Source: Bacteroidia bacterium
GTDB lineage: Bacteria > Bacteroidota > Bacteroidia > J057
NCBI GenBank assembly: GCA_022760475.1
Contig: JALEFZ010000086.1
Coordinates: 1 to 64,000, forward strand
Length of the DNA stretch: 64,000 nt
Direction of reading: 5' to 3'
Shown: piece by piece, positions 1-64,000 of the stretch
Layout: every line of letters begins with the position of its first letter
How positions within the stretch are numbered: the stretch's first letter is position 1
Made by a program: the position numbers and the translations under genes
Notes under the pieces: generated by a model
Told to the model about the DNA's origin: nothing
The model's database searches: none
What the model saw: the letters and a program-made list of their open reading frames with translations, nothing else

Positions 1-30
1 GATCTTGTATATTGACTTAATTCTTCCATG

Positions 31-1092
31 TTAGGCTTCCAGTCTGGACCCGTATTGCTGAGTATAATAATTCTGGTAAGATCCGGATTTTACACTATCA
101 ATCCATTCCTGATTCGCTAGGTACCAGTCAATGGTATGGCCCAAACCCTCCTCAAAGGTAAGTGAAGGAGTCCAGCCCAGGTCGCGTTCCAATTTGGATG
201 GGTCGATGGCATAACGCATGTCATGTCCAGGACGATCAGTAACGTAAGTAATCAATCCCCTTGAGCTACCAGCTTCCCTCCCCAGCTTTTTATCCATCTC
301 ATCACAAAGAAGATGTATCAAGTCAATGTTTTTCCATTCATTTCTTCCACCAATGTTGTAGGTTTCACCATTCGCTCCCTTATGATAGATCAGGTCGATG
401 GCTTCACAATGGTCTTTTACCCATAGCCAATCACGGATGTTTTCTCCCTTTCCGTATACGGGTAATGGTTTGTTGTTAAGAATATTTGAAATAAACAAAG
501 GCAATAGTTTCTCTGGAAATTGGAAGGGGCCATAGTTATTGGAGCAATTACTGAGAATGTATGGCATATCGTAGGTATTCCCATACGCCCTTACGAAGTG
601 ATCAGAACTGGCCTTTGAGGCTGAATAAGGACTTTGTGGATCATATGGGGTGGTTTCAAGGAAATATTCTCCATCCTTTAGGGAGCCATAAACCTCATCC
701 GTAGATACGTGGTAAAACCTGACATCTTTTCTTTCCTGCCAATAATTTCTGGCTGCATTCAAAAGCGTAACAGTTCCAATTACATTGGTGGTAACAAACT
801 CCATTGGGTTCAGGATTGAACGATCGACATGGCTTTCAGCAGCAAGGTGGATGATGCCATCTACTTGATTGTTTTCTAGGACCTCCTGGATAAGTTTGGC
901 ATCACAAATGTCCCCTTTAACAAAAGAATAATTTGCTGCACTTTCTATGTCCTTGAGGCTTTCAAGGTTGCCTGCATAGGTGAGCTTATCTAAATTGATG
1001 ATACGGTAGGAGGGGTACTTATTGACAAAGTGGCGAACAAGATGAGAGCCAATGAAACCGGCACCGCCAGTGATCAATATGTTTTTTGACAT
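31..1092 (-). CDS. rfbB: dTDP-glucose 4,6-dehydratase
   Basis: This is an extended short-chain dehydrogenase of 353 residues, the usual RmlB length. It converts dTDP-glucose to dTDP-4-keto-6-deoxyglucose, the second step toward dTDP-rhamnose and other deoxysugars of surface polysaccharide. The N-terminal NAD motif GGAGFIGSHL starts at residue 9. The catalytic STDEVYGSL segment lies near residue 130, followed by the YSASKASSDH stretch that carries the YxxxK pair. The C-terminal half holds the RDWLWVKDH and RPGHDMRYAIDPSKL blocks typical of RmlB. No other rml gene is inside the window; partners could lie to the left of base 1. A TATTTTTG element on the minus strand at 1110-1117 may be its -7 box, but no good -33 element is visible. 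Confidence 0.95.
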   Translation of the reverse strand: MSKNILITGGAGFIGSHLVRHFVNKYPSYRIINLDKLTYAGNLESLKDIESAANYSFVKGDICDAKLIQEVLENNQVDGIIHLAAESHVDRSILNPMEFVTTNVIGTVTLLNAARNYWQERKDVRFYHVSTDEVYGSLKDGEYFLETTPYDPQSPYSASKASSDHFVRAYGNTYDMPYILSNCSNNYGPFQFPEKLLPLFISNILNNKPLPVYGKGENIRDWLWVKDHCEAIDLIYHKGANGETYNIGGRNEWKNIDLIHLLCDEMDKKLGREAGSSRGLITYVTDRPGHDMRYAIDPSKLERDLGWTPSLTFEEGLGHTIDWYLANQEWIDSVKSGSYQNYYTQQYGSRLEA

Positions 1093-1191
1093 AGAAATTA
1101 ATTTTTAAACAAAAATAACAGACAATCTGAAATATCTAATCCCTTTATTGTAAAGGCCATGTTAAGGAAGTTAGCAAGGGGATAGAAAAAA

Positions 1192-2085
1192 TCAGGCGTT
1201 CCATAGGTGATAGGTTGCATATGCCTGCCAGCCCTCCCAGTTTTCTGCTAGTTTAAGTAGTTCATCATCAGTAGGTTTGCTTTCCATTCCCAATAATTTT
1301 TTTACCGAATTGTAGAGAGCAGCATCGCCAAGTGGAAAAGCATCAGGATACCTAAGGCACCTCAAAAGGATGTAATTTGAACTCCATTTTCCTATTCCAC
1401 GAATCTTTTTTAGTTGTTGAGAAGCCTCTTCCGCACTAGCAAAACCCCTTAGCTTCTCCTTATCAATCTCTCCAGAGACAATCATATTCGAAAAGCCGAT
1501 CAGGTACTCCGCTTTTCTTTGAGAGATGGCCAGGGGGCGAAGTTCTTCAGGCTGGAGAGAGGCTATCTTCTCAGCCGAAGGAAATTGCCAAATTTCCAAA
1601 CCCTCCCATTCGATCTTTTCGCCAAACTGTTGGATAAGTCGATTTTTAAGTGTTGCTGCGAAAGAGAGGTTGACCTGTTGACCAACAATCGCCCATGCAG
1701 CGCATTCCCATAGATCTGGTATCCCTCCAATTCGCAGGCCTTGACTTTTCTCTACCAATGGAGCCAATAGATGATCTTCCTTTGCTATTTTGTAGAAGCT
1801 CTTGAGGTCTCGATTTAAGTCCCACCACTCATTTACAAATTCAGTGATTATTTTTTCCTCATTATTGACACCACTAGAATGTAACACCTCAATCTGTATG
1901 AGGTTCATTTGAGTATCTACAGTGGAGCGGAACAGGCTAGACTCATTTCCCGTATTTAACCACCGATAAAACCAGTCTTCTTCTCTAGGGTGTAGCAATT
2001 CGAGGGAATGTTGACTCAAGTAAGCCTTCATGGCTTCCCAATCAAATATTTGGGGCAGTGGGATTTCAATAAGTTTCATGAACAT
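1192..2085 (-). CDS. alkA: DNA-3-methyladenine glycosylase II (AlkA type)
   Basis: This 297-residue protein belongs to the HhH-GPD superfamily of DNA glycosylases, which remove alkylated bases. The N-terminal third resembles the AlkA N-terminal domain. The signature is near residues 225-260: a helix-hairpin-helix (LKKIRGIGKWSSNYIL) followed by FPLGDAAL, whose Asp is the expected catalytic residue. The reading frame opens with TTG at 2088, then ATG at 2085 and ATG at 2079; I take the first ATG, but 2079 is equally possible. It stands alone between rfbB and lpdA. A broader HhH-GPD activity is possible, so the gene symbol is a family-level assignment. Confidence 0.85.
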   Translation of the reverse strand: MFMKLIEIPLPQIFDWEAMKAYLSQHSLELLHPREEDWFYRWLNTGNESSLFRSTVDTQMNLIQIEVLHSSGVNNEEKIITEFVNEWWDLNRDLKSFYKIAKEDHLLAPLVEKSQGLRIGGIPDLWECAAWAIVGQQVNLSFAATLKNRLIQQFGEKIEWEGLEIWQFPSAEKIASLQPEELRPLAISQRKAEYLIGFSNMIVSGEIDKEKLRGFASAEEASQQLKKIRGIGKWSSNYILLRCLRYPDAFPLGDAALYNSVKKLLGMESKPTDDELLKLAENWEGWQAYATYHLWNA

Positions 2086-2133
2086 CAATTCTGGTCGACA
2101 GCAAGCAAAAGAATAATGCTTAAATGATTCTTG

Positions 2134-2167
2134 TTTGTGGAGTTATGAAAATAAACTTATAGATTTA
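2134..2167 (+). promoter_or_regulatory. Candidate lpdA promoter
   Basis: TTTG at 2134-2137 and TAGATTTA at 2160-2167, separated by 22 nt, approach the Bacteroidota pattern TTTG-N19-21-TAnnTTTG. The last base of the -7 box does not match and the spacing is slightly long. The element lies about 45 nt upstream of the lpdA start codon. Confidence 0.35.
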
Positions 2168-2213
2168 CTTTTCTAATATTAAGAAGAATTAAGGAACTAA
2201 AATAACACATTAC

Positions 2214-3629
2214 ATGGCATCCAAACAATTTGATCTGGTTGTAATCGGTTCTGGACCAGGCGGATATGTAGCGGCAATTCGAGCTGCACAATTGGGAATG
2301 AAAGTAGGAATAGTTGAAAAGAACCCAACTTTGGGAGGTACCTGCCTGAATGTAGGTTGTATCCCTTCGAAAGCTCTTTTGGATTCTTCTGAGCATTATT
2401 TTCAAGCAAAACATCAGTTTTCTACCCATGGAATCAAGTTGAAAGACCTTGAGGTAGACATGAATCAAATGATTACCCGCAAGGCTGATGTAGTAAAAAA
2501 GACCGTTGAGGGTGTTTCTTACCTCATGAAGAAAAACAAAATCGAGGTTCTTAGTGGCCTGGGTTCATTTGTAGATAAAAATACCATTAAGGTTACCAAG
2601 GATGATGGGAGTTTTGAGGAAGTAAAAACAGACAAAACCATCATTGCTACAGGTTCTGAGCCAGTAGAGCTTCCTGGAATGGCGTTTGACGGTAAAAAGA
2701 TTATTTCTTCAACTGAAGCATTAGAATTGACTGAGATTCCTGAAACTATGATCGTTATCGGTGGAGGGGTAATTGCTTCAGAGATGGCATCAGTATATGG
2801 AAGGCTAGGCTCAAAAATCATCACGGTTGAGTTTATGGATCGCCTTATTCCAAGCATGGATGCTGATCTTGGAAAAGAATTGGCTAAGGTATTGAAGAAG
2901 GAACTTGACTACCAGGTCCACTTCAAACACAAGGCTGTAGGTGCCAAAGTAGCGGGCAAGAAGGTGATTGTAACCGCAGAAAATACCAAGAATGGTGAGA
3001 ATGTAGATTTTGAAGGAGATATCTGTCTGGTAGCTGTAGGCCGCAGGCCTTATACTGAAGGACTTGGGCTGGAAAAGCTGGGTATCGAAACAGATCGTGG
3101 CAGAATTCCTGTCAATGAGAATCTGGAAACCGCAGTTCCGGGAGTATTTGCCATTGGGGATGTAGTCCGAGGAGCAATGCTTGCGCACAAAGCCTCTGAA
3201 GAGGGAGTATTGGTGGCCGAATTCATGGCGGGACAACATCCTCACATCAACTACCGAGCCATTCCAAATGTAGTATATACCTGGCCGGAGGTTGCCGGAG
3301 TAGGCTTTACAGAGCAGGAGCTCAAGGAAGATAAAATTCCCTACAAATCAGGTAAATTCCCATTCAAAGCCTCTGGTAGAGCCAGAGCAAGTATGGATGA
3401 CAGCTTTGGCTTTGTGAAAGTGCTTTCTCACAAGGAGACCGATGAATTGTTAGGTATGCACATTGTTGGGCCCCGTGCTGCAGATATGATCATGGAAGGA
3501 GTTATGGGACTTGAATATAGGGCATCAGCAGAGGACATCGCCATATTCTCCCATCCACATCCTACCTTTTCCGAATCTGTTAAAGAAGCTGCTATGGGAG
3601 CAACCGCAGATCGAATCATACATTTGTAA
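2214..3629 (+). CDS. lpdA: Dihydrolipoyl dehydrogenase (E3)
   Basis: This flavoprotein of 471 residues reoxidises dihydrolipoamide in the 2-oxoacid dehydrogenase complexes and the glycine cleavage system, passing electrons to NAD. The FAD motif GSGPGG is at residues 12-17. The redox disulfide is C44/C49 in GGTCLNVGCIPSK. The NAD-binding GGGVIASEMAS follows near residue 180, and the second FAD motif is FAIGDVVRG. The C-terminal HPHPTFSESVKEA carries the His-Glu pair used by the partner subunit's active site. No E1 or E2 gene is adjacent, so it is a free-standing E3. A strong hairpin terminator follows directly at 3644-3687. Confidence 0.97.
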   Translation: MASKQFDLVVIGSGPGGYVAAIRAAQLGMKVGIVEKNPTLGGTCLNVGCIPSKALLDSSEHYFQAKHQFSTHGIKLKDLEVDMNQMITRKADVVKKTVEGVSYLMKKNKIEVLSGLGSFVDKNTIKVTKDDGSFEEVKTDKTIIATGSEPVELPGMAFDGKKIISSTEALELTEIPETMIVIGGGVIASEMASVYGRLGSKIITVEFMDRLIPSMDADLGKELAKVLKKELDYQVHFKHKAVGAKVAGKKVIVTAENTKNGENVDFEGDICLVAVGRRPYTEGLGLEKLGIETDRGRIPVNENLETAVPGVFAIGDVVRGAMLAHKASEEGVLVAEFMAGQHPHINYRAIPNVVYTWPEVAGVGFTEQELKEDKIPYKSGKFPFKASGRARASMDDSFGFVKVLSHKETDELLGMHIVGPRAADMIMEGVMGLEYRASAEDIAIFSHPHPTFSESVKEAAMGATADRIIHL

Positions 3630-3643
3630 TCAAATATTTTATC

Positions 3644-3687
3644 AAATGCGAAAAAGGATGGAATCATTTCCATCCTTTTTCGCATTT
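3644..3687 (+). terminator. Strong hairpin terminator after lpdA
   Basis: A perfect 20-bp inverted repeat (left arm 3644-3663, right arm 3668-3687) closes on a TCAT loop. The arms contain AAAAAGGATGG and CCATCCTTTTT, so a T-run lies inside the right arm. It sits 15 nt after the lpdA stop codon. Confidence 0.85.
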
Positions 3688-3850
3688 ATGAAACCTAATA
3701 TCCTGTTATCCGTATGTTATAGAACGGTAAATTAAAGATTTGCCAATTCTCTAATAAATATTTGATTTACTGATTCTAAGATTACATCACATTACTACCT
3801 GGTTTTGTGGTGGAATTATTTTTTTGTTTTCCTGGAAAAATATCAGCTAT

Positions 3851-4204
3851 ATGAAAAAAGAAAAGTATTTTGAAAGGGCGCTAAAATGGGTTAGCGCAAA
3901 TGGGTTTTCTAATGTCAAGGCCAACCACGACTCTTATCCAGACCCTTCACCCTTCAGAAAAGCAACAGACGAGGAACCTATCATTCCTGATATTACAGGT
4001 ACCAAGCAAGGCGCTAAGAGCTATATCGAGATATCTACGAAGACAGAATCCATTGAACCCCATGTTTCAAAATGGAAACTGCTGAGTACCATGGCCGCCC
4101 GTAAAGGAGGTCAGCTTGTTTTGCTAGCCCCAAAAGGACACAAATCATTCACTAGCAGCATTGCTGAAAAATATTTTATTCGGGCTAAAATTGTCAGTAT
4201 TTAG
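3851..4204 (+). CDS. Small PD-(D/E)XK-like protein
   Basis: This is a 117-residue protein of unknown function. The first half runs to EEPIIPDITG, followed by SYIEISTKTE, SKWKLLSTMA and LVLLAPKG. This order (P-D, then E-x-S/T-x-K after a strand, then a conserved W-K-L helix and a hydrophobic strand ending in P-K-G) resembles the restriction-endonuclease-like fold, as in small uncharacterised nuclease-like proteins. That reading is an inference from motif order only. The frame is also open from a TTG at 3824, but the ATG at 3851 gives a natural lysine-rich start. It is followed at once by a bidirectional terminator. Confidence 0.75.
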   Translation: MKKEKYFERALKWVSANGFSNVKANHDSYPDPSPFRKATDEEPIIPDITGTKQGAKSYIEISTKTESIEPHVSKWKLLSTMAARKGGQLVLLAPKGHKSFTSSIAEKYFIRAKIVSI

Positions 4205-4226
4205 GCGATTCGTAATTTTTCAGCAA

Positions 4227-4274
4227 AAAAATCCCAGATAGAAATTGGTTCTTACCCTTCTATCTGGGATTTTT
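4227..4274. terminator. Bidirectional terminator between convergent genes
   Basis: Inverted repeat with AAATCCCAGATAGAA (left arm ending 4243) and TTCTATCTGGGATTT (right arm starting 4258). A-rich and T-rich flanks lie on both sides, so it can end the rightward gene at 4204 and the leftward gene ending at 4323. Confidence 0.85.
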
Positions 4275-4322
4275 GGTTTTTAAGTATTGATCAAGACGTT
4301 TTTTGAAGGATAAATATTACAC

Positions 4323-4970
4323 TTATTCTTGTTCTTCCATCCTTTCAAACCATGAATTGTAGTACTTGACAATTGACTCAGTATCCTCTGGTTTGTATGC
4401 CCCTTCTAAAATTTCTCTGGATAGTTTGGGATGATCTTTGAAGGCAGAGGCTAATCTTTTCCAGCGAAAGGCATAACTAACCTCAAATAGGCTTTTGTCA
4501 GGCTTTTCCAGAAAGTCAAAGAATGCCGCTTCATTTTTTAGGGTAAATGCATTTCTTCTGCTGTAGAACCTGTACAGCTTAGCTGGTCCATCTATGAGTC
4601 GTACCATGAAAATAATGGTGTCAGACATCAAGTCTGAGTAGAAATATGGAGTTGGTCTGCAGATAAGGTGCTTCTCTCCGTAGCCATATCCCTTGATATA
4701 GCCTGCATTATAGGTGGTTTTGGCTCCGTAATAATCGTAAAACTCAATTTTCTTTTGGTCTTCGAATACATCTTTTTGACGGATGTAACCGAAGGTAGTA
4801 TCTCCATCAAGGCTAAGGATGTAGCCTTCTGGAAAGGAATATTTGGCATATTTTCGTTTTGGGATCTTTGTGGATTCATTCTCCTGTGCCCATAAAAATG
4901 ATGTGGTGAAGGCCAACGTTAGGCTGAGAATAATTTTTACCCAAGTAAAGATGAACGATGACGTATTCAT
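4323..4970 (-). CDS. Secreted protein of unknown function
   Basis: This 215-residue protein starts with a signal peptide (hydrophobic stretch IILSLTLAFTTSFLWA followed by QENES), so it should leave the cytoplasm. After cleavage comes a region with the block GYILSLDGDTTFGYIRQKD, a G-D-T-x-x-G-Y-I pattern seen in many uncharacterised secreted Bacteroidota proteins. The rest is rich in Tyr and Phe and ends in an acidic helix. I do not recognise a named domain. It is a single gene sharing a terminator with the gene to its left. Confidence 0.75.
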   Translation of the reverse strand: MNTSSFIFTWVKIILSLTLAFTTSFLWAQENESTKIPKRKYAKYSFPEGYILSLDGDTTFGYIRQKDVFEDQKKIEFYDYYGAKTTYNAGYIKGYGYGEKHLICRPTPYFYSDLMSDTIIFMVRLIDGPAKLYRFYSRRNAFTLKNEAAFFDFLEKPDKSLFEVSYAFRWKRLASAFKDHPKLSREILEGAYKPEDTESIVKYYNSWFERMEEQE

Positions 4971-5163
4971 TTTTGATTGGTGTTTGGTTTAGACTACTTG
5001 TTTTTAACAGGTTTATATTCTGGAATTTTATTTGCATTCCTAGTTAGAATGCAATGCGAAGAAAAATATTGTTAACAATTAGTTTTTGAAAAAAAAACTG
5101 TCCATTCACATACTCTAAGGCTGTTTTCACGTATTTAGATGGGTAAATAGCACAAATCATTTA

Positions 5164-5406
5164 ATGGCAAGATTTAAAAGGTCAATTTATTTCATATTCC
5201 TATTGATACTGTTTCAATTGGCCTTATACATACTCACCCACTTTCCCATCTCACTTTTCAGGGAAAACTCATCACCGGATCTTGGCGGATCAACGGAGTA
5301 TTCTCTTTCCCAGGATGTACCCATGCTTCCGATGTTTTCAAGGTACCTTCCTGAAGATAGCAACCAGGCTAGTGAGTTGATATATTTCCCAATCCAGGAC
5401 CTTTAA
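5164..5406 (+). CDS. Small membrane-anchored protein, unknown
   Basis: An 80-residue reading frame with a basic start (MARFKRS), one hydrophobic segment at about residues 8-27 that can serve as a membrane anchor, and a polar tail predicted outside the cytoplasm. No family is recognised. It lies alone upstream of the sdh operon, with 193 bp of AT-rich sequence before it. It may be real, but the support is only the clean start, the membrane segment and the lack of a competing frame. Confidence 0.45.
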   Translation: MARFKRSIYFIFLLILFQLALYILTHFPISLFRENSSPDLGGSTEYSLSQDVPMLPMFSRYLPEDSNQASELIYFPIQDL

Positions 5407-5591
5407 AAATCGGATTAATTCAATTTTCCTAAAGCAAAAAGCAAATCTGTCGTCAATAATTCTCTTTTTTCTTCCTAAACGGTCTTTTTTGAAGTTTGAA
5501 TACCTTTGTATAAAACATTTGTTATATGTGGAATGTTATATTTTAGAACGGTTCTAAACTTCACATTTGGCGAAAATTCGCTTGCGAAAAC

Positions 5592-5622
5592 TTGACATTA
5601 GAATCATGCAAGGGTAATTTTG
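5592..5622 (+). promoter_or_regulatory. sdhC promoter
   Basis: TTG at 5592-5594, a 20-nt spacer, and TAATTTTG at 5615-5622 match the Bacteroidota housekeeping promoter. The transcript would start near 5627, leaving a leader of about 25 nt before the sdhC start codon. A second isolated -7-like box, TACCTTTG, is at 5501-5508 but has no partner -33 element. Confidence 0.7.
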
Positions 5623-5653
5623 ATTTATCTGAACCTATAAACAGGATACACAC

Positions 5654-6499
5654 ATGAGTTCTGCAGCGACAGTTTTTTCGCAATCAATTGGACGAAAAGT
5701 TGTCATGGGCCTATCAGGCTTATTTCTTGTAAGCTTTCTCTTTGTCCATGTAGGGGGTAATTTGTTACTTTTTGCTCCCCTTTTCGGAGGCTCCGCAGAT
5801 GGAGCTACCTTCAACGCCTTTGTGCGTTTTATGACCACCAACCCATTGGTAAAGGTACTTGAGTATGGTCTTGCCTTTGGTTTTTTGATCCACATTATCT
5901 ACGGTCTTGTCATCACATTCAAGAATAACCAAGCCAGACCTGTCAAGTATGCTTTTAACAAAGGCAAGGACAAGGGAAGTACATGGTTTTCTCGCAACAT
6001 GATCTGGACTGGTATCATTGTACTCATTTACCTTGTAGTTCACGTTCCCATGTTTTGGGGTAAATATCATTTTGCTCATGAGGGCAATATGAGTATGACC
6101 ATTCAGCAGGCTTATGAGGAAAATGTCAAGGTAAAAAGTGATATCAAGAATCCTGAGGGTGAAGTAGTATTTGAAAAAGGACACTACCTCTTCAATAAGG
6201 ACTTTGCAATGCTTCAGGCTGAGAAGGTTGATGTTGAAAAAACAAAGGTGAATGTTTTGTCTATGACAGAGCTTACCCGCAAGGCTTTTGAAGATCCATT
6301 GGTAGCCTTCTTCTATGCTGCGTCCATGTTATTTTTGGCTTTTCACTTGACACATGGTTTCCAAAGTGGTTTTAGAACCCTTGGGCTTGTTCATAAGAAG
6401 TACATGCCATTGATAAAGGTAGCAGGCTATTTTATATCTGCTGTAATTCCATTTTTGTTCGCATTGATGCCCCTGGCATTTTTCTTTGGATTGGTTTAA
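5654..6499 (+). CDS. sdhC: Succinate dehydrogenase cytochrome b subunit
   Basis: This is the membrane subunit of succinate dehydrogenase/fumarate reductase (complex II) of the single-chain, cytochrome b558 type. About five transmembrane helices are visible, with His residues in or near them that can bind two haems (FVHVGGN, GFLIHIIYG, VVHVPMFW, AFHLTHGF). It passes electrons from the Fe-S subunit to menaquinone. At 281 residues it is longer than common members of about 220-230. The extra length is a charged loop at roughly residues 138-205, between the third and fourth helices. It is the first gene of sdhCAB, with 21 bp to sdhA. Confidence 0.93.
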   Translation: MSSAATVFSQSIGRKVVMGLSGLFLVSFLFVHVGGNLLLFAPLFGGSADGATFNAFVRFMTTNPLVKVLEYGLAFGFLIHIIYGLVITFKNNQARPVKYAFNKGKDKGSTWFSRNMIWTGIIVLIYLVVHVPMFWGKYHFAHEGNMSMTIQQAYEENVKVKSDIKNPEGEVVFEKGHYLFNKDFAMLQAEKVDVEKTKVNVLSMTELTRKAFEDPLVAFFYAASMLFLAFHLTHGFQSGFRTLGLVHKKYMPLIKVAGYFISAVIPFLFALMPLAFFFGLV

Positions 6500-6520
6500 A
6501 GAATTAAACAAAAAGACACA

Positions 6521-8458
6521 ATGAAATTAGATGCTAAAATCCCTGCTGGCCCTCTGGCAGAAAAGTGGGACAATCATAAATTTAATATTAAGCTGGTAAA
6601 TCCTGCCAACAAGAGAAAATTCTCTGTGATCGTCGTTGGAACTGGTCTTGCCGGCGCTTCTGCAGCATCCACGCTGGCTGAATTGGGGTACAACGTTACC
6701 ACGTTCTGTTTTCAGGATTCTCCAAGAAGGGCACACTCTATCGCTGCTCAGGGAGGGATCAACGCTGCAAAAAATTACCAAAATGACGGTGACTCGATTT
6801 ATCGCCTGTTTTACGATACCATCAAAGGAGGTGATTATCGCTCTCGTGAAGCAAATGTTTACCGCCTGTCACAGGTATCTGTTAATATCATTGACCAGGC
6901 AGTAGCCCAAGGGGTTCCTTTTGCAAGGGAATATGGCGGGTACCTCAGCAATAGGTCATTTGGTGGTGCTCAGGTTTCAAGAACTTTCTACGCACGTGGC
7001 CAAACAGGTCAGCAGTTATTGCTCGGGGCTTACTCTGCACTTAGCCGCCAGATTGGTCTTGGAAAAGTAAAGTCTTACGAAAGAAGAGAGGTTTTGGACA
7101 TCGTTCTTATTGATGGACATGCCAAAGGCGTCATAGTTAAGAACCTGGTGAATGGAGAAACAGAAAAATATGCGGCCGATGCAGTAGTTCTCGCTTCAGG
7201 TGGGTATGGAAATGTTTATTTCCTTTCTACTAATGCCATGAACTCCAACACTTCTGCTGCCTGGAGGGCACACAGAAAAGGGGCTCTTTTCGCCAATCCA
7301 GCTTATGTTCAGATCCACCCAACCTGTATTCCCGTTCACGGAGACTACCAGTCTAAACTTACTCTGATGTCAGAATCTTTGAGAAATGACGGAAGGGTTT
7401 GGGTACCTAAAGACATTGAAACAGCCAGAAAGGTATCCAGTGGTCAATTGAATCCTTCCCAGATTGCTGAGGAGGACAGGGACTACTACCTGGAGAGAAA
7501 ATATCCATCCTTTGGTAACCTTGTACCACGGGACGTTGCCTCAAGGAATGCCAAATATGTAACTGACGAAGGCCGTTCGGTAGAAGAAGGAAGCGAAGCT
7601 GTATTCCTGGACTTCTCCGAAGCTATCGGAAGATTGGGCAAGGATGTGGTTGAAGCCAGGTACGGAAACCTCTTTGAGATGTACAACCGAATCACTGACG
7701 ACGACCCATACAGTACTCCAATGAAGATTTTCCCTGCGGTACACTACACCATGGGAGGTCTTTGGGTAGACTACAACCTAAGTACCAATGTGCCAGGCTT
7801 GTATGCTTTGGGTGAGGCGAACTTCTCTGATCATGGTGCAAACCGTTTGGGAGCTTCTGCATTGATGCAAGGCTTGGCTGATGGATACTTCGTGATTCCA
7901 TTTACCATTGGAGATTATCTTGCCTCTCAACCGCTAAATGATCACCCATCAACTGATCACCCTGCCTTCAAAGAAGCTGCGGAACAGGTAGATGAGGAAA
8001 TCAAGGGTTATATCCACAACAATGGATCTCATTCTGTAGACACTTTCCACAAGCGATTAGGTAAAATCATGTGGGACTATTGTGGTATGGCGAGGAATGC
8101 TGAAGGCTTGAAAAAGGCAAAAGGAATGATTCAAGAGCTTAGAGAGGAGTATCACAAAGACATGAAGGTTCCTGGGAGCGATTCGGAGTACAACCCTGAA
8201 TTGCAAAAAGCGTGGCGTGTAGCTGACTTTATGGAGTTGGGTGAGTTGATGATTGATGATGCGCTCCAACGCGAAGAATCTGCTGGTGGACACTTCCGTG
8301 AGGAACACCAAACCGAAGGTGGAGAAGCTCTTAGAAAGGACGAAGATTTTGCCTTTGTAGGTGCCTGGGAATATCAGGGACGCAATCAACAAGAAATTAT
8401 GCACAAGGAAGAGCTTGAGTTCGAGTATGTTGAACTTAAGACAAGGTCCTACAAATAA
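6521..8458 (+). CDS. sdhA: Succinate dehydrogenase flavoprotein subunit
   Basis: This is the catalytic subunit of complex II, which oxidises succinate to fumarate. The FAD-binding GTGLAG is at residues 40-45. H72 in [11 protein letters not shown] is the expected covalent FAD attachment site. The substrate region [12 protein letters not shown], the [10 protein letters not shown] block and the C-terminal [16 protein letters not shown] segment are all present, so the active site looks complete. Its 645 residues match the Bacteroidota/epsilon-type SdhA, which is longer than the E. coli enzyme. It is the middle gene of sdhCAB; 28 bp separate it from sdhB. Confidence 0.97.
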
Positions 8459-8486
8459 TTTTGTGTAATCAAAAAACAGATCAAAA

Positions 8487-9257
8487 ATGGCTAGCAAAGC
8501 TTTCAAAATAAATCTTAAAATCTGGAGACAGAAAGGCCCAAGTGAAAAGGGGCAGATGAAGGATTACAGCCTTGATACAGTTTTTCCTGAGATGTCCTTC
8601 CTCGAAATGTTGGATGTCCTTAATGAAAATCTGATTGCAGAAGGTGAAGATCCGATCGCATTCGACCATGATTGCCGAGAGGGTATTTGTGGTTCTTGTG
8701 GATTGATGATTGATGGTCTGGCTCATGGACCTCACCGCAAGACGACTACTTGCCAGCTCCACATGAGATCCTTCAATGATGGGGATACCATTTATATCGA
8801 ACCATGGAGAGCCAAGGCATTTCCGGTCATCAAAGACTTGATGGTGGATCGCTCTGCTTTTGACAGCATCATGGGTGCAGGAGGATTTATTTCTGTGAAT
8901 ACAGGTTCAGCTCCTGATGCCAATGAAATTCCTATTTCCAAGGATGTATCCAACGAAGCCATGAACGCAGCCGAATGTATTGGTTGTGGTGCTTGTGTGG
9001 CTTCTTGTAAGAATGCATCTGCCATGTTGTTTACTTCTGCAAAGGTATCTCACATGGGAACCCTTCCTCAAGGGCAGCCTGAGCGTATGCGTCGCGTCCA
9101 GGCCATGGTAAAAGCCATGGATGAGGCTGGTTTTGGAAACTGCTCGAATACAGAAGCTTGTGAGGCACAGTGCCCTAAAGGGATCTCAATTACCAACATT
9201 GCCAAGATGAATGCAGACTATTTGAAATCTACTGTGGTTTCAGAAGTTCAACTGTAA
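8487..9257 (+). CDS. sdhB: Succinate dehydrogenase iron-sulfur subunit
   Basis: This subunit carries the three Fe-S centres that link the flavin to the membrane haems. The 2Fe-2S ligands are C63, C68 and C71 ([10 protein letters not shown]) and C89. The 4Fe-4S and 3Fe-4S ligands follow in [11 protein letters not shown] and in the later C...[11 protein letters not shown] segment. Length (256) and ligand order are complete. It is the last gene of the operon; a rho-independent terminator stands 20 bp after the stop codon. Confidence 0.97.
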
Positions 9258-9277
9258 TCATTTGAATATTATTAATG

Positions 9278-9309
9278 AAGGGAAGGTCTAAATGTCCTTC
9301 CCTTTTTTT
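9278..9309 (+). terminator. sdhCAB terminator
   Basis: AAGGGAAGG (9278-9286) pairs with CCTTCCCTT (9296-9304) around a 9-nt loop and runs into seven T residues. Confidence 0.9.
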
Positions 9310-9484
9310 ATGGTTTTGTATTTTCTGACTTACTAAAAAGTTTGGGAGCAGAATTAACATGGGATTGCGTGAATAGTCAAATTGTGCTTTTGCTTGTATA
9401 AAAATGGGCCACCAACTAACATTCTCTAGCCAATAGCATAGATTTCACTGAAAGGATTAAATTGCAGGAAAAACCTATTCGCAA

Positions 9485-10741
9485 ATGAATAACGTCCCCG
9501 TATTGATCGGCCCTTTCAGACAACTTCTGACCATGAGAAATCTTCCTCTTAAGGGTGCGATTTCGGATGAACAATTAGAAATCATTGAGGAAGGTGGGAT
9601 TCTCTTTCTAAATGGAGAAATCAAACAGATTGGAAAATTTGACGATATGGGAGCTGATCTGGCACCCGGGAATATTATTTTTCTTCAGGAAGACCTGCTG
9701 GCCTTTCCTGGTCTAATTGATGCGCACACCCACATTTGTTTTGCAGGAAGTCGTGCAAGGGATTACAGCATGCGTGTTGCAGGCAAAACCTATTTGGAAA
9801 TTGCCAAAGAGGGAGGAGGAATTTGGGATACGGTAACTCAAACACGGGCGGCCAGTGAGGAAGATCTCCAGCAATTGGTGCTGAAAAGAGCCAGATTCCT
9901 AAGGAAAAACGGAGTTACTACCGTCGAAGTTAAAAGTGGATACGGACTATCTGTAGAGGAAGAACTCAAAATGCTTCGAGCCATAAAAAAAGCAGATCAG
10001 GAACTGAATATGCTGGTACCTACCTGTTTGGCAGCTCATATTCCACCAAAAGATTTTGATGGCTCGCCCAATAGTTATCTTTATCAGATTCACTCTTCCC
10101 TCTGGCCATTGCTACAAAAAGAGCGTCTTTGTAACCGAATTGATATTTTTGTGGAAGAAGGAGCTTTTGGGATTGAAGAGGCCCGAAATTACCTACAGGC
10201 CGCAAAAGATTTCCACTTCGATATTACATTACATGTAGACCAATTTCATCCTGGAGGAAGCCACCTTGCGGTTGAGTTAGAGGCACTCAGTGCGGATCAT
10301 TTGGAAGCATCCGGGGATAAGGAAATTGAACTACTCGCAGGTTCAAATGTGATTCCAGTAGCCCTACCGGGAGCATCATTAGGGCTTGGAGACAGGTTTG
10401 CCCCAGCGAGGAAGTTGCTGGATGCAGGAGCATCTCTGGCTATAGCTTCCGATTGGAATCCAGGCTCTGCTCCTATGGGAGATTTATTGATTCAGGCTTC
10501 AATCCTGGGTGCCCATCAAAAACTGAGTATGGCAGAGACCTGGGCTGGTATGACATTTAGGGCTGCTGCTGCATTGAATCTTCAGGATAGGGGAGTTTTG
10601 GATGTTGGAAAGCGAGCCGATATGATTGCCTTTTCTGGAAAAGATTACAGAGAAGTGCTTTATCATCAAGGTCTTTTGAAACCTAGTCATGTTTGGCAAA
10701 ACGGATTCCCTCATTTGATTCAATCAGAAACCCATGTATAA
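9485..10741 (+). CDS. hutI: Imidazolonepropionase
   Basis: This is an amidohydrolase of 418 residues that opens the ring of 4-imidazolone-5-propanoate to give N-formimino-L-glutamate, the third step of histidine breakdown. The metal-binding DAHTHICFAGSR lies near residue 80. Further signatures are TTVEVKSGYGLS, LHVDQFHPGGS and the ASDWNPGSAPMG segment near residue 325, all typical of HutI. It overlaps the next gene, hutG, by 8 bp, so the two are translationally coupled. The genes for the two earlier steps (hutH, hutU) are not in the window. Confidence 0.95.
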   Translation: MNNVPVLIGPFRQLLTMRNLPLKGAISDEQLEIIEEGGILFLNGEIKQIGKFDDMGADLAPGNIIFLQEDLLAFPGLIDAHTHICFAGSRARDYSMRVAGKTYLEIAKEGGGIWDTVTQTRAASEEDLQQLVLKRARFLRKNGVTTVEVKSGYGLSVEEELKMLRAIKKADQELNMLVPTCLAAHIPPKDFDGSPNSYLYQIHSSLWPLLQKERLCNRIDIFVEEGAFGIEEARNYLQAAKDFHFDITLHVDQFHPGGSHLAVELEALSADHLEASGDKEIELLAGSNVIPVALPGASLGLGDRFAPARKLLDAGASLAIASDWNPGSAPMGDLLIQASILGAHQKLSMAETWAGMTFRAAAALNLQDRGVLDVGKRADMIAFSGKDYREVLYHQGLLKPSHVWQNGFPHLIQSETHV

Positions 10742-11708
10742 GTCAACTTCAACAAACATTTGGAAGGGAAGGGTAGATGAGGAGGATGGATTGGATGGTT
10801 ATCGCTGGCATCAAGTAGTCAAAACTATAAATCCCTACCGTGAGGAGCTCCAGCCTAAAAAAATAGGTGATTTGGCCATCCTTGGATTTGCCTCCGATGA
10901 AGGTGTAAAAAGGAATAAGGGTAGGGTAGGAGCTGTTGAAGGACCACTTTATCTAAGGAAAGCCTTGGCATCTATGGCCTGGCACCTGGATTTGGATACA
11001 TCCTTAATTGATGCAGGGGATGTGGTCGTGAGCGGGGATAAATTGGAACAAGGGCAGGAACAGTTAGGAGAAGTTTCTGCCAAACTTCTTGATGCCGGAT
11101 ATTTACCTATAGTTTTAGGAGGAGGCCATGCGGTAGCCTGGGCAAGTTTTCAAGGATACGTTCAATCAAAATTTAAAGGGAAAGGCATTGGGATCATCAA
11201 TATAGATGCTCACTTCGACCTGAGGAAAAGTGCTGTTCCCAGTTCTGGGACTCCGTTTTTGCAGATTGCCAATTGGTGTGAAGCGAATAATTTAGCGTTC
11301 AAGTACCTATGCCTGGGGATTCAGGAGTATGGTAATACCAAGGCGTTATTCAATACCGCAAGGGAAAAGCAAGTGAGTTATGTTACTGCCCAAGATCTTT
11401 TGTCAGGAGATCTCTCCAAAAGTAGGCAGTTACTGGATAACTTCATTTCAGAACTGGATTATTTGTATTTGAGCATTGACTTGGATGCCTTTGATGCTGC
11501 ATTTGCTCCGGGAGTAAGTGCAACGGTGGCTGGTGGCTTGACTCCTGGGGTGGTGCTGCAATTCATTCATCAAATCGCCTCCTCAGGTAAATTATTGATG
11601 ATGGACATCGCTGAATTGAATCCTCGTTTGGATCAGGATATGCGTACCGCCAAACTTGGGGCACGATGTATTCATCATATGGCTCTTAATTTGAGTCAAA
11701 AAATCTAA
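10734..11708 (+). CDS. hutG: Formimidoylglutamase
   Basis: This member of the arginase/agmatinase family (324 residues) hydrolyses N-formimino-L-glutamate to glutamate and formamide, the last step of the shorter histidine route. The manganese-site motifs are present in order: GGGHAVAW near residue 125, NIDAHFDLR near 153 and SIDLDAFDA near 245. The start overlaps the end of hutI, which supports the HutG assignment over arginase or agmatinase. A strong terminator follows about 55 bp after the stop codon. Confidence 0.93.
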   Translation: MYKSTSTNIWKGRVDEEDGLDGYRWHQVVKTINPYREELQPKKIGDLAILGFASDEGVKRNKGRVGAVEGPLYLRKALASMAWHLDLDTSLIDAGDVVVSGDKLEQGQEQLGEVSAKLLDAGYLPIVLGGGHAVAWASFQGYVQSKFKGKGIGIINIDAHFDLRKSAVPSSGTPFLQIANWCEANNLAFKYLCLGIQEYGNTKALFNTAREKQVSYVTAQDLLSGDLSKSRQLLDNFISELDYLYLSIDLDAFDAAFAPGVSATVAGGLTPGVVLQFIHQIASSGKLLMMDIAELNPRLDQDMRTAKLGARCIHHMALNLSQKI

Positions 11709-11761
11709 CGCTGTCATCGAGTTTTTTTCTTCCTTCTGCTTATCCATCCGTGCATAAGACA

Positions 11762-11799
11762 AACAGGCCAGTTCCATTGGAGCTGGCCTGTTCTTTTTT
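11762..11799 (+). terminator. hutIG terminator
   Basis: AACAGGCCAG (11762-11771) and CTGGCCTGTT (11783-11792) form a GC-rich stem followed by a T-run to 11799. Confidence 0.9.
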
Positions 11800-11874
11800 T
11801 AGCGAAGAAAATTAGGTGTTTGGAAAAGAAATAGAAATTATATGAATAAAATCTAACGGCGTTATGGTGTTTTT

Positions 11875-11908
11875 AAAAAAAACAGGATGAAGTTTAAGCC
11901 CCATCCTG
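11875..11908 (-). terminator. Terminator of the M28 peptidase gene
   Basis: On the minus strand CAGGATG and CATCCTG (plus-strand arms 11883-11889 and 11902-11908) form a stem that runs into a tract of eight T residues. It begins just after the stop codon of the leftward gene. Confidence 0.8.
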
Positions 11909-11915
11909 AATCTAA

Positions 11916-13466
11916 TTAGTCTTTTTTATCAACTACAACCCGTTCATCTCTGTTTGCCACTTTCCAAGCCGTTGCAAATACCAGTCTGGTAATGTTTTGC
12001 ATTTTCTGGTAAGCGATCTTTTCAGGATCGTCTCCGGGTTGGTGGTAGTCTTCATGGGTACCATTGAAGTAGAAAATGATAGGAATTCCGTTTTTGGCGA
12101 AGTTGTAGTGGTCGCTTCGATAGTAAAAACGATTGGGATCATTTTCATCATTGTATTTGTAATCCAGAGTCAGGTTGCTGTATGTATCATTGGCTTCTTC
12201 ACTCAACTCGTGAAGTTCTGAACTCAATTTATCTGACCCAATCAAATAGATGTACTCATTCTGATTTTCCTTACCCTCGTAGCGTTTGTCTACTCTTCCA
12301 ATCATGTCAATATTAAGATTGGTTATGGTATTTTCAAGCGGATAAATAGGGTTATTGGCATAAAATTCGGAACCCAAGAGGCCTTTTTCCTCTCCTGAAA
12401 CAGTCATGAACAGGATAGATCTTCTTGGTTTGTAGCCTTCTTTGGCAGCTGTAGCAAAGGCTTCTGCCAATTCAAGAACTGCTGTGGTGCCCGAACCATC
12501 ATCATCCGCGCCATTGTAGACAACACCCTTACTATTGACTCCCACATGGTCATAGTGCCCTGTTATTACTAGCAACTCATCTTTCTTGTCTGTTCCTTCG
12601 AGGTATCCCATGACATTCGAGGCCTCCTTTGATTTAAAATCAACATCAGCCGTCATGCTAAATGACTTTTTCTTTAGCTTATTCTTGGGAATTGAAGCAT
12701 TCCCTGCCAGGGCTTCTCTGATTTCAGGGATAGTTTTTTTGCCGTTGTTCAGGATCTGAGCCAGTGTTTCGTCTTGAAGAAAAATCAACGGGCTACCCCT
12801 TCTAGGGGAAGCTGAGATCTCGGAAGAAGAACGCCTTGAATAACGCTTGATGATTTTATAGCTAGAGTCAGGTACTCCAATAAGTACGGCCTTGGCTCCT
12901 TTTTCGATTAATAGATCTTTGCGATTTCTAAGAGCTTGAAGCTCCCTGAACCTATTTCCTGCACTTGGCATTCCATTGGGGCGACCACTAACTATAACTG
13001 CGATTTTCCCTTCCAGGTCAAGACCTTCCAGGTTGTTATAGTCATCATTTTCAAAACCAAAACCAGCGAACACCATCTCACCCTCCATTTTGTCTGCCAT
13101 TCCTCCGCTAGCCAGGAAGCTGTCTCCAAATTTTAATTCCTGCTTTCCAATGGTAAGGCTTGCATCCTTGATTTCGCTGCGGTTGAGGTAAAACTTTTGA
13201 AAGTAGGTTTGATCAGTTTTATTTCCTGGGATCAATCCAAGTCGCATAAAGTGAGCACGGATGTAAATTCCAGCAATATGCTGCCCTCTTTCCCCGGTTT
13301 CTCTACCTTCTAGCAGATCATCTGCAAGGAAATAAAGATGCGCCTGCATATCTTCCTTGGTGATGGTCTCACTGTATGTTTTTATTGGGTCTCCTTCGGG
13401 GAAATCCTGTCCCATCAAATTGAATCCAATGAAGATCAATGGGATAATAACAAGTTTTTTCAACAT
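11916..13466 (-). CDS. Secreted M28-family metallopeptidase
   Basis: This 516-residue protein has a signal peptide (MLKKLVIIPLIFIGFNLMGQ). A protease-associated-type insert precedes the catalytic domain, which starts near residue 290. The di-zinc ligands are visible in order: GHYDHVG (His and Asp context), GADDDGSGTTAVLELAEAF, SGEEKGLLGSEFY (Glu pair), NIDMIGR and GTHEDYHQPGDD (final His). It should be an aminopeptidase acting outside the cytoplasm on peptides. It is a single gene with its own terminator. It lacks an obvious T9SS sorting domain, so it is probably periplasmic or outer-membrane associated. Confidence 0.92.
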   Translation of the reverse strand: MLKKLVIIPLIFIGFNLMGQDFPEGDPIKTYSETITKEDMQAHLYFLADDLLEGRETGERGQHIAGIYIRAHFMRLGLIPGNKTDQTYFQKFYLNRSEIKDASLTIGKQELKFGDSFLASGGMADKMEGEMVFAGFGFENDDYNNLEGLDLEGKIAVIVSGRPNGMPSAGNRFRELQALRNRKDLLIEKGAKAVLIGVPDSSYKIIKRYSRRSSSEISASPRRGSPLIFLQDETLAQILNNGKKTIPEIREALAGNASIPKNKLKKKSFSMTADVDFKSKEASNVMGYLEGTDKKDELLVITGHYDHVGVNSKGVVYNGADDDGSGTTAVLELAEAFATAAKEGYKPRRSILFMTVSGEEKGLLGSEFYANNPIYPLENTITNLNIDMIGRVDKRYEGKENQNEYIYLIGSDKLSSELHELSEEANDTYSNLTLDYKYNDENDPNRFYYRSDHYNFAKNGIPIIFYFNGTHEDYHQPGDDPEKIAYQKMQNITRLVFATAWKVANRDERVVVDKKD

Positions 13467-13575
13467 AATCTCAATTTTAACAAATCACAAAATACCAAAG
13501 CTTCCTAGCCTCTACAATTAATTTGTAGGGTTTTTAGACTTGTGGCTGATTTGGTTCGTTTAGTGTTGCTGCTTT

Positions 13576-14340
13576 TTAGGCAAATGCCTTTATTATATCC
13601 ACAAAATCTCTGGACTTCAAGCTCGCTCCTCCTATCAATCCTCCATCTATGTCTTTCTGAGCAAACAGTTCAGGGGCTGTATGCGGCTTTACACTTCCTC
13701 CATAAAGAATTGTTGTATTTAAGGAAATTTCTTTCCCGTATTTATCCTCGATTAATTGCCTGATGGATGCATGCACTTCCTGTGCATCTTCTGGGGTAGC
13801 AGATACCCCCGTTCCTATGCACCATACAGGTTCATATGCAATCACCAACTGGGAAAATGCATCACCGCTCAGGTGAAAGGCTCCTTCGCTTAGCTGTCTT
13901 TCATTGACTTGGAGGGTCTTTCCTGCATTCCTTTCTTCCAATGTTTCACCAATACAATAAATGGGTTTCAGTCCATTGGTTAGTGCTACATCTATCTTCT
14001 TGGCAAGAAGGGCATTGTCTTCATGAAAGTATTGGCGGCGCTCTGAGTGGCCAATAATCACATAGCTACAACCTACACTTTTCAGCATAGCTCCGGCAAC
14101 TTCACCCGTATAGGCACCTTTTTCTTCTTGATGAAGGTTTTGAGCAGAAAGATGGAATCTCTCATGGTCTTTGATTTGATGGTTGACCATTCCTAGAAAT
14201 GGAAAGGATGGGCTGAAAATCACCTGAGCATCACCTTGGTACTCGTCATTGGTCATGTGGATTACCTCACTGATTAACTGCTGAGCACTAGTAGCGTCAA
14301 GGTTCATTTTCCAGTTTCCTGCAACAATTTTTTGTGCCAT
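13576..14340 (-). CDS. tpiA: Triosephosphate isomerase
   Basis: This glycolytic enzyme interconverts glyceraldehyde-3-phosphate and dihydroxyacetone phosphate. From the ATG at 14340 the protein is 254 residues and begins MAQKIVAGNWKMN, the canonical start with the catalytic Lys at residue 11. The frame is open 32 codons further upstream but that part has no family similarity. The catalytic His is in VIIGHSERRQYF and the catalytic Glu in VIAYEPVWCIGTG; the phosphate-binding YGGSVKP is near the end. It lies 83 bp downstream of the GlmU-like gene on the same strand and may be cotranscribed with it. Confidence 0.97.
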   Translation of the reverse strand: MAQKIVAGNWKMNLDATSAQQLISEVIHMTNDEYQGDAQVIFSPSFPFLGMVNHQIKDHERFHLSAQNLHQEEKGAYTGEVAGAMLKSVGCSYVIIGHSERRQYFHEDNALLAKKIDVALTNGLKPIYCIGETLEERNAGKTLQVNERQLSEGAFHLSGDAFSQLVIAYEPVWCIGTGVSATPEDAQEVHASIRQLIEDKYGKEISLNTTILYGGSVKPHTAPELFAQKDIDGGLIGGASLKSRDFVDIIKAFA

Positions 14341-14423
14341 GTGTGTATTCTTGTTAATGTTTTTACTCAATAATAAGGGGATTGTGAATGGCCATTTTTC
14401 CAAGCCTATGAAACCTCCTCGAT

Positions 14424-15644
14424 TTAATCGCCCCAATTTCTGAAAATCCTCGTTTGCTCAAAAATATGAGTCATTAATTTTTTATCAGGAACTGTTAAAT
14501 CTACCTTCCTGCGTTTCATGACCCTTGTAGCTGTCTCAAATGCTTTTAATAGGTTGTATGTCTGAAAGCCTTCCGAACCGCCCCATGCAAATGATGGAAT
14601 AAATTTGGGTGGAAAGTTCCCCCCATAGATGTTGGCACTTAGCCCGACTACCGTACCTGTATTGAACATGGTATTGATGCCACATTTGCTATGGTCTCCC
14701 ATGATCAGGCCATGAAACTGAAGTCCGGTATCCTTGTAAGTATTGGATGGATAGTGCCAGACTTTAATGTTGGAGTAATTATTTTTCAGGTTCGATGTGT
14801 TGCTATCTGCACCTAGGTTACACCAGTATCCAAGGACAGAGTTGCCGAGGTAACCATCATGGCCCTTATTGGTATATCCCATGATTACAGAGTTTCCTAC
14901 TTCTCCACCTACTTTGACCCATGGACCAAAACTGCTATCTCCTCGAAGTTTAGCTCCTGCACTGACGGTGCTGTTTTCACCTATGCAATGAGCATTTAAA
15001 ATGATGCTTCCTTCCTGAATTTTTGCCTGCTTGCCGATGTATATGGGTCCATCTTCCGCATTGATGATGGCTGACCTGACCGATGCCCCTTCACCTATAA
15101 AGAGGTTGTCTTTGCCATAAACCCTCGTATACGGATCATCGATCGAAGATGAGGTTTCTGTTTTGACTGCAAGCTCAAAATCCCGGATGATGAATTCTCG
15201 GTTGAGCCTAAATATATCGGAAAGCTGCCTGATTGCGAGACCTTCGTAGCTAATCTGATATTCCTTAAGGCCTTTGTTTAGGAAGTTTTCCTTGCTTAGA
15301 GGGGCCGAATCCTCAAGTTTGCCTGTTCTTGCAATTAAGATTTCGCCAGCCTCATTGCAGATAAAGGAGTCAGGATCTATTTCTTTGATGTTGTCTAGGA
15401 GGGTAGGAGAGGGGCCAAACTTGCCATTGATCCAAATATAGTCTTCTTCTCCCGTCTGAGGGAGTTTTCCAAAGATTTCCTTTAAGTGTTTGGCTGTTGA
15501 GGTGTAAATCTCAGTTGGTAGTGATTTCTGCCACTTTTCCAACAAGGTAAAGATTCCCGATCTCAATTGGTAAATAGGTCGGCTAAAGGTAAATGGTTGG
15601 AGGTCATAGTGACTTTCATCTTCGAATAGGATAAATGCAGCCAT
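14424..15644 (-). CDS. GlmU-like sugar nucleotidyltransferase family protein
   Basis: This 406-residue protein has an N-terminal domain that begins FILFEDESHYDLQPFTFSRP, as in the Bacteroidota family annotated as putative sugar nucleotidyltransferases. Its C-terminal half is a left-handed beta helix of hexapeptide repeats (from about residue 180, for example IYIGKQAKIQEGSIILNA and later NLGADSNTSNLK). It lacks the LxxGxGTRM loop of true GlmU pyrophosphorylases in its first 30 residues. Nucleotidyl transfer is therefore a family-based guess. A role in making an activated sugar for the cell envelope is likely. tpiA follows on the same strand. Confidence 0.8.
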   Translation of the reverse strand: MAAFILFEDESHYDLQPFTFSRPIYQLRSGIFTLLEKWQKSLPTEIYTSTAKHLKEIFGKLPQTGEEDYIWINGKFGPSPTLLDNIKEIDPDSFICNEAGEILIARTGKLEDSAPLSKENFLNKGLKEYQISYEGLAIRQLSDIFRLNREFIIRDFELAVKTETSSSIDDPYTRVYGKDNLFIGEGASVRSAIINAEDGPIYIGKQAKIQEGSIILNAHCIGENSTVSAGAKLRGDSSFGPWVKVGGEVGNSVIMGYTNKGHDGYLGNSVLGYWCNLGADSNTSNLKNNYSNIKVWHYPSNTYKDTGLQFHGLIMGDHSKCGINTMFNTGTVVGLSANIYGGNFPPKFIPSFAWGGSEGFQTYNLLKAFETATRVMKRRKVDLTVPDKKLMTHIFEQTRIFRNWGD

Positions 15645-15700
15645 AAAGGAGTTTCTTTATCAATTGGGAACAAGATAGGAGACATAGGAAAAAATAAAAA

Positions 15701-15726
15701 GGGGACAATCCCTGAGAATTGTCCCC
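15701..15726 (-). terminator. rpmE terminator
   Basis: GGGGACAAT (15701-15709) and ATTGTCCCC (15718-15726) form a perfect 9-bp stem. On the minus strand it runs into TTTTTATTTTTT, and it lies 20 bp beyond the stop codon of the L31 gene. Confidence 0.9.
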
Positions 15727-15746
15727 TAATTTTGATTGGAAGTTAA

Positions 15747-16001
15747 TTACTTCCCTTTTTTCTTCCCATATCGGCTGTAGAACTTGTCTACACGGCCGGC
15801 TGTATCTACCAGCTTCTGCTTACCAGTGAAGAATGGATGAGAGTCGCTGGAAATTTCCAACTTGATCAATGGGTACTCGTTGCCATCTTCCCACGTAATC
15901 GTTTCTTTGGATTTCGCAGTTGACTTTGACAAAAATGTATAGTCAGTAGAAATATCCTTGAAAACGACGAACCTATAATCTGGATGTATTCCTTCTTTCA
16001 T
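15747..16001 (-). CDS. rpmE2: 50S ribosomal protein L31, type B
   Basis: An 84-residue ribosomal protein with the type B start [18 protein letters not shown] and the conserved [27 protein letters not shown] block (split here at the motif level). The cysteine zinc ligands of type A L31 are absent, as expected for the zinc-free form. It is a single-gene unit with its own promoter and terminator. Confidence 0.96.
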
Positions 16002-16021
16002 TGTTTCATTTTTTGGAAAGG

Positions 16022-16053
16022 CAAAATTAGTACTTTAAAGTTAAAATGCCAAG
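16022..16053 (-). promoter_or_regulatory. rpmE2 promoter
   Basis: On the minus strand TTG (16052-16050), a 20-nt spacer and TAATTTTG (16029-16022) match the Bacteroidota promoter. It lies about 20 nt upstream of the L31 start codon. Confidence 0.6.
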
Positions 16054-16187
16054 ATATTGTTGGCTTTTGTTTATAAAAATTGCAGCAGTGTCAATTTTTT
16101 TGAATCTTTATTTTTAGATAAAATCCATATTTTGTGATTGTATTATTTTGGCCTTTATTTGTAGGTAGGAAAAACGCTTTACAACTT

Positions 16188-16592
16188 ATGTTTAAGTTCC
16201 TTACCCCACTTTTGTTACTTTTCCTGATATTTGGTGCTGCAAAATTGCAGGCACAAAACGTCCTGTTGAACTCTTTCGAGTTGCAGGCTGATGGCGCTGA
16301 TATTATGATTTCTTGGGAAATTCAGGATGAAAAGGGGGTAGCCGAGTACAGGATTTTTAGGAGATTCGAAGACCAGAGTACGCTTACGCACGTAGTTACC
16401 CTGCCCAATAATAAGCAAAGCTACTATACTTATCTGGACAATAATATTTTCAAGCAGCAGCCCAAGATTCTTTATTATGAGCTCCAAATTGTGGTAAATG
16501 GCCAGATTCAAAAATTTTCCCAAAGCCTTTCGCACAATCCAACCTCTATTCAGCGAACCTGGGGAAGTATCAAGTCCATGTTCAGGGATTGA
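16188..16592 (+). CDS. Small secreted protein, unknown
   Basis: From the ATG at 16188 this is a 134-residue protein with a clear signal peptide (FKFLTPLLLLFLIFGAAKLQA, cleavage before QNV). The mature part, about 110 residues, begins LLNSFELQADGADIMISWEI and looks like a single fibronectin type III-like beta sandwich, with W, Y and F core residues and the pattern VAEYRIFRRFE. The frame is open 18 codons further upstream without a signal-like start. Function is unknown. Confidence 0.7.
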   Translation: MFKFLTPLLLLFLIFGAAKLQAQNVLLNSFELQADGADIMISWEIQDEKGVAEYRIFRRFEDQSTLTHVVTLPNNKQSYYTYLDNNIFKQQPKILYYELQIVVNGQIQKFSQSLSHNPTSIQRTWGSIKSMFRD

Positions 16593-16709
16593 TATCCTAC
16601 TTCACTCATTTTATTGTCATTTTGCATTTTTTAGCAGAAATTAATGCTGGCAATTCCCATGTTTACTTCTTAAACCTGGCTTTCTTAATCAAAAATCCCG
16701 AATGCCCTC

Positions 16710-18626
16710 ATGCGTTTTCTTTTGCTCATGGCTTTTTTAGTTACAGGACTTTGCACCTTTGCTCAAGATCTTGAGGAAACTCCTCCTGCTACTGAAAAAG
16801 ACTTCGTGCGTTTTTGCATGGAGGTTTATAAGCGTGTTCGAACTAGTCCCATAAAAAGTAAAGAAGAGGGAGAGACACTTTTGGAAATAGCTCGCGAAAG
16901 ACGTTGGCCCTTTGGAGAGGTTTGGCTCATTCTGGCTCGCTCTCACTGGTATTTGGGCGATTACAATGATTCCCGGGAATACTTCAGAGCAGCCCTTGAT
17001 TCTTATGAGAAGAAAGATGACAAAGATGGAATGGCCCGAGCTTGGGAAGGCCTGGGGATGGTCCAATGGCGCCTGGGTAATTTTCCAGGAGCGAATAAGT
17101 ATCTTTTTGAATCTCTTAATGTAAGGGAAGCCCATCAGGACAGCCTGGGTTTGATTGACAATTATTATTGGCTTGGAGTATTGCAGGCTGATTTGGGATC
17201 CTATAAAGAGGCAAGGGATTATTATCACAAAGCGCTATATCTGGCTCAGGTTCTTGGAGAAGTACATAGGGAAGCAGACATTTTTAATGTGATCGGACGC
17301 ACATGGCGAAAGCAAGGAGTTTATGAGAAAGCTTTGCAAGCCCATGCAGTTTCGGCCCCTATTTACGAAGCCTTAAAAGATTCCTTGGGGCTATCTGATT
17401 ACTACAATAATGTAGGGAGTATTTACCGGAGGCAAGGCCGCTACAATGATGCGCTGGCTCAATTTTTTAATGCCCTTTACATTCAGGAAAAATTACTGGA
17501 TAAAGAAGGACTTGCAGATGGATATAATGACATCGGTACCACCCTTATGCAAAAGGGAGACTTTGAAGGCGCCATTAAGTATCTTGAACTTGGTTTGAAA
17601 ACAGCTCGGGAGATTTATTTGCTTGACGATGTTCGTTACGCCTATAAGAGCTTGGCCTCTGTTTACGACTCTCTTGGTAATTACCAACTTGCTTTCGAAT
17701 ACCACAAACTATTCACCCAGGTAAAAGACTCTATTTATGCCTTGACCAACAATGATATCATCAATCAGCAACGTTTTGACTACGAATGGCAAAAGGCACA
17801 TGAGGCAAGGGAAAAGGAGGAGGAGATCAGGCGGGAACGGGCTCGAAATTTTATTCTTATTGTGATTGGCCTTTTGGCTCTCGCTGGGGGAGCTGTTGCT
17901 TTTTTCTTTTGGCAAAATCGATTGAATGCCCGTATCAATAGGCAATTAGAAGCCAAGAATATCCTCATTGACCTTCAAAGGGATCGGGCAGAAAAATTAT
18001 TACTCAATATCCTGCCTGAAGAAATTGCCAATGAACTGAAATCAAATGCTTCTGGCAAGGTAAAGGCCAGAAGCTATTCTTCGGTCACAGTTATGTTTGT
18101 CGATTTTAAGGGTTTTACTCAGATTTCCGAAGTGCTTAGCCCCCGTGATCTTGTGAGTGAGTTACATTTTTGTTTTCGGAATTTTGACGAGATCGTGGAT
18201 AGTTACGGCATAGAGAAAATCAAAACCATTGGGGATGCCTACATGTGTGCAGGAGGACTTCCAGCGGAGGATAATGAGCACGCCCGCAAAACTGTACGCG
18301 CTGCCATGGAAATTCAGCGTTTCATGGAAAGCTATAAAGCTGATCGGATTCAAATGGGCCAGCCTTATTTTGAAGCCCGAATTGGGGTTCATTCTGGCCC
18401 CGTAGTAGCTGGTGTGGTAGGATCTCGAAAATTTGCCTATGATATTTGGGGGGATACTGTGAATACTGCCGCCCGCATGGAATCAGCAGGGGAGGTCGGC
18501 AAGGTCAATATATCATCATCTACCTACAAACTGGTTAAAGACCTTTGCATTTGTACCCACAGGGGTAAGGTCCATGCTAAAAACAAGGGTGATATCGAAA
18601 TGTATTTCGTGGATTGGACCATGTAA
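16710..18626 (+). CDS. TPR-containing class III adenylate cyclase
   Basis: This 638-residue signalling protein has a signal sequence (RFLLLMAFLVTGLCTFA) and an external part made of about six or seven TPR repeats (residues ~75-360). Then come a short coiled coil, a transmembrane helix (ILIVIGLLALAGGAVAFFFW, ~390-410) and a C-terminal class III cyclase domain. The metal-binding Asp residues are in MFVDFKGF and GDAYMCAGG. The adenine-selecting pair appears as Lys in EKIKTIGD and Asp in AYDIWGDTVN. The catalytic Asn and Arg follow in NTAARMES. The active site is complete, so it should make cAMP in response to a signal sensed by the TPRs. Confidence 0.9.
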   Translation: MRFLLLMAFLVTGLCTFAQDLEETPPATEKDFVRFCMEVYKRVRTSPIKSKEEGETLLEIARERRWPFGEVWLILARSHWYLGDYNDSREYFRAALDSYEKKDDKDGMARAWEGLGMVQWRLGNFPGANKYLFESLNVREAHQDSLGLIDNYYWLGVLQADLGSYKEARDYYHKALYLAQVLGEVHREADIFNVIGRTWRKQGVYEKALQAHAVSAPIYEALKDSLGLSDYYNNVGSIYRRQGRYNDALAQFFNALYIQEKLLDKEGLADGYNDIGTTLMQKGDFEGAIKYLELGLKTAREIYLLDDVRYAYKSLASVYDSLGNYQLAFEYHKLFTQVKDSIYALTNNDIINQQRFDYEWQKAHEAREKEEEIRRERARNFILIVIGLLALAGGAVAFFFWQNRLNARINRQLEAKNILIDLQRDRAEKLLLNILPEEIANELKSNASGKVKARSYSSVTVMFVDFKGFTQISEVLSPRDLVSELHFCFRNFDEIVDSYGIEKIKTIGDAYMCAGGLPAEDNEHARKTVRAAMEIQRFMESYKADRIQMGQPYFEARIGVHSGPVVAGVVGSRKFAYDIWGDTVNTAARMESAGEVGKVNISSSTYKLVKDLCICTHRGKVHAKNKGDIEMYFVDWTM

Positions 18627-18686
18627 TTGTTGTTGCTTCCTTTTTTTGTCTCTAATATTGTGGCCATTATCAATACCTAACTAAGC

Positions 18687-20768
18687 ATGAGAAAACTTAT
18701 TTATCTGATTGTTCTTCCAATTTTAGGACTTTTGTTCTCTTGTCAAAATGAGGGCAGCCATTCAGGAAGTATATCATCTCCTGATGGTAGAGTTGCTTTA
18801 CATGGGTTTCTGAATACCGATGGACAGCCTGGATATATGGTACAATTTGACGGGAAGACAGTTATTGATACTTCTCTGCTAGGCTTTGATTTCAAGGACG
18901 AAGCTCCCATGAGGTCTTCCTTTGCTATCGCCAAAGCTGAAACCCGTAGTTCTTCTGAGTCTTGGGAAATGCCATGGGGAGAACAAAGACTTGTACAAAA
19001 TAACTTTAATGAGCTAAAGCTCTCCCTCGAAGAAACAACAGGTGCCAAAAGAAATTTAAACCTGATTTTCAGGGCTTATGACGATGGAGTTGCTTTTCGC
19101 TACGAATTCCCTAAACAAGATGGCCTCACAGAATTGACTATTTTGGATGAGAACAGTGAGTTTGCCCTTACAGGTGACCACGAGACTTGGTGGATTCCAG
19201 GTGATTGGGATTCTTATGAGCATCTTTACAATCATACCAAGGTAAGTGAAATTGATACTGCGGGTAAAACAAGACATCCCAACCTGGTAGGAACTTATTT
19301 GCCACAAGTTGCTGTCAATACTCCTGTTACAATGAAAACGGCCGATGGCCTTTACCTTAGTTTTCATGAGGCCAATTTGACCAATTATGCGGGGATTACC
19401 CTTCGTAAGGATGAGGGTTCTTTGACCTTGACCAGTGAACTGGTAGGTTCGGAGAGATTAGGCCATAAGGCTAAGGTGGAACTTCCCTTCCAGACTCCCT
19501 GGAGAACCATTCAAATTGCTGATAAGGCAGGTGATTTGATTGAGTCTAATTTGATTGTAAACCTGAATGAACCTAACAAACTGGGAGATATTTCCGCTTA
19601 CTTCAAACCCATGAAGTACATGGGAATTTGGTGGCACATGCACCTCACCAAAAAATCCTGGGATAGGGCTTCTGGCAAACATGGAGCTACTACAGCTGAA
19701 GCCAAGCGCATGATTGATTACGCTTCGAAATATGGAATTGAAGGGCTTCTTGTCGAGGGGTGGAACACTGGCTGGGAACATTGGATTGGTTTTGACGATA
19801 GGGAAGGAGTGTTTGATTTTGTAACTCCTTATCCCGACTACGATATTCAGGAAGTTGTCAGATATGGAAATGAAAAGGGAGTAAAGTTGATCATGCACCA
19901 TGAAACTTCCGCTGCTCCCCGTACCTATGAGCAGCAGTTGGACACCGCTTACCAGTTGATGCAATCATTAGGGATTCATGCAGTTAAAACTGGCTATGTT
20001 GGGCCAATCATTCCTAAGGGAGAACATCATCATGGTCAGTGGATGGTCAACCATTACAGAAAAGTACTGGATACGGCTGCCAAATACCAAGTTGCAGTCA
20101 ATGCCCACGAACCCATTATGGCGACCGGGATCAGGAGAACCTACCCAAATGCCATATCGCGAGAAGGCCTTCGGGGGCAGGAATTTAACACTTTCTCTAT
20201 TGAAGGAGGGAACTCTACAGACCATTTGACTGTAGTTGCCTTCACCAGAATGCTTGCCGGACCTATCGATTATACACCTGGAGTATTCAAAAGAGACCTG
20301 CGTCCTTACAGGGATAATAGCCTGAATACAACCCTTGCACACGATCTTGCCTTGTATGTGGTCGTATATAGCCCAGTTCAAATGATCGCAGATCTTCCTG
20401 AGCACATTGGAGACCATCCTTTTATGAACTTCATCAAGGAGGTTGGAGTCGACTGGGAACAAAGTCTTGTATTGGATGGAGAAATTGGGGACTATGTAAC
20501 TATTGCTCGTCAAGAACGAGGGACTGATCGTTGGTTCATTGGAGCCATTACCGATGAAAATGAACGAATGAAAGAAATTAGCCTTGATTTTCTTCCTGAT
20601 GGGAAGGAATATGTAGCCAAAATTTACATGGACGGAAAAAGGGCAGGTTTCGAAGAAGAGTTCGTTGATTATGCCATAGATTCCAAAGAGGTAAAAAAGG
20701 GGGATGTTCTGAACATTCGTTTGGCTCCCGGTGGAGGTGCTGCTGTGAGCCTTCTTCCAAAAGAATGA
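18687..20768 (+). CDS. GH97 alpha-glucosidase, SusB-like lipoprotein
   Basis: This 693-residue enzyme has a lipoprotein signal (LPILGLLFSCQNEG, lipid Cys near residue 19). The GH97 N-terminal beta domain is followed by a TIM barrel and a C-terminal beta domain. The barrel carries LIMHHETSAAPRTYE, AVKTGYVG and VNAHEPIMATGIRRTYPN, the same order as in the inverting enzyme SusB of Bacteroides. The retaining subgroup has an Asp nucleophile where this protein has TGY. It should release glucose from alpha-glucans in the periplasm. No SusC/SusD pair lies beside it. The GH65 gene at 40-42 kb may act on related substrates. Confidence 0.92.
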   Translation: MRKLIYLIVLPILGLLFSCQNEGSHSGSISSPDGRVALHGFLNTDGQPGYMVQFDGKTVIDTSLLGFDFKDEAPMRSSFAIAKAETRSSSESWEMPWGEQRLVQNNFNELKLSLEETTGAKRNLNLIFRAYDDGVAFRYEFPKQDGLTELTILDENSEFALTGDHETWWIPGDWDSYEHLYNHTKVSEIDTAGKTRHPNLVGTYLPQVAVNTPVTMKTADGLYLSFHEANLTNYAGITLRKDEGSLTLTSELVGSERLGHKAKVELPFQTPWRTIQIADKAGDLIESNLIVNLNEPNKLGDISAYFKPMKYMGIWWHMHLTKKSWDRASGKHGATTAEAKRMIDYASKYGIEGLLVEGWNTGWEHWIGFDDREGVFDFVTPYPDYDIQEVVRYGNEKGVKLIMHHETSAAPRTYEQQLDTAYQLMQSLGIHAVKTGYVGPIIPKGEHHHGQWMVNHYRKVLDTAAKYQVAVNAHEPIMATGIRRTYPNAISREGLRGQEFNTFSIEGGNSTDHLTVVAFTRMLAGPIDYTPGVFKRDLRPYRDNSLNTTLAHDLALYVVVYSPVQMIADLPEHIGDHPFMNFIKEVGVDWEQSLVLDGEIGDYVTIARQERGTDRWFIGAITDENERMKEISLDFLPDGKEYVAKIYMDGKRAGFEEEFVDYAIDSKEVKKGDVLNIRLAPGGGAAVSLLPKE

Positions 20769-20881
20769 TGTAAAATTCGATCTTTTGGGGGGAGTATTTT
20801 GACCCTTTTGGATTTTGCATTTTGTGGTAGGTTTATCTTCCTGATTTTTCGTATTTTTGTGGCCTCAACAAACCACAGGTG

Positions 20882-21844
20882 ATGGACATTTCAATTGTTA
20901 TTCCTTTATACAATGAAGAAGAATCTCTAGCCATTCTTATGGCAGATATTCAAGAGCTTATGGATACCCTACCTCAATCTTATGAGGTGGTGATGGTGGA
21001 TGATGGGAGCCGTGATAAGTCCTGGGAGGTTGTTCAACAATTGGCCAAAACCTATCCGCTGATTCGCGGAATTCGTTTCCAACGTAATTATGGAAAAGCT
21101 GCCGCTTTACAAATAGGGTTCGAGGCTGCTCGTGGGGATGTCGTCATTACCATGGATGCAGATGGCCAAGACCGACCAACCGAGATCCCTGAGCTTTACA
21201 GGATGATAACTGAAGATGGATTTGACCTGGTGTCAGGCTGGAAAAAGAAACGTCATGATCCTCCTTCCAAGACCATTCCTTCAAAACTATTCAACTCGGT
21301 TGTGAGGATGGTTTCAGGCATCAGACTGCACGATTTCAATTGTGGGCTTAAGGCTTATAAGAATCAGGTGGTTAAATCCATTGAGGTTTATGGAGCCATG
21401 CACAGGTATATACCCTTACTTGCCAAGTGGGCAGGTTTTGATCGGATTGGAGAAAAGGTAGTCGAGCATAGAGAGCGTGAACATGGTGTTTCCAAGTTTG
21501 GAGGTCGAAGGTTGATTACCGGGGGCTTGGACTTATTGTCTCTGCTGGTTGTGCAGCGATATTTCAAAAAGCCCATGCACTTTTTTGGCAGTTGGGGAGC
21601 CTTATTTACCCTAATTGGTGCGGCTGACCTGATTTATTTATTGACCATCAAAATTGTAGAAGGACAATTGGGCAACAGGTTACCTGCTATTGCCTTTGGT
21701 ATGGTGATGTTCCTCGCAGGGATCATGCTTTTTAGTACGGGTTGGCTTGCTGAACTCATCGCTCGTAACTCTCCATTCAAGAATACCTACAAGATCTCTG
21801 AGAGGGTGATCGAAGGAGAAAGGGTTATGGAAGAATTGCTTTAA
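20882..21844 (+). CDS. Family 2 glycosyltransferase (DPM1/ArnC-like)
   Basis: This membrane-associated GT-A enzyme has about 320 residues. Its N-terminal catalytic domain begins DISIVIPLYNEEESL and carries MVDDGSRDKSW and MDADGQDRP (the DxD metal site). Two C-terminal transmembrane segments start near residue 228 (FGSWGALFTLIGAADLIYLL and a second hairpin helix), as in polyprenyl-phosphate glycosyltransferases. It should transfer a sugar from a nucleotide donor to a lipid carrier. The ATG at 20882 is preferred to a GTG at 20879. A -7-like TATTTTTG lies at 20852-20859. The epimerase gene follows 94 bp later. Confidence 0.9.
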   Translation: MDISIVIPLYNEEESLAILMADIQELMDTLPQSYEVVMVDDGSRDKSWEVVQQLAKTYPLIRGIRFQRNYGKAAALQIGFEAARGDVVITMDADGQDRPTEIPELYRMITEDGFDLVSGWKKKRHDPPSKTIPSKLFNSVVRMVSGIRLHDFNCGLKAYKNQVVKSIEVYGAMHRYIPLLAKWAGFDRIGEKVVEHREREHGVSKFGGRRLITGGLDLLSLLVVQRYFKKPMHFFGSWGALFTLIGAADLIYLLTIKIVEGQLGNRLPAIAFGMVMFLAGIMLFSTGWLAELIARNSPFKNTYKISERVIEGERVMEELL

Positions 21845-21938
21845 GAAAAGGGAAAATGTAGTTTCACTTTTCACTTTATCATATGACAAACATGGCGGGC
21901 TAACATATTCTCCTGCCTTTTGAACAACAATATTACTA

Positions 21939-23015
21939 ATGAAATACCATCTGATTTCTGGAGGATGCGGATTTGTGGGAAGGAACATGGCCAAACGCTT
22001 GCTCAACACCACTCAGGATCGTGTAATTGTCGTGGATGACTGTTCTGTAGGAATGGAACCTGCGAAATGGCCCATGCCTGAAGGAGGTACTTTTCTTGGG
22101 GGTGCTCCTGTGCGTGTTCAGGACAATGTCGAGTTTTGGGGAGAGAATGAGCAATTTGTTTTTTGGAGGGGAGACTTCCGTTTCTTCCTGAGAAACATGC
22201 TAGAGAATGACAATTGGTTACAGGAAGCCTACGGTTTTGAAGACTTCGCCAAGTTTGAAGATGTATTTCACTTTGCTGCGATTGTAGGTGGGCGAGCCAA
22301 AATTGACGGAGACCCCATGATGGTTGCTCTTGACCTTTCGATTGATGCGGAGTTTTTCTACTGGGCTTGCCGCCACATGCCAAATCGTGTGATGTTCCCT
22401 TCTTCTTCCGCTGCCTATCCAGTGAATTTGCAAAAAGAGGGTGATTATGTCGCCCTGAAAGAATCAGATATCGACTTCCAGGGTGGAAATCTTGGGCAGC
22501 CCGACATGACTTATGGCTGGTCAAAGTTAACTGGTGAATATTTGGCTCGCATAGCCGCTGAGCATTACAAACTACATGTTGCCTGTGTGCGTCCTTTCTC
22601 TGGTTATGGTGAGGATCAAGACCTTTCTTATCCCATTCCTGCTATTGCTGCTCGCGCTGCAGGCAAGGAAGATCCATTCGAAGTATGGGGTACAGGCAAA
22701 CAAGGGCGTGATTTTGTTCACATCGACGACTGTATCGATGCGATTCTTTTCGCACTCGACAACATCAAGGATGGTTCTGCGATGAACATTGGTTCTGGCA
22801 AAATCACCTCTTTCTTGGAAATCATTGAGATCTTCACCAAGTTTGCGGGCTACAATCCCCCGATCAAGCAATTGCTGGACAAGCCGGTAGGTGTACACGC
22901 TCGCCATGCAAACATGGACCATGTCTTTAACGAGCTGGGATGGAAGCCTAGCATTTCTTTGGAGGAAGGCATGCGCAGGGTTTATGATGCTGCTGTGGCA
23001 CGTGTGCATGGTTAA
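21939..23015 (+). CDS. NAD-dependent nucleotide-sugar epimerase/dehydratase
   Basis: This 358-residue protein is an extended short-chain dehydrogenase. The NAD motif GGCGFVGRNMA is at residues 8-18. The catalytic triad appears as SSSAAYP and YGWSKLTGEY, and the C-terminal part holds VWGTGKQGRDFVHIDD, typical of sugar-nucleotide epimerases. There is a longer than usual segment at about residues 45-90. The substrate cannot be told from sequence. With the GT2 gene upstream and rfbB in the window, a role in surface glycan synthesis is reasonable. Confidence 0.87.
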   Translation: MKYHLISGGCGFVGRNMAKRLLNTTQDRVIVVDDCSVGMEPAKWPMPEGGTFLGGAPVRVQDNVEFWGENEQFVFWRGDFRFFLRNMLENDNWLQEAYGFEDFAKFEDVFHFAAIVGGRAKIDGDPMMVALDLSIDAEFFYWACRHMPNRVMFPSSSAAYPVNLQKEGDYVALKESDIDFQGGNLGQPDMTYGWSKLTGEYLARIAAEHYKLHVACVRPFSGYGEDQDLSYPIPAIAARAAGKEDPFEVWGTGKQGRDFVHIDDCIDAILFALDNIKDGSAMNIGSGKITSFLEIIEIFTKFAGYNPPIKQLLDKPVGVHARHANMDHVFNELGWKPSISLEEGMRRVYDAAVARVHG

Positions 23016-23057
23016 AATATGAATTAGCTGGGATTGGAAGGTCAATCTCTAGGTATT

Positions 23058-23187
23058 ATGATCTATTTGTATCATATTTTCAAATATGACTCAAATAGAT
23101 CATTTTTTTATCTATGTTTCTTTTTTAACATATTTGAGAATATGATTTATATAGAGCATATTTAGGAAAATGATGCATACGAATCAT
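23058..23187 (+). promoter_or_regulatory. Five phased operator-like dyads upstream of satD
   Basis: Five 18-bp elements of the form ATG-N12-CAT start at 23058, 23086, 23114, 23142 and 23170, exactly 28 bp apart. Four read ATGAY...RNYCAT (for example ATGATCTATTTGTATCAT and ATGATGCATACGAATCAT). The middle one is degenerate (ATGTTTCTTTTTTAACAT). The 10-bp linkers are AT-rich and differ. The last element ends 2 bp before the satD start codon. A repressor or co-operative regulator, most simply the helix-turn-helix of SatD itself, is the likely binder. Confidence 0.75.
23059..23109 (+). terminator. Possible terminator of the epimerase gene, overlapping operators
   Basis: TGATCTATTTG (23059-23069) pairs perfectly with CAAATAGATCA (23092-23102), with further pairing inside (ATATTT with AAATAT), and is followed by seven T residues. 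The foldback is AT-rich and is built from the first two operator dyads, so the sequence may serve both roles. Confidence 0.5.
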
Positions 23188-23189
23188 AA

Positions 23190-23870
23190 ATGAAGACAAG
23201 ACAATATGCAGCGATAACAGGGGATATTGTAGGATCTTCTCACTTGAGAAAGGGGGAGAGGGAGAAGCTATTGACCTACTTGAAAACGATTTTTGATGAG
23301 ATAAAAGAGAAATGGGGAGGTGAACTGGAGCAGGAGTTTGATATGTCCAGGGGAGATAGTTTTCAAGCTTTGTTGAATAATCCGATTTCTGCATTGAGGA
23401 TAGTTTTATTTATCCGATTGAAATTATTGGCAGATGAAGAACGGAAATACCCGGAGAGTTGGGATGCCAGGATAGCGATTGGAATAGGAGCATTAGATTT
23501 TAAAGGAAATGAGGTAGCCACCTCGGATGGAAGAGCATTTAGAAATTCAGGTCCAGTGCTTGATAAAATGAAGGGGAAGGAACGGATTCGAATTAAGTCT
23601 GATGATGATGAGTTTAATGCAGAGATGAAAGTCGCCAGTTTGTTTTTGGATGCAGTCGCGGCAAGGTGGACTGATGGCCAGGCCTTGGTTATGCTGGAAA
23701 AGTTGGAAAAACTGGATAAGGTAACCCAAAAGGAAATTGCCAAAGCCTTGAATATGAAGTACCAATCAACAGTAAGTCGAATGTTAAGCGATGCACATTG
23801 GGAAGCTGTAGAGGAATTGATTAAGAGATATGAAAGTTTGACCGCCAGATTAGATAAAGAGACTGAGTAA
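23190..23870 (+). CDS. SatD-family protein with cyclase-like fold and HTH
   Basis: This 226-residue protein matches the poorly characterised SatD family: ITGDIVGSS at residues 9-17, RGDSFQ at 54-59, ARIAIGIG near 93, SDGRAFRNSG near 112, and a C-terminal helix-turn-helix (TQKEIAKALNMKYQSTVSRM). The N-terminal motif order resembles class III nucleotide cyclases. D12 and D56 are 44 residues apart, as are the metal-binding Asp residues of mammalian adenylate cyclase. Other catalytic residues are not clearly conserved, so the domain may bind rather than make a nucleotide. The operator array upstream suggests self-regulation. The membrane protein gene starts 11 bp downstream and is probably in the same operon. 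Confidence 0.75.
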   Translation: MKTRQYAAITGDIVGSSHLRKGEREKLLTYLKTIFDEIKEKWGGELEQEFDMSRGDSFQALLNNPISALRIVLFIRLKLLADEERKYPESWDARIAIGIGALDFKGNEVATSDGRAFRNSGPVLDKMKGKERIRIKSDDDEFNAEMKVASLFLDAVAARWTDGQALVMLEKLEKLDKVTQKEIAKALNMKYQSTVSRMLSDAHWEAVEELIKRYESLTARLDKETE

Positions 23871-23881
23871 AGACTAGATAA

Positions 23882-24850
23882 ATGGATTTTATATTACTCC
23901 AGGACATGGATAAAGCAGCATATTTAAATAGTTGGGCAGAGTTGGCAAGGATATTTTTGCCATACTTATTGATCAGGTTTACCCTTCAAAGAGATTCCTG
24001 GGTGAATAAAAAAAAGGAGAAGATTATATGGATCTTACTGGAGGCATTGGTCATTGGGATTTCAACCTGGATTCTCTGGGGCAGAATGGAGGAACTTCAA
24101 ACCATTTGGGTCATTCCTATTATGACAGTGGTTTATAGTTTAGTTGAGAAATGGAGACTGTCAGTTGAAGAAAAATATGAGAAAACGGAGAAGAAACACG
24201 ATGATGCGAAGGAAAAATATGAGGACAAACTGAAGGATGAAAAAGCTAACAAAGAAGAAATTCAGGAGGTGAGTAGTTTAGTTGAAGCGCTAGGCAATGA
24301 AACGAGCAAAAGATATCGCAGGAAAACGTGGGTTATTCTTACTGGAATACTAATCTGCATAGTTGTATTGACCAGCTATTGGATTTTGAGTGATTTAGCT
24401 AGGCAAAATTCGCAAGAAGTAAATTTAAAAGTCTTAAAAGATAGTTTTAGCTTCATACATAAATCTGAATTTTGGCTGCTGGCTTTGGGGTATTTCATCA
24501 TCTGGGGACCGACAGGTTACATCATGAAGATCATCACCATCCCTTGGCAAAGAGAGCTTCCAAAGAAAAATAAAGGCCTACCCAACGCAGGGCGATGGAT
24601 AGGCATACTGGAGAGAACATTGGTCTTGTCATTTGTCTTGATAAACTCTGTTTCTGCCATCGGTCTACTGATCGCAGCGAAATCTGTCCTCCGCTTTGGG
24701 GAAATTAAGGAGGCTGATAACCGAAAAGAGGCTGAATACATCCTTATTGGAACACTGCTGAGTTTCACCATTGCCATAGCAGTGGGAATCTGGCTAAACG
24801 CTACAGTCGGCGACACAATCAAGGATATACTTGAAGGTAAAGGATTTTAG
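23882..24850 (+). CDS. Multi-pass membrane protein with coiled coil, SatD partner
   Basis: This 322-residue protein is not recognised. Two or three hydrophobic segments occupy residues ~15-90. A highly charged helix rich in Glu and Lys (about 95-145, with repeated EKYE/EKKH-like heptads) should be a cytoplasmic coiled coil. Four more transmembrane segments follow (~147-170, 195-215, 238-263, 280-300). SatD genes are often paired with a DUF3307 membrane protein, but this one does not look like that family. The 11-bp gap from satD indicates an operon and a shared job. The next gene is convergent and ends 8 bp away. Confidence 0.7.
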   Translation: MDFILLQDMDKAAYLNSWAELARIFLPYLLIRFTLQRDSWVNKKKEKIIWILLEALVIGISTWILWGRMEELQTIWVIPIMTVVYSLVEKWRLSVEEKYEKTEKKHDDAKEKYEDKLKDEKANKEEIQEVSSLVEALGNETSKRYRRKTWVILTGILICIVVLTSYWILSDLARQNSQEVNLKVLKDSFSFIHKSEFWLLALGYFIIWGPTGYIMKIITIPWQRELPKKNKGLPNAGRWIGILERTLVLSFVLINSVSAIGLLIAAKSVLRFGEIKEADNRKEAEYILIGTLLSFTIAIAVGIWLNATVGDTIKDILEGKGF

Positions 24851-24858
24851 GTAAGCCC

Positions 24859-26277
24859 TTATTCTATGGAAAGATAGTAATAGCCATCTGAATGGCTTGG
24901 AACACGTTTTGTGATTTTATCTCCATTTCCATCAATCCATATAACTTTAACGCTGTATCCTTGAGCCTTATCAAAAGCGATGTCCAAACTTTGAAAGCTC
25001 TCATAGGAATTTTTTCCAAAGCGGATTTCCTCTACCTTTTCATTCCCGGCAAAAGAAAAATTAAGTATAAACTTTGCCTCTACAAAACCCGCCTTTTCCA
25101 TATCCTCTTGCGAAAGCTCGACTTCCAATACCTGGTGAGCAATGGGATTCTGATCGGGATTGGTAGTCAAGTCCAATAACCCTTCGCAGAAGTTTGCCTC
25201 CGTCCAACCATTGGATTTGCTGATGCTGCCATCATTCTTGATTTCGGTGATCTGATATCGATACCCACGACTCATGTCCAGGACTACCGGAAAATTTACT
25301 TGTTGTTCGATGGTAAATGTCTGCTGCGCACTGAACTGGTAGTTGATGGGACGGGAGAGTTGGCCACCCAGGGTATAAGCCTGAAGGCTCACCCGTTTGA
25401 TAGCCAGGTCAGGCCTCAAGCCATCTGCAAAGTCGTAGCAACGAAGTTCAAGAGAGGGAAAACCGACAGGAAAACCGTCCGCATTAACATCGACCTTTTT
25501 CAGGTTTTGAGGCCATGTGTTGACATCAGCCAAAATTTCAAGGGTATTTCCAAATACCACATGGGAACCTACAGTTGTATCGCTATCTGCGGTAACATCC
25601 TCTTTGAGTTCCTGCAACTTGGAACGGCTGCTTGAATCCCCTTCAAGGATCAAACTATTGCTGATTCCGGGAATGGCACTTGCCAGGTAGGTATAGGAAA
25701 AGCTGATGGACAACTGTTCTTTCTCCATGTTTTGGATCAGCAATTGAGCTTCATGGGGGTTTAACTTAAGTGTAAAAGTCTTTTCCTCCCATTCTGAAGG
25801 GCCGTTTTCCGAAATATTTACTCCTCCGAGCCTTCGGTTTTGTGGATGTCCATTGGGATTGCTTCCAACTGGCGCGACAAGTTCAGCGCCAATCCCAGCG
25901 AGGGGAATAGGCTTCAGCCTGACCCAATTACCGGTTTGCTGGCGAAGGCTTCGTTCTACTTGATAGATTTGATTCTTGTCTGCCAGAGGCCGCTGGATGG
26001 TAAATTGTGCCACAGAGAGAAATTCATTTCCTCCTTCATTCGCCCTACAGGAACTTCCTGTGTACCTCATGGCGAGGAACTGAAATGAGGGCCTACCACT
26101 CTTCTCAATCTTGAGTTGAAGAGGTGGAGGCACATAATAATAAAGGCTGCTGTCCTTGAAGTCCTGGAAAATTCGTAAGCCTTCCATAGAGCGTTCTGTA
26201 TTCAGCATGGGTTGAGCTTGAAGAGAAAAGCTTAGGAGGAGGAATATCCCAGGGAAAAATTTTATAAAGTGAATCAT
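24859..26277 (-). CDS. Secreted YYxP-family protein, divergent member
   Basis: From the ATG at 26277 the protein has 472 residues and a signal peptide (FFPGIFLLLSFSLQA). The N-terminal block has the cluster signature: SSLYYYVPPPLQL, then SGRPSFQFLAMRYTG and a short GxNEFLSVAQF segment. Later parts are beta-rich, with LKLNPHEAQLLIQNM matching the L-x-x-x-GAxLL helix of its paralogs. The end, SVKVIWIDGNGDK then SDGYYYLSI, mirrors the paralogs' last strands. Function is unknown. It is the last of three leftward genes; a hairpin at 26294-26329 lies directly before its start. Confidence 0.75.
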   Translation of the reverse strand: MIHFIKFFPGIFLLLSFSLQAQPMLNTERSMEGLRIFQDFKDSSLYYYVPPPLQLKIEKSGRPSFQFLAMRYTGSSCRANEGGNEFLSVAQFTIQRPLADKNQIYQVERSLRQQTGNWVRLKPIPLAGIGAELVAPVGSNPNGHPQNRRLGGVNISENGPSEWEEKTFTLKLNPHEAQLLIQNMEKEQLSISFSYTYLASAIPGISNSLILEGDSSSRSKLQELKEDVTADSDTTVGSHVVFGNTLEILADVNTWPQNLKKVDVNADGFPVGFPSLELRCYDFADGLRPDLAIKRVSLQAYTLGGQLSRPINYQFSAQQTFTIEQQVNFPVVLDMSRGYRYQITEIKNDGSISKSNGWTEANFCEGLLDLTTNPDQNPIAHQVLEVELSQEDMEKAGFVEAKFILNFSFAGNEKVEEIRFGKNSYESFQSLDIAFDKAQGYSVKVIWIDGNGDKITKRVPSHSDGYYYLSIE

Positions 26278-26293
26278 GAGAAGGATCAAGTTA

Positions 26294-26329
26294 TAGACCC
26301 TGTCAGGCTTATAACCCTGACAGGGTCTA
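26294..26329. repeat. REP-like perfect hairpin
   Basis: TAGACCCTGTCAGG (26294-26307) and CCTGACAGGGTCTA (26316-26329) form a perfect 14-bp stem with an 8-nt loop. The ACCCTGTCAGG core resembles short palindromic repeats common between Bacteroidota genes. It has no T-run on the minus strand, so it is not a typical terminator. It sits between two genes of the same leftward unit and may set transcript stability. Confidence 0.6.
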
Positions 26330-26366
26330 GTTAAAAAGTGCAAATTGCAAACACGACTTAGGCATA

Positions 26367-27773
26367 TTATTCTCCAAGCTCAGGAATCAATTCCTTCACC
26401 TGCTTGTCTCCTATGACAATTTCTAGGTTGTCAGTTCTTGCCCAATGGTCAGACCTGTAAACTGTACCGTCAGGAAGATAAAAGGTCAACTTATACTCAA
26501 TGTCTGCTCTGATTCCCGGGTCCAGGAATACAGTACCCAAAGCACCACTGAAACCATCGGAACGAATCATTTTGTGAGGCAAATCAATCTTGGTCGTACC
26601 GGTAGGATCGGCCTGTCTCGAACGCAGTTCAATCTTCATCATCTCTGCCTTCACAAACCTCAAGGGCGAGAGGGTCGTAAGCACTACCTCCTTGGCACGA
26701 TCATCTCCAAGGGCTTTCATGATTTTTTTCTGCACAAGTCGATTGCAGGACTTACAGGGATTTACAGAGTATTCAATCCATACCTTCTTCACGCTTTTGT
26801 CATTATCCAGAAAACCAGGAAATAGCCTGGCGTCAATTTTTGCAAGGGCTTTTTCTGGGATTTCTGCATTTCCCATTTGCCAGGTATAGATAAAGGGCTT
26901 GACTATATTGCCAGTCTTCTTCATCCTCAGGACATGTAAGTTCTTCAAGACCAAGGGATAATCAGAAGGGTTTCTCCAACCATCTCGACGCCATGCGCTG
27001 CCATTGAGTTCGATGGTGCCAAAGGTTGAAGGATCGTCCAACTTTAGCGTAATGGGAATGTCTTTCGCCGGAATATCCGAACCTTCCGGGCTTAGTTTTA
27101 ATGTTCCATTCAAACCAATGTTGCTGAAAAGAGCCGTCATCAGAAAGTCAGGCCTGTCAATAGGAAAAGATATGGTAATGGGATCAAGAAAGTCCTTAGG
27201 CGCCTGAACAATGATACTTGAAGGATCAACCCCATAATTTTGGACTTGAGGAAAAGAAACCTCCACCGCCACAGGCATTGCCAGGAGCTTGTTTACAGGA
27301 TATTGACTGGAAACCGGATCACTTTTGACATCGAGTTCCAACAGCGCCCTGGCAATCTCTATGTCCCTTCTGGTGATGTTGGGTTTCAGACGAGCTGTAA
27401 CTACAACCTTTCCACCTCCTGCGCTGGCATCCTGGTTAAATTCAACGTCATATTTCCCCGTCTGGGCATCCCAATTCAGGCTGTAGGCCGAAGGCAGATA
27501 GTAAAAATATCCTGATTTAGGATTCACATCCCTATAGATATTTCGATAAAGATTAAGGATGCCATTATTGGATTCAAAAGGATAATCGCTCTTCACCTGA
27601 TTCAGGTATTCAAAGGGAGAATTGGAAGGACCTTGTGGGTTCAAATCATCCTCTTCATTTTCTGTGTTGCTGTCAGTTCCAAAGTCAATGGTATTCCCTT
27701 GAGCATTAAGAAGAGAAATACCCTGACCAAGAATAAGGCTTAGGCAAAGGAGTATATGAATGATATTTTTCAT
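26367..27773 (-). CDS. Secreted YYxP-family protein
   Basis: From the ATG at 27773 the protein has 468 residues and a signal peptide (IIHILLCLSLILGQGISLLNA). A Glu/Asp/Asn-rich linker follows (TENEEDDLNPQG). The cluster signature appears as SGYFYYLPSAYSLNWD near residue 85. A CKSC pair sits at about residue 340. The C-terminal beta strands (FLDPGIRADIEYKLTFYLPDG) match the end blocks of the plus-strand paralogs. No named domain is recognised. It lies 29 bp from the gene upstream of it on the same strand. Confidence 0.75.
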   Translation of the reverse strand: MKNIIHILLCLSLILGQGISLLNAQGNTIDFGTDSNTENEEDDLNPQGPSNSPFEYLNQVKSDYPFESNNGILNLYRNIYRDVNPKSGYFYYLPSAYSLNWDAQTGKYDVEFNQDASAGGGKVVVTARLKPNITRRDIEIARALLELDVKSDPVSSQYPVNKLLAMPVAVEVSFPQVQNYGVDPSSIIVQAPKDFLDPITISFPIDRPDFLMTALFSNIGLNGTLKLSPEGSDIPAKDIPITLKLDDPSTFGTIELNGSAWRRDGWRNPSDYPLVLKNLHVLRMKKTGNIVKPFIYTWQMGNAEIPEKALAKIDARLFPGFLDNDKSVKKVWIEYSVNPCKSCNRLVQKKIMKALGDDRAKEVVLTTLSPLRFVKAEMMKIELRSRQADPTGTTKIDLPHKMIRSDGFSGALGTVFLDPGIRADIEYKLTFYLPDGTVYRSDHWARTDNLEIVIGDKQVKELIPELGE

Positions 27774-27802
27774 TTGGGTGATTGTTGTGTGTGGCAAAGT
27801 AT

Positions 27803-28384
27803 TCAGGGCTTAATGGTTCGGGCAGATTTAAAAGGGAGCAGTTTGACAGGTATCGTAATGTTGGAAATGGCATTGGGGTCATTGGTAGGAGGACTTACAC
27901 GCCATTCCTTCGAAAGGAGGTAGATGTATTTGGGTGCTGTAATGTCTTGAATGCCGCCCCCATCAGAAATACCGGGTATTCCATCAAGGACTGAGTCTCC
28001 CTTTTTCTCCTTCTTCACAAGCAAAACCTTAACCTTCCGAGATGAGATATAAGGCTTGGAATAGGACCTGCCTGGAGTAAAACTGAAGGAAATATCTATG
28101 TTCCCATCTCCAGGAGCCAGGTCTACAAGGGCTACATTGATGTCCTGAAGAGGGTTGTCTCCTCCTGTCATGATAAAGGCCTTTGCTTGCATGGAAACAT
28201 CCTTGGGAATGTTCTCATAATATAGGGTCAAAGTGATTTTCTGTTCCTCCTCACTCTGTTTGACCAGCTTGCTGATGTTTTTACTACCAAACATTGGACC
28301 TTCTAAAAGTTTGAGCTCCTGCTGCCCATGGCCAATCAGTGGGCAAAGAAGAATAAGAAGCACTAAGGCTTGAATCGCTTTCAT
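27803..28384 (-). CDS. Secreted protein, cluster accessory
   Basis: From the ATG at 28384 this 193-residue protein has a signal peptide (IQALVLLILLCPLIGHG, then QQ). The mature part is beta-rich and polar and carries a Gly/Asp-rich loop (GDSVLDGIPGISDGGG). It lacks the Y-Y-x-P signature of its neighbours, although the strand ITLTLYYENIPKDVS is vaguely similar. It is the first gene of the leftward unit. Its position, secretion signal and spacing tie it to the cluster; its role is unknown. Confidence 0.7.
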   Translation of the reverse strand: MKAIQALVLLILLCPLIGHGQQELKLLEGPMFGSKNISKLVKQSEEEQKITLTLYYENIPKDVSMQAKAFIMTGGDNPLQDINVALVDLAPGDGNIDISFSFTPGRSYSKPYISSRKVKVLLVKKEKKGDSVLDGIPGISDGGGIQDITAPKYIYLLSKEWRVSPPTNDPNAISNITIPVKLLPFKSARTIKP

Positions 28385-28734
28385 GATGATTCGGATTTTC
28401 TTAAGCGGTTTGAAAAAATAATTCAAAGTTGTTGATCACAGTATGGGTCGTGCCGACTAACCAGCCAAGCAACAGTTACTGAAAAAAGGACGAATGAGAA
28501 GAAGAGTTTACTTGTCCTGAAAACAGTTTTTCTGATTATCCAAGGAATGAAGGGGATGAAAAAAAGGACAGTTAGGGAAATGTAAATTCTTTTTTGAGAT
28601 CGTCTGACAAGTAGAAATTTTCTTAAAACACCACTAGCCCCATGACGGAAGCCCCTGTTTTGACCATTCATTCGGAGTAATTCGAAACGGAAGAAACAAG
28701 GATGCATTCTTTCAACCTCATGAAAAACATACCT
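28385..28734. other. Divergent intergenic region of the secreted-protein cluster
   Basis: These 350 bp separate the two divergent runs and should hold both promoters. I see no full TTTG/TAnnTTTG promoter on either strand. A minus-strand frame (28423-28671) could encode two membrane helices, but nothing else supports it. Confidence 0.5.
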
Positions 28735-30531
28735 ATGAAAAAGCTTATTCTCATAATTTCAACAATGGTATTTTGCCTGACATCAGCACATGCAGTAGTC
28801 ATGTATGATGAGGGGCGAGAAACCATCGATGGCATCCAATTGCTACGAGACCGAGAAGATCCACTTGCCTATTATTACCTTCCCCAATATCCCCATTTGT
28901 CAAAAAAAGAAGACGGGAGTTTGGAGTTTCTTTGTATGAAGTATGTCGGTAAGGGAGGTGAAGAGACCAATGGAGGAATATTCCATGCACTGATCGAATT
29001 TTCCCTTCCTGTTGAAGTCATTGCTACTTTACAGGCAAAATTGGAAGAAAAAATCAATGGAGCCAGGATTGTAGGACCAGTTCCAATGATGCAAGCGGCA
29101 GAAGACGATGAAGATGGGCTTGCCCGATTCTCTGTAGTGTCTGCCATTTTGAATGATACCAAAGGCGACAACCCATTCACTTCAAATGTCCTGACATCCG
29201 GATTTGCTCCTTTACTGCCAGGTTCAAAGGCTGCGATTGCTGCCAAACTCAATCAAAGTGGAGCAACCCTGCTTTGGGAGTCGTTATCTGGGCCTACTTC
29301 AGATATTTCGGTATCTGTAAGAGGATATTACGAAGCAGCCGTAAAGGGATACAATGCCGTAATTACTGCGGATATGTCTACAGTTTACAAGCATTATTCA
29401 AAAATCAAAAACCAACAATCCGGATACACCAAAAAGCAGCTCAGAGATATCAATGATTCATTGATTCAGACTCAGATGATCAAGATCGACGTTTTTGACA
29501 GATCCAAAGGCCTTGGAATCAAGGTAGATGACATGGAAAACATCCTAAATATGGTTACGGACAAGTTGATCGAACTGATGTTTGATGCAGAAAATGGCTG
29601 GGCCAAAACTCCAGAAAGGGAAGCCGCTGTGGAAGCCAATCAATTGAAGGGAAGGCAGGAAAGGGGATGGTTTGCCAAGACATTCCTTGGACCAGATAAC
29701 ACACCTTATTATTCTGATAATCAATATGTCCTGAAGAAAAGAGAAGATGTTAGGGTAAATAAATTCTATCTCAATCTATCCAAGTCTACCACGATTAAAG
29801 TACCCATCTATTCTTCAGGCAACATTGGAGGACTGTATGATAAAATGAAAGAAGATCCCAGGTATTTCAGGATCGTGGACATGGATGATGCTGCATTCCA
29901 AAAAAGAGATGTACACTTTCAGGTAGATGGTACTTACATCAATGCTTTCGAGGAACTGATCAATTTTGCCACCATTACTTTTGTAAAGGACAAAGAGGGT
30001 GGGGAAGCCATAACCAGAGACCTGGTCTTCAGAAAAGAAGGCATCGACAAAAAGTACTTCCAAACAGTCAGTTACCCCCGCCTTGGAAGCGCTGAAGCAG
30101 ATTGGCTCAATTACAAATACAAAGTGAGTTGGAGCATCAAAGGGATTCCTGAAGCCATCGTTCTTCCAAGCGAAAATACATGGGAAAGGACCAATGCAAC
30201 TTCAATTCCACTTGTACCTCCACTGGAAAAGAGAAGCCTGGAAGTGGATGCGGATAGAGGGTTGTTCAAAGAGTCAAATGTCTTGTCTTGCACCATTCGC
30301 CTGATGACAATTTTGGGAGGAAAGGCGAGGGTTCACAAAACATTGGTACTTCGTGCAAATGACACTGAAGGTACAAGCAAGACCTCACTCTTTTTTGATC
30401 CTGGTGAGCCGATTCTTTATGAAGTGAGCTGGTATTCAAGAAATGGGAGGGTGAAGAGGAAGGCTGAAGTATTGGATGGAGAATATCTTTTCCTGATACC
30501 CCCTTCAGAGGATGAGTTTACCAAGAATTAA
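28735..30531 (+). CDS. Secreted YYxP-family protein
   Basis: From the ATG at 28735 the protein has 598 residues and a signal peptide (KKLILIISTMVFCLTSAHA). Shared blocks, in order: DPLAYYYLP, DGSLEFLCMKYVG, GGIFHALIEFSLP, IVGPVP, FAPLLPGSKAAIAAKL, NQSGATLLWESL, a middle region, then FQKRDVHFQVDGTY and a C-terminal block with YKYKVSWSIKG and PPLEKRSLEVD. The upstream in-frame ATG at 28702 would add 11 residues before the signal peptide and is less likely. It is the first gene of a seven-gene rightward unit; 21 bp separate it from the next. Function is unknown; export to the periplasm or surface is likely. Confidence 0.8.
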   Translation: MKKLILIISTMVFCLTSAHAVVMYDEGRETIDGIQLLRDREDPLAYYYLPQYPHLSKKEDGSLEFLCMKYVGKGGEETNGGIFHALIEFSLPVEVIATLQAKLEEKINGARIVGPVPMMQAAEDDEDGLARFSVVSAILNDTKGDNPFTSNVLTSGFAPLLPGSKAAIAAKLNQSGATLLWESLSGPTSDISVSVRGYYEAAVKGYNAVITADMSTVYKHYSKIKNQQSGYTKKQLRDINDSLIQTQMIKIDVFDRSKGLGIKVDDMENILNMVTDKLIELMFDAENGWAKTPEREAAVEANQLKGRQERGWFAKTFLGPDNTPYYSDNQYVLKKREDVRVNKFYLNLSKSTTIKVPIYSSGNIGGLYDKMKEDPRYFRIVDMDDAAFQKRDVHFQVDGTYINAFEELINFATITFVKDKEGGEAITRDLVFRKEGIDKKYFQTVSYPRLGSAEADWLNYKYKVSWSIKGIPEAIVLPSENTWERTNATSIPLVPPLEKRSLEVDADRGLFKESNVLSCTIRLMTILGGKARVHKTLVLRANDTEGTSKTSLFFDPGEPILYEVSWYSRNGRVKRKAEVLDGEYLFLIPPSEDEFTKN

Positions 30532-30552
30532 GTAGCCGCAAAAACAAAAACG

Positions 30553-32289
30553 ATGAAAGTAATCCAAATTTTTATTTGGCTAGGATTGTTGTGGCCAATG
30601 TTAGGGGCTCAACTTCACGGCCAACAGGTATTGATCGACAGGGGAGTGAATGTCGAAGGCCTTTGGGTTTTCCCGCTCTTGAGTGATCCCAATACCTATC
30701 TCTACCTTCCTTATGAGTCTAAATTGTCAACGGACGAACAAGGAAATCCCAAATTCTCACTTTTGAGGTACGTAATCAATGAGCCTGGGGAAGGACAGGC
30801 CTCTGAAACGATCACTGAGGCAGATGGGGGGGCAGTACTTCATTTCCTGATCGAGTATGGAACTCCAAAAGAATTGGTAGAAACTGCCCAGTCCAGTTTA
30901 AGAGAAAGAATGGAAAACGACTCCATTAAGGTCAGAGGGCCTGTAATTTTTGAAAAAGGCAGGTATACATTGGTTTCTTCCATTATCAAGAACAAGCAAA
31001 AAGAAATGGAGGTCCTCGCAACAGGGGAAGCTCCGGTTCTGGAAGGATCAAAAATCGCCCTCAGCTTTGAGCTGACGCCTCAAAAGTCCAAACTTTTATT
31101 GGAGAGTTTGAAAATGAAAACCTCAGACTTGTCTATTGTATTTGACATGGCATTTTCTGGGCTAACTGATAGTTACAAGGCAATGCTCGAGGTGGACTGG
31201 TCGGAAATCCAGCAAAGTCAGGCCTTCAAAGCTGGTGGTAGTGTCTACTTCGTGGGGGCTGATGTGGAGTTGGGCTTTGAACGATTAAGAAAGGACAATG
31301 CCATAAAGCTGACGACTGTTGGGGATGGTGGAAATCTGGATGCCTTGGTACAGACGGTCTATGATAAATTGCTGAAAATGCTATTCGAACCTGTCAAACC
31401 TGAATCGGTTCCTGAAGACCAACAAGGTGGTTTGATGGATGCCATTGGTACTGCGATAGGTGGAGCCTTGGGTAATAGCAGAAATACGACAGGTTTCGGG
31501 CTGAATGTCGGTTACCAAATGAAGGATTTCAAAACCGAAGGGAAATCGATCATGCACTTCAATGGACGTTCTACCGTCCAAAGGCATCATTTTATCACCT
31601 TCAATGCTGGGAACCTTTACACCAAATATGGCAAAAATAAGGCAGTTTTCCAGGATGTACCCCTATATGACCTGGCTTTCCAGCAGCGAGAAATCTACGT
31701 CGGAGTAGATGGCGACCTGGAAAAAGAGTTTGAAAGTATGCTCAATAGCGTAACGGTCAGTCTTAGAAAAAAGCACCAGAATGGAAAAGAAAGCCTTAGG
31801 CAGATGATTCTAACAAGGGAGTCATTCCAGGAATACGATGGCAAAATGTCTATGGTATACGGTTCCTATGAGGATAGCAACCGCACCGAATGGCTCAACT
31901 ACGAATTCCAGACAATCTGGCAATTTCAGGGGGGAGGAAGCATGTCTAGTTCCTGGGAAAAAGGAAATGCTTCGATGATCAACCTATATACGCCATTTGA
32001 AAGAAAACTGATTGAGGTAGACGGAGACCTGGAAAGCCTAAAAGCCAAGGATGTAAGGGCCATTGTTCTAAATATTGAGTATCCATTTTTTGATGAAAGG
32101 AAGAAAAAAAGGGTAACCATAAGACCCGGGGATGAGCTTGGAGATAAGGGAATTGAGATTACCCTCCCCAATGAGGTAGATGAAGTTTCCTATTCATTGC
32201 TATGGATTCAAAAGGATGGGAAAAGAGTCGAGAAAAAGGGGACTGATAAGTATGGCTTGATTTTCATCGATGAAATGCCGGAACCATGA
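30553..32289 (+). CDS. Secreted YYxP-family protein with glycine-zipper segment
   Basis: A 578-residue paralog with a signal peptide (IFIWLGLLWPMLGAQLHG). Blocks: DPNTYLYLP, QGNPKFSLLRYV, GGAVLHFLIEYGTP, VRGPVIFEKG, APVLEGSKIALSFEL, then SFQEYDGK and the C-terminal WLNYEFQTIWQFQGG and FERKLIEVDGDLESL. Residues ~290-306 (GLMDAIGTAIGGALG) form a small glycine-rich hydrophobic stretch like a membrane-inserting glycine zipper. It overlaps the next gene by 4 bp (ATGA), so translation is coupled. Closest in layout to the 37336-39279 paralog. Confidence 0.8.
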   Translation: MKVIQIFIWLGLLWPMLGAQLHGQQVLIDRGVNVEGLWVFPLLSDPNTYLYLPYESKLSTDEQGNPKFSLLRYVINEPGEGQASETITEADGGAVLHFLIEYGTPKELVETAQSSLRERMENDSIKVRGPVIFEKGRYTLVSSIIKNKQKEMEVLATGEAPVLEGSKIALSFELTPQKSKLLLESLKMKTSDLSIVFDMAFSGLTDSYKAMLEVDWSEIQQSQAFKAGGSVYFVGADVELGFERLRKDNAIKLTTVGDGGNLDALVQTVYDKLLKMLFEPVKPESVPEDQQGGLMDAIGTAIGGALGNSRNTTGFGLNVGYQMKDFKTEGKSIMHFNGRSTVQRHHFITFNAGNLYTKYGKNKAVFQDVPLYDLAFQQREIYVGVDGDLEKEFESMLNSVTVSLRKKHQNGKESLRQMILTRESFQEYDGKMSMVYGSYEDSNRTEWLNYEFQTIWQFQGGGSMSSSWEKGNASMINLYTPFERKLIEVDGDLESLKAKDVRAIVLNIEYPFFDERKKKRVTIRPGDELGDKGIEITLPNEVDEVSYSLLWIQKDGKRVEKKGTDKYGLIFIDEMPEP

Positions 32290-32957
32290 AAAAGCGAATC
32301 TGGATATACCTGATTGGGATGCTAATACTTCCAGCGATTGGTAAGGCTCAGGCATTTAAGCCCGAAAGCAAAATCAGTTTGAGTCTTAAGGATTCTAGTG
32401 AATGGGTCTTAATCTCTCGAGGCGATAATCCCCAGGCTTATTATTACTACCCAGCCAAATTGAGACTTAGTGTCAACAAGAGAGGCAGGGAGGAGATGTC
32501 GTTCCTGGAGATCAGAAAAAGTACAAATCCAAAAGATTCCAGTCTTCAGGCTGGTATCCTACACTTTCTGCTAAGCTGGGATCTGAGCCCAAGGCAAATC
32601 ATGGAACTGGATACGGCTGTAAAACATCAAATCAATAAGCATGCAATGCTTTGGGGCAGTATTCCCTTGCAAACTGATGAAACTGATCCTGCAGTAGAGA
32701 TATCTGCTACAAAGGCCAATGAATATGTAAATGTTCTGGTAAAAAGTCTACGTGCTTCTTCTCAGATACCTACTCATCCCGGAGGAAAATGGGCTGCCAG
32801 CTTTCAATTTGAAGCTAAAGAGGCTGAAAAAGTCCGCGAGGCTTTCAATGATCCTGCTCTCTGGGGAGATGGAGCCATTCACTGGAAATACTATTTCCAG
32901 GAATTGCAGGAAGAACTAACCCTAAGCATAGCTCTATCTGAGTTTTTGAGGAAATAA
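32286..32957 (+). CDS. Short secreted YYxP-family protein (N-terminal module only)
   Basis: This 223-residue protein has a signal peptide (IWIYLIGMLILPAIGKAQA) and only the N-terminal module of the family: NPQAYYYYPAKLRLSVN, EEMSFLEIRKS, QAGILHFLLSWDLS, then ISATKANEYVNVLVKSL and a final WAASFQFEAKEAEKVREAF. It lacks the middle region and the C-terminal beta block. The frame is clean with its own start overlapping the previous gene by 4 bp, so it is either a functional minimal member or a stably truncated copy. Confidence 0.75.
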   Translation: MKKRIWIYLIGMLILPAIGKAQAFKPESKISLSLKDSSEWVLISRGDNPQAYYYYPAKLRLSVNKRGREEMSFLEIRKSTNPKDSSLQAGILHFLLSWDLSPRQIMELDTAVKHQINKHAMLWGSIPLQTDETDPAVEISATKANEYVNVLVKSLRASSQIPTHPGGKWAASFQFEAKEAEKVREAFNDPALWGDGAIHWKYYFQELQEELTLSIALSEFLRK

Positions 32958-32986
32958 AATTTATGTCAACAATCACTTACAATACA

Positions 32987-34993
32987 ATGAACCCAAATAA
33001 AACCTTTAAAAGCCTGTTGTTGATGATCTTCGGAATCCTTTTGTTGAGGCCGGGACAAGCACAGGTCATTGACAATGAAAACAAAGTCAATGTGATCCTT
33101 TCTGATGGGGTGAATGTAACCTTATATGGGGCAGCATCAACCCTTTCAGATGAGAAATCCAAGGAATACTATTACATGCCTACCAAACTGCGCCTGTCCA
33201 AAAAGGCAGATGGTACACCCATGTTTCTATTCCTGAAATACACCACAGAAGATCCAAGGGGAGATGAGAGCAATGGAGCCATTCTACATATGTTGATGGA
33301 GTATGGCTTGACCAGGGAGCAGGAAAGAGAACTTGGCAATAAGTTAAAAAGACAAGTGAAAGGCGCTGTCTTGAAAGGAGTCGTGGATGTAGATCCGGCA
33401 GAGGAAAATTCCATTCAGATTGTATCAGCCACACTCAACAACAAAAAAAGAGTAAGGACGCTGGTTCATTCAGGAAAGGCTCCGAAGTTCCCTGGAAATA
33501 AGATTGCCGTTGCGGCTGAACTGGACAAAAATGCGGCCCAGTTGATGGATGCAACATTTAAGGAAACATCTTCTATCGCTGACCTGTCGATTACCCTTGC
33601 CTACGATTACCATGTCCGTGTACCTGCGGTTAAAGGCTACATCATTGAAGACTGGTCAAAACTGGATAGCCTCCACTTGTTGGACAGTGCCTATTACAGC
33701 AAAGAGGTCAAAAAGGAAAAAGACTACGGAGAGAAAGCCATTAATGGAGTTGTAGGTGGAATCGTAGGAGGACCGATTGGTGCAGCCATTGGTTGGTTTG
33801 GTTCTGGAAATAAAAAGACCACCAAAAGGACTTATGATGAAATGAGGAATTTCTATCGCTTCATGGAAGAAAAGGGAGTCATAGAAATGCGATTGGAGGA
33901 AAACATAGACGATGCGCGTATTCAGACCATCCGAGACGCCTTTTTCCAACACTTCCTCAACAGCTTTACCGAGCGGGTTTCAGAGGAGGTTCCCTCACCG
34001 GGCAAACAAGAGAAGGTGGCCATGCCCAATATCAAGATTGGAAACGAATATAAGTTTAGAAGAGAATTTGTAGAGATGATAGTGGAAAAAAGAAGAAGAG
34101 AATTCAACCTTTCTTATGCTTTTGCGGTGAAGAAATCATTCCAAATGACCGAGAATTTGGCTTCCTGGTACGATGGAGTAAAGCATAATCCCAAATGTGT
34201 AGGTGAAGTGGTACTGAACGATCCCTTCTTCCAACACCGACAAGTCAACATGATCCTTGACCTGGATGCAGAGGATATGATGGGAAAGGAACTGAACTAT
34301 GTAACAGTCAATGTCAGGAAATCGAGGAAGTTACAAGGGGGAAACGATTTCGAAGAGGCCATTACTTTTGACAGGTCATTCTTTGCCAACAATGGGAACA
34401 GAGCTGAATTGGTCTACTCAAAAGCAAAGTCTGATAAGCCTTCCGAGTATGAATACAAGGTTCAATGGAGCTTAAGGGGAGGGAATATTTGGCCTACACC
34501 AAAGGAAGATACTTCTTGGCAAAAAGGCTCATGGCAGGCGATTTCTCTTTCTCCGCCGGTCGAACCCAGGTTTATCAGGTATGAAGTCGACCTTGACGAG
34601 TTACAGGAACTGGATCTTAGGAATGCTACCCTCCAACTTCGTTATCAGAAGTTTGGGCGAGAAGTGGAGACCAACCTCAACATCAGTTTGTATAGCAAAG
34701 AGCCTTACAAGGAAAAAACCATCTACATGGACAAGGGAACTCAAGGCTATGCCTATCGGCTGGTATTCACCCATAAGCGAAAAGGCGTGATGGCCATGCC
34801 ATGGGAAGCCAAGATCAATACCGATTACATCTTTGCGGTGGTTCCACAGGAACTCTACAACAATGATGAAACCTTTATAGAGCAAGCTCTGGAGGCAGGA
34901 AAGACCATTCTAAGGGCAGCCAGGGGAGATCAGGAGGTGGACGAGAAAGACGCTATCCTGGATAAGTTCGCCGATGTCCTCAAAACTGATTAA
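32987..34993 (+). CDS. Secreted YYxP-family protein with glycine zipper
   Basis: From the ATG at 32987 the protein has 668 residues and a signal peptide (FKSLLLMIFGILLLRPGQAQ); the frame is open to 32963. Blocks: KEYYYMPTKLRLS, DGTPMFLFLKYTT, NGAILHMLMEYGLT, APKFPGNKIAVAAEL, KNAAQLMDATF. A glycine zipper follows at ~250-270 (GVVGGIVGGPIGAAIGWFG). Then come ASWYDGVKHNPKCV, LNDPFFQHRQVNMIL, YVTVNVRKSRK, YEYKVQWSLRGGN and a C-terminal YQKFGREVE block. It is the nearest relative of the next gene, sharing most blocks almost residue for residue. Confidence 0.8.
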   Translation: MNPNKTFKSLLLMIFGILLLRPGQAQVIDNENKVNVILSDGVNVTLYGAASTLSDEKSKEYYYMPTKLRLSKKADGTPMFLFLKYTTEDPRGDESNGAILHMLMEYGLTREQERELGNKLKRQVKGAVLKGVVDVDPAEENSIQIVSATLNNKKRVRTLVHSGKAPKFPGNKIAVAAELDKNAAQLMDATFKETSSIADLSITLAYDYHVRVPAVKGYIIEDWSKLDSLHLLDSAYYSKEVKKEKDYGEKAINGVVGGIVGGPIGAAIGWFGSGNKKTTKRTYDEMRNFYRFMEEKGVIEMRLEENIDDARIQTIRDAFFQHFLNSFTERVSEEVPSPGKQEKVAMPNIKIGNEYKFRREFVEMIVEKRRREFNLSYAFAVKKSFQMTENLASWYDGVKHNPKCVGEVVLNDPFFQHRQVNMILDLDAEDMMGKELNYVTVNVRKSRKLQGGNDFEEAITFDRSFFANNGNRAELVYSKAKSDKPSEYEYKVQWSLRGGNIWPTPKEDTSWQKGSWQAISLSPPVEPRFIRYEVDLDELQELDLRNATLQLRYQKFGREVETNLNISLYSKEPYKEKTIYMDKGTQGYAYRLVFTHKRKGVMAMPWEAKINTDYIFAVVPQELYNNDETFIEQALEAGKTILRAARGDQEVDEKDAILDKFADVLKTD

Positions 34994-35044
34994 TCAAGCT
35001 GAATTAAAATTTCACACAACAATACCCATATAAACATTAAAATT

Positions 35045-37273
35045 ATGAAACTTAAAATGCATACAGGTGCCCTGGGAACAATGTTTCTATTGTTGGCATT
35101 TGTATTTGATGGATTGCTGATGGGGCAAATCGTCGATTATCAGAATGTGGTAACCGTTATTCTGGACGATGGTACGCCAGTGATCATGTATGGTGCAGTC
35201 AGTACGAAGCGGATGAGTGCAAGCACGGGTAGATTGTCTACCAAGAGAGACTTGCCATTCATTGAGGGAAAACCTACTCCCAGACAAAATCAAACCCGCG
35301 CCTATGCATATGCACGAAATAGAAGACGTCCTTCTCAAAGCATATCTGTAGGTTCTGCTATCGCTCCGATCAGATACTCTGATGGCTACTATTTCTCAGG
35401 CGAATACTTCTACCTGCCTACCAATTTGAGGTTGGCCAAAGGACCTGATGGGACGCCTAACTTCCTGTTTTTAAAGTATACCACGGATGAAAAAGCGGAC
35501 GCTGGAGGTACCCAGGGTGCATTGATGCACTTCCTGATGGAGTGGGGCTTGACTTCTGAGCAGGAGCAAGAAGCCCAGCAGAAATTGGAGGAGAAGATCA
35601 AAATGCTCAAGCAAGGCGATCGCTCAGGTAAATACAGGATGATCAGCAAGCCTGTCCTGAAAGGTCCTATCAAACTGACGGCAGAGGAAGAAGGTAGCTT
35701 TGAAATTGTTTCTGCTACCCTTCAGGATAAGACCCTTGCACCCACCGTTGTAAAGTCTTCGAGGGCTCCGACCTTGCCTGGACAGAAGATTGCCGCCGCT
35801 GCGAATTTGGATAAAAATGGTGCCCAGCTATTGGCCGCAACTTTTGAAAAAAATCGATCTATCACAGACCTGTCAATCGAGTGTTTTTTCAAGTACAAGG
35901 TTCTGGCTCCTGCTGTGCAAGGAAAAATTCGTATTGATTGGGTGAAGATGTACAACAATTACTTTAAGGATTACGAGGAAAAAGAAACCAAGAAGAAGTA
36001 CTCCCATACCCAGGTGCGTACCAAAAGGAAAAAGTTTTTGGGCATTACTTATCACAAATCTCGCAAGACCAGGAGGATTTATAAGAATGTACCTGAAATC
36101 ACCAACATCAACCTGTTTACTGAAGATGCTATGTCTGCAGGAGTCATTGACTTTACCCTGGACAATTTCAGTGATCCTAATGATCCTATTGCTAAAAACC
36201 TGATTGAGACTTTTACTCAGATGTTGCTCGATCAGCTTTCATTTGATGACCAAGGTGAGAGTGTAGAAGGTGAGCAGTTGGAAGATCCTGAAAAAGAAGC
36301 GGACGGCCTTAAGGAGAGTGTAAGTAATTACAGAAACTATAAGATTGATGTTCAGAAGATCAAGTCCAAGATGGAAAAAGGTGTTCAGATCATTAACATG
36401 AACTACCGAAGTGCATTTTGGGAAACAGTTGGTATCACTGATAACCTTGCCACCTGGTATGATGGAGTCCGGAACAATCCCAAGTGTGTGTCTTCTGTAA
36501 ATCTTAATGATCCATTTTTCCAGCACAGAGACATCAATTTCATCCTTGACCTTGAAGCTGAAGAGATTTTCAGTAAGGAAATCAACTATGCCACCGTGAA
36601 TGTAAGGAAGCGCAGATCCAGCGGATCAGATTTCAAGAGTTCATTTACGATGGGTAGGGATTACTTAAGGAACGAAGGTACACTGGCAACTGTATCATAC
36701 GCACGTGGAGATGATAGAAACTCTGACCTTTATGAATACAAGGTACAATGGTCGCTAAAAGGAGGGAACATCTATCCTGAGAATCCCCAATGGGTAGATG
36801 GTGATTGGCAGGGGGTGACCCTGGCTGCTCCCTTGAAACCTAGAAGCATTGAATTCGAGGCTGATCTGGACGAAATGCGAGAGCTGGGAGTTACCCGAGC
36901 TACGCTCCAGGTGCGCTACCAGAAATTCGGCAAAGAAGTCGAAGAAAACATTCCACTTACAGTTTCTAAAAACGAGCCCCTGGTAAGCAGTACCATCTAT
37001 CAGGATCGAGAAATGCAAGGATATGTATATCGACTGGTATTGAACCACAAAGAGCATGGCAAACTTGCCCTGGACTGGGAAGCCAAAATCAATGACGATT
37101 ATGTCTATGCTGTTATTCCTGATCAGCTCAGGGAAAAGAACAAGGAATTCATCCTTAAGCTGGTCCAGGCAGGACGTTCTGTCTTAAAACCTGGTGCAGA
37201 TGGATCTGTAAATCCTAAAGCAGCTGTTTTAGACAAATTTGCTGGAGCAATTGAGCTTTTCTTATCTGAATAA
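35045..37273 (+). CDS. Secreted YYxP-family protein, longest member
   Basis: A 742-residue paralog of the previous gene with a signal-like start (GTMFLLLAFVFDGLLMGQ). Blocks: VTVILDDGTPVIMYGAVS, an Arg/Ser-rich insert at about residues 55-105, then GEYFYLPTNLRLAK, DGTPNFLFLKYTTD, GALMHFLMEWGLT, APTLPGQKIAAAANL, a basic Lys/Arg-rich segment near 315-345 where its sister has a glycine zipper, TWYDGVRNNPKCV, LNDPFFQHRDINFIL, YEYKVQWSLKGGN and YQKFGKEVEEN. Function unknown. A hairpin (37282-37304) follows its stop codon. Confidence 0.8.
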   Translation: MKLKMHTGALGTMFLLLAFVFDGLLMGQIVDYQNVVTVILDDGTPVIMYGAVSTKRMSASTGRLSTKRDLPFIEGKPTPRQNQTRAYAYARNRRRPSQSISVGSAIAPIRYSDGYYFSGEYFYLPTNLRLAKGPDGTPNFLFLKYTTDEKADAGGTQGALMHFLMEWGLTSEQEQEAQQKLEEKIKMLKQGDRSGKYRMISKPVLKGPIKLTAEEEGSFEIVSATLQDKTLAPTVVKSSRAPTLPGQKIAAAANLDKNGAQLLAATFEKNRSITDLSIECFFKYKVLAPAVQGKIRIDWVKMYNNYFKDYEEKETKKKYSHTQVRTKRKKFLGITYHKSRKTRRIYKNVPEITNINLFTEDAMSAGVIDFTLDNFSDPNDPIAKNLIETFTQMLLDQLSFDDQGESVEGEQLEDPEKEADGLKESVSNYRNYKIDVQKIKSKMEKGVQIINMNYRSAFWETVGITDNLATWYDGVRNNPKCVSSVNLNDPFFQHRDINFILDLEAEEIFSKEINYATVNVRKRRSSGSDFKSSFTMGRDYLRNEGTLATVSYARGDDRNSDLYEYKVQWSLKGGNIYPENPQWVDGDWQGVTLAAPLKPRSIEFEADLDEMRELGVTRATLQVRYQKFGKEVEENIPLTVSKNEPLVSSTIYQDREMQGYVYRLVLNHKEHGKLALDWEAKINDDYVYAVIPDQLREKNKEFILKLVQAGRSVLKPGADGSVNPKAAVLDKFAGAIELFLSE

Positions 37274-37281
37274 ATCCCAAG

Positions 37282-37304
37282 GCCCGAAGGGTATTCCTTC
37301 GGGC
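37282..37304 (+). terminator. Weak hairpin within the rightward unit
   Basis: GCCCGAAGG (37282-37290) and CCTTCGGGC (37296-37304) form a perfect 9-bp stem with a 5-nt loop. What follows (ATCATTTCC) is a poor T-run, so it may only partly stop transcription before the next paralog. Confidence 0.5.
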
Positions 37305-37335
37305 ATCATTTCCAATTTTCAAACACATAACAAAT

Positions 37336-39279
37336 ATGAATCGCATTATCTTAAGTATATGGGTCTTGCTTCAGTTGGGATGCTCTGGCCTGATGGCTCA
37401 GCAGTTTCTCCTGGACAAACCTGTAAGTGCAGGGGAGTTGACCCTCTTTCCGAGCATTGACAATCCGAATGAGTTTTATTACCTGCCCGACAAGATCCAG
37501 ATCGGTAAGCATGCAGACGGATCTCCCCAGTTTTCATTTATCAAGTATGTTAAAAATACAGATGCCAGAGGAGGTTCTGATGTGATCACCGAATCCAACG
37601 ATGCAGGAGGTATTGTTCACGCAGTTGTTGCCTTGGATGTAAGTGAAGAACAACTCAAGGAAGCTGGCCAAGCACTTCGTAGAGTAAAATCAGCAGGAAA
37701 AATTGTAGGTCCCGTTGTTTATAAAAGTGGTACTGTTGCTTTAATATCTTCCTTTAATAAGGAAGGAGAGAATGTAGAAGCTGTAGTTGGATTGGGCACG
37801 GCTCCCATCCTTGAGAATCAAAAAGCGGCGGTTTCAGTACACCTGAGCCAGAGAGGTGCAGACATCCTCTGGGCCACCTTTCAGACACCAACGCCCGACT
37901 TTTCTATTTCTTTCGAAATGGAGATCGAAGGCTTTCTGTCTCCCAAAAGAGCCAAAATTACCGCGAATTGGGAACGAGTATATAGCCACAAATCATTCGA
38001 AGCAGCCCTGGCCAGCCCTATGCTTTCAGGTGAAATCAAAATGGCATTTGACGATTTGAGAGATGAAGGTGCAATCAAGGTAGAGCAAGTGGGAGAAGAT
38101 GACCAGATGGATGCATTGATCCAAACTGCCTACACCCAGTTGACCAACCTGATGTTTGACAAGGTGGCAGGTTCCGGGGTTCCAAAGGTGAGTGAACTAT
38201 TTCCCGGTTCAGATAAATCCATGCTGGACCGTGCAACCGAAACCCTGCGTCATCACCGCAAGGAGGCCATAGACTACAATACCAAGATGAAGGAGCTTGA
38301 AAACAAGCGATTTGAGCAGGAGGTAAAGCTGAAATCTGAGCTTGCAAGAGCTAGACAACAGCAATTTGCACAGAACGGCTCAACTTATCAGGCTCCAAAC
38401 AGACTTGATGCAGATGGCAATGCATTGCCAGAGAACGGAAACAATGAAGACCGCAATGCCAATAACAACAATCAAAATAGAGAAAGAATGGACGTACCTA
38501 CCATGTCTGTAGCCCTTTCCTACCAGATGAAAAAGGAAAAGCGTTCGGGGAAATTTACCATTGACCTGAATAAGTACACCAAGGATCTTCGCTCAAGTAA
38601 TTTTGTAGAGAATTTTGGTTCCTTCATCAACATGGAAGCTTGTCCTTCCTGTTTCAAAAGGGTTAACCTTTATGATCCACTTTATACCCAAAGAAATATC
38701 CATATCCGTGTTGACGGTTCTGTTTCGGCTGATGACTTCGGGAAATACCTAAATGGGGTAGAAGTAAGCATCAGGAAAAAGCATGAAAATGGACAAATCA
38801 CTTTGAAGGGAGTACAGATCAACAAAAAGCTGTTTGTTGACAAGGCGAATGATTTTGTTGTGAATTATGGATGGCAGGGAGACGACAGCAGAGAAGATTG
38901 GCTGGAGTATGAATTCCGTACCAAGTGGAGCTTCTTTGGAGGTGCTTCTTACGAAACCGAATGGCAAAAAGGTGAGGACAATGTCATTGGATTGGCACCT
39001 CAACTGGTGAGGAAGCCAGTTTATATCGAAGCTGATTTCGAAGAACTCAAGGACGTTAGATCTGCTGAAGTCAAACTCATCAGCAAGGTGAATGGCAAGG
39101 AACTTATCCAAAATGTATCACTCAATAAAAAGACAGGTCAATCTTCAAAAACGGTTGACTTGATTATGCAGAGAGATTCAGATGAGTTCGAATACCAGAT
39201 TGTCTACTTCATCAAAGGAAAAGGCCCGAAAGAATTTCCTAGGCAAAGCTCTACCTACGGCCGCATTTACCTCGATTAA
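37336..39279 (+). CDS. Secreted YYxP-family protein with coiled coil and Asn/Gln-rich linker
   Basis: A 647-residue paralog with a signal peptide (IILSIWVLLQLGCSGLMAQ). Blocks: NPNEFYYLPDKIQIG, DGSPQFSFIKYVKN, GGIVHAVVALDVS, IVGPVVYKSG, APILENQKAAVSVHL, RGADILWATF. Residues ~305-345 form a charged coiled coil (KMKELENKRFEQEVKLKSEL). They lead into a low-complexity Asn/Gln-rich linker (NGNNEDRNANNNNQNRE, ~370-385). The C-terminal part has ACPSCFKRVNLYDPLYTQR, LEYEFRTKWSFFGG and the usual end block. Closest in layout to the 30553-32289 gene. Confidence 0.8.
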   Translation: MNRIILSIWVLLQLGCSGLMAQQFLLDKPVSAGELTLFPSIDNPNEFYYLPDKIQIGKHADGSPQFSFIKYVKNTDARGGSDVITESNDAGGIVHAVVALDVSEEQLKEAGQALRRVKSAGKIVGPVVYKSGTVALISSFNKEGENVEAVVGLGTAPILENQKAAVSVHLSQRGADILWATFQTPTPDFSISFEMEIEGFLSPKRAKITANWERVYSHKSFEAALASPMLSGEIKMAFDDLRDEGAIKVEQVGEDDQMDALIQTAYTQLTNLMFDKVAGSGVPKVSELFPGSDKSMLDRATETLRHHRKEAIDYNTKMKELENKRFEQEVKLKSELARARQQQFAQNGSTYQAPNRLDADGNALPENGNNEDRNANNNNQNRERMDVPTMSVALSYQMKKEKRSGKFTIDLNKYTKDLRSSNFVENFGSFINMEACPSCFKRVNLYDPLYTQRNIHIRVDGSVSADDFGKYLNGVEVSIRKKHENGQITLKGVQINKKLFVDKANDFVVNYGWQGDDSREDWLEYEFRTKWSFFGGASYETEWQKGEDNVIGLAPQLVRKPVYIEADFEELKDVRSAEVKLISKVNGKELIQNVSLNKKTGQSSKTVDLIMQRDSDEFEYQIVYFIKGKGPKEFPRQSSTYGRIYLD

Positions 39280-39308
39280 ATTCCAGAACAAAAATTAACA
39301 AACAAATC

Positions 39309-40016
39309 ATGTTACGCATAACAGCTTTAATTCTATTGAGTGCATGCCTGATGGGCTCTGCACCTGTACATATGCCGCAGGCCTCCACGCTGCCTGAGAA
39401 GGTTGAGTTTGGGAAGAATGACCCTCAAAATCAATCTTACGATATATATTATCACGTTCCGTTTATCCCACAGCCTACTGGAGCTGCTTGTTGGGCAACT
39501 TCCATCGCCATGATCCTTTGGTGGAGAGACAATGAGGATGCTCAGATGTGCCTTCAGGATGCCTTGACACCTGCTCAAGTCGCTGGAAACCTGAGCTATT
39601 GGAACCAATACTTTACCAACGGACTGAGTTCATATGACGGAAGAGCATTACCTGCTTTGGGATTCGAGCGCATTGCTCCGCAATCATTTGAAGTATCTAC
39701 CCTTGCAGAATGGCTCAATACCTACGGCCCTATGTGGGTGGCTTACTTTGGATGTACCAATCCAGTAAGTAATTGCGGCCATGCTGTAGTTCTGGTTGGT
39801 CTGAAAGGGGATGGAACCCCTGGTGGAACCAAGGTAATCCTCCACGATCCTGATGATGGTACAGGAACCTATCCAAACTTAGGGGTAAGAGATCGCGAGA
39901 TGACCTACACGGAGTTTATTCAAAGATTGGATAACCGTGCTTTAGACAGACTGGATCGACCTGCCGCCCAAAATAACCAGGTAACTTTTCTGGCACATTT
40001 GAGGAGAAGTAATTAA
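39309..40016 (+). CDS. Papain-like cysteine peptidase (AvrRpt2/C70-like), probable lipoprotein
   Basis: This 235-residue protein begins LRITALILLSACLMG, whose LSAC can act as a lipobox. Its catalytic domain matches the AvrRpt2-like papain fold: Q55 (oxyanion) in FIPQPTGAACWATS with nucleophile C61, H158 in NCGHAVVLVGL, and D180 in VILHDPDDG. The full triad suggests an active protease or transglutaminase-like enzyme facing outside the cytoplasm. It is the last gene of the rightward unit, 29 bp after the last paralog. Processing or crosslinking of those proteins is a reasonable guess but not shown by the sequence. Confidence 0.8.
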   Translation: MLRITALILLSACLMGSAPVHMPQASTLPEKVEFGKNDPQNQSYDIYYHVPFIPQPTGAACWATSIAMILWWRDNEDAQMCLQDALTPAQVAGNLSYWNQYFTNGLSSYDGRALPALGFERIAPQSFEVSTLAEWLNTYGPMWVAYFGCTNPVSNCGHAVVLVGLKGDGTPGGTKVILHDPDDGTGTYPNLGVRDREMTYTEFIQRLDNRALDRLDRPAAQNNQVTFLAHLRRSN

Positions 40017-40023
40017 TCATGAA

Positions 40024-40057
40024 AAAAGGGATCAAGAAACAAAACTTGATCCCTTTT
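40024..40057. terminator. Bidirectional terminator
   Basis: AAAAGGGATCAAG (40024-40036) and CTTGATCCCTTTT (40045-40057) form a perfect 13-bp stem between the convergent peptidase and GH65 genes. A- and T-rich arm ends let it work both ways. Confidence 0.9.
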
Positions 40058-40076
40058 AATTTACTGAATGCTAAAA

Positions 40077-42113
40077 CTATTTCACCTCAAAGGTTTTTTC
40101 TTCCATACCGATTCCTTTTAAGGTCAGCTTTTCCCAACTCTTCGGAAGTGCTCCTCCTATTTGTTCTACTCCCTGATCGGTTATTTCTAGCCCTCCAAAT
40201 CCATTCAGGACAGTTTGAAGGAGTCCTCCTGCTCCTGTTGCAAAATAAGGGTTGGTTCCACCTGCAGTTTCAGAGAGTACACCCAATGGAGGAACTGCAT
40301 TTGGACGGTAGCTGTTGACAAACACTTCATAGGCTTTTTCAGGCTTGTTTATCCTGGCATATAGTGTGGCAATCACTGAAAAGCCCATAGCAGGTCCCTG
40401 GGGGTCCATTTTTTCTTCATAATAAAGCAAGTCTTTTCTGAGCTGCTTCTTATCCCGAACGATATCCAATGGGTAGGCCAGCAGATTTACATCTGCCTGT
40501 TTGATCATTTCTCCATTGTAAGTGGCATTTTCTCTTGTCGTACCGTTGTCAAACTTGAGAATAGGAATATTCTGTGCCACATGCGCCCAGTCAGGATCGG
40601 GCTCAAGGCCCAATACTTTAGCTGCCTGACTGGCATAGCCCAATACCGTAATGGCCATGCCGTTGGTATAGGCATTGTCATCAATGTTTTCCTGATATTC
40701 ATTTGCACCAATGACATTTCGAATGTGATAAGCCCCAGGACCTTGTCGTTCCACCCTGCTGGTCCAAAAATCAGCCACCTCCTTCAGCATAGGGTAACCC
40801 CGCTCTCTTAGCCATTCTTTGTCCTTTGTAACTTGGTAATATTTCCAGAAAGCCCAAGCAACATCTCCGGTGATGTGGTGCTGGAATGGACCTGTTAATG
40901 CCCAAATAGGAGTTTCTTCCCCACCATCATCGGCTGATTCCCACGGAAACATGACTCCTTTGTATCCATGTGAAAAGGCATTCTGACGGGCAGCTTCCAT
41001 CCGTTCAAATCGATAGTCAAGCAAGCTCTTAGCGATTTCAGGTTGCAAAAGGAGTAGGGGAGGGTACATCCATATTTCTGTATCCCAGAATATATGGCCA
41101 TTGTATCCCAAGCCTGACAAGCCCATAGGAGAAAGGCTATAAGAAGTTCCTTCTCTGGCAAAACTGTACAGGTGGTAAATGGCGGAGTGGACTTCCTGTT
41201 GGACCATTGGATCTCCCTCAATAAGAATGTCGCTTTCCCACAATTTATCCCATGCTGCTTCGTGGCGCTTTAGTAGCCTCTCAATGCCTTCTAGCCGTGC
41301 ATATAGGGTCAGGCGTTCCGCCTCATTGAAAGGATCTGCATTATGCTCACTCGAAATAATGGAAGAAACGACCGCAAAAGTATAAGATTCACCTGCTTTA
41401 ATTTCTTTTTCAAATTCCATCCAGTGTCGGTTAAAATCCCAGTCCACATGGATTACCTCTGGTTCAGAGCCGTGTTTCTCCTCGAAGATGAAAGAATTCG
41501 AAGCAGCTACCTTATGGACACCTGTAGGGCTCTGGCCAACAGAAGTCATCAGAGGCAGGCTGACATGAGGCCTGTCTATGGTGGCAAAATAATTCCTTAC
41601 CTCCCTGAGGTGGTCAGGTGATTTTATTAGGCTTCTTGATTTTATCTTGATGTCTTTATTGGCCTTTATGTTGACCAAGGCAAGAGCTGTATGAGGCAAT
41701 TGTCTCAATGCCATCAATTCATGACTGACTTCTACCTTGCCCTGGAAAGAAAATTGTGTGATCAACTCGGCTTTCTTCATGTCCAGGCTTTGGGAGTACT
41801 CCTTCATCTTTGTTCTTGTGACCAATTCGCCATCTATTTCCATTTCAAGGCTTACCGGGTCAAAAACCTGAAGAATATTACTTACTCGTCCCCTTTGATA
41901 ATTGTCATAAATGCCATTGAGGACTACAGCGGAAGACTGCATGGGTTCCGGTGCAGAAACCAGTCCAATCATTCCATTGGCAACTGTGATTCCGAAATAG
42001 GGACTTTCCTCATAGTTTTTTGCAGTAACTATCCATGGATCTGCTTTGTCCTGAGCAAATAAAAATATCCCAAAGAAGAAAATGATTAGGAATGTAGTAA
42101 TAGTTCTCGTCAT
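40077..42113 (-). CDS. Secreted GH65-family glycosidase or phosphorylase
   Basis: This 678-residue protein has a signal peptide (TTFLIIFFFGIFLFAQ) and the GH65 layout: an N-terminal beta-sandwich, then an (alpha/alpha)6 barrel. Barrel motifs are WDTEIWMYPPLLLL, YKGVMFPWESADDGGEE, TGDVAWAFWKYYQ and VIGANEYQENIDDNAYTN; the Glu of ANEY is the expected general acid. Export argues against phosphorolysis, since free phosphate is limiting outside the cell. Hydrolysis of an alpha-glucoside, as in the glucosylgalactosyl-hydroxylysine glucosidase branch, is more likely. It is a single gene. Confidence 0.87.
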   Translation of the reverse strand: MTRTITTFLIIFFFGIFLFAQDKADPWIVTAKNYEESPYFGITVANGMIGLVSAPEPMQSSAVVLNGIYDNYQRGRVSNILQVFDPVSLEMEIDGELVTRTKMKEYSQSLDMKKAELITQFSFQGKVEVSHELMALRQLPHTALALVNIKANKDIKIKSRSLIKSPDHLREVRNYFATIDRPHVSLPLMTSVGQSPTGVHKVAASNSFIFEEKHGSEPEVIHVDWDFNRHWMEFEKEIKAGESYTFAVVSSIISSEHNADPFNEAERLTLYARLEGIERLLKRHEAAWDKLWESDILIEGDPMVQQEVHSAIYHLYSFAREGTSYSLSPMGLSGLGYNGHIFWDTEIWMYPPLLLLQPEIAKSLLDYRFERMEAARQNAFSHGYKGVMFPWESADDGGEETPIWALTGPFQHHITGDVAWAFWKYYQVTKDKEWLRERGYPMLKEVADFWTSRVERQGPGAYHIRNVIGANEYQENIDDNAYTNGMAITVLGYASQAAKVLGLEPDPDWAHVAQNIPILKFDNGTTRENATYNGEMIKQADVNLLAYPLDIVRDKKQLRKDLLYYEEKMDPQGPAMGFSVIATLYARINKPEKAYEVFVNSYRPNAVPPLGVLSETAGGTNPYFATGAGGLLQTVLNGFGGLEITDQGVEQIGGALPKSWEKLTLKGIGMEEKTFEVK

Positions 42114-42255
42114 ACTAGGAAAAATTTGTAGGTCATAATTTAGCCATAGCGAAGCATTTTATTCAAAAAAGCCTACAGATTTTTATCAATTTTGAAAAAT
42201 CTATTCGCATCATTTCCCAAAATGATGTAATTTTCTAATTCAACTATACTCGCAA

Positions 42256-43401
42256 ATGAGAACTACAGATACATTGATCATAGGTGCCGGGCCTGGCGGA
42301 CTTGCCGTTGCAGGAAGGTTACGGAAATTGGGAAGAGACTTCGAAGTCATTGAAAAGACCGATAAAATTGCCTGGAGCTGGCATAACCATTATGATAGGC
42401 TTTGCCTCCATACCGTAAAACAACTTTCTCATTTGCCCCATTTGGCTTTTCCTGAGCATTATCCAACCTATGTCCCTAGAGAGGATTTGGTGAGGTATTA
42501 TGAGTCCTATGCAGAGGAGTTCCAGATCAGTCCCCACTTTAACCAGGAAGCTGATATCGTAGAGAAGCAAGGTGATGGGTTTTTGGTCAAAAGTAAGGGA
42601 GGAATGAGCTTCCAGGTTAATAATGTGGTTGTGGCTTCAGGTGTGAATAGGGTTCCTTTTTCCCCATCATGGGAGGGCCAAGGTGCTTTTGAAGGTGAAA
42701 TTACCCATAGCCGTGACTACAAAAATCCCCTTCCTTTTGTAGGGAAAAAAGTATTGGTAATCGGTTTTGGAAATACAGGAGCTGAATTGGCCCTCGACTT
42801 GGCAGAGCAGGATGTAGATGTGGCTGCTTCGCTGAGAAGTCCAATTACCATTGTGCCAAGGGATGTAAATGGCAGGCCTGTCCAACTTACAGCCAGAACC
42901 CTCGCGAAACTTCCCTTTGGATTGGGAGATTGGTTGGGTACTCAGGTACGCAAAGCAGTAATTGGAGATTTGTCCAAGTATGGGGTTCCTATGTCAAATG
43001 TGCATCCTGCTGTACAACTTCGAGAGACAGGAAAAACACCAGTGATTGATCTAGGGACGGTGAATTACATCAAAAATGGACGGATCAAAATCCTTAAGGA
43101 TGTGAAGCAGTTCCATTCGAAGGGTGTGGAACTTGTGAATGGGGAAAAACATGATTTTGACGTGATTTTACTCTGTACAGGCTATAAAGCCAAGGTTGAA
43201 GAGTTTGTGCCGTGGATCGGACCATTTTTGGATAAATACAATGTCCCCAAAGGCCCTATTGGTACAGGAGAGCATAAAGGACTCTATTTCGTAGGTTTTG
43301 ATAACTACAAATTGGGAGGTATCCTTGGGACGATTTTTAACGATTCAGAAACCATTGCAAAAGATATAGCCCTGCAGTCAACAAGTGAAAAAGTTTCTTA
43401 G
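42256..43401 (+). CDS. Flavin-containing monooxygenase (YUCCA/FMO-like)
   Basis: This 381-residue protein has a FAD motif GAGPGGLAVAGRL at residues 10-22 and a second dinucleotide motif GFGNTGAELALDLA near residue 170 for NADPH. Between them lie the segment WSWHNHYDRLCLHT and a PTYVPREDLVRYYESYA block. The end (LLCTGYKAKVEEFVP and the final GLYFVGFDN) is typical of small bacterial FMOs. It should oxygenate a nucleophilic N or S atom or a carbonyl; the substrate is unknown. It stands alone and converges on the next gene at a strong bidirectional terminator. Confidence 0.87.
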   Translation: MRTTDTLIIGAGPGGLAVAGRLRKLGRDFEVIEKTDKIAWSWHNHYDRLCLHTVKQLSHLPHLAFPEHYPTYVPREDLVRYYESYAEEFQISPHFNQEADIVEKQGDGFLVKSKGGMSFQVNNVVVASGVNRVPFSPSWEGQGAFEGEITHSRDYKNPLPFVGKKVLVIGFGNTGAELALDLAEQDVDVAASLRSPITIVPRDVNGRPVQLTARTLAKLPFGLGDWLGTQVRKAVIGDLSKYGVPMSNVHPAVQLRETGKTPVIDLGTVNYIKNGRIKILKDVKQFHSKGVELVNGEKHDFDVILLCTGYKAKVEEFVPWIGPFLDKYNVPKGPIGTGEHKGLYFVGFDNYKLGGILGTIFNDSETIAKDIALQSTSEKVS

Positions 43402-43410
43402 AAATAAAAA

Positions 43411-43436
43411 AGCCGGGAGTATGTAGGCTCCCGGCT
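43411..43436. terminator. Bidirectional terminator
   Basis: AGCCGGGAG (43411-43419) and CTCCCGGCT (43428-43436) form a perfect 9-bp GC-rich stem. An A-run precedes it and TTCTTGTT follows, so it serves both convergent genes. Confidence 0.9.
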
Positions 43437-43453
43437 TCTTGTTAGCAATATCT

Positions 43454-44935
43454 TTAAAGCTCAAAAGGCATCATGCGGAATATAGCGCCTGGATTCTCAG
43501 TACCTACATACAAATAGCCATCAGGTCCCATCTCTACATTTCTTACCCTTCCGATGTTGCGCATGATGATTTCTTCTCCTTTGACTGAATCCCCCTCCAT
43601 GATCACCCTTACAAGGTAATTGAACCTCAAGGAACCTACGATGATATCATCTTCCCATCCAGGGTATTTATCACTTTTTATGAAGGTCATTCCACAAGCC
43701 GCAATGGAAGGAATCCAGTAAAGTTCAGGCTGGAGCATCCCTTCCATTTCTGTTTTCTCTGTAAAAGTGGTGCCATTGTAATTGATGCCATAGGAAATGA
43801 CAGGCCAACCATAATTTTCCCCTGGCATGATCTTATTTAATTCATCACCACCTCTAGGCCCATGCTCGTGCTCCCATATTTTACCTGTTTTGGGGTGCAT
43901 GGCCAAACCTTGTGGATTTCTGTGCCCATATGAATAAATGGATGGCATGGCACCCTCCCTACCTACGAATGGATTGTCCTTCGGTATGCTGCCATCATCA
44001 TTGATTCGGTGAATTTTTCCTCCATGGTTATCAAGATTCTGGGGATTAATGTCTCTTTTTCCCCTATCCCCCATAGAAAAGTACAAATAGCCTTCCTTAT
44101 CGAACTCTAGCCTGGAGCCAAAGTGATGGTGAGTCCCCCAATAAGGCGACCCTTCAAATATTTCCTTTAGCTCGGTGAAGGCATCAGCTTCATATTTGGC
44201 TCTGACTATGGCTGTCGTCACCTTTGTCCCTCCCTCCTGGGGTTTGGAGTAAGACATATAAACCAAGGAATTCTCTTTGAAATTTGGGTGTAGCTCTATG
44301 TCGAGCATCCCACCTTGACCTCGGCTTCTTACCTTTGGGCTTCCACTGATTAAGTGTAGTTTCCCGTCTTTAGACAAACGATAAACCAAGCCTCCACGGT
44401 CTGTTACCAGCATATCTCCATTTGGCAAAAATTCCATTCCCCAAGGAATTTCTACTTCACTTTTATCAAATAATAGGGTGTCAAGTTGAATTCCCAATAC
44501 TTCGGTGGTAAAGGTATCCGAGCCTGGGGTTCCTAATTCTGGGCTAAATTGCTTTTGATAATCCAGGGCTTTTAATACAAAATCAACCAACTCTTTTACT
44601 TCATCGTCTGTAAATGTCGTGTCAAATGCAGGCATACCATCAGCAGGATATCCATTTTTGATCCCAGAGAAAAGAGATTCTCTATCCATGCCATGCTGCC
44701 ACACGCGGTCTACAAAGGCCTGCATTTTGCTTCCATGGCAACCTGAACAATAATTTTGGTAATTCTTTTCTGCTTGCGCAAAATCCCGGCTTTCATCATA
44801 ATAAGTGATGTTACCTTTTTGATTCTGCCACCTACTGCCTTTCTTGGCTGTGTTGCATCCAAAAGCGATTAAAAGGAAGACCAGAGCAGAAATTGCCGCG
44901 ATCCTTCGAACTGTTAGTAGTTTACTGAGCTTCAT
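43454..44935 (-). CDS. Lipoprotein: cytochrome c plus PQQ-dependent sugar dehydrogenase
   Basis: From the ATG at 44935 this is a 493-residue lipoprotein (IAAISALVFLLIAFGCNT). A small cytochrome c domain follows, with the haem motif CSGCH near residue 65 and a downstream Met (GYPADGMPAFD). The rest is a six-bladed beta-propeller of the soluble aldose dehydrogenase type: PWGMEFLPNGDMLVTDRGG, GMLDIELHPNF, SMGDRGKRD, YSYGHRNPQGLAMHP and EHEHGPRGGDELN. It should oxidise a sugar with PQQ and pass electrons to its own haem in the periplasm. No PQQ synthesis genes are in the window, so the cofactor may be imported. Confidence 0.9.
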   Translation of the reverse strand: MKLSKLLTVRRIAAISALVFLLIAFGCNTAKKGSRWQNQKGNITYYDESRDFAQAEKNYQNYCSGCHGSKMQAFVDRVWQHGMDRESLFSGIKNGYPADGMPAFDTTFTDDEVKELVDFVLKALDYQKQFSPELGTPGSDTFTTEVLGIQLDTLLFDKSEVEIPWGMEFLPNGDMLVTDRGGLVYRLSKDGKLHLISGSPKVRSRGQGGMLDIELHPNFKENSLVYMSYSKPQEGGTKVTTAIVRAKYEADAFTELKEIFEGSPYWGTHHHFGSRLEFDKEGYLYFSMGDRGKRDINPQNLDNHGGKIHRINDDGSIPKDNPFVGREGAMPSIYSYGHRNPQGLAMHPKTGKIWEHEHGPRGGDELNKIMPGENYGWPVISYGINYNGTTFTEKTEMEGMLQPELYWIPSIAACGMTFIKSDKYPGWEDDIIVGSLRFNYLVRVIMEGDSVKGEEIIMRNIGRVRNVEMGPDGYLYVGTENPGAIFRMMPFEL

Positions 44936-44988
44936 TACTTGGTGATGTGATTTATGCTCCAAATTACATCAAAAAGCCCGTTTTGTTT

Positions 44989-46323
44989 TTATTTAAGCCA
45001 AATTCTATGTGTGCTTTGTCCATGGGGAGACAAAATGTAGACTTGATATAAACCCGAAGGTATGTGCTTGGGAAGCTGAAAGGATTGTGAAAACTCCTCC
45101 GTATTTAACCAGCTTTCAAATACTTTTTTCCCATTCATTCCCAATACCCTTAAGCGTGAGGATGGCGATACATCAGCCCGAATTCTAAGAATTCTCGAAG
45201 CTGACAACCACACCTGATATGGATTCTGTGATTGGAGATCTTTTATGGAAATGGGTTTAGAAAAGGTCTTACCCGATGATCCTGCTACAACAAGCCTGAT
45301 CCACTTGAAACCAACAAGCTTACTTAAGCTGGTTTGGCTAGACCAGTTATTCAGGCCTGAGCTTTCTTGTTTCAAGGATTCAGAATGGATTTTGTAGTAG
45401 GTCTTATCATCTTTTGAAACTTCTACAAATAAATGATAGCTCCCACGATCCATTAGAATACTTGCTGCAAGTCCCAATATGTTTTGATCCTCCTCTGAGT
45501 TAGATAGACTAAACTCCAATATTCTTGCCTCCAAAGATAAAAGGGTCAAGCATCCACAGTACATGACATTGGTATCAATGCTTCCGGTAAATACATCTAT
45601 ATAGGGTGAGGTGAGGGGAGGGGTTTGGTCACAGAAATCAATCATCCCTGTTAATGACCCACTCGCGTCAACTGTAGAACTTGAACTGACATCAAAATAG
45701 GCACAACCATCACCTGGACTAGGCCCAATGATGTTTCCATTAACTTCAAAGTCCATGGTATACACTTTACCAACCGCCTCCACACAAATATTTCCTGTAT
45801 CCTGACGGAAGGTGTTGTCTACCACCAAGACGCCTCCATTCAGAAAATCTCCGCTTAGAAGAGCATCATTTGAAATGTTGATGGAATCCTGGTTGCAGAA
45901 TTCCGCATCCGGATCGGAAAGGTTGAAATCACCTGACACCGTTAATAGGTTATAGTTCACCATCTGCCCACCACTAATTTCTAAATCCCCTCCAACCGAA
46001 AGCTCTCCGTTGTTGATAAACAAACCATCCTCTACTTCAACGTTATTATCCACATCAATGGATCCATTGTTCACGATCATAGCTCCAGGATCTGTAATGG
46101 TAATGTTCCAGTTTCCTGTTATGGTCGCTCCTGCCGCAATACACAGCTTGTCTGAGCTGCTGTTCAAGGTATAAGTTGGATTACTTACCGCTCCTGATAG
46201 CGTAATCGTACAACCTGAGGTTCCGGCATCACTTCCACAAGTTACGCATTGTCCAAAGGACTGATAAAATGAGAATAAAAAGAAAAGGAATACTAATGCA
46301 TAAGTTTGAGGCAGCTTTTCCAT
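44989..46323 (-). CDS. Secreted T9SS cargo protein with parallel beta-helix repeats
   Basis: This 444-residue protein starts with a signal peptide (TYALVFLFFLFSFYQSFG). A Cys-rich stretch (CVTCGSDAGTSGC) follows. A repetitive region (~60-170) comprises short turns such as NNGSIDVDNNVEVEDGLFIN and GGDLEISGGQM that would stack as a beta helix. The C-terminal ~75 residues (RVLGMNGKKVFESW, then IPSGLYQVYILSPHGQS and a final basic strand) fit the type A sorting domain of type IX secretion. It is probably exported to the surface or medium. No enzymatic motif is seen; a binding or adhesion role is possible. Confidence 0.8.
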   Translation of the reverse strand: MEKLPQTYALVFLFFLFSFYQSFGQCVTCGSDAGTSGCTITLSGAVSNPTYTLNSSSDKLCIAAGATITGNWNITITDPGAMIVNNGSIDVDNNVEVEDGLFINNGELSVGGDLEISGGQMVNYNLLTVSGDFNLSDPDAEFCNQDSINISNDALLSGDFLNGGVLVVDNTFRQDTGNICVEAVGKVYTMDFEVNGNIIGPSPGDGCAYFDVSSSSTVDASGSLTGMIDFCDQTPPLTSPYIDVFTGSIDTNVMYCGCLTLLSLEARILEFSLSNSEEDQNILGLAASILMDRGSYHLFVEVSKDDKTYYKIHSESLKQESSGLNNWSSQTSLSKLVGFKWIRLVVAGSSGKTFSKPISIKDLQSQNPYQVWLSASRILRIRADVSPSSRLRVLGMNGKKVFESWLNTEEFSQSFQLPKHIPSGLYQVYILSPHGQSTHRIWLK

Positions 46324-46449
46324 GTGTCTTAACTTTTCAGAAAGTTGAGACTTGTGCCTCAGAAATGATATAGCTATGAATCTGATAAATTACATGAGTT
46401 GGATTATATGGATTTCTGACTTTAAATTCTCATATATTTAATACGAGAA

Positions 46450-46489
46450 TGTAAAATAAAAAAAGGAAGCCTGTCAGACTTCCCTTTTT
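46450..46489. terminator. Terminator after the suf operon
   Basis: GGAAG (46465-46469) and CTTCC (46479-46483) form a short stem flanked by A-runs on the left and T-runs on the right, so it can act on the minus strand after sufS. Confidence 0.65.
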
Positions 46490-46510
46490 AGATCACTGGT
46501 GAAGTAATTT

Positions 46511-47749
46511 TTATTTTTTTCCAAACATACTTTTTACCCTTTGCAGCCCATCTACCAGTTTATCTATTTCTTCTTTGGTGTTGTAAAAGGCGAAAGAAGC
46601 TCTGATGGTACCAGGAATTTCGAACCTTTTCATGAGGGGTTGAGTACAATGATGTCCTGTCCTTACGGCTATCCCCAACTGATCCAAAATAGTTCCAGCA
46701 TCGTAGGGATGAATGTCATCCAAAAGGAAGGATATCACACTGGCTTTTTTTTCAGCCGTCCCAATGATTCTCATACCTTTAATCTCATTGAATCGCTCGG
46801 TTCCATAGTCCAAAAGCTCCTTTTCTCTATTGGAAATGTAATCATAGCCGATTCTATTAATAAATTCTACGCCTGCTCCCAGGCCTATTACACCAGCAAT
46901 ATTGGGTGTTCCTGCTTCGAATTTATGAGGCAAATCATTGAAGGTGGTCTTTTCAAAGCTCACCGTATCAATCATGTCTCCTCCACCCATATAAGGGGGC
47001 ATTTGATTAAGTAATTCTTCTTTGCCGTAGAGGACACCTACCCCTGTAGGTGCAAACATCTTGTGGCCTGAGAAAACCAAAAAGTCAGGCTCTAATTCTT
47101 GAACATCAATGCTTTGATGGGGGACTACCTGAGCGCCGTCAATCAGGATTGCTGCTCCTTGTTTACGTGCTGCTTCGATAATTTCCTTCACTGGATTGAT
47201 GGTTCCCAGGGAATTGGAAGTATGTACGATGGATACCAATTTGGTTTTAGGAGACAACAGCTTGTGGTATTCCTCCATCAAAAGCTCTCCCTTGTCATTG
47301 ACTGGGATTACTTTCAATATAGCCTTCTTTCTTTCTGCCAATAGTTGCCAAGGGACAATGTTGGAGTGATGCTCCATGTAGGAAATGATGATTTCATCAC
47401 CTTCATGGATAAATTTTTCTCCGAATGAATGAGCAACCAGGTTAATGCCCTCCGTGGTACCTTTGGTGTAGATGACCTCATGCTCATGCTTGGCATTGAT
47501 CATGCTTTGAATCAACTTGCGGGTATGCTCATAGGCATTGGTTGCGGTTTGACTCAGAAAGTGAACTCCACGGTGAACATTGGAGTTTTCATGCTCATAA
47601 TAATGGTTTATGCGATCAATAACCGATTGAGGCTTTTGTGAAGTTGCCGCATTATCAAAGTAGACAATGTCTTTCCCATGAACTTTTTCTCCAAGTGTGG
47701 GAAATTCCTGCCTGATTTTATTTATATCCAATTGAGTCAATTCCATCAT
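46511..47749 (-). CDS. sufS: Cysteine desulfurase SufS
   Basis: This 412-residue PLP enzyme takes sulfur from cysteine for Fe-S assembly. The PLP-binding Lys is in FSGHKMFAPTGVGVL near residue 230, and the catalytic Cys is in VRTGHHCTQPLM near 367, as in group II desulfurases. It is the last gene of sufB-sufC-sufD-sufS; a hairpin separates it from sufD. Two ATG codons open the frame (47749 and 47746). A SufE partner gene is not present in the window. Confidence 0.97.
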   Translation of the reverse strand: MMELTQLDINKIRQEFPTLGEKVHGKDIVYFDNAATSQKPQSVIDRINHYYEHENSNVHRGVHFLSQTATNAYEHTRKLIQSMINAKHEHEVIYTKGTTEGINLVAHSFGEKFIHEGDEIIISYMEHHSNIVPWQLLAERKKAILKVIPVNDKGELLMEEYHKLLSPKTKLVSIVHTSNSLGTINPVKEIIEAARKQGAAILIDGAQVVPHQSIDVQELEPDFLVFSGHKMFAPTGVGVLYGKEELLNQMPPYMGGGDMIDTVSFEKTTFNDLPHKFEAGTPNIAGVIGLGAGVEFINRIGYDYISNREKELLDYGTERFNEIKGMRIIGTAEKKASVISFLLDDIHPYDAGTILDQLGIAVRTGHHCTQPLMKRFEIPGTIRASFAFYNTKEEIDKLVDGLQRVKSMFGKK

Positions 47750-47755
47750 TTATCC

Positions 47756-47797
47756 AATTAAAAAACGCTGACCCGCCAGCATATACCGGGGCCAGCG
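47756..47797 (-). terminator. Hairpin between sufD and sufS
   Basis: On the minus strand CGCTG-G-CCC pairs with GGG-T-CAGCG (plus-strand span 47766-47797), followed by TTTTTTAATT. It lies between sufD and sufS, so sufS expression may be reduced relative to sufBCD or depend on read-through. Confidence 0.6.
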
Positions 47798-47815
47798 CTT
47801 GATTAGGTAAAATAT

Positions 47816-49108
47816 TTAGTATCTATCGCTTACCAGTTGTTCCAGGTATTCCTGAACCGGTTCTAGCGAAATATTTTCGATGACTTCCAGCGTAAACGCA
47901 TGAATCATCAGCTTACGAGCTTTGTCTTCAGATAGTCCTCTTGCCTTGAGGTAGAACATTGCCTCCTTGTCAAGCTGCCCAGTGGTAGCTCCATGAGAAC
48001 ATTTTACATCATCCGCATAGATTTCCAACTGCGGTTTAGTGAAAATATTAGCAGTTTTGGTGAGTAGAATGTTTCTATTGGATTGATAGGCATTCGTTTT
48101 TTGAGCATCTCTGAATACATTGATCCTACCAGTGAATGCACCTGTAGATTTCTCATCAAGGATCCCTTTGTACAACTCATTTGAGAAGCAATTGGGCTCT
48201 TGGTGATTTACCTGAGTAAAGTTGTCAACGTGCTGACGACCGTTCAACAGGTAAGTTCCCATAAGGTGGGTTTCTGTATTCTGATCATTCAATCGAAAAA
48301 TCAGGTTATTGCGAACCAAATCGCCCCCCATGGTAATGGTAAATACAGATGCCTTGCTATCCCTTCCTTGATGTACCTCTGTATGGTCAATCTGAGAGGC
48401 TTCACTTCCTTCCAATTGAAGTTTGATATATTCCAGCTGAGCATTTGCACCTACAGTTACCTCATGTAGGTTGTTGCGTAGCGTACTTCCTTCGCCGATC
48501 GTGTAGAAGGATTCTACCACCTTTGCAGAAGCATTGTCTTCAACGACCAGGAGGTTTCTATGCTGGAGTGCAATATCATTACCTTCAGGCGTAGAAATAT
48601 GAACGATCTGAACAGGATGCTCGGCAATCTTTCCTTTGGGAACATATATCAATAATCCCTGATCTGCATAGGCGGTATTGATTGCTGAGAAAAGGTTGTT
48701 TTCAGAAGCAACAAGCTTACCAAAATATTTATTCAGTACTTCCAGCGATTCTCCTTTCACATGATGAAAGGGCACCAAGTGAAGGTTTCCTTCATTCAAG
48801 CCAAGACTGGAAAGTTCCTCTTTATAAACTCCATTAACAAATACCAACACATCCGACACCAATCCCTCAATTTTGAAAGGATCGACATCTGAAATTTCTG
48901 ATGGAGAAGGAGTAACAAAGTTCTTCTTTTGAAGAGACTCCAGGCTGGTATATTTCCAGTCTTCCATCCTGCGGTTAGGAATCTCTAATTTTTCGAGTGC
49001 AGCCTGAGCTTGTTCGCGAACAGAAGGAACCAATGCTTTTCCATTCAGGTTTTTCCTGAATGATTTTAAAAGCTCCTCCTTGGATGTATTCAAGGTCGAA
49101 TTTGACAT
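47816..49108 (-). CDS. sufD: Fe-S assembly scaffold subunit SufD
   Basis: This 430-residue protein is the SufB-like partner in the SufBC2D scaffold that builds and hands over Fe-S clusters. Its beta-helical core is apparent from residues ~130-350, and the C-terminal signature runs KCSHGATTGQLDKEAMFYLKARG, the usual SufD hallmark (with the H-G-A-T block). It starts 24 bp after the sufC stop codon, within the same transcript. Confidence 0.95.
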   Translation of the reverse strand: MSNSTLNTSKEELLKSFRKNLNGKALVPSVREQAQAALEKLEIPNRRMEDWKYTSLESLQKKNFVTPSPSEISDVDPFKIEGLVSDVLVFVNGVYKEELSSLGLNEGNLHLVPFHHVKGESLEVLNKYFGKLVASENNLFSAINTAYADQGLLIYVPKGKIAEHPVQIVHISTPEGNDIALQHRNLLVVEDNASAKVVESFYTIGEGSTLRNNLHEVTVGANAQLEYIKLQLEGSEASQIDHTEVHQGRDSKASVFTITMGGDLVRNNLIFRLNDQNTETHLMGTYLLNGRQHVDNFTQVNHQEPNCFSNELYKGILDEKSTGAFTGRINVFRDAQKTNAYQSNRNILLTKTANIFTKPQLEIYADDVKCSHGATTGQLDKEAMFYLKARGLSEDKARKLMIHAFTLEVIENISLEPVQEYLEQLVSDRY

Positions 49109-49132
49109 AATAACCGTAATTTTTTAATGATA

Positions 49133-49885
49133 CTAGGCTGCAACTTCTTCCTTGATCCAATCGTAACCTTTTTCCTCTAGTTCCAAGGCCAATTCTTTGC
49201 CACCAGATTTTACTATTCTTCCTTTGTAAAGGACATGTACAAAATCAGGTACAATATGATCGAGTAATCTTTGGTAGTGGGTAATTACCAGGAAAGACCT
49301 TTCTGGGCTTCTAAGTTTGTTTACTGCATTTGAAACAATCCTAAGTGCATCGATATCCAGGCCTGAATCAGTTTCGTCAAGTATGGCCAGTTTGGGCTCC
49401 AGCATAGCCATCTGGAAGATTTCGTTGCGCTTTTTCTCTCCGCCTGAGAAGCCTTCATTCACCGAACGCTTGGTAAGATTGGAGTCCAGTTCAACGATTT
49501 GCTGTTTCTCCTTCATCAATTTCAGGAATTGACCTGCGGTAAGGGCTTCCTGCTCACGATACTCCCTCACAGAGTTTACAGAAGTACGTAGGAAATTGGT
49601 CATGGAGACACCCGGGATTTCAACAGGATATTGGAAGGCTAGAAAAAGTCCTTCTCCTGCGCGCTCATCCGGCTCAAGATCAAGTAGGTCTTTTCCATCA
49701 AAATCAACCTCTCCTCCAGTAACTTCATACTCTTCTCTTCCTGCGAGCACAGACGCAAGCGTAGACTTTCCTGAACCGTTTGGACCCATGATCGCATGGA
49801 CTTCCCCTGGATTAATGGTTAGGTTTAGGCCTTTTAGGATTTCCTGACCATCTATAGATGCTTGAAGGTTTTTAATTGTAAGCAT
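49133..49885 (-). CDS. sufC: Fe-S assembly ATPase SufC
   Basis: A 250-residue ABC ATPase that drives the SufBCD scaffold in the cytoplasm. Walker A is [11 protein letters not shown] near residue 35, the signature motif is [11 protein letters not shown], the Walker B run is [16 protein letters not shown] and the switch His is in [12 protein letters not shown]. The [10 protein letters not shown] form of the signature is specific to SufC. It follows sufB by 46 bp. Confidence 0.97.
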
Positions 49886-49931
49886 ATGTGTGAATGCGAA
49901 TGATGTTGTTGTTCTAATGTTTGGCTAGTTT

Positions 49932-51413
49932 TTATCCAACAGACCCTTCAAGGGAAATGGACAATAATTTTTGAGCTTCGACTGCGAATTCCATTGGCAA
50001 CTGATTCAGTACTTCCCTGGCATACCCATTAACAATCATGGATACAGCTTTTTCTTCGTCAAGTCCTCTTTGTAGACAATAGAATATTTGGTCTTCCCCA
50101 ATCTTGGAGGTTGTTGCTTCATGTTCTACCATCCCCGTCGGATTTCCGACTTCTATATATGGGAAAGTATGTGCCCCACACTGATCACCGATCAGCAAAG
50201 AATCACATTGCGAGAAGTTTCTAGCATTTTCAGCTCCATTCATGACTTTCACCAATCCTCGATAGCTGTTGTTAGACTTTCCAGCCGAAATACCCTTCGA
50301 GACAATCAAAGACTTGGTATTTTTCCCCATGTGGACCATTTTGGTTCCTGTATCGGCTTGCTGTCGTCCGTTGGTAACAGCTACTGAGTAAAACTCTCCT
50401 TCAGAATTGTTTCCTTTCAGGATCACAGAAGGATACTTCCAGGTGATGGCAGAACCAGTTTCAACCTGTGTCCAACTGATTTTGGAGTTGTCTCCACGAC
50501 AGATGCCTCTCTTCGTTACGAAGTTATAGATACCCCCTGCACCAGTTTCAGGATTACCTGGGTACCAGTTTTGGACAGTGGAGTATTTGATTTCAGAGTC
50601 TTTTTCTGCTATGAGTTCTACTACGGCTGCATGCAGCTGATTTTCATCTCTCATGGGGGCGGTACAGCCCTCCAGATAACTGACATAAGAGCCTTCTTCA
50701 GCTACAATGAGAGTTCTTTCAAACTGACCGGTATTCTGCTCGTTGATTCGAAAGTAGGTAGACAGTTCCATCGGACATCTTACTCCTTTGGGGATATAGA
50801 CGAAAGAACCATCAGTAAATACAGCAGAGTTAAGTGCTGCGAAGTAGTTGTCAGTTCTAGGAACTACAGAACCAATATATTTTTTGATCAACTCAGGATA
50901 CTCATGTACAGCTTCAGAAAAAGACATGAAGATGATACCCAGTTCAGCAAGTTTTTCCTTGTAAGTAGTCTTGACAGATACAGAGTCAATCACTGCATCT
51001 ACGGCTACCCCTGCAAGCATTTTTTGTTCCTGTAAAGGAATGCCCAATTTTTCAAAGGTTTTGATCAATTCAGGATCAACCTCATCCAGGCTCTCATACT
51101 GCGGCTTTTTCTTAGGTGCAGCATAATAATATATGTCCTGGTAGTCTATGGGGGGATAATCAACATGTGCCCAGTCAGGCTCCTCCATCTTTTGCCAGAT
51201 CTCGAAAGCCTTAAGCCTCCACTCCAATAGCCATTCAGGCTCATTTTTCTTGGAAGAAATCAGACGTATGATGTCTTCGTTAAGCCCCTTCGGAGCCTTG
51301 TCCGTCTCGATTTCAGTTACCCAACCGTATTCGTACTTTTTTTCTGTAAACTCCTGGATGATTTTCTCATCAGGACTCAGTTCTTCAACTTGGAGGGTTT
51401 GGTCTTCAGCCAT
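49932..51413 (-). CDS. sufB: Fe-S assembly scaffold subunit SufB
   Basis: This 493-residue protein is the main scaffold of the SUF system. The SufB signature is clear: [59 protein letters not shown], and near the end [19 protein letters not shown] with the conserved Cys. It is the first gene of the sufBCDS operon. Its promoter region carries two inverted repeats described separately, suggesting transcriptional control of the whole operon. Confidence 0.97.
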
Positions 51414-51439
51414 CTTTAAAATGGTTATATTTATTTAGA

Positions 51440-51495
51440 CTTAATCTAATTAAGGTAACAAAAATAAAAGTGATATTGTTTGCAGAATATCACTT
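51440..51495 (-). promoter_or_regulatory. sufB promoter region with two dyads
   Basis: On the minus strand a -7-like TATTTTTG (51466-51459) lies between two inverted repeats. Upstream is AAGTGATATT-N8-AATATCACTT (51495-51468). Downstream is CTTAAT-TAG-ATTAAG (51454-51440), which would sit over the expected start of transcription. A clear -33 box is absent, which fits a promoter needing an activator. The upstream repeat could also be read as a terminator because TTTTATTTTTG follows it. Confidence 0.45.
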
Positions 51496-51709
51496 CTATT
51501 TTATTCTTTCGGAACAGATTTCCTAAAGAGCTAGCAAATATAACAGAAAAAAACATTATACCTAAAATTAGGTAGGCAAATAATGGGACAAAATTGATTA
51601 AATGAAATAATCAATAAACAGCCCTCAGGAACTTATAATAAGTATTTACATGCGATCATATGCCACTTTTTTAATAAAATATGATCCTTTCCTCAGCTTT
51701 GGCATGTAT
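51496..51709. other. AT-rich spacer with small dyads
   Basis: No gene is seen. It holds ACCTAA-AA-TTAGGT (51560-51573) and GATCATAT-N17-ATATGATC (51654-51661 with 51679-51686). The latter lies just past the stop codon of the leftward gene and could be an imperfect terminator or processing site. Confidence 0.4.
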
Positions 51710-52207
51710 TTACTTCTTTGTAGCCATTTGGTAGGTCTTGGCCAATTGAAGGAAGAGTTTTCCTTGCTCTAGCAGTTCCTCCTCGCTCCCATCTCTCGCT
51801 TCGGGCTTTACGGTATAATGGATGACTTCCTCCTCTTCAAAATAAAGTTCGAATTCAGTCCTTTCTCCATCTTTCTCTCCATAACCCATTACCTTGATGA
51901 GTTTGCCATCACCATAATAAAAAATCGTTGAGCTAGTCATCCTGCTTTTTTTTCCATCAATTGTTGTGCTTCCGTCGACCAGGTTTTCCATCATGACCAA
52001 CTCCTGATCCTTTACCATGGACTTGAGGTAATTGGTCATAGAAATGCCGAATTGAGGGACATCTCTGTTGAGGGTATCAACATGGATGGGTATGTCTGAT
52101 TGAAGGATTGTTTTGACTGAAAAATTGATTTTTTCTACGGTAGGATTTGTTTGTCCGAAAGTAAAAACTGTAGTCAATGAAAATAGGATAAAGAGGAATG
52201 TTTTCAT
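51710..52207 (-). CDS. Small secreted protein, unknown
   Basis: This 165-residue protein has a signal peptide (TFLFILFSLTTVFTFG, then QTNPTV). The mature part is a mixed alpha/beta chain with a lysine- and glutamate-rich end and a strand pair (SSTIFYYGDGKLIKVMGYGE, FELYFEEEEVIHYTV), giving the look of a small beta-sheet lipid- or ligand-binding protein. No family is recognised. It is a single gene; a minus-strand hairpin 89 bp upstream belongs to something else or to its leader. Confidence 0.7.
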   Translation of the reverse strand: MKTFLFILFSLTTVFTFGQTNPTVEKINFSVKTILQSDIPIHVDTLNRDVPQFGISMTNYLKSMVKDQELVMMENLVDGSTTIDGKKSRMTSSTIFYYGDGKLIKVMGYGEKDGERTEFELYFEEEEVIHYTVKPEARDGSEEELLEQGKLFLQLAKTYQMATKK

Positions 52208-52552
52208 GATCAGATTCGATTAGGGTAGATATTTAGTGCTTTCAAAGGTGATAAATTCCTGCTCAATATTATAGTTTAGATGGGGTAAATTAAAAATACC
52301 ACCCTGTCGCAGGGTGGTATACACGTCCTAAAGCTTTATTATGAAAAGAAATTCTTAATCAAATTAGTTGTCTTGATAAGTTATACTGAATTGAAGGGAG
52401 AAGGTTAGGGATTTTATGGCTTGCTCGCTGTAAGACCTTACTTACTCGACAAACGGCAAAAACCCCTCTTTTATCTGTCTGTTGCCTTGTGATTTTTTCT
52501 TTAAATTGGTTGGTATTTGAACATTCAATTTCTATAAAAATCTATACCTGCT
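52208..52552. other. Intergenic region with orphan minus-strand terminator
   Basis: 345 bp with no complete gene. It holds a strong terminator-shaped hairpin on the minus strand (52286-52320). Just upstream of it in the minus direction is a 25-codon open stretch (52364-52441) ending in a stop codon, discussed as a possible gene remnant. Confidence 0.5.
52286..52320 (-). terminator. Orphan minus-strand terminator
   Basis: ATACCACCCTG (52296-52306) and CAGGGTGGTAT (52310-52320) form a perfect 11-bp stem with a 3-nt loop. On the minus strand it is followed by TTTTTAATTT. No leftward gene ends before it in the window. Confidence 0.8.
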
Positions 52553-55500
52553 ATGAAAAAATTGCTATGGATACTGATGTTGGTACCAGGCCTGTGTATC
52601 AACCTGCATGCGCAAAAAAAGAAGAAACAGCGCAATGAAGAAACCAAGGTAGAACAGAAGAGTAAGATCAATGCTGCACTGTTGTCCAGCTTTAAGTTTC
52701 GTGCAGTCGGGCCCGCGCTGACCTCAGGAAGGGTCGCTGATATCGCCGTCAATCCCAATAACTACAGCGAATACTATGTCGCTACAGCTTCTGGTGGAGT
52801 CTGGAAAACCACCAACCACGGAACCACCTTCAAACCCATCTTTGACAGCCAGGGTTCCTATTCTACTGCTTGTGTTACCATTGACCCTAACAATTCTCAT
52901 GTAGTCTGGGTAGGAACAGGGGAAAATAATGGTCAACGCTCTATTGCTTATGGAGATGGTGTTTATAAGTCAATAGATGGTGGCAAATCATGGAAAAATA
53001 TGGGCCTCAAATCTTCAGAACACATTGGAAACATTGTGGTAGACCCCAGAAATTCAGATGTAGTTTTTGTAGCCGCTCACGGCCCTCTATGGAGCGAAGG
53101 TGGAGAGAGAGGCCTTTACAAAACCGAAGATGGTGGTAAGACATGGGCGTGTGTCCTTGAGATCTCCGATAAGACTGGAATAAATGAGGTACACATGGAT
53201 CCACGAAATCCCGATATCATGTATGCTTCTGCTTGGCAAAGATCAAGAAGGGTATGGACATTCCTCGGAGGAGGCCCTGAATCAGCGATTTATAAGTCTA
53301 CCGATGGTGGCAAGACCTGGAACAAGAGCCAAAGAGGTCTACCTTCAGGAGATTTGGGAAGGATAGGAATGGACATTTCTCCCGTCAACCCGAATGTGAT
53401 TTACGCCATCGTAGAAGCAAGCGGTAAAAAGGGAGGTTTTTTCCGTAGTACAGATATGGGAGTTACATGGTCCAAAATGAACCCTTACTCTACAAGTGGA
53501 AACTATTATCAAGAAATCATCTGTGATCCCAAGGACGTTGACAAGGTTTACATCATGAATACCTACGCCCAAATTACCAGAGATGGTGGCAAAACCATCA
53601 AAGCTGTGGGTGAGAGAAACAAGCACGTCGATAACCACTGCGTATGGATCAACCCCAAGGACACAAGGCACATGATCATGGGCTGTGATGGTGGACTCTA
53701 TGAATCATATGACGACGCAAAGACCTGGAACTATAAATCCAACCTTTCCATAACCCAGTTCTACAAAGTAACTACAGATAATGCGGAACCTTTCTACAAC
53801 ATTTATGGGGGTACCCAGGACAACTACTCCCTAGGTGGTCCATCCAGAACTACCAGTGCTTCAGGTATTGTCAATTCCGATTGGTTTGTAACCCGTGGTG
53901 GCGATGGCTTTGAATCGGCAGTAGACCCGGAAAATCCGAATATTGTATATGCGCAAGCCCAATATGGAGCCTTGGCAAGGTTCGACAAAAAAAGCGGTGA
54001 AAGCATCAGCATCAAACCTATGGAAAGAAAGGACGAAGCTGCTTACCGATTCAATTGGGATGCCCCCTTGTTTGTGAGCCCACACAAGAGCAGTCGACTA
54101 TACTTTGCCGCTAACAAAGTCTTTCGTTCTGAAGACAGGGGGAATACCTGGAAGGTCATCAGTGAAGACCTGAGCCGACAGCTAGACCGCAACAAACTGG
54201 AAGTGCAGGGACGTGTGTGGAGCATGGATGCTGTCGCTAAGAACAGATCTACCTCCATTTATGGAAACATCGTAGCACTGGATGAGTCTCCGCTAAAAGA
54301 GGATCTGATTTATGCAGGTACAGACGATGGTCTCATTCACGTTACCGAAAATGGGGGAGAGTCATGGACAAAAATTGAGTCTGTCGATGGAGTACCTGAA
54401 ATGACCTATGTAAATATGTTGCTGACCTCTCAGCATGATGAGGCTACGGTATACGCAGTCTTTAATAACCATAAGAAAGGAGATTTCAAGCCATACGTTT
54501 ACAAATCTACCGATAAAGGAAAGTCCTGGAAGGCCATCTCTTCAGATTTGCCAGAAAGAGGTTCTGCGTACAGCATCGCAGAAGATCATGTTGATCCAAA
54601 CTTGCTGTTTGTTGGTACTGAATTTGGCCTCTTTGTCTCAATGAATGGAGGGGAAAACTGGTTACAAATGAAATCGGGCTTACCGACCATCGCCATCCGA
54701 GACATCGCTGTCCAAAAAAGAGAGAACGACCTGGTATTGGCGTCTTTTGGCAGAGGTTTCTTTGTTCTAGACGACTACAGTGGCCTTCGAAATATCAATG
54801 AAGAATTGGTAGAAAAAGAGGCAGCTATTCTTCCTGTCAAGGATGCTTTGTGGTATGTAGAATCACGTCCCTTGGGAGGGAGTGGAAAGGCCTATCAAGG
54901 ATCTTCCTATTTCTTTACTCCAAACCCCAAAGTCGGTGCTACCTTTACTTATTATTTGAAAGAATCCCTGACCACTGCCAAGCAAAAAAGGCAAAAGGAG
55001 GAAAGAAAACTGATCAAGGATGGGAAACCTGTTTATTATCCTTCTGCTGAAGAGATCAGAAATGAGGACAATGAAATTGCACCATATCTGCTATTTACTA
55101 TCAAAGACAGCAAGGGTAAGATTGTCAACAGGCTTAGAACTTCTGCCGGCAAAGGATTGAAGAAAATGGTTTGGGACTATTCATTCCCAAGCCCTAGGGC
55201 AAAAAATGGAAAAGGAGAATGGTCAAATCGTGGGTTTGGTCATAGAGCTGGTCCAGGAACCTACACAGTAAGTATGGGTAAGGTGGTGGACGAAGTCTAC
55301 ACTGAACTTGTTCCTGCAGTAGAGTTTAAAGTTAAGTCTTTAGATAACAGTACCTTGCCTGCCAAGAATACAGATGCTGTGGTTAAATTCCAGCGTAAGG
55401 TGGATGAACTGGCAAGAGCAGTAAGTGGAGCAGAGCAGATGACCAAAGAATTGGGAACGAAGGTCAATGCAATCAAATCAGCAGTTGCTGCTACTGCTAC

Positions 55501-55840
55501 TGCTGATATCAGCATGCTGGCCGATGCTCGCAAGTTGGAGAAAAGACTGATGGATGTAAGCCTTAAACTCGAAGGAGACAGAAGTTTGTCCAGAAGAGAA
55601 TTCGAAACGCCACCAAGCATCAGTGCCCGCGTAGGTAATGTGCTGTTTGGCCTTTACAGGTCTACCTCTGAGCCTACTGCTACCTTTAAGGATGCGTACG
55701 AAATTGCAGCTGAGGAATTCAAGCCTGTATATCAGGAAATCAAGGATATTTCTAAGGCTGTAACGGAAATGGAGAACAAACTTGATAAACTGGGAGCTCC
55801 ATATACACCAGGAAGGCTTCCAGGTTGGGAAAAAGAGTAA
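52553..55840 (+). CDS. Secreted Asp-box (BNR/sortilin-like) beta-propeller protein
   Basis: This 1095-residue protein has a signal peptide (KKLLWILMLVPGLCINLHA) followed by a basic linker. Residues ~45-760 form beta-propellers with at least eight Asp-box turns of the S-x-D-x-G-x-T/S-W type: SIDGGKSW, TEDGGKTW, STDGGKTW, STDMGVTW, SEDRGNTW, TENGGESW, STDKGKSW and SMNGGENW. The last ~300 residues hold a beta domain and an alpha-helical end region with coiled-coil character (MTKELGTKVNAIKSAVAA). It fits the Bacteroidota family annotated as VPS10/sortilin-like or glycosyl hydrolase; sialidase catalytic residues are not evident, so enzymatic activity is unproven. Confidence 0.87.
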   Translation: MKKLLWILMLVPGLCINLHAQKKKKQRNEETKVEQKSKINAALLSSFKFRAVGPALTSGRVADIAVNPNNYSEYYVATASGGVWKTTNHGTTFKPIFDSQGSYSTACVTIDPNNSHVVWVGTGENNGQRSIAYGDGVYKSIDGGKSWKNMGLKSSEHIGNIVVDPRNSDVVFVAAHGPLWSEGGERGLYKTEDGGKTWACVLEISDKTGINEVHMDPRNPDIMYASAWQRSRRVWTFLGGGPESAIYKSTDGGKTWNKSQRGLPSGDLGRIGMDISPVNPNVIYAIVEASGKKGGFFRSTDMGVTWSKMNPYSTSGNYYQEIICDPKDVDKVYIMNTYAQITRDGGKTIKAVGERNKHVDNHCVWINPKDTRHMIMGCDGGLYESYDDAKTWNYKSNLSITQFYKVTTDNAEPFYNIYGGTQDNYSLGGPSRTTSASGIVNSDWFVTRGGDGFESAVDPENPNIVYAQAQYGALARFDKKSGESISIKPMERKDEAAYRFNWDAPLFVSPHKSSRLYFAANKVFRSEDRGNTWKVISEDLSRQLDRNKLEVQGRVWSMDAVAKNRSTSIYGNIVALDESPLKEDLIYAGTDDGLIHVTENGGESWTKIESVDGVPEMTYVNMLLTSQHDEATVYAVFNNHKKGDFKPYVYKSTDKGKSWKAISSDLPERGSAYSIAEDHVDPNLLFVGTEFGLFVSMNGGENWLQMKSGLPTIAIRDIAVQKRENDLVLASFGRGFFVLDDYSGLRNINEELVEKEAAILPVKDALWYVESRPLGGSGKAYQGSSYFFTPNPKVGATFTYYLKESLTTAKQKRQKEERKLIKDGKPVYYPSAEEIRNEDNEIAPYLLFTIKDSKGKIVNRLRTSAGKGLKKMVWDYSFPSPRAKNGKGEWSNRGFGHRAGPGTYTVSMGKVVDEVYTELVPAVEFKVKSLDNSTLPAKNTDAVVKFQRKVDELARAVSGAEQMTKELGTKVNAIKSAVAATATADISMLADARKLEKRLMDVSLKLEGDRSLSRREFETPPSISARVGNVLFGLYRSTSEPTATFKDAYEIAAEEFKPVYQEIKDISKAVTEMENKLDKLGAPYTPGRLPGWEKE

Positions 55841-56440
55841 TTAGCTAAATAGTTTATTGCAATCATTTATATAGGCAAGGAGTTCTTCCTTGCCTTTTCT
55901 TTTGCTGGAAGATGTATAAAACATGGGCGGAAGCTCCTCCCAGGACTTATTCATTTCATTTTTAAATGCTTCCTGGTTCTTGGCAAACTCCGATCTTTTG
56001 GCTTTGTCAGTTTTGGTAAATACAATTGAGAAAGGCAGTTCGTGTCCCCCCAGATAGTCAATAAAATCCAGGTCAATGTCCTGTGGTGGAATTTTCGAGT
56101 CGATCAAAACAAAAATATTCACCAGGTTTTCCCTGTTGAGTAGGTAATCTTCAATCATCCCAGCAAAGCCCTGTTTGATTTTCTTCGAAATCTTGGCATA
56201 GCCATAGCCAGGTAGGTCGACCAGGTACCAGTAATCATTGATGAGAAAGTGATTGACCAACTGGGTCTTTCCTGGAGTAGAGGAAGTTTTTGCAAGGTTT
56301 TTTCGGTTGCAGAGGTAATTGATGAGGGAAGACTTTCCAACATTGGATCGACCGGTAAAGGCGTACTCAGGTCTGTCTGGAGCCGGAAATTGTTGGACTG
56401 TCTGGCTGCTTTTTACGAATTCTGCGTTTTTAATGTCCAT
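55841..56440 (-). CDS. engB: Ribosome biogenesis GTP-binding protein EngB (YihA/YsxC)
   Basis: A 199-residue GTPase needed for assembly of the large ribosomal subunit. G1 is GRSNVGKSSLIN at residues 30-41, G2 TPGKTQ, G3 DLPGYGYA, G4 FTKTDKAK and G5 SSSKRKGKEEL. The order and spacing match EngB throughout. It converges with the Asp-box gene, the two stop codons being adjacent with no room for a separate terminator. It is divergent from ubiE. Confidence 0.96.
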   Translation of the reverse strand: MDIKNAEFVKSSQTVQQFPAPDRPEYAFTGRSNVGKSSLINYLCNRKNLAKTSSTPGKTQLVNHFLINDYWYLVDLPGYGYAKISKKIKQGFAGMIEDYLLNRENLVNIFVLIDSKIPPQDIDLDFIDYLGGHELPFSIVFTKTDKAKRSEFAKNQEAFKNEMNKSWEELPPMFYTSSSKRKGKEELLAYINDCNKLFS

Positions 56441-56609
56441 GATCGATGATAAATCGGCCCAAAATGCTGCTTGTTTTAGGAAATTCTTGTCTTTATAATG
56501 AGCCCTAGTCCTGCAAATTGCTAAATTTGTCCAAAAAAAGGGAACTTTTCATCAATTCTTCTTGTTTTCCTTCCTGCAGGTCATTATTCATTTTAAATCT
56601 AACAAAGCA

Positions 56610-57338
56610 TTGTCAACTAACATCAGCCCGTACAACAGAGAAAATTCTTCCAAAAAAGGTGAAGTCAAAGAGATGTTCGACAACATCGCTGGCGCCTATG
56701 ATACCCTGAATCATACCCTTACATTCGGGATGGATATTTGGTGGAGGAGAAGGGCCATCAGCATGCTTAGGCCTTATGAACCCAAAGTGCTTGTTGACAT
56801 GGCCACCGGGACTGGAGACTTTGCCTTGGCTGCCAGAAGAATAAATCCAGAAAAGGTAATTGGTATTGACCTTTCTCCAGGGATGCTTGAAATCGGAAGG
56901 AAGAAAATGAAGGAAAAAGGAGCCGACCAACTTATTGATATGGTTCTAGGAGATTCCGAAGCCATCCAGATGGATGACAATACTGTGGATGCCATGACAG
57001 TAGGATTTGGGGTTAGAAACTTCGAAAACTTGAAGCTGGGATTGAGTGAAATGCGTAGGGTACTTAAGCCAGGAAAACCTGCTGTCATCCTGGAGCCTTC
57101 ATTTCCAACAACTTTTCCCCTGAAACAGCTTTTTCAGTTCTACTTTAGATTTATCACTCCTTTGGTGGGTAGGTTTGTTTCTGGGGATGATGCCGCCTAC
57201 ACATATTTACCGGAATCAGTTAAAGCCTTTCCCCATGGAGAAGAGTTTTTGGAGATTTGTCGAGAGGTCGGCTATAAAAAAGTAAAATATGTGCCTTTGA
57301 CAGGGGGGATTTGCGCCCTTTACTTGTTAGAAAAATAG
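56610..57338 (+). CDS. ubiE: Demethylmenaquinone methyltransferase
   Basis: This SAM-dependent methyltransferase makes menaquinone from demethylmenaquinone, the quinone used by complex II above. The likely start is TTG at 56610, giving a 242-residue protein beginning (M)STNISPYNRENSSKKGEVKE, as in relatives; no ATG exists at a suitable place, and the next upstream candidate is TTG at 56562. UbiE signatures: MFDNIAGAYDTLNHTLTFG, DMATGTGDFALAARR (SAM site) and VGFGVRNFENL. Two porT-like genes follow, an arrangement I recall from other Bacteroidota. Confidence 0.93.
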   Translation: MSTNISPYNRENSSKKGEVKEMFDNIAGAYDTLNHTLTFGMDIWWRRRAISMLRPYEPKVLVDMATGTGDFALAARRINPEKVIGIDLSPGMLEIGRKKMKEKGADQLIDMVLGDSEAIQMDDNTVDAMTVGFGVRNFENLKLGLSEMRRVLKPGKPAVILEPSFPTTFPLKQLFQFYFRFITPLVGRFVSGDDAAYTYLPESVKAFPHGEEFLEICREVGYKKVKYVPLTGGICALYLLEK

Positions 57339-57356
57339 ATTGATGTATTTATATAC

Positions 57357-57386
57357 GAAAATTGGCAACGGAATGCCGCAATTTTC
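57357..57386 (+). terminator. Hairpin after ubiE
   Basis: GAAAATTG (57357-57364) pairs with CAATTTTC (57379-57386), with an inner GGCA/TGCC pairing. The T-run after it is weak, so it may attenuate rather than stop transcription into the porT-like genes. Confidence 0.45.
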
Positions 57387-57527
57387 AGTTTATAATAACA
57401 TCTGGGGCGAGGATGTCATTTGTACCCGAAACTGTCCTTAATCATTCCATTTATTAAACTATCTTAACAGGGAAAATATCGAGAAATTATACTTTAATTA
57501 AATTTTCTATTTAATTTCTTCGGATTC

Positions 57528-58223
57528 ATGAAAAAGGCTCTTAGCTTTTTTGCCCTGTCAGTGCTTCTCTCTTCGATGGTTTTTGCTCAAAACTATCGTG
57601 ATCGCCATCCCTTTGATTTCAAAAGGTTTAATCTGGGCCTGCAAATCGGCCTGACTTACAATGATTATAACCTAAAGGAGCAGGTAAACATAGGGGAAGG
57701 GCTGGATACATTAAGAAATATAAGGCTTCAAACACGACCTGGAATCAACTTTGGAATGATTGCCAACATGAATCTGGGGAGGCAATTGTCCCTACGCATG
57801 GTTCCCTCCATTTCTCTTGAGCAGAGAGACATCTACTACAACATAGAAGGGCCTGAAGGCCCAAAGCCTCAAACAAGAAAAATCGATCCTGCCTACTTTA
57901 ATATTCCTCTCATGTTCCAGTGGAAAACCTCATACTGGAAAAGAACAAGGTTTTATGTACTTACAGGGGGGCAGGTATCCGTAAATATGGCCAGAAACGA
58001 AAAAGTCCAGGATAATCCTGAATTAATCAAACTTTCCAGGTACGATGGAGCCCTTGTGTTCGGTTTTGGTCTAAATATGTATGGAGATAAAGTAAAATTC
58101 TCTCCTGAAATTCGTTACAAATTAGGACTTTCAAACGTATATGTACCTGATAATACAACATTTGCCCATGCAATAAGCAGGCTAAGTTCTCAGGTAATAT
58201 CTTTGAATTTCAATTTTGAATAA
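57528..58223 (+). CDS. PorT-like outer membrane protein, copy 1
   Basis: A 231-residue protein with a signal peptide (LSFFALSVLLSSMVFA) and a mature chain of alternating strands that suits an eight-stranded outer-membrane beta barrel. It ends in the aromatic strand VISLNFNFE. The block HPFDFKRFNLGLQIGLTYND and its position after ubiE match the PorT/SprT family, a component of type IX secretion and gliding. It is followed by a second copy after 97 bp. Which copy serves T9SS cannot be told from sequence alone. Confidence 0.8.
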   Translation: MKKALSFFALSVLLSSMVFAQNYRDRHPFDFKRFNLGLQIGLTYNDYNLKEQVNIGEGLDTLRNIRLQTRPGINFGMIANMNLGRQLSLRMVPSISLEQRDIYYNIEGPEGPKPQTRKIDPAYFNIPLMFQWKTSYWKRTRFYVLTGGQVSVNMARNEKVQDNPELIKLSRYDGALVFGFGLNMYGDKVKFSPEIRYKLGLSNVYVPDNTTFAHAISRLSSQVISLNFNFE

Positions 58224-58320
58224 ATTCTTAATTTAGAACTGCTAAACGGGTGGAACATCAACTATGCTACTAGATTTTCACCTACCTGTTGGCAAATGAG
58301 TTCAATTTGAACCAATTACA

Positions 58321-59058
58321 ATGCAAAAGAACAATCTAAAAACAGTTGCTCATATTTTGCTTTCCTTCATGGTTTTTTCTGCACTGATGTGTGGATTGGG
58401 AAAGACTGCTTCTGCCCAAAACTATAGGAATGCTCACCCATTTGATTTCAAGAGGTTCAACCTCGGCTTTCTGATGGGTTTTACCTACAATTCATATAAC
58501 CTGAAAGAGCAAATAAACATAGAAGAAAATGGAGTTCTCCTTCGCCGAATAGAAATGCTTCCAAGGCCGGGGATGAACCTAGGGATGATTTCCAACCTCA
58601 AACTCCATAAGCAGGTTTCTTTGAGATTTATTCCTACCATTTCCCTTGAACAAAGGGACTTCAATTATTATTTCGAGGAGCCAAATAGCGAAGGCTCCAT
58701 GATAGAAAGGAGAAAAATCGAAGCGGCTTACCTGGATATGCCCCTGGTATTTCAACTTAAGACTTCCTACTATGGCCGTACGCGTGTCTATGTTCTTGCC
58801 GGGGCCAATCTTGGTGTAAACCTAGCAAGTAATAAACGGGTACAGGATGATCCCAAACTCTTGAAAATCACCACAGCCAATTATGGTCTTGTATTTGGTT
58901 TTGGATTAAATATGTATGGGGACAGAATCAAATTGTCTCCTGAAATTGTTTATAAGATGGGTTTGCCCAACATATTTGTTCCAGAGTTTACTACACATGC
59001 AGAGGCCATTTCAAGCCTGACCTCCCAGGTAATTGCAATCAATTTTAACTTTGAATAA
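58321..59058 (+). CDS. PorT-like outer membrane protein, copy 2
   Basis: A 245-residue paralog of the gene before it, with a longer signal peptide (VAHILLSFMVFSALMCGLGK). It shares HPFDFKRFNLGFLMGFTYNS, the LRFIPTISLEQRDFNYYFEE block, FGFGLNMYGDRIKLSPEI and the end VIAINFNFE. The two copies align along their full length with few gaps, so they arose by tandem duplication. The copies differ mainly in the loop near residues 120-140. A bidirectional terminator follows. Confidence 0.8.
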   Translation: MQKNNLKTVAHILLSFMVFSALMCGLGKTASAQNYRNAHPFDFKRFNLGFLMGFTYNSYNLKEQINIEENGVLLRRIEMLPRPGMNLGMISNLKLHKQVSLRFIPTISLEQRDFNYYFEEPNSEGSMIERRKIEAAYLDMPLVFQLKTSYYGRTRVYVLAGANLGVNLASNKRVQDDPKLLKITTANYGLVFGFGLNMYGDRIKLSPEIVYKMGLPNIFVPEFTTHAEAISSLTSQVIAINFNFE

Positions 59059-59091
59059 AAAAAGGCCGGGTTTAATGCCCGGCCTTTTCTT
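59057..59091. terminator. Bidirectional terminator
   Basis: AAAGGCCGGG (59061-59070) and CCCGGCCTTT (59078-59087) form a perfect stem with A and T runs on both sides, between the convergent porT-like and DUF2059 genes. Confidence 0.9.
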
Positions 59092-59106
59092 TTGAATGAA
59101 TGTAAA

Positions 59107-59550
59107 TTAATATCCTTTGTCTGCAAGTTTCTTTGCAACGATTTCTCCGATTTTCATGCCCCATTGCTGCCCCACGGCCATTGATTCTTTTTGAATATCA
59201 GGCGTGGCCTTTGCCATTTTTTTGCCAACGGGGGAATCGTAAAACTTAATGATTTGGTCAAGATCTGCCTCAGTCAGGTGCTTCTGGTATACTGGAACCA
59301 GCATGGAAATCAGCTCATCTATCGAAGCCTTTTCGAATTCTACTTGTAACTCGTCCCATACTTCTCCTGGAACTTCAGTATTGATCATTTTGAACTGCTG
59401 GATCAAAGCCTTGACAGTTGTGTTAAATGTTTCTTCTACTCCTTGGGCTTTCATCATTTTAGAAAGCTTTTTCTCATAGGAAGATGTCTGTGCCATTACA
59501 CCACCCATAAGTAGGACAGTGCTTAATAGAAAAACGAATACTCTTTTCAT
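59107..59550 (-). CDS. DUF2059-family secreted protein
   Basis: A 147-residue protein with a signal peptide (RVFVFLLSTVLLMGGVMA). The mature part is almost entirely helical. It carries the DUF2059 signature: ISMLVPVYQKHLTEADLDQI followed by IKFYDSPVGKKMAKATPDI. Family members are predicted periplasmic proteins of unknown function. It is a single gene downstream of the BlaR1-like/BlaI pair on the same strand, separated by 70 bp without a clear terminator, so partial cotranscription is possible. Confidence 0.85.
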   Translation of the reverse strand: MKRVFVFLLSTVLLMGGVMAQTSSYEKKLSKMMKAQGVEETFNTTVKALIQQFKMINTEVPGEVWDELQVEFEKASIDELISMLVPVYQKHLTEADLDQIIKFYDSPVGKKMAKATPDIQKESMAVGQQWGMKIGEIVAKKLADKGY

Positions 59551-59620
59551 GAAAAATAAGGTTAATGATTAGTGCTTGTGATAAGAGATAGCCTAATAGA
59601 AACAAGTTTTGAAGACGTTT

Positions 59621-60685
59621 TTATTTCACCGGCTGACAAACGCTTTCACAATCCTGGCAGTAAATAGCTTCTGAGTGACCATGATCTACTTTGAGGTAGA
59701 TTTCTTCATAAGTCTCAAAGGCCAGAAATAGGTTAGAGATTTGTTTTGCTAATGGAATAGAAATCATCCCTTGTAAAAGTACCAAAAGCGTGGCAGAAAG
59801 GAAATAGTTCCTAAATTTATTTGGGATCCGCTGGTGGGTGAGTCTATGAATCCGGGTGAAAAGGATACTTCCTTTAAGTTGTTGGACTAGAGGAGCTTGC
59901 TGCCATTCCTTGACCTTTACCAAAAGATTGGCATAGGACATTGGACTTGACAATGCCTTGCTTCCTTCCTCGTCTGCAATACATTCGCTGAGAAGGTCAA
60001 GTTCCCTTTTGAAGTAGTAGAACACTGGGTTGAAGAGCCAAAAACATTGAGAAATCCTTAAAAATGCCTTAAGCAGGGTGTCTCTTTGCGCAATATGTGA
60101 GAGCTCATGCAAGAGAATCGCTCTCTTTTCTGCCTCTTCCAAACCATCTAGATCTTTTTGCCAGATTACATAATTTTTATCTAGCCTAAAAGCACCAATA
60201 GAGTGGGGGATAGGTGGAAACAGAAGAACTATCTCCTTTCCGTTGAGGTAATAGTTCTTCTGTTTAGAGTTTTTTACCAGTTTCCTGAGATAGTTCAACT
60301 GAAGCAAGAAGACCAGGATTACGCCAAAAACAGCGATTGCAATACCAATATTGAGGTAGTGTTTGTTATTGAGGAATAAATTTAAGTAGGCATTGGTGCG
60401 GTACTTAATTCTATGTGTATAATCTGGGCGTTCACATTTGCAAAAGCTCTGTAAGTGCGAGTGGTCTATGCTCTGGCCAAAGGCAAGTGGCTGTACAAGG
60501 GGATTAGGTTTTAGGAGCTCAGGGGCTTTTGGGTAGAAGATCAATGGAAACAGAAAGCTCATGAAAAATATCATGAGGATAAAATTTTTCTGCTGTTTCC
60601 AGGAATACCTGTTCCTTATCAGAGCTACGTAAAGCAGCCAGCCGAGAAGGGAAAGCAGGGTAGATGTGATCAGGTAAACGATCAT
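59621..60685 (-). CDS. BlaR1/MecR1-like M56 membrane peptidase
   Basis: This 354-residue protein has four predicted membrane helices (~1-22, 34-52, 110-132, 296-314) and a cytoplasmic zinc-protease site HELSH at 193-197, as in BlaR1. It lacks the penicillin-binding sensor domain. Instead its two predicted periplasmic parts hold His and Cys clusters: DHSH near 74-77 with C82/C84 in one loop, and DHGHS at 334-338 with C343, C346 and C350 at the C-terminus. This suggests metal or redox sensing. It overlaps the blaI-like gene by 4 bp and should cleave that repressor upon signal. Confidence 0.88.
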   Translation of the reverse strand: MIVYLITSTLLSLLGWLLYVALIRNRYSWKQQKNFILMIFFMSFLFPLIFYPKAPELLKPNPLVQPLAFGQSIDHSHLQSFCKCERPDYTHRIKYRTNAYLNLFLNNKHYLNIGIAIAVFGVILVFLLQLNYLRKLVKNSKQKNYYLNGKEIVLLFPPIPHSIGAFRLDKNYVIWQKDLDGLEEAEKRAILLHELSHIAQRDTLLKAFLRISQCFWLFNPVFYYFKRELDLLSECIADEEGSKALSSPMSYANLLVKVKEWQQAPLVQQLKGSILFTRIHRLTHQRIPNKFRNYFLSATLLVLLQGMISIPLAKQISNLFLAFETYEEIYLKVDHGHSEAIYCQDCESVCQPVK

Positions 60686-61059
60686 TTGTCTTCGTTGTCT
60701 TCGATGAGATCCTTGATTTGATCCAGTTCTTTCTGGGAAAGTTGCTGGCTGTCAAGCAAGCTGGATACCATGCCTGTGAGTGATCCGGAAAATACATTTT
60801 CCAGCACATTTCCTATGAGTCTTTTTTGGTATTGTCCTTTTGAAATCAATGGGTAATACTCATGGCTTCGACCTTGAGACTCATGTCCCACATATCCTTT
60901 CTCCTCCAGTATTCTCACAATTGTTGAAACGGTATTGTACTTGGGAAGTTTTTCCTCCTTGGGCCAATGAGAGATTAAATCCTTCACAAAGGCCTTTTTC
61001 AAAGCCCAAAGGATGTTCATAACCTTCAGTTCCAAAGGGGTTAGCAACTGCTTCTCCAT
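60682..61059 (-). CDS. BlaI/MecI-family transcriptional repressor
   Basis: A 125-residue winged-helix repressor with the BlaI layout: LTPLELKVMNILWALKKAF at the start, a recognition helix region near YNTVSTIVRILEEKGYV, and a C-terminal helical dimer domain rich in Gln, Leu and Ser. Family members bind palindromes and are inactivated when their partner peptidase is triggered. A perfect dyad overlapping its own promoter (61077-61092) suggests self-repression. The next gene encodes the M56 partner, translationally coupled. Confidence 0.93.
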   Translation of the reverse strand: MEKQLLTPLELKVMNILWALKKAFVKDLISHWPKEEKLPKYNTVSTIVRILEEKGYVGHESQGRSHEYYPLISKGQYQKRLIGNVLENVFSGSLTGMVSSLLDSQQLSQKELDQIKDLIEDNEDK

Positions 61060-61073
61060 TTCATTATTTTTTA

Positions 61074-61105
61074 TAAAACTAATGATTTAGTTGAACTTTT
61101 TCAAA
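61074..61105 (-). promoter_or_regulatory. blaI promoter with overlapping operator dyad
   Basis: On the minus strand TTTG (61105-61102), a 20-nt spacer and TAGTTTTA (61081-61074) resemble the Bacteroidota promoter. The dyad AACTAA-ATCA-TTAGTT (plus-strand span 61077-61092) overlaps the spacer and the -7 box, as expected for repression by BlaI. The start codon is about 15 nt downstream. Confidence 0.6.
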
Positions 61106-61109
61106 TAAA

Positions 61110-61143
61110 GAAACCCGAACCTGAATAGACTGGTCCGGGTTTC
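61110..61143 (-). terminator. hppA terminator
   Basis: GAAACCCGAACC (61110-61121) pairs with GGTCCGGGTTTC (61132-61143) with one mismatch. On the minus strand it runs into TTTATTTG. It lies 20 bp beyond the hppA stop codon, and also directly upstream of the blaI promoter. Confidence 0.8.
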
Positions 61144-61163
61144 TTTTAGCATTTTATTTATTG

Positions 61164-63554
61164 TTAGCAGCCTTGGTTCTTTACCTTTGGTGCCATGATT
61201 TTCTGAAGCAGATGAAGCTGTACTCCAGTCTCAGTAGCTTCTGCTCTGGTCTCAAGTACTTCAACCTTAGCTTCCTCAACTTCGAAAGTCTCTTCAGTTT
61301 TGGCTTCTTCAACATACTCGATAACGTGAGCAGGTGTAGGATCAATGTTGTCTCCTCCTTTGTCAAGGCTCGCCAGGGTAGGTGCAATAACCAATGCCAC
61401 TACAGACATCAGCTTAAGAAGGATGTTCAGAGATGGTCCAGAGGTATCTTTGAATGGGTCCCCTACAGTATCACCTACTACAGCAGCTTTGTGAGGTTCA
61501 GATCCTTTGTAGAAGATCTCTCCATTGATGTCTACACCTTCTTCAAACATTTTCTTGGCGTTGTCCCACGCACCACCTGCGTTTGATTGGAAGATTGCCA
61601 TAAGTACCCCTGCAGAAGTTACTCCTGCAAGAAGACCACCAAGCATTTCAGCACCACCAGCAAATCCTACCAAGACAGGGGCTAAGATAGCCAAAATACC
61701 CGGAGCAACCATCTCACGAATAGAAGCCTGCGTAGAAATTTCAACACACTTGGAGTATTCAGCTTTGCCGTCTGCCGCTCTAAAAACTGCCATGTCTTCG
61801 TCTGTCGCATCTTCCAGGTTGGAGTCGTACTTTCTCATGATTCCAAGGGCAGCTTTCAGCTCAGGGATTTCATTGAACTGACGACGTACTTCCTGGATCA
61901 TAGCCATGGCTGCTCTACCAACAGCTCCCATCGCCATTGCTGAAAATACGAATGGTAACATTGCTCCAATCAAAAGACCGGACATTACCTTGGGTTGAGC
62001 GATGTCAATGGTAGTAATACCTGATTGCTGCATAAATGCTGCGAAGAGTGCCAGGGCAGTCAAGGCAGCAGAAGCAATAGCAAATCCTTTACCAATGGCA
62101 GCTGTAGTGTTACCTACTGCATCCAGCTTATCAGTACGCTTACGAACCTCCTTGGGGAGCTCAGCCATTTCTGCGATACCACCAGCATTATCCGAGATAG
62201 GCCCGTATGCATCTACAGCCAGCTGGATACCCGTGTTGGCAAGCATACCCACAGCTGCAATCGCAATGCCATACAGCCCAGCAAAGTGGTGAGAAATCAT
62301 GATAGCGGCAGCGATAAGGAGGATAGGAATAGCGGTAGACATCATTCCTACTCCAAGACCTGCGATGATATTTGTAGCAGCACCTGTCTGCGACTGTGTT
62401 ACGATTCCTTTTACAGGACGAGTTCCTGTTCCTGTATAATATTCAGTGATTTTTCCAACCAGAAGACCAGCGATCAAACCAGCAATCACTGCGAAGAATA
62501 CACCTAGTGAAGTGTAAGTTCTTTCTCCCATGGTCCAGGTTTCAGGTAGCATCCAAGAAATGATTCCGAATGCTACAGCCAGCATCAGTACACCGGAAAT
62601 CAATTCTCCTCTGTTCAATGCTGTATGTGGGTTTCCACCCTCTTTTACCCTTACGAAGAAGGTTCCTAGGATTGAAACAAAAATGCCGGCACCAGCAAGT
62701 GTAAGTGGCAAGAGAATTGCACTCAATCCCCCAAAATTATCTACGAATCCATCTGTTCCGATGAATGCAGCACCCAGTACCATCGTACCAATGATTGAGC
62801 CTACATATGACTCAAAAAGGTCAGCACCCATACCAGCAACATCACCTACATTATCACCAACGTTGTCTGCAATGGTTGCAGGGTTGAGGGGGTGATCTTC
62901 AGGGATACCTGCTTCAACCTTACCTACAAGGTCAGCCCCTACGTCCGCGGCTTTGGTGTAAATGCCTCCACCTACACGTGCGAAAAGTGCGATGGAAGAT
63001 GCTCCCAAAGAAAAACCTGACAATACATTCAACACAATTTTGATGGACTCAACCTTTGTTCCGTCTGCCAGGGTAGCTTCAAAGCCAAGAGATGAAAACA
63101 ATACATAAAGAAGGCCAAGACCTAAAACACCCAGACCAACTACACCCATTCCCATCACAGAACCACCAGCAAAGGCAACCTCAAGGGCTTTTGCGAGTGA
63201 ATTCTTAGCGGCATTGGTCGTGCGAACGTTAGCTTTGGTAGCTACGCGCATCCCAATAAAACCTGCGACTGCAGATGAAATGGCACCCATGACAAAGGAG
63301 AATGCTACCCATGCATTAGATTCGGGCTCAAAATTCCCCTTCAATGCAAGTAAGCCTGCAACAGCTAGTACAAAAAAGGCAAGGATACGATATTCGGCTT
63401 TCAAGAAAGCCATCGCTCCGTCAGAAATATTCTTGGCGATGTCAGCAAGGCGCTGATCACCAACTTCCTGCTTGGATACCCAGGAGGAGCGAACAAATGT
63501 GTATAGCAGGCCAACCAGACCAGCTACAGGTAAGATGTAAATTAAGCTTCCCAT
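61164..63554 (-). CDS. hppA: Membrane-bound, ion-translocating pyrophosphatase
   Basis: This 796-residue protein has about 16 membrane helices and couples pyrophosphate hydrolysis to pumping of H+ or Na+ across the inner membrane. The substrate-binding block [19 protein letters not shown] is near residue 200, followed by [20 protein letters not shown]. The segment [12 protein letters not shown] has Ala where K+-independent enzymes have Lys, so it belongs to the K+-dependent class; whether it pumps Na+ or H+ cannot be settled here. About 65 residues rich in Glu follow the last helix (from ~730), ending in KVKNQGC, an extension not usual for the family. Confidence 0.95.
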
Positions 63555-63603
63555 TTAATATTATACAATTTGTGTGTTACCTCTAATTTGATTTAGAAAG
63601 GCG

Positions 63604-63634
63604 CAAAATTATGGAATTGAGGGGAATATGCAAA
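63604..63634 (-). promoter_or_regulatory. hppA promoter
   Basis: On the minus strand TTTG (63634-63631), a 19-nt spacer and TAATTTTG (63611-63604) match the Bacteroidota consensus exactly. The transcript would start near 63598, with a leader of about 45 nt before the hppA start codon. Confidence 0.8.
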
Positions 63635-63851
63635 CAAAAGCTTTTAATTACAATTATTATTGATATATCTATATGTTTTGATGTTTTGTTCTTCTGCTTG
63701 TGAATTGCTTGATATGTGAAGGGATTTCTACCTAATACATATGCCATTGTAGTGAATTGGCCTCAATTCAAAACTGGCCTTTCAAAAATTTTGAAGGAAT
63801 TTTGATTACAATTTCACCCAAAGATCCTTTAGTGGTTAGATCCCCTTTATA

Positions 63852-64000
63852 ATGGACCAAAATTCACTTTTAGCAAAGATTGCCAATGGAGATCGAAATT
63901 CCTTCAGGATTTTTTTCGATACCCATTCCGAACTGGTATTCAATGTTGCACTTAAATTTGCTAGGAATAAGCAAGATGCTGAAGAAATTACCCAAGAGGT
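63852..64000 (+). CDS. ECF-type RNA polymerase sigma factor (partial)
   Basis: Only the first 49 complete codons lie inside the window and the frame runs off the right edge. They read as region 2 of a sigma-70 family ECF factor: MDQNSLLAKIANGDRNSFRI, a D-T-H-S-E-L-V-F-N-V-A segment, then ARNKQDAEEITQEV, the typical D-A-E-E-x-T-Q-E-x end of region 2.1-2.2. In Bacteroidota such factors often work with a FecR-like anti-sigma factor, which cannot be checked here. Confidence 0.85.
   Translation, partial: MDQNSLLAKIANGDRNSFRIFFDTHSELVFNVALKFARNKQDAEEITQE

Follow-up and report, generated by a model that had tools for sequence, protein, structure and literature searches.

The window analysed here is a stretch of 64,000 nucleotides, in which two neighbouring genes on the same strand, separated by a gap of 11 nt, are preceded by an array of palindromes. 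A preliminary description had placed two open reading frames at 23190-23870 and 23882-24850, and both were recovered at these positions. The features of the locus are as follows:

23057-23191, strand not assigned: putative operator array of five imperfect 20-bp palindromes, with the same architecture before homologs
23190-23870, + strand: satD, 226 aa, SatD family, predicted cyclase-fold domain plus HTH
23190-23609, + strand: predicted cyclase/palm-fold domain of satD, residues ~1-140 (D12, D56, R94, G114-x-A116, S120-G121)
23667-23804, + strand: C-terminal HTH of satD, residues ~160-205, covarying with the operator half-site across homologs
23882-24850, + strand: membrane partner gene, 322 aa
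23882-24403, + strand: N-terminal half of the partner, a degenerate DUF3307-like region plus a coiled coil (residues ~77-174)
24464-24832, + strand: C-terminal membrane domain of the partner (NAGRWIGILER...AAKSVLRFGE...EYILIGT), with all invariant residues retained

The product of the first gene was matched by the SatD profile PF16264 over residues 6-199 (45.7 bits against a cut-off of 29, E = 7.7e-12), and its C-terminal HTH was indicated by weak HTH profile matches and was also seen in the structure model. The family takes its name from the sat operon of S. mutans. The open-access full-text literature searched yielded nothing on the structure or mechanism of SatD or DUF3307, and the cyclase fold, the array at its own promoter and the membrane partner are additions made here to the SatD family. 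The window protein carries the motifs ITGDIVGSS (D12), RGDSF (D56), DARIAIGIG (R94, G98, G100) and DGRAFRNSG (113-121), the first two being present as described, with 44 residues between D12 and D56. Among 24 diverse SatD homologs, D12, D56, Q59 and R94 are invariant, and S16, R54, G55, G114, A116, S120 and G121 are at least 90% conserved; in a larger set of 79 sequences the invariance of RGDSFQ is partly a matter of construction, because the loci were collected with a pattern ending in RGDSFQ.

The proposal that SatD joins a class III cyclase-type domain to an HTH, which an unrelated predicted fold was to have overturned, is backed by the structure model, the fold searches and the sequence profiles, all of which returned the cyclase fold. 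The AlphaFold2 model, built from 79 sequences, has a pLDDT of 94.7 and a pTM of 0.92. Its top match in the PDB by Foldseek was 7r65, a Pycsar cUMP synthase (E = 2.7e-5), with class III adenylyl and guanylyl cyclases next, many of them below 1e-3; in VIA-align, chains of GGDEF proteins, class III cyclases, Cas10/Cmr2 and GTP cyclohydrolase III were tied at Z scores between 10 and 10.7. A profile of 24 SatDs retrieved the class III cyclases Ma1120 (E = 1.2e-4) and 3mr7 (1.3e-4), and weakly CyaB (0.08). When SatD was aligned by hhalign with the cyclases of related genomes, a set including the canonical cyclase in the window, D12 was paired with D15, D56 with D59 and R94 with R107 (E = 1.5e-5, probability 79%), in an alignment that ends ahead of the block carrying the class III catalytic Asn and Arg. 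Both hmmsearch and hhalign aligned D12 and D56 with the metal-binding Asp pair of the cyclases. As judged from the model, the N-terminal domain of SatD adopts the palm fold shared by class III cyclases, GGDEF proteins and Cas10.

In the class III cyclases of the relatives, N135 and R139 are invariant, whereas SatD, aligned by hand on the GD/SDG motif, has no Asn; position 118 is variable (R118 in the window), and position 122 is Arg in 42 of 79 sequences and Pro (P122) in the window. Two blocks had been likened to those of cyclases, and the resemblance of ARIAIGIG stands, R94 being aligned with the R-x-GI block, whereas that of DGRAFRNSG to N-x-A-x-R fails at the catalytic positions. The window SatD was matched neither by Pfam Guanylate_cyc (PF00211), searched up to E = 1, nor by PF00990 (GGDEF), its signature being RGDSF and not GG[DE]EF. 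On the sequence evidence, the palm and the two metal-binding Asp residues appear conserved and the class III transition-state residues do not, which makes nucleotide binding, or some other reaction, more plausible than canonical cyclisation, the latter being doubtful because the transition-state Asn is absent. With Asn not conserved, Arg partly kept and Guanylate_cyc not matching, the cyclase activity first envisaged finds little or no support. Binding of a nucleotide by the N-terminal domain seems reasonably likely, and catalysis by SatD unlikely.

A canonical class III cyclase is encoded about 5 kb upstream of satD (16710-18626, + strand), whose domain at 18060-18611 is matched by PF00211 (E = 9.3e-54) with a full N-x-x-x-R, and eight such domains occur in the genome. 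Class III cyclases are abundant in seven genomes (G000 and six relatives), in which no GGDEF domain (PF00990) was detected at E <= 0.001.

The fold bears on an alternative that gives SatD nucleotidyl cyclase or polymerase activity, perhaps confined to molecules aligned on the operator array, with a product that would open or restrain the membrane partner in the manner of Pycsar or Panoptes. Cas10 and GGDEF enzymes, which share the fold, function without the class III Asn and Arg, and this lends weight to the alternative together with the top Foldseek match to a Pycsar cUMP synthase and the retention of the metal-binding Asp pair in every SatD homolog aligned; the absent transition-state Asn and the variable Arg weigh against it.

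Directly 3' of satD lies a homologous membrane-protein gene. It is present at 78 of 80 close homologs (76 from an initial search, plus two truncated by contig ends) and at 38 of the 40 loci of the even sample, in total 116 of 120, so that the loss of the partner beside homologs, named beforehand as a ground for abandoning the pairing, was not what was observed. This nearly constant membership in the satD operon also agrees with the reading of SatD as an active enzyme. The helices and the coiled coil attributed to the partner reappeared in its model, which is all-helical with about six membrane helices and in which two long helices form a coiled coil at residues ~77-174. Short partners of ~90-150 aa from Agrobacterium, a haloarchaeon and Sphingomonas consist of the C-terminal domain only, which identifies this helical domain (G..IG.LER ... 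AAKS..RF ... EY.LIGT..S) as the conserved core.

In most partners the C-terminal domain is preceded by a DUF3307 half whose conserved residues, H, D, H, H, D, K, D, Q and H, make up a canonical His/Asp set resembling an active or metal site. In the window partner all nine hallmark positions are changed (H28Y, D32R, H54E, H85Y, D89E, K92R, D155G, Q156I and H159C) and a coiled coil of ~100 residues is inserted, with the invariant C-terminal residues intact; it is the longest of 76 aligned partners, the others measuring 234-272 aa, and the DUF3307 profile (PF11750) reaches only 14.6 bits, below its cut-off of 23. A second alternative takes SatD as a transcription factor that answers to nucleotides or to stress, for example of acid or of the envelope, and controls a membrane enzyme or transporter without toxicity (DUF3307 hydrolase-like). 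The His/Asp-rich canonical half, which suggests an enzyme, is in favour of this account, but the window partner has lost the set while the pair was retained.

No solved structure resembling the partner was found in the PDB by Foldseek, VIA or sequence profile; the BAR-domain rows of the fold search were attributed to the coiled coil, and a podovirus DUF3307 model matched the partner fold with a probability of 1.0 but an E value of 0.46. Neither a cyclic-nucleotide-binding nor any other nucleotide-binding domain was recognised in the partner by Pfam, PADLOC or sequence profile, which is difficult to reconcile with a partner gated by a nucleotide product of SatD. The closest relative of the window pair is locus L035 (G012:C414), where the partner is 56% identical over residues 193-305 and has a reduced N-terminal half, and the neighbouring SatD ends at the contig edge.

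The array noted earlier upstream of satD proved to be real, showing both 28-bp repeats and a dyad agreement above that of shuffles. Palindromes resembling TATGAT-N8-ATCATA start at 23057, 23085, 23113, 23141 and 23169, in steps of 28 bp, and the last adjoins the satD start codon. The dyad agreement is 0.81 over the five copies, against a maximum of 0.73 in 60 shuffled upstreams; direct repeats of 28 bp are present, and five 20-bp palindromes are the better description. With at most one mismatch allowed, the window motif has 11 occurrences in the genome; three belong to the array, and a search for other promoters with the operator gave no second cluster in that genome. In one Bacteroides relative, three exact operator sites all lie within its own satD array. 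By this computation the operator is confined to the satD promoter, a privacy which would also suit the regulation of a non-toxic partner.

Similar arrays of 28 or 29 bp precede SatD genes across Bacteroidota, with single cases in other phyla and archaea. A lag score, calculated over 24-34 bp, of at least 0.7 was obtained for 31 of 79 satD upstreams, as compared with 3 of 292 control upstreams of the same loci, and every satD array of the 79-locus set scoring at least 0.65 has a period of 28 or 29 bp. In a second, evenly drawn sample, 24 of 40 loci had an array scoring at least 0.6, with a period of 28 bp in 15 of them and of 29 bp in the other 9. The dyad model gave an agreement of at least 0.75 for 80 of 119 satD upstreams versus none of 60 shuffles, about one third of the satD upstreams being without a clear array. 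The more distant TITLGDEFQ-type SatDs are likewise preceded by similar arrays, and array-like sites occur in some loci of Vibrio, Agrobacterium, Sphingomonas and haloarchaeal plasmids. In one Bacteroides genome SatD operons occur twice, at G250:C3:981865-982473 and G250:C2:291687-292298 (L201 and L202), the operator sites of the second being different and weaker.

Of 62 arrays, 36 have the Bacteroidota -7 box TAnnTTTG 3' of the last dyad, mostly at 6-28 nt, which implies that the operator probably overlaps the promoter and that repression is likely; in the window no clear box of this kind follows the array. An upstream array may equally serve activation, and repression of its own operon by SatD is regarded as the probable mode of action.

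The half-site is TATGAT in the window and AATCAACC, TATAAG, TATCGG, TATTCC or TATAGT in other lineages, and the recognition-helix region varies alongside it (SAQNISKLL, QSAVNQRKK, QSSVSERHK, QNAVSKRQK and QPSVHQRLQ). Across 62 loci, HTH identity and half-site identity are correlated with a partial r of 0.51 given N-domain identity (permutation p = 0.001), kinship being accounted for solely through this covariate, and the partial r for distant pairs is 0.52. Since the half-site covaries with the HTH of SatD, the protein very probably reads its own array; this covariation appears to be the strongest new evidence of the analysis on the point, and binding of SatD to the array is predicted with high confidence.

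SatD homologs were found in 98 of 395 genomes drawn from the phylum, usually as one copy per genome, a patchy presence unexpected for a homeostatic regulator. A fixed chromosomal neighbourhood of the operon in Salegentibacter, Gillisia and Christiangramia and in two Salinivibrio species is, conversely, in favour of such a role, and a fixed housekeeping neighbourhood in some genera counts against a SatD that restrains a toxic partner, because it is unusual for addiction modules. In pEC34A (3770 bp) the pair is the near-sole cargo, and this carriage on small plasmids, together with insertion within type I R-M operons, again disfavours a homeostatic role; the pEC34A case also speaks for a SatD that restrains its partner. 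Small enterobacterial plasmids of 3.8-4.4 kb hold a divergent satD-like gene and a DUF3307 gene as almost their sole cargo, such as L065 (pEC34A, NC_019077.1, 1792-3481) and L066 (K. pneumoniae NZ_LR890364.1). No E. coli genome with the pEC34A or E. kobei pair was found.

A survey of the neighbours of homologs for defence islands, which the preliminary description had recommended, gave a divided answer. On plasmids, the pair is in some cases accompanied by AAA+/helicase pairs that recall Gabija, by a TIR protein and by a Pycsar set, and in others by HipA and AbiEii-type genes. In L080, L097 and L144, hsdS and hsdR of a type I R-M operon flank satD and its partner, all of them pointing the same way, whereas L122 and L125 have the pair next to hsdS and hsdM; type I R-M genes were nearby in 6 of 80 close homologs and in none of the 40 evenly sampled loci or 80 controls, and this link is a minority association only. 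On the Sphingomonas insulae plasmid NZ_CP048421.1 (L073), the pair is flanked on one side by an AAA+/helicase pair and a TIR protein and on the other by a Pycsar operon.

A defence island in the window itself was considered and rejected, as PADLOC on the 46 window ORFs returned generic matches (DndA/SspA-type, mad and TPR) and PycC models, the latter probably stemming from the canonical cyclase at 16710-18626. A general enrichment, in which 118 neighbour genes matched 205 PADLOC families and 118 random genes matched 63, is unusable as an effect size because redundant HsdS models inflate it and the control held a cas1/Qat region. SatD gave no match in phages and 3 matches among 2.9 million viral contigs. 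The earlier comparison with cyclase plus membrane-effector defence pairs is accordingly disfavoured, as no defence neighbourhood surrounds the window pair and only a minority of homologs stand in defence contexts. The defence linkage of the operon is weak, and a role in defence is doubtful.

Taken together, the locus may be read as a self-regulating, toxin-antitoxin-like operon in which SatD is a nucleotide-sensing repressor restraining a membrane effector, a reading given about an even chance. SatD would be a dimeric DNA-binding regulator; through its HTH it would read the tandem palindromes ahead of satD, most likely with cooperative repression of the operon as the outcome, and its N-terminal domain would bind a metal-nucleotide between D12 and D56 as a sensor, possibly with slow turnover. 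A change of this nucleotide in stress or infection would then release the operon, the partner or both. The partner would be a membrane effector acting via its conserved C-terminal helical domain; the DUF3307 half appears decayed in the window genome, with the coiled coil in its place, and most genomes keep the His/Asp half. Toxicity of the partner could fall either way. What the computations bear out is the fold, the metal-binding Asp pair, the linkage of the partner, the array, its covariation with the HTH and its confinement to one promoter, and reading of the DNA by SatD is thereby well supported; repression as opposed to activation, the nucleotide ligand, the toxicity and the trigger are inferred. 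The degrees of likelihood expressed here, from array binding to the defence role, are judgements and not computed values.

A pangenome study of S. pyogenes (PMC11323703) reports just one accessory gene that scored as essential in every strain tested, namely satD, which is present in 178 of 249 genomes; this would be expected if SatD restrains a toxic neighbour. The S. pyogenes SatD is distant from that of the window, and its accessory status could partly be an annotation artefact.

The reading of SatD as an enzyme whose product acts on the partner is rather unlikely: some satD loci do adjoin defence genes, but these neighbours are a minority and are absent from the window, and a general HTH with an array at its own promoter is foreign to Pycsar and Panoptes. 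The account of SatD as a transcription factor for a non-toxic partner is held to be quite unlikely; the sat genes of S. mutans are tied to acid tolerance, as cited in PMC11323703, which suits it, and the accessory but essential satD of S. pyogenes in the same paper does not. Least probable is a nucleotide-signalling addiction or defence module, in which SatD on its own phased array would sense or make a signal, repress the operon and restrain a membrane toxin released when phage or stress disturbs the nucleotide, the lineage-specific half-site co-evolving with the HTH.

SatD (PF16264) and DUF3307 (PF11750) are widespread in bacteria and archaea, and the pair is now given a predicted fold with a candidate active site and a regulatory logic with predicted operators in about 100 genomes. 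Restraint of the partner by SatD would offer a testable reason for satD being accessory yet essential, and the HTH and half-site pairs constitute a ready data set to decode HTH specificity. If a cyclase-fold domain senses or makes nucleotides on DNA, it would form an unusual link between transcription factors and cyclic-nucleotide immunity.

In comparison with known systems, SatD resembles class III cyclases (PF00211) in its fold, the first metal-Asp motif (GDIVGSS in SatD, TDIEEST in the cyclases), the GD hairpin and R-x-GI-x-x-G, and differs from them in lacking the Asn of N-x-x-x-R (R118/P122) and a Guanylate_cyc match and in its fused C-terminal HTH. With GGDEF diguanylate cyclases only the fold is shared, SatD having neither their signature nor a PF00990 match. 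The systems nearest in the way they work are Pycsar (PMC11224242) and Panoptes (PMC12657218). Pycsar (PycC plus PycTM) likewise couples a cyclase-fold gene to a membrane-protein gene, and PycC is the best structural match to SatD; SatD, however, has no PycC profile match (no PADLOC family up to E = 1) and possesses an HTH and an array, and its all-helical modelled partner has no Pfam or PADLOC match to the cyclic-nucleotide-binding part of the PycTM and PycTIR effectors. In Panoptes (OptS mCpol plus OptE S-2TMbeta), a palm-fold protein similarly stands beside a membrane protein and a restraint-type logic is possible; with regard to an mCpol domain, SatD shares the palm fold with Cas10 and returned no family match. 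The family profiles differ, the SatD partner is all helical without strands or a beta domain, and SatD has the HTH and the array. The SatD pair is thus separated from both systems by its effector, and from Pycsar by the cyclase profile too.

Homologous partners carry the DUF3307 half (PF11750), and the window partner shares the C-terminal domain with them, its own N-terminal half being below the cut-off with the nine hallmark residues lost. Type II toxin-antitoxin systems are resembled in the regulator gene placed first, the adjacent or overlapping second gene, the promoter palindromes, the implied autoregulation and the carriage on plasmids, and the array and the HTH covariation point to a DNA-binding first gene with palindromic operators at its own promoter, as in those systems. 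The pair departs from them in that the putative antitoxin is a palm-fold nucleotide domain, the putative toxin is a membrane protein and three to five operators are phased at 28-29 bp. Because of the gene order, the operators at its own promoter and the HTH, an autoregulated, antitoxin-first anatomy accounts for the SatD operon no less well than does a defence pair of cyclase and effector.

What the first reader, a model, noticed from the sequence alone, without database searches (positions are those of the whole stretch)
24859..40016. Divergent cluster of eight related secreted proteins of an unrecognised family
Eight proteins (genes at 24859, 26367, 28735, 30553, 32286, 32987, 35045, 37336) share a block Y-Y-x-P...DGxPxFxFLKY...GxxxHxLxE. 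Members of the rightward run also share G-x-P-V, APxLPGxKIA and a C-terminal W-S-x-x-GG/E-x-D beta block. All have signal peptides, and none has a domain I recognise. Repeated tandem duplication with wide divergence, two divergent runs and a terminal peptidase point to a multi-part surface or periplasmic assembly that has not, to my knowledge, been described.
Basis: partly seen in the sequence, partly recalled or inferred. Interest (0 to 1): 0.85.

Follow-up and report, generated by a model that had tools for sequence, protein, structure and literature searches.

The report
Unknown secreted scaffold with swappable hydrolases
The window holds a multi-gene secreted system made of six ancient, related but unrecognised building-block proteins; the same gene set recurs as one cluster per genome in rare bacteria of four phyla, nearly always ends in a protein-cutting or cell-wall-cutting enzyme, and that enzyme is exchanged together with the last building block, which suggests an undescribed scaffold that carries interchangeable enzymes.

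Summary
Seven of the eight proteins are one family (pairwise E down to 1e-159). The eighth (26367) is a remote relative, seen only with its orthologues' profile. No member matches Pfam, NCBIfam, PHROGs, PADLOC or, for the member tested, PDB sequences. Relatives are not scattered: 16 of 16 first relatives sit in a syntenic cluster, and 12 of 12 genomes searched whole have one cluster. The 'tandem duplicates' are six ancient orthologous subunits kept across Bacteroidota, a betaproteobacterial MAG, a Planctomycetota MAG and Eisenbacteria. A slot after the last subunit holds a hydrolase in 21 of 23 loci, carrying one of two domains: C70 (papain-like; alone in the window, astacin-C70, M43-C70 with lost active site) or c2N (HExxH enzyme, amidase and others). 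Slot class changes once on the tree of the adjacent subunit (0/5000 shuffles) but five times, as at random, on the tree of another subunit. Two clusters 92% identical in DNA differ by replacement of most of that subunit plus the enzyme. Best reading: an exported hetero-oligomeric scaffold whose last subunit docks exchangeable hydrolases. Assembly, location and target are inferred; gene linkage alone could explain the co-exchange.

The parts
24859..26343 (-). A-group subunit of the family (signal peptide; real start probably an internal ATG, MIHFIKFF...)
   Evidence: 249.6 bits to the family profile; A-group clade n=15, support 1.0
26367..27797 (-). c0 subunit, remote relative with the YYLP block and a C-x-x-C motif
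   Evidence: c0 family found in most loci; profile-profile link to the main family, 95.8% probability
27803..28426 (-). c3 protein, a free-standing form of the N-terminal region of long c0 proteins
   Evidence: c3 family conserved next to c0; c3 profile matches the N-terminal part of fused c0 proteins in L015 and L017 at 52 bits
28427..28701 (.). divergent intergenic region between the two runs, likely promoter region
   Evidence: gene coordinates; no Bacteroidota-type promoter consensus found there
28702..30531 (+). D-group subunit
   Evidence: one per locus, clade n=17, support 1.0
30553..32289 (+). E-group subunit; modelled as a beta-sandwich N-domain with alpha/beta insert plus two C-terminal Ig/FN3-like domains
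   Evidence: clade n=18, support 1.0; AlphaFold2 mean pLDDT 81.9; N-domain model pLDDT 79.7
32286..32957 (+). F-group short subunit (N-terminal part only)
   Evidence: clade n=14, support 0.97
32987..34993 (+). GH-group subunit, first copy
   Evidence: clade n=26; 39% identical to the next gene
35045..37273 (+). GH-group subunit, second copy
37336..39279 (+). I-group subunit, last scaffold gene, proposed docking partner of the slot enzyme
   Evidence: in the C70-type clade of I subunits
39309..40016 (+). slot enzyme: secreted papain-like cysteine peptidase of family C70 with Cys, His and Asp in place
   Evidence: Pfam PF12385, 1.8e-20, 73.7 bits vs cut-off 19; alignment; the only C70 in the genome

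Best explanation
The cluster encodes an exported hetero-oligomeric scaffold. Six kinds of related Ig-sandwich subunits (A, D, E, F, GH, I), with the remote relative c0/c3, assemble outside the cytoplasm into one particle or sheet, each kind at its own position. The last subunit (I) holds a hydrolase through a docking domain, either a C70-type papain-fold domain or the c2N domain. The catalytic part is exchangeable (C70, astacin, M43, an HExxH enzyme, a peptidoglycan amidase and others), so the chassis is general and the enzyme sets what is cut. Shown: the family, its ancient orthologous subunits, clustering, the hydrolase slot, shared docking-type domains, and co-exchange of I with enzyme class. 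Inferred: physical assembly, docking, location beyond Sec export, and use (probably attack on proteins or cell walls of neighbours or prey, or of polymeric food).
For: Six orthologous groups, D, E and F with one copy per locus. D and E distances between loci correlate, r=0.84, 0/5000 permutations. One cluster per genome in 12/12 genomes. Slot hydrolase in 21 of 23 loci. The c2N domain is shared by c2 and three different L013 enzymes, E 1e-8 to 8e-7 among 1121 ORFs; one of those is an Amidase_2. C70-like domains fused to M43 have lost Cys and His, as expected of a domain kept for binding; one still passes Pfam's cut-off. Slot class changes once on the adjacent-I tree (0/5000 shuffles) and five times on the E tree (2773/5000). 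L002 and L003: 91.7% DNA identity over 7371 bp ending about 100 codons into the I gene, then a different I and enzyme, then identity again at c0. Models show three beta-sandwich domains.
Against: No direct evidence of a complex. The I gene and enzyme gene are neighbours, so they may swap together by linkage without binding. The single class change on the I tree is partly one ancient split, so it is few independent events. c1, F and c3 are missing from some clusters. No T9SS sorting domain, lipobox or outer-membrane part was seen, so how it would reach the surface is unknown. A distant clade lacks signal peptides. G327 and G1236 show no recognised slot enzyme, and the slot protein of G309 lacks HExxH.
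Confidence: 0.48

Rival explanations
1. The cluster is a contact-dependent or predatory killing apparatus: the scaffold is released or displayed and brings proteases and peptidoglycan hydrolases to other cells, as polymorphic toxins do.
For: Cargo of unrelated hydrolases behind shared N-terminal or C-terminal domains; amidases and a CHAP-PG_binding protein beside family members; caspases beside distant members; sparse distribution.
Against: No immunity gene recognised; most slot enzymes are ordinary secreted peptidases that could be digestive; no phage-tail or secretion-system part found by PHROGs or Pfam in the window genes.
Confidence: 0.2
2. The family forms a cell-envelope or matrix layer, and the peptidase is a maturation or turnover enzyme of that layer, not cargo.
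For: Ig-sandwich subunits resemble adhesin and matrix domains in general fold; a peptidase accompanies nearly every cluster.
Against: A maturation enzyme should be conserved, but the slot is filled by unrelated enzymes, some not peptidases, and is replaced between near-identical scaffolds.
Confidence: 0.17
3. The genes are a loose neighbourhood of secreted proteins for nutrient degradation that travel together but act separately; co-exchange of I and enzyme reflects linkage only.
For: Neighbouring genes recombine together; glycoside hydrolases of families 97 and 65 flank the cluster.
Against: Six paralogous types retained in the same order across phyla is hard to explain without joint function.
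Confidence: 0.12

Closest known systems
Cellulosomes (scaffoldin with cohesin-dockerin docked enzymes)
   Same: Proposed principle: a non-catalytic scaffold carrying exchangeable enzymes through docking domains.
   Different: No cohesin or dockerin domain in the window proteins; several distinct scaffold proteins instead of repeats in one; enzymes are peptidases and amidases.
Polymorphic toxin systems
   Same: A constant domain followed by unrelated catalytic domains, replaced by cassette exchange between close relatives.
   Different: The exchange includes most of a scaffold subunit; no immunity genes, no known trafficking domain or secretion machine recognised.
Peptidase family C70 (AvrRpt2-like papain-fold peptidases)
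   Same: The window's slot enzyme is a true member by profile and active-site residues.
   Different: Here encoded with a secreted multi-subunit cluster; in M43 fusions the active site is lost.
MoxR-vWA ternary and related conflict systems with caspases (PMC7159879)
   Same: Operons that pair a conserved core with caspases, trypsins and other peptidases.
   Different: Those are intracellular NTP-dependent systems; no NTPase or vWA core was recognised here, and the main clade is exported.

Membership tests
Peptidase_C70 (gene 39309) | Profile score above Pfam's cut-off | tested here: met
   73.7 bits vs 19
Peptidase_C70 (gene 39309) | Catalytic Cys, His and Asp | tested here: met
   CWA, GHAVV and HDP aligned with other C70 domains
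Peptidase_C70 (gene 39309) | Proteolytic activity | not testable with these tools
   no assay
Any family of Pfam, NCBIfam, PHROGs (subunits) | Match above the curated cut-off | tested here: not met
   no significant match for any of the eight proteins
Immunoglobulin/FN3-like fold (C-terminal domains of 30553) | Structural match to solved Ig/FN3 domains | tested here: inconclusive
   best Z 6.4, rmsd 2.9 over 73 residues to tenascin FN3, within the range of common arrangements
Cellulosome | Cohesin and dockerin domains | tested here: not met
   none in the ten window proteins
Type IX secretion cargo | C-terminal sorting domain (Pfam or NCBIfam models) | tested here: not met
   no such match up to E=1 in the ten window proteins
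Anti-phage defence systems (PADLOC) | Match to a PADLOC model | tested here: not met
   no significant match in ten proteins; novel defence not excluded
Phage tail-like particles (contractile injection systems) | Sheath, tube or baseplate homologues | tested here: inconclusive
   no PHROG match in the window genes; folds without sequence similarity not excluded
Polymorphic toxin systems | Constant domain with variable catalytic domains | tested here: met
   c2N and C70-like domains with different catalytic partners
Polymorphic toxin systems | Adjacent immunity gene | tested here: inconclusive
   none recognised on reading neighbours; not searched systematically

The most novel reading that the evidence does not exclude
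A previously undescribed class of bacterial extracellular machine: a hetero-oligomeric Ig-sandwich particle, spread across phyla as a cassette, whose final subunit is a specificity adaptor that is exchanged together with its enzyme, used to bring proteases and peptidoglycan hydrolases to other cells. A second clade without signal peptides assembles in the cytoplasm with caspases.
Probability: 0.22. Interest if true: 0.92.

Novelty: categorically new. Interest (0 to 1): 0.78.

Why it matters
If the reading is right, bacteria of at least four phyla share an unrecognised exported multi-protein chassis with interchangeable enzymes. It would be a new way to hold or deliver hydrolases outside the cell, with natural swap events that already map the adaptor. 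Even if only the family stands, it gives a profile to about ten hypothetical secreted proteins per genome, and two near-identical natural clusters with different enzymes make the docking idea directly testable.

Tried and rejected
Known families: Pfam, NCBIfam, PHROGs and PADLOC gave no significant match for the subunits. PDB by sequence: no match for 35045. Structure search: Foldseek top hits to the full model are long low-TM alignments to multi-Ig chains; for the N-domain nothing below E 0.01 in PDB or the viral library, and VIA best Z 7.1 to a beta-glucuronidase sandwich, within the range of common arrangements. I considered and dropped a MACPF/CDC pore reading: the hits to CDC toxins in the VIA list fall on the C-terminal Ig-like domain only. 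Viral, phage and plasmid collections: no relatives, so no sign of phage origin. Mirror-tree tests with the G and I groups were weak (r 0.07-0.46) because those groups hold two paralogues per locus; only D-E is clean. A first c2N profile did not find the L013 enzymes; one built from the closer c2 subtype did. A Bacteroidota promoter pattern found nothing in the divergent region and no more than chance in the window. No tRNA in the window. Papers: no description found, in an open-access library only.

Full report
WHAT IS THERE. The window (contig C47 of a 6.9-Mb genome, apparently Bacteroidota) carries, at 24859-40016, ten genes: three leftward (A 24859, B 26367, C 27803) and seven rightward (D 28702, E 30553, F 32286, G 32987, H 35045, I 37336, J 39309). 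The rightward genes are spaced by at most 63 bp or overlap, which fits one operon. A 275-bp gap separates the two runs.

THE FAMILY. A, D, E, F, G, H and I are homologous by BLASTP and phmmer and by an iterated profile. F is a short form with only the N-terminal part. B has no acceptable pairwise match; its orthologue family c0 aligns with the family profile at 95.8% probability over about 140 columns, so it is a remote relative. C belongs to family c3, which is the N-terminal region of long c0 proteins elsewhere, so C-B look like a split c0 gene. J is a C70 peptidase, with Cys, His and Asp in place, and the only C70 in this genome. No subunit matches Pfam, NCBIfam, PHROGs or PADLOC, and 35045 matches no PDB sequence.

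DISTRIBUTION. One scan of GTDB genomes with 35045 gave 16 relatives: Bacteroidota of several orders, plus MAGs assigned to Gallionellaceae, Sedimentisphaerales and Candidatus Eisenbacteria. All 16 lie in a cluster with further family members. In 12 such genomes searched whole, the strong matches lie together in one cluster, apart from contig breaks. The system is rare: 2 of 295 other Bacteroidota genomes, both distant forms, one of 240 others in one order, 2 of 245 others in one Planctomycetota sample, one of 397 others in the phylum of the Gallionellaceae MAG. It is commoner in the window's own order (5 of 22) and in the Eisenbacteria phylum (5 of 47). These searches score only the best candidates per genome and are lower bounds. 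No relative was found in viral contigs, phages or plasmids.

ORDER AND ANCIENT SUBUNITS. The recurrent order is D-E-F-c1-GH(1-2)-I(1-2)-slot enzyme, with c3-c0-A either downstream or upstream. c1 (about 235 aa) has a conserved His and a later NC.DF motif and a weak match to the permuted papain-fold family PPPDE (E 0.06); it is absent from the window. In the window c3-c0-A is turned to the other strand, which makes the 'two divergent runs'. A tree of 122 members splits into six groups (D 17, E 18, F 14, GH 26, I 28, A 15 members; support 1.0 for D, E and A), with D, E and F single per locus. The paralogues are therefore older than the divergence of these phyla or of the transfers between them, and were kept as distinct types. 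D and E distances between loci correlate (r=0.84, 0 of 5000 permutations). The non-Bacteroidota sequences group together in each long subunit type, so the set moves as a unit.

STRUCTURE. AlphaFold2 on 30553 with 60 sequences gave mean pLDDT 81.9: an N-terminal beta-rich domain with an alpha/beta insert and two C-terminal Ig/FN3-like domains. The N-domain alone gave 79.7. Searches gave no convincing relative. This supports an extracellular, scaffold-like protein without an evident active site; it does not show a new fold.

THE HYDROLASE SLOT. Directly after the last I gene, or after one of two I genes (in L002 and L006 after one further small gene), 21 of 23 inspected loci carry a hydrolase-type gene: C70 alone (window); astacin-C70 (L002, L006, L096); M43 with a C70-like domain (L008, G300, G310); c2, an approximately 500-aa protein with HExxH and a downstream EG or EA motif in all 12 main-type copies examined; a weak c2 relative without HExxH (G309); and in L013 three proteins with one N-terminal domain and different C-termini, one of them an Amidase_2. 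Exceptions: G327 and G1236. A c2N profile matches the three L013 enzymes at E 1e-8 to 8e-7 in a set of 1121 ORFs. In the M43 fusions the C70-like domain has lost the catalytic Cys (to Ala or Ser) and His (to Tyr), yet one still scores above Pfam's C70 cut-off. A catalytic domain kept without its catalytic residues is expected if it serves for binding.

CO-EXCHANGE. For 21 loci I built a tree of the I subunit next to the slot and labelled it by slot type, C70-bearing or c2N-bearing. The label changes once (0 of 5000 shuffles do as well). On the E-subunit tree (18 loci) it changes five times, no better than shuffled labels (2773 of 5000). The clearest case is L002 against L003: 91.7% identical DNA over 7371 bp, E, GH and I' proteins 98.6-99.1% identical, with the boundary about 100 codons into the I gene; then most of I (47% identical as protein overall) and the enzyme differ (astacin-C70 against c2); then 87% identity resumes at c0. 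So a cassette of I plus enzyme was replaced in an otherwise near-identical cluster. This fits a cognate I-enzyme pair. It does not prove it: the genes are neighbours, and linkage alone could move them together. The single change on the I tree also counts as few independent events.

DISTANT CLADE. Remote relatives (profile 47-170 bits) include clusters of several family members that mostly lack signal peptides. They lie beside caspase-domain proteins (G108), a 362-aa protein with GHG and WGC motifs and no Pfam match (G383, G1451, G1301), a CHAP-PG_binding protein (G1451), an Amidase_3 and a Nal1-type protein (G873), or an Amidase_2-like protein (G226, below Pfam's cut-off). The theme 'several family members plus a hydrolase' therefore extends beyond the main clade, though G226 and two Planctomycetota contigs (L066, L067) show a single member. 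How a signal-peptide-free version would act is open.

MECHANISM. Best-supported reading: a Sec-exported hetero-oligomeric scaffold in which each subunit type has its own place, with I as adaptor for an exchangeable hydrolase bound through a C70-fold or c2N domain. Shown: family, orthologous types, clustering, slot, shared domains, co-exchange. Inferred: complex formation, docking, location and target. Use against other cells is plausible because amidases, CHAP proteins and caspases recur, but digestion of polymers is equally open for the peptidase-bearing clusters.

NOVELTY. Neither the subunits nor the arrangement match a described kind in the resources used, and paper searches found nothing (open-access library only). 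The principle resembles cellulosomes and polymorphic toxins, but the defining parts of the former were not found and those of the latter only partly.

Noticed in passing
window 18687-20768 and 40077-42113: Glycoside hydrolases of families 97 (305.8 bits) and 65 (227 bits) flank the cluster on both sides.
   Followed up: partly
window 23190-24850: A SatD-family protein (PF16264, 7.7e-12) followed by a 322-aa membrane protein with no Pfam match, just beside the cluster.
   Followed up: partly
window 16710-18626: TPR protein with a C-terminal adenylate/guanylate cyclase domain.
   Followed up: no
L010:16431-22495: 2021-aa protein with DUF4347, a subtilase domain and Big_5 domains downstream of the Planctomycetota cluster.
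   Followed up: no
L091:4914-8753, L093:5826-9650, L095:7816-12072, L016:15313-18780: A related very large secreted protein follows the cluster in Eisenbacteria loci; the L095 copy has CARDB domains. It may be an additional component in that lineage.
   Followed up: no
L100:1655-2743, L101:4031-5119, L064:5030-5647 plus 4560-5090: A 362-aa protein (MKKYIILVAGYEY..., GHG and WGC motifs, no Pfam match) beside the signal-peptide-free clusters, possibly a clan-CD-like peptidase; in G383 it appears as two overlapping reading frames.
   Followed up: partly
L013:14461-18953: Three tandem secreted enzymes share one N-terminal domain and have different C-termini: an Amidase_2, a part with HSFGHG and HHCSSG motifs, and one unidentified.
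   Followed up: partly
L017:18027-18632: By eye, a REP-associated transposase-like gene downstream of one cluster, a possible trace of mobility.
   Followed up: no
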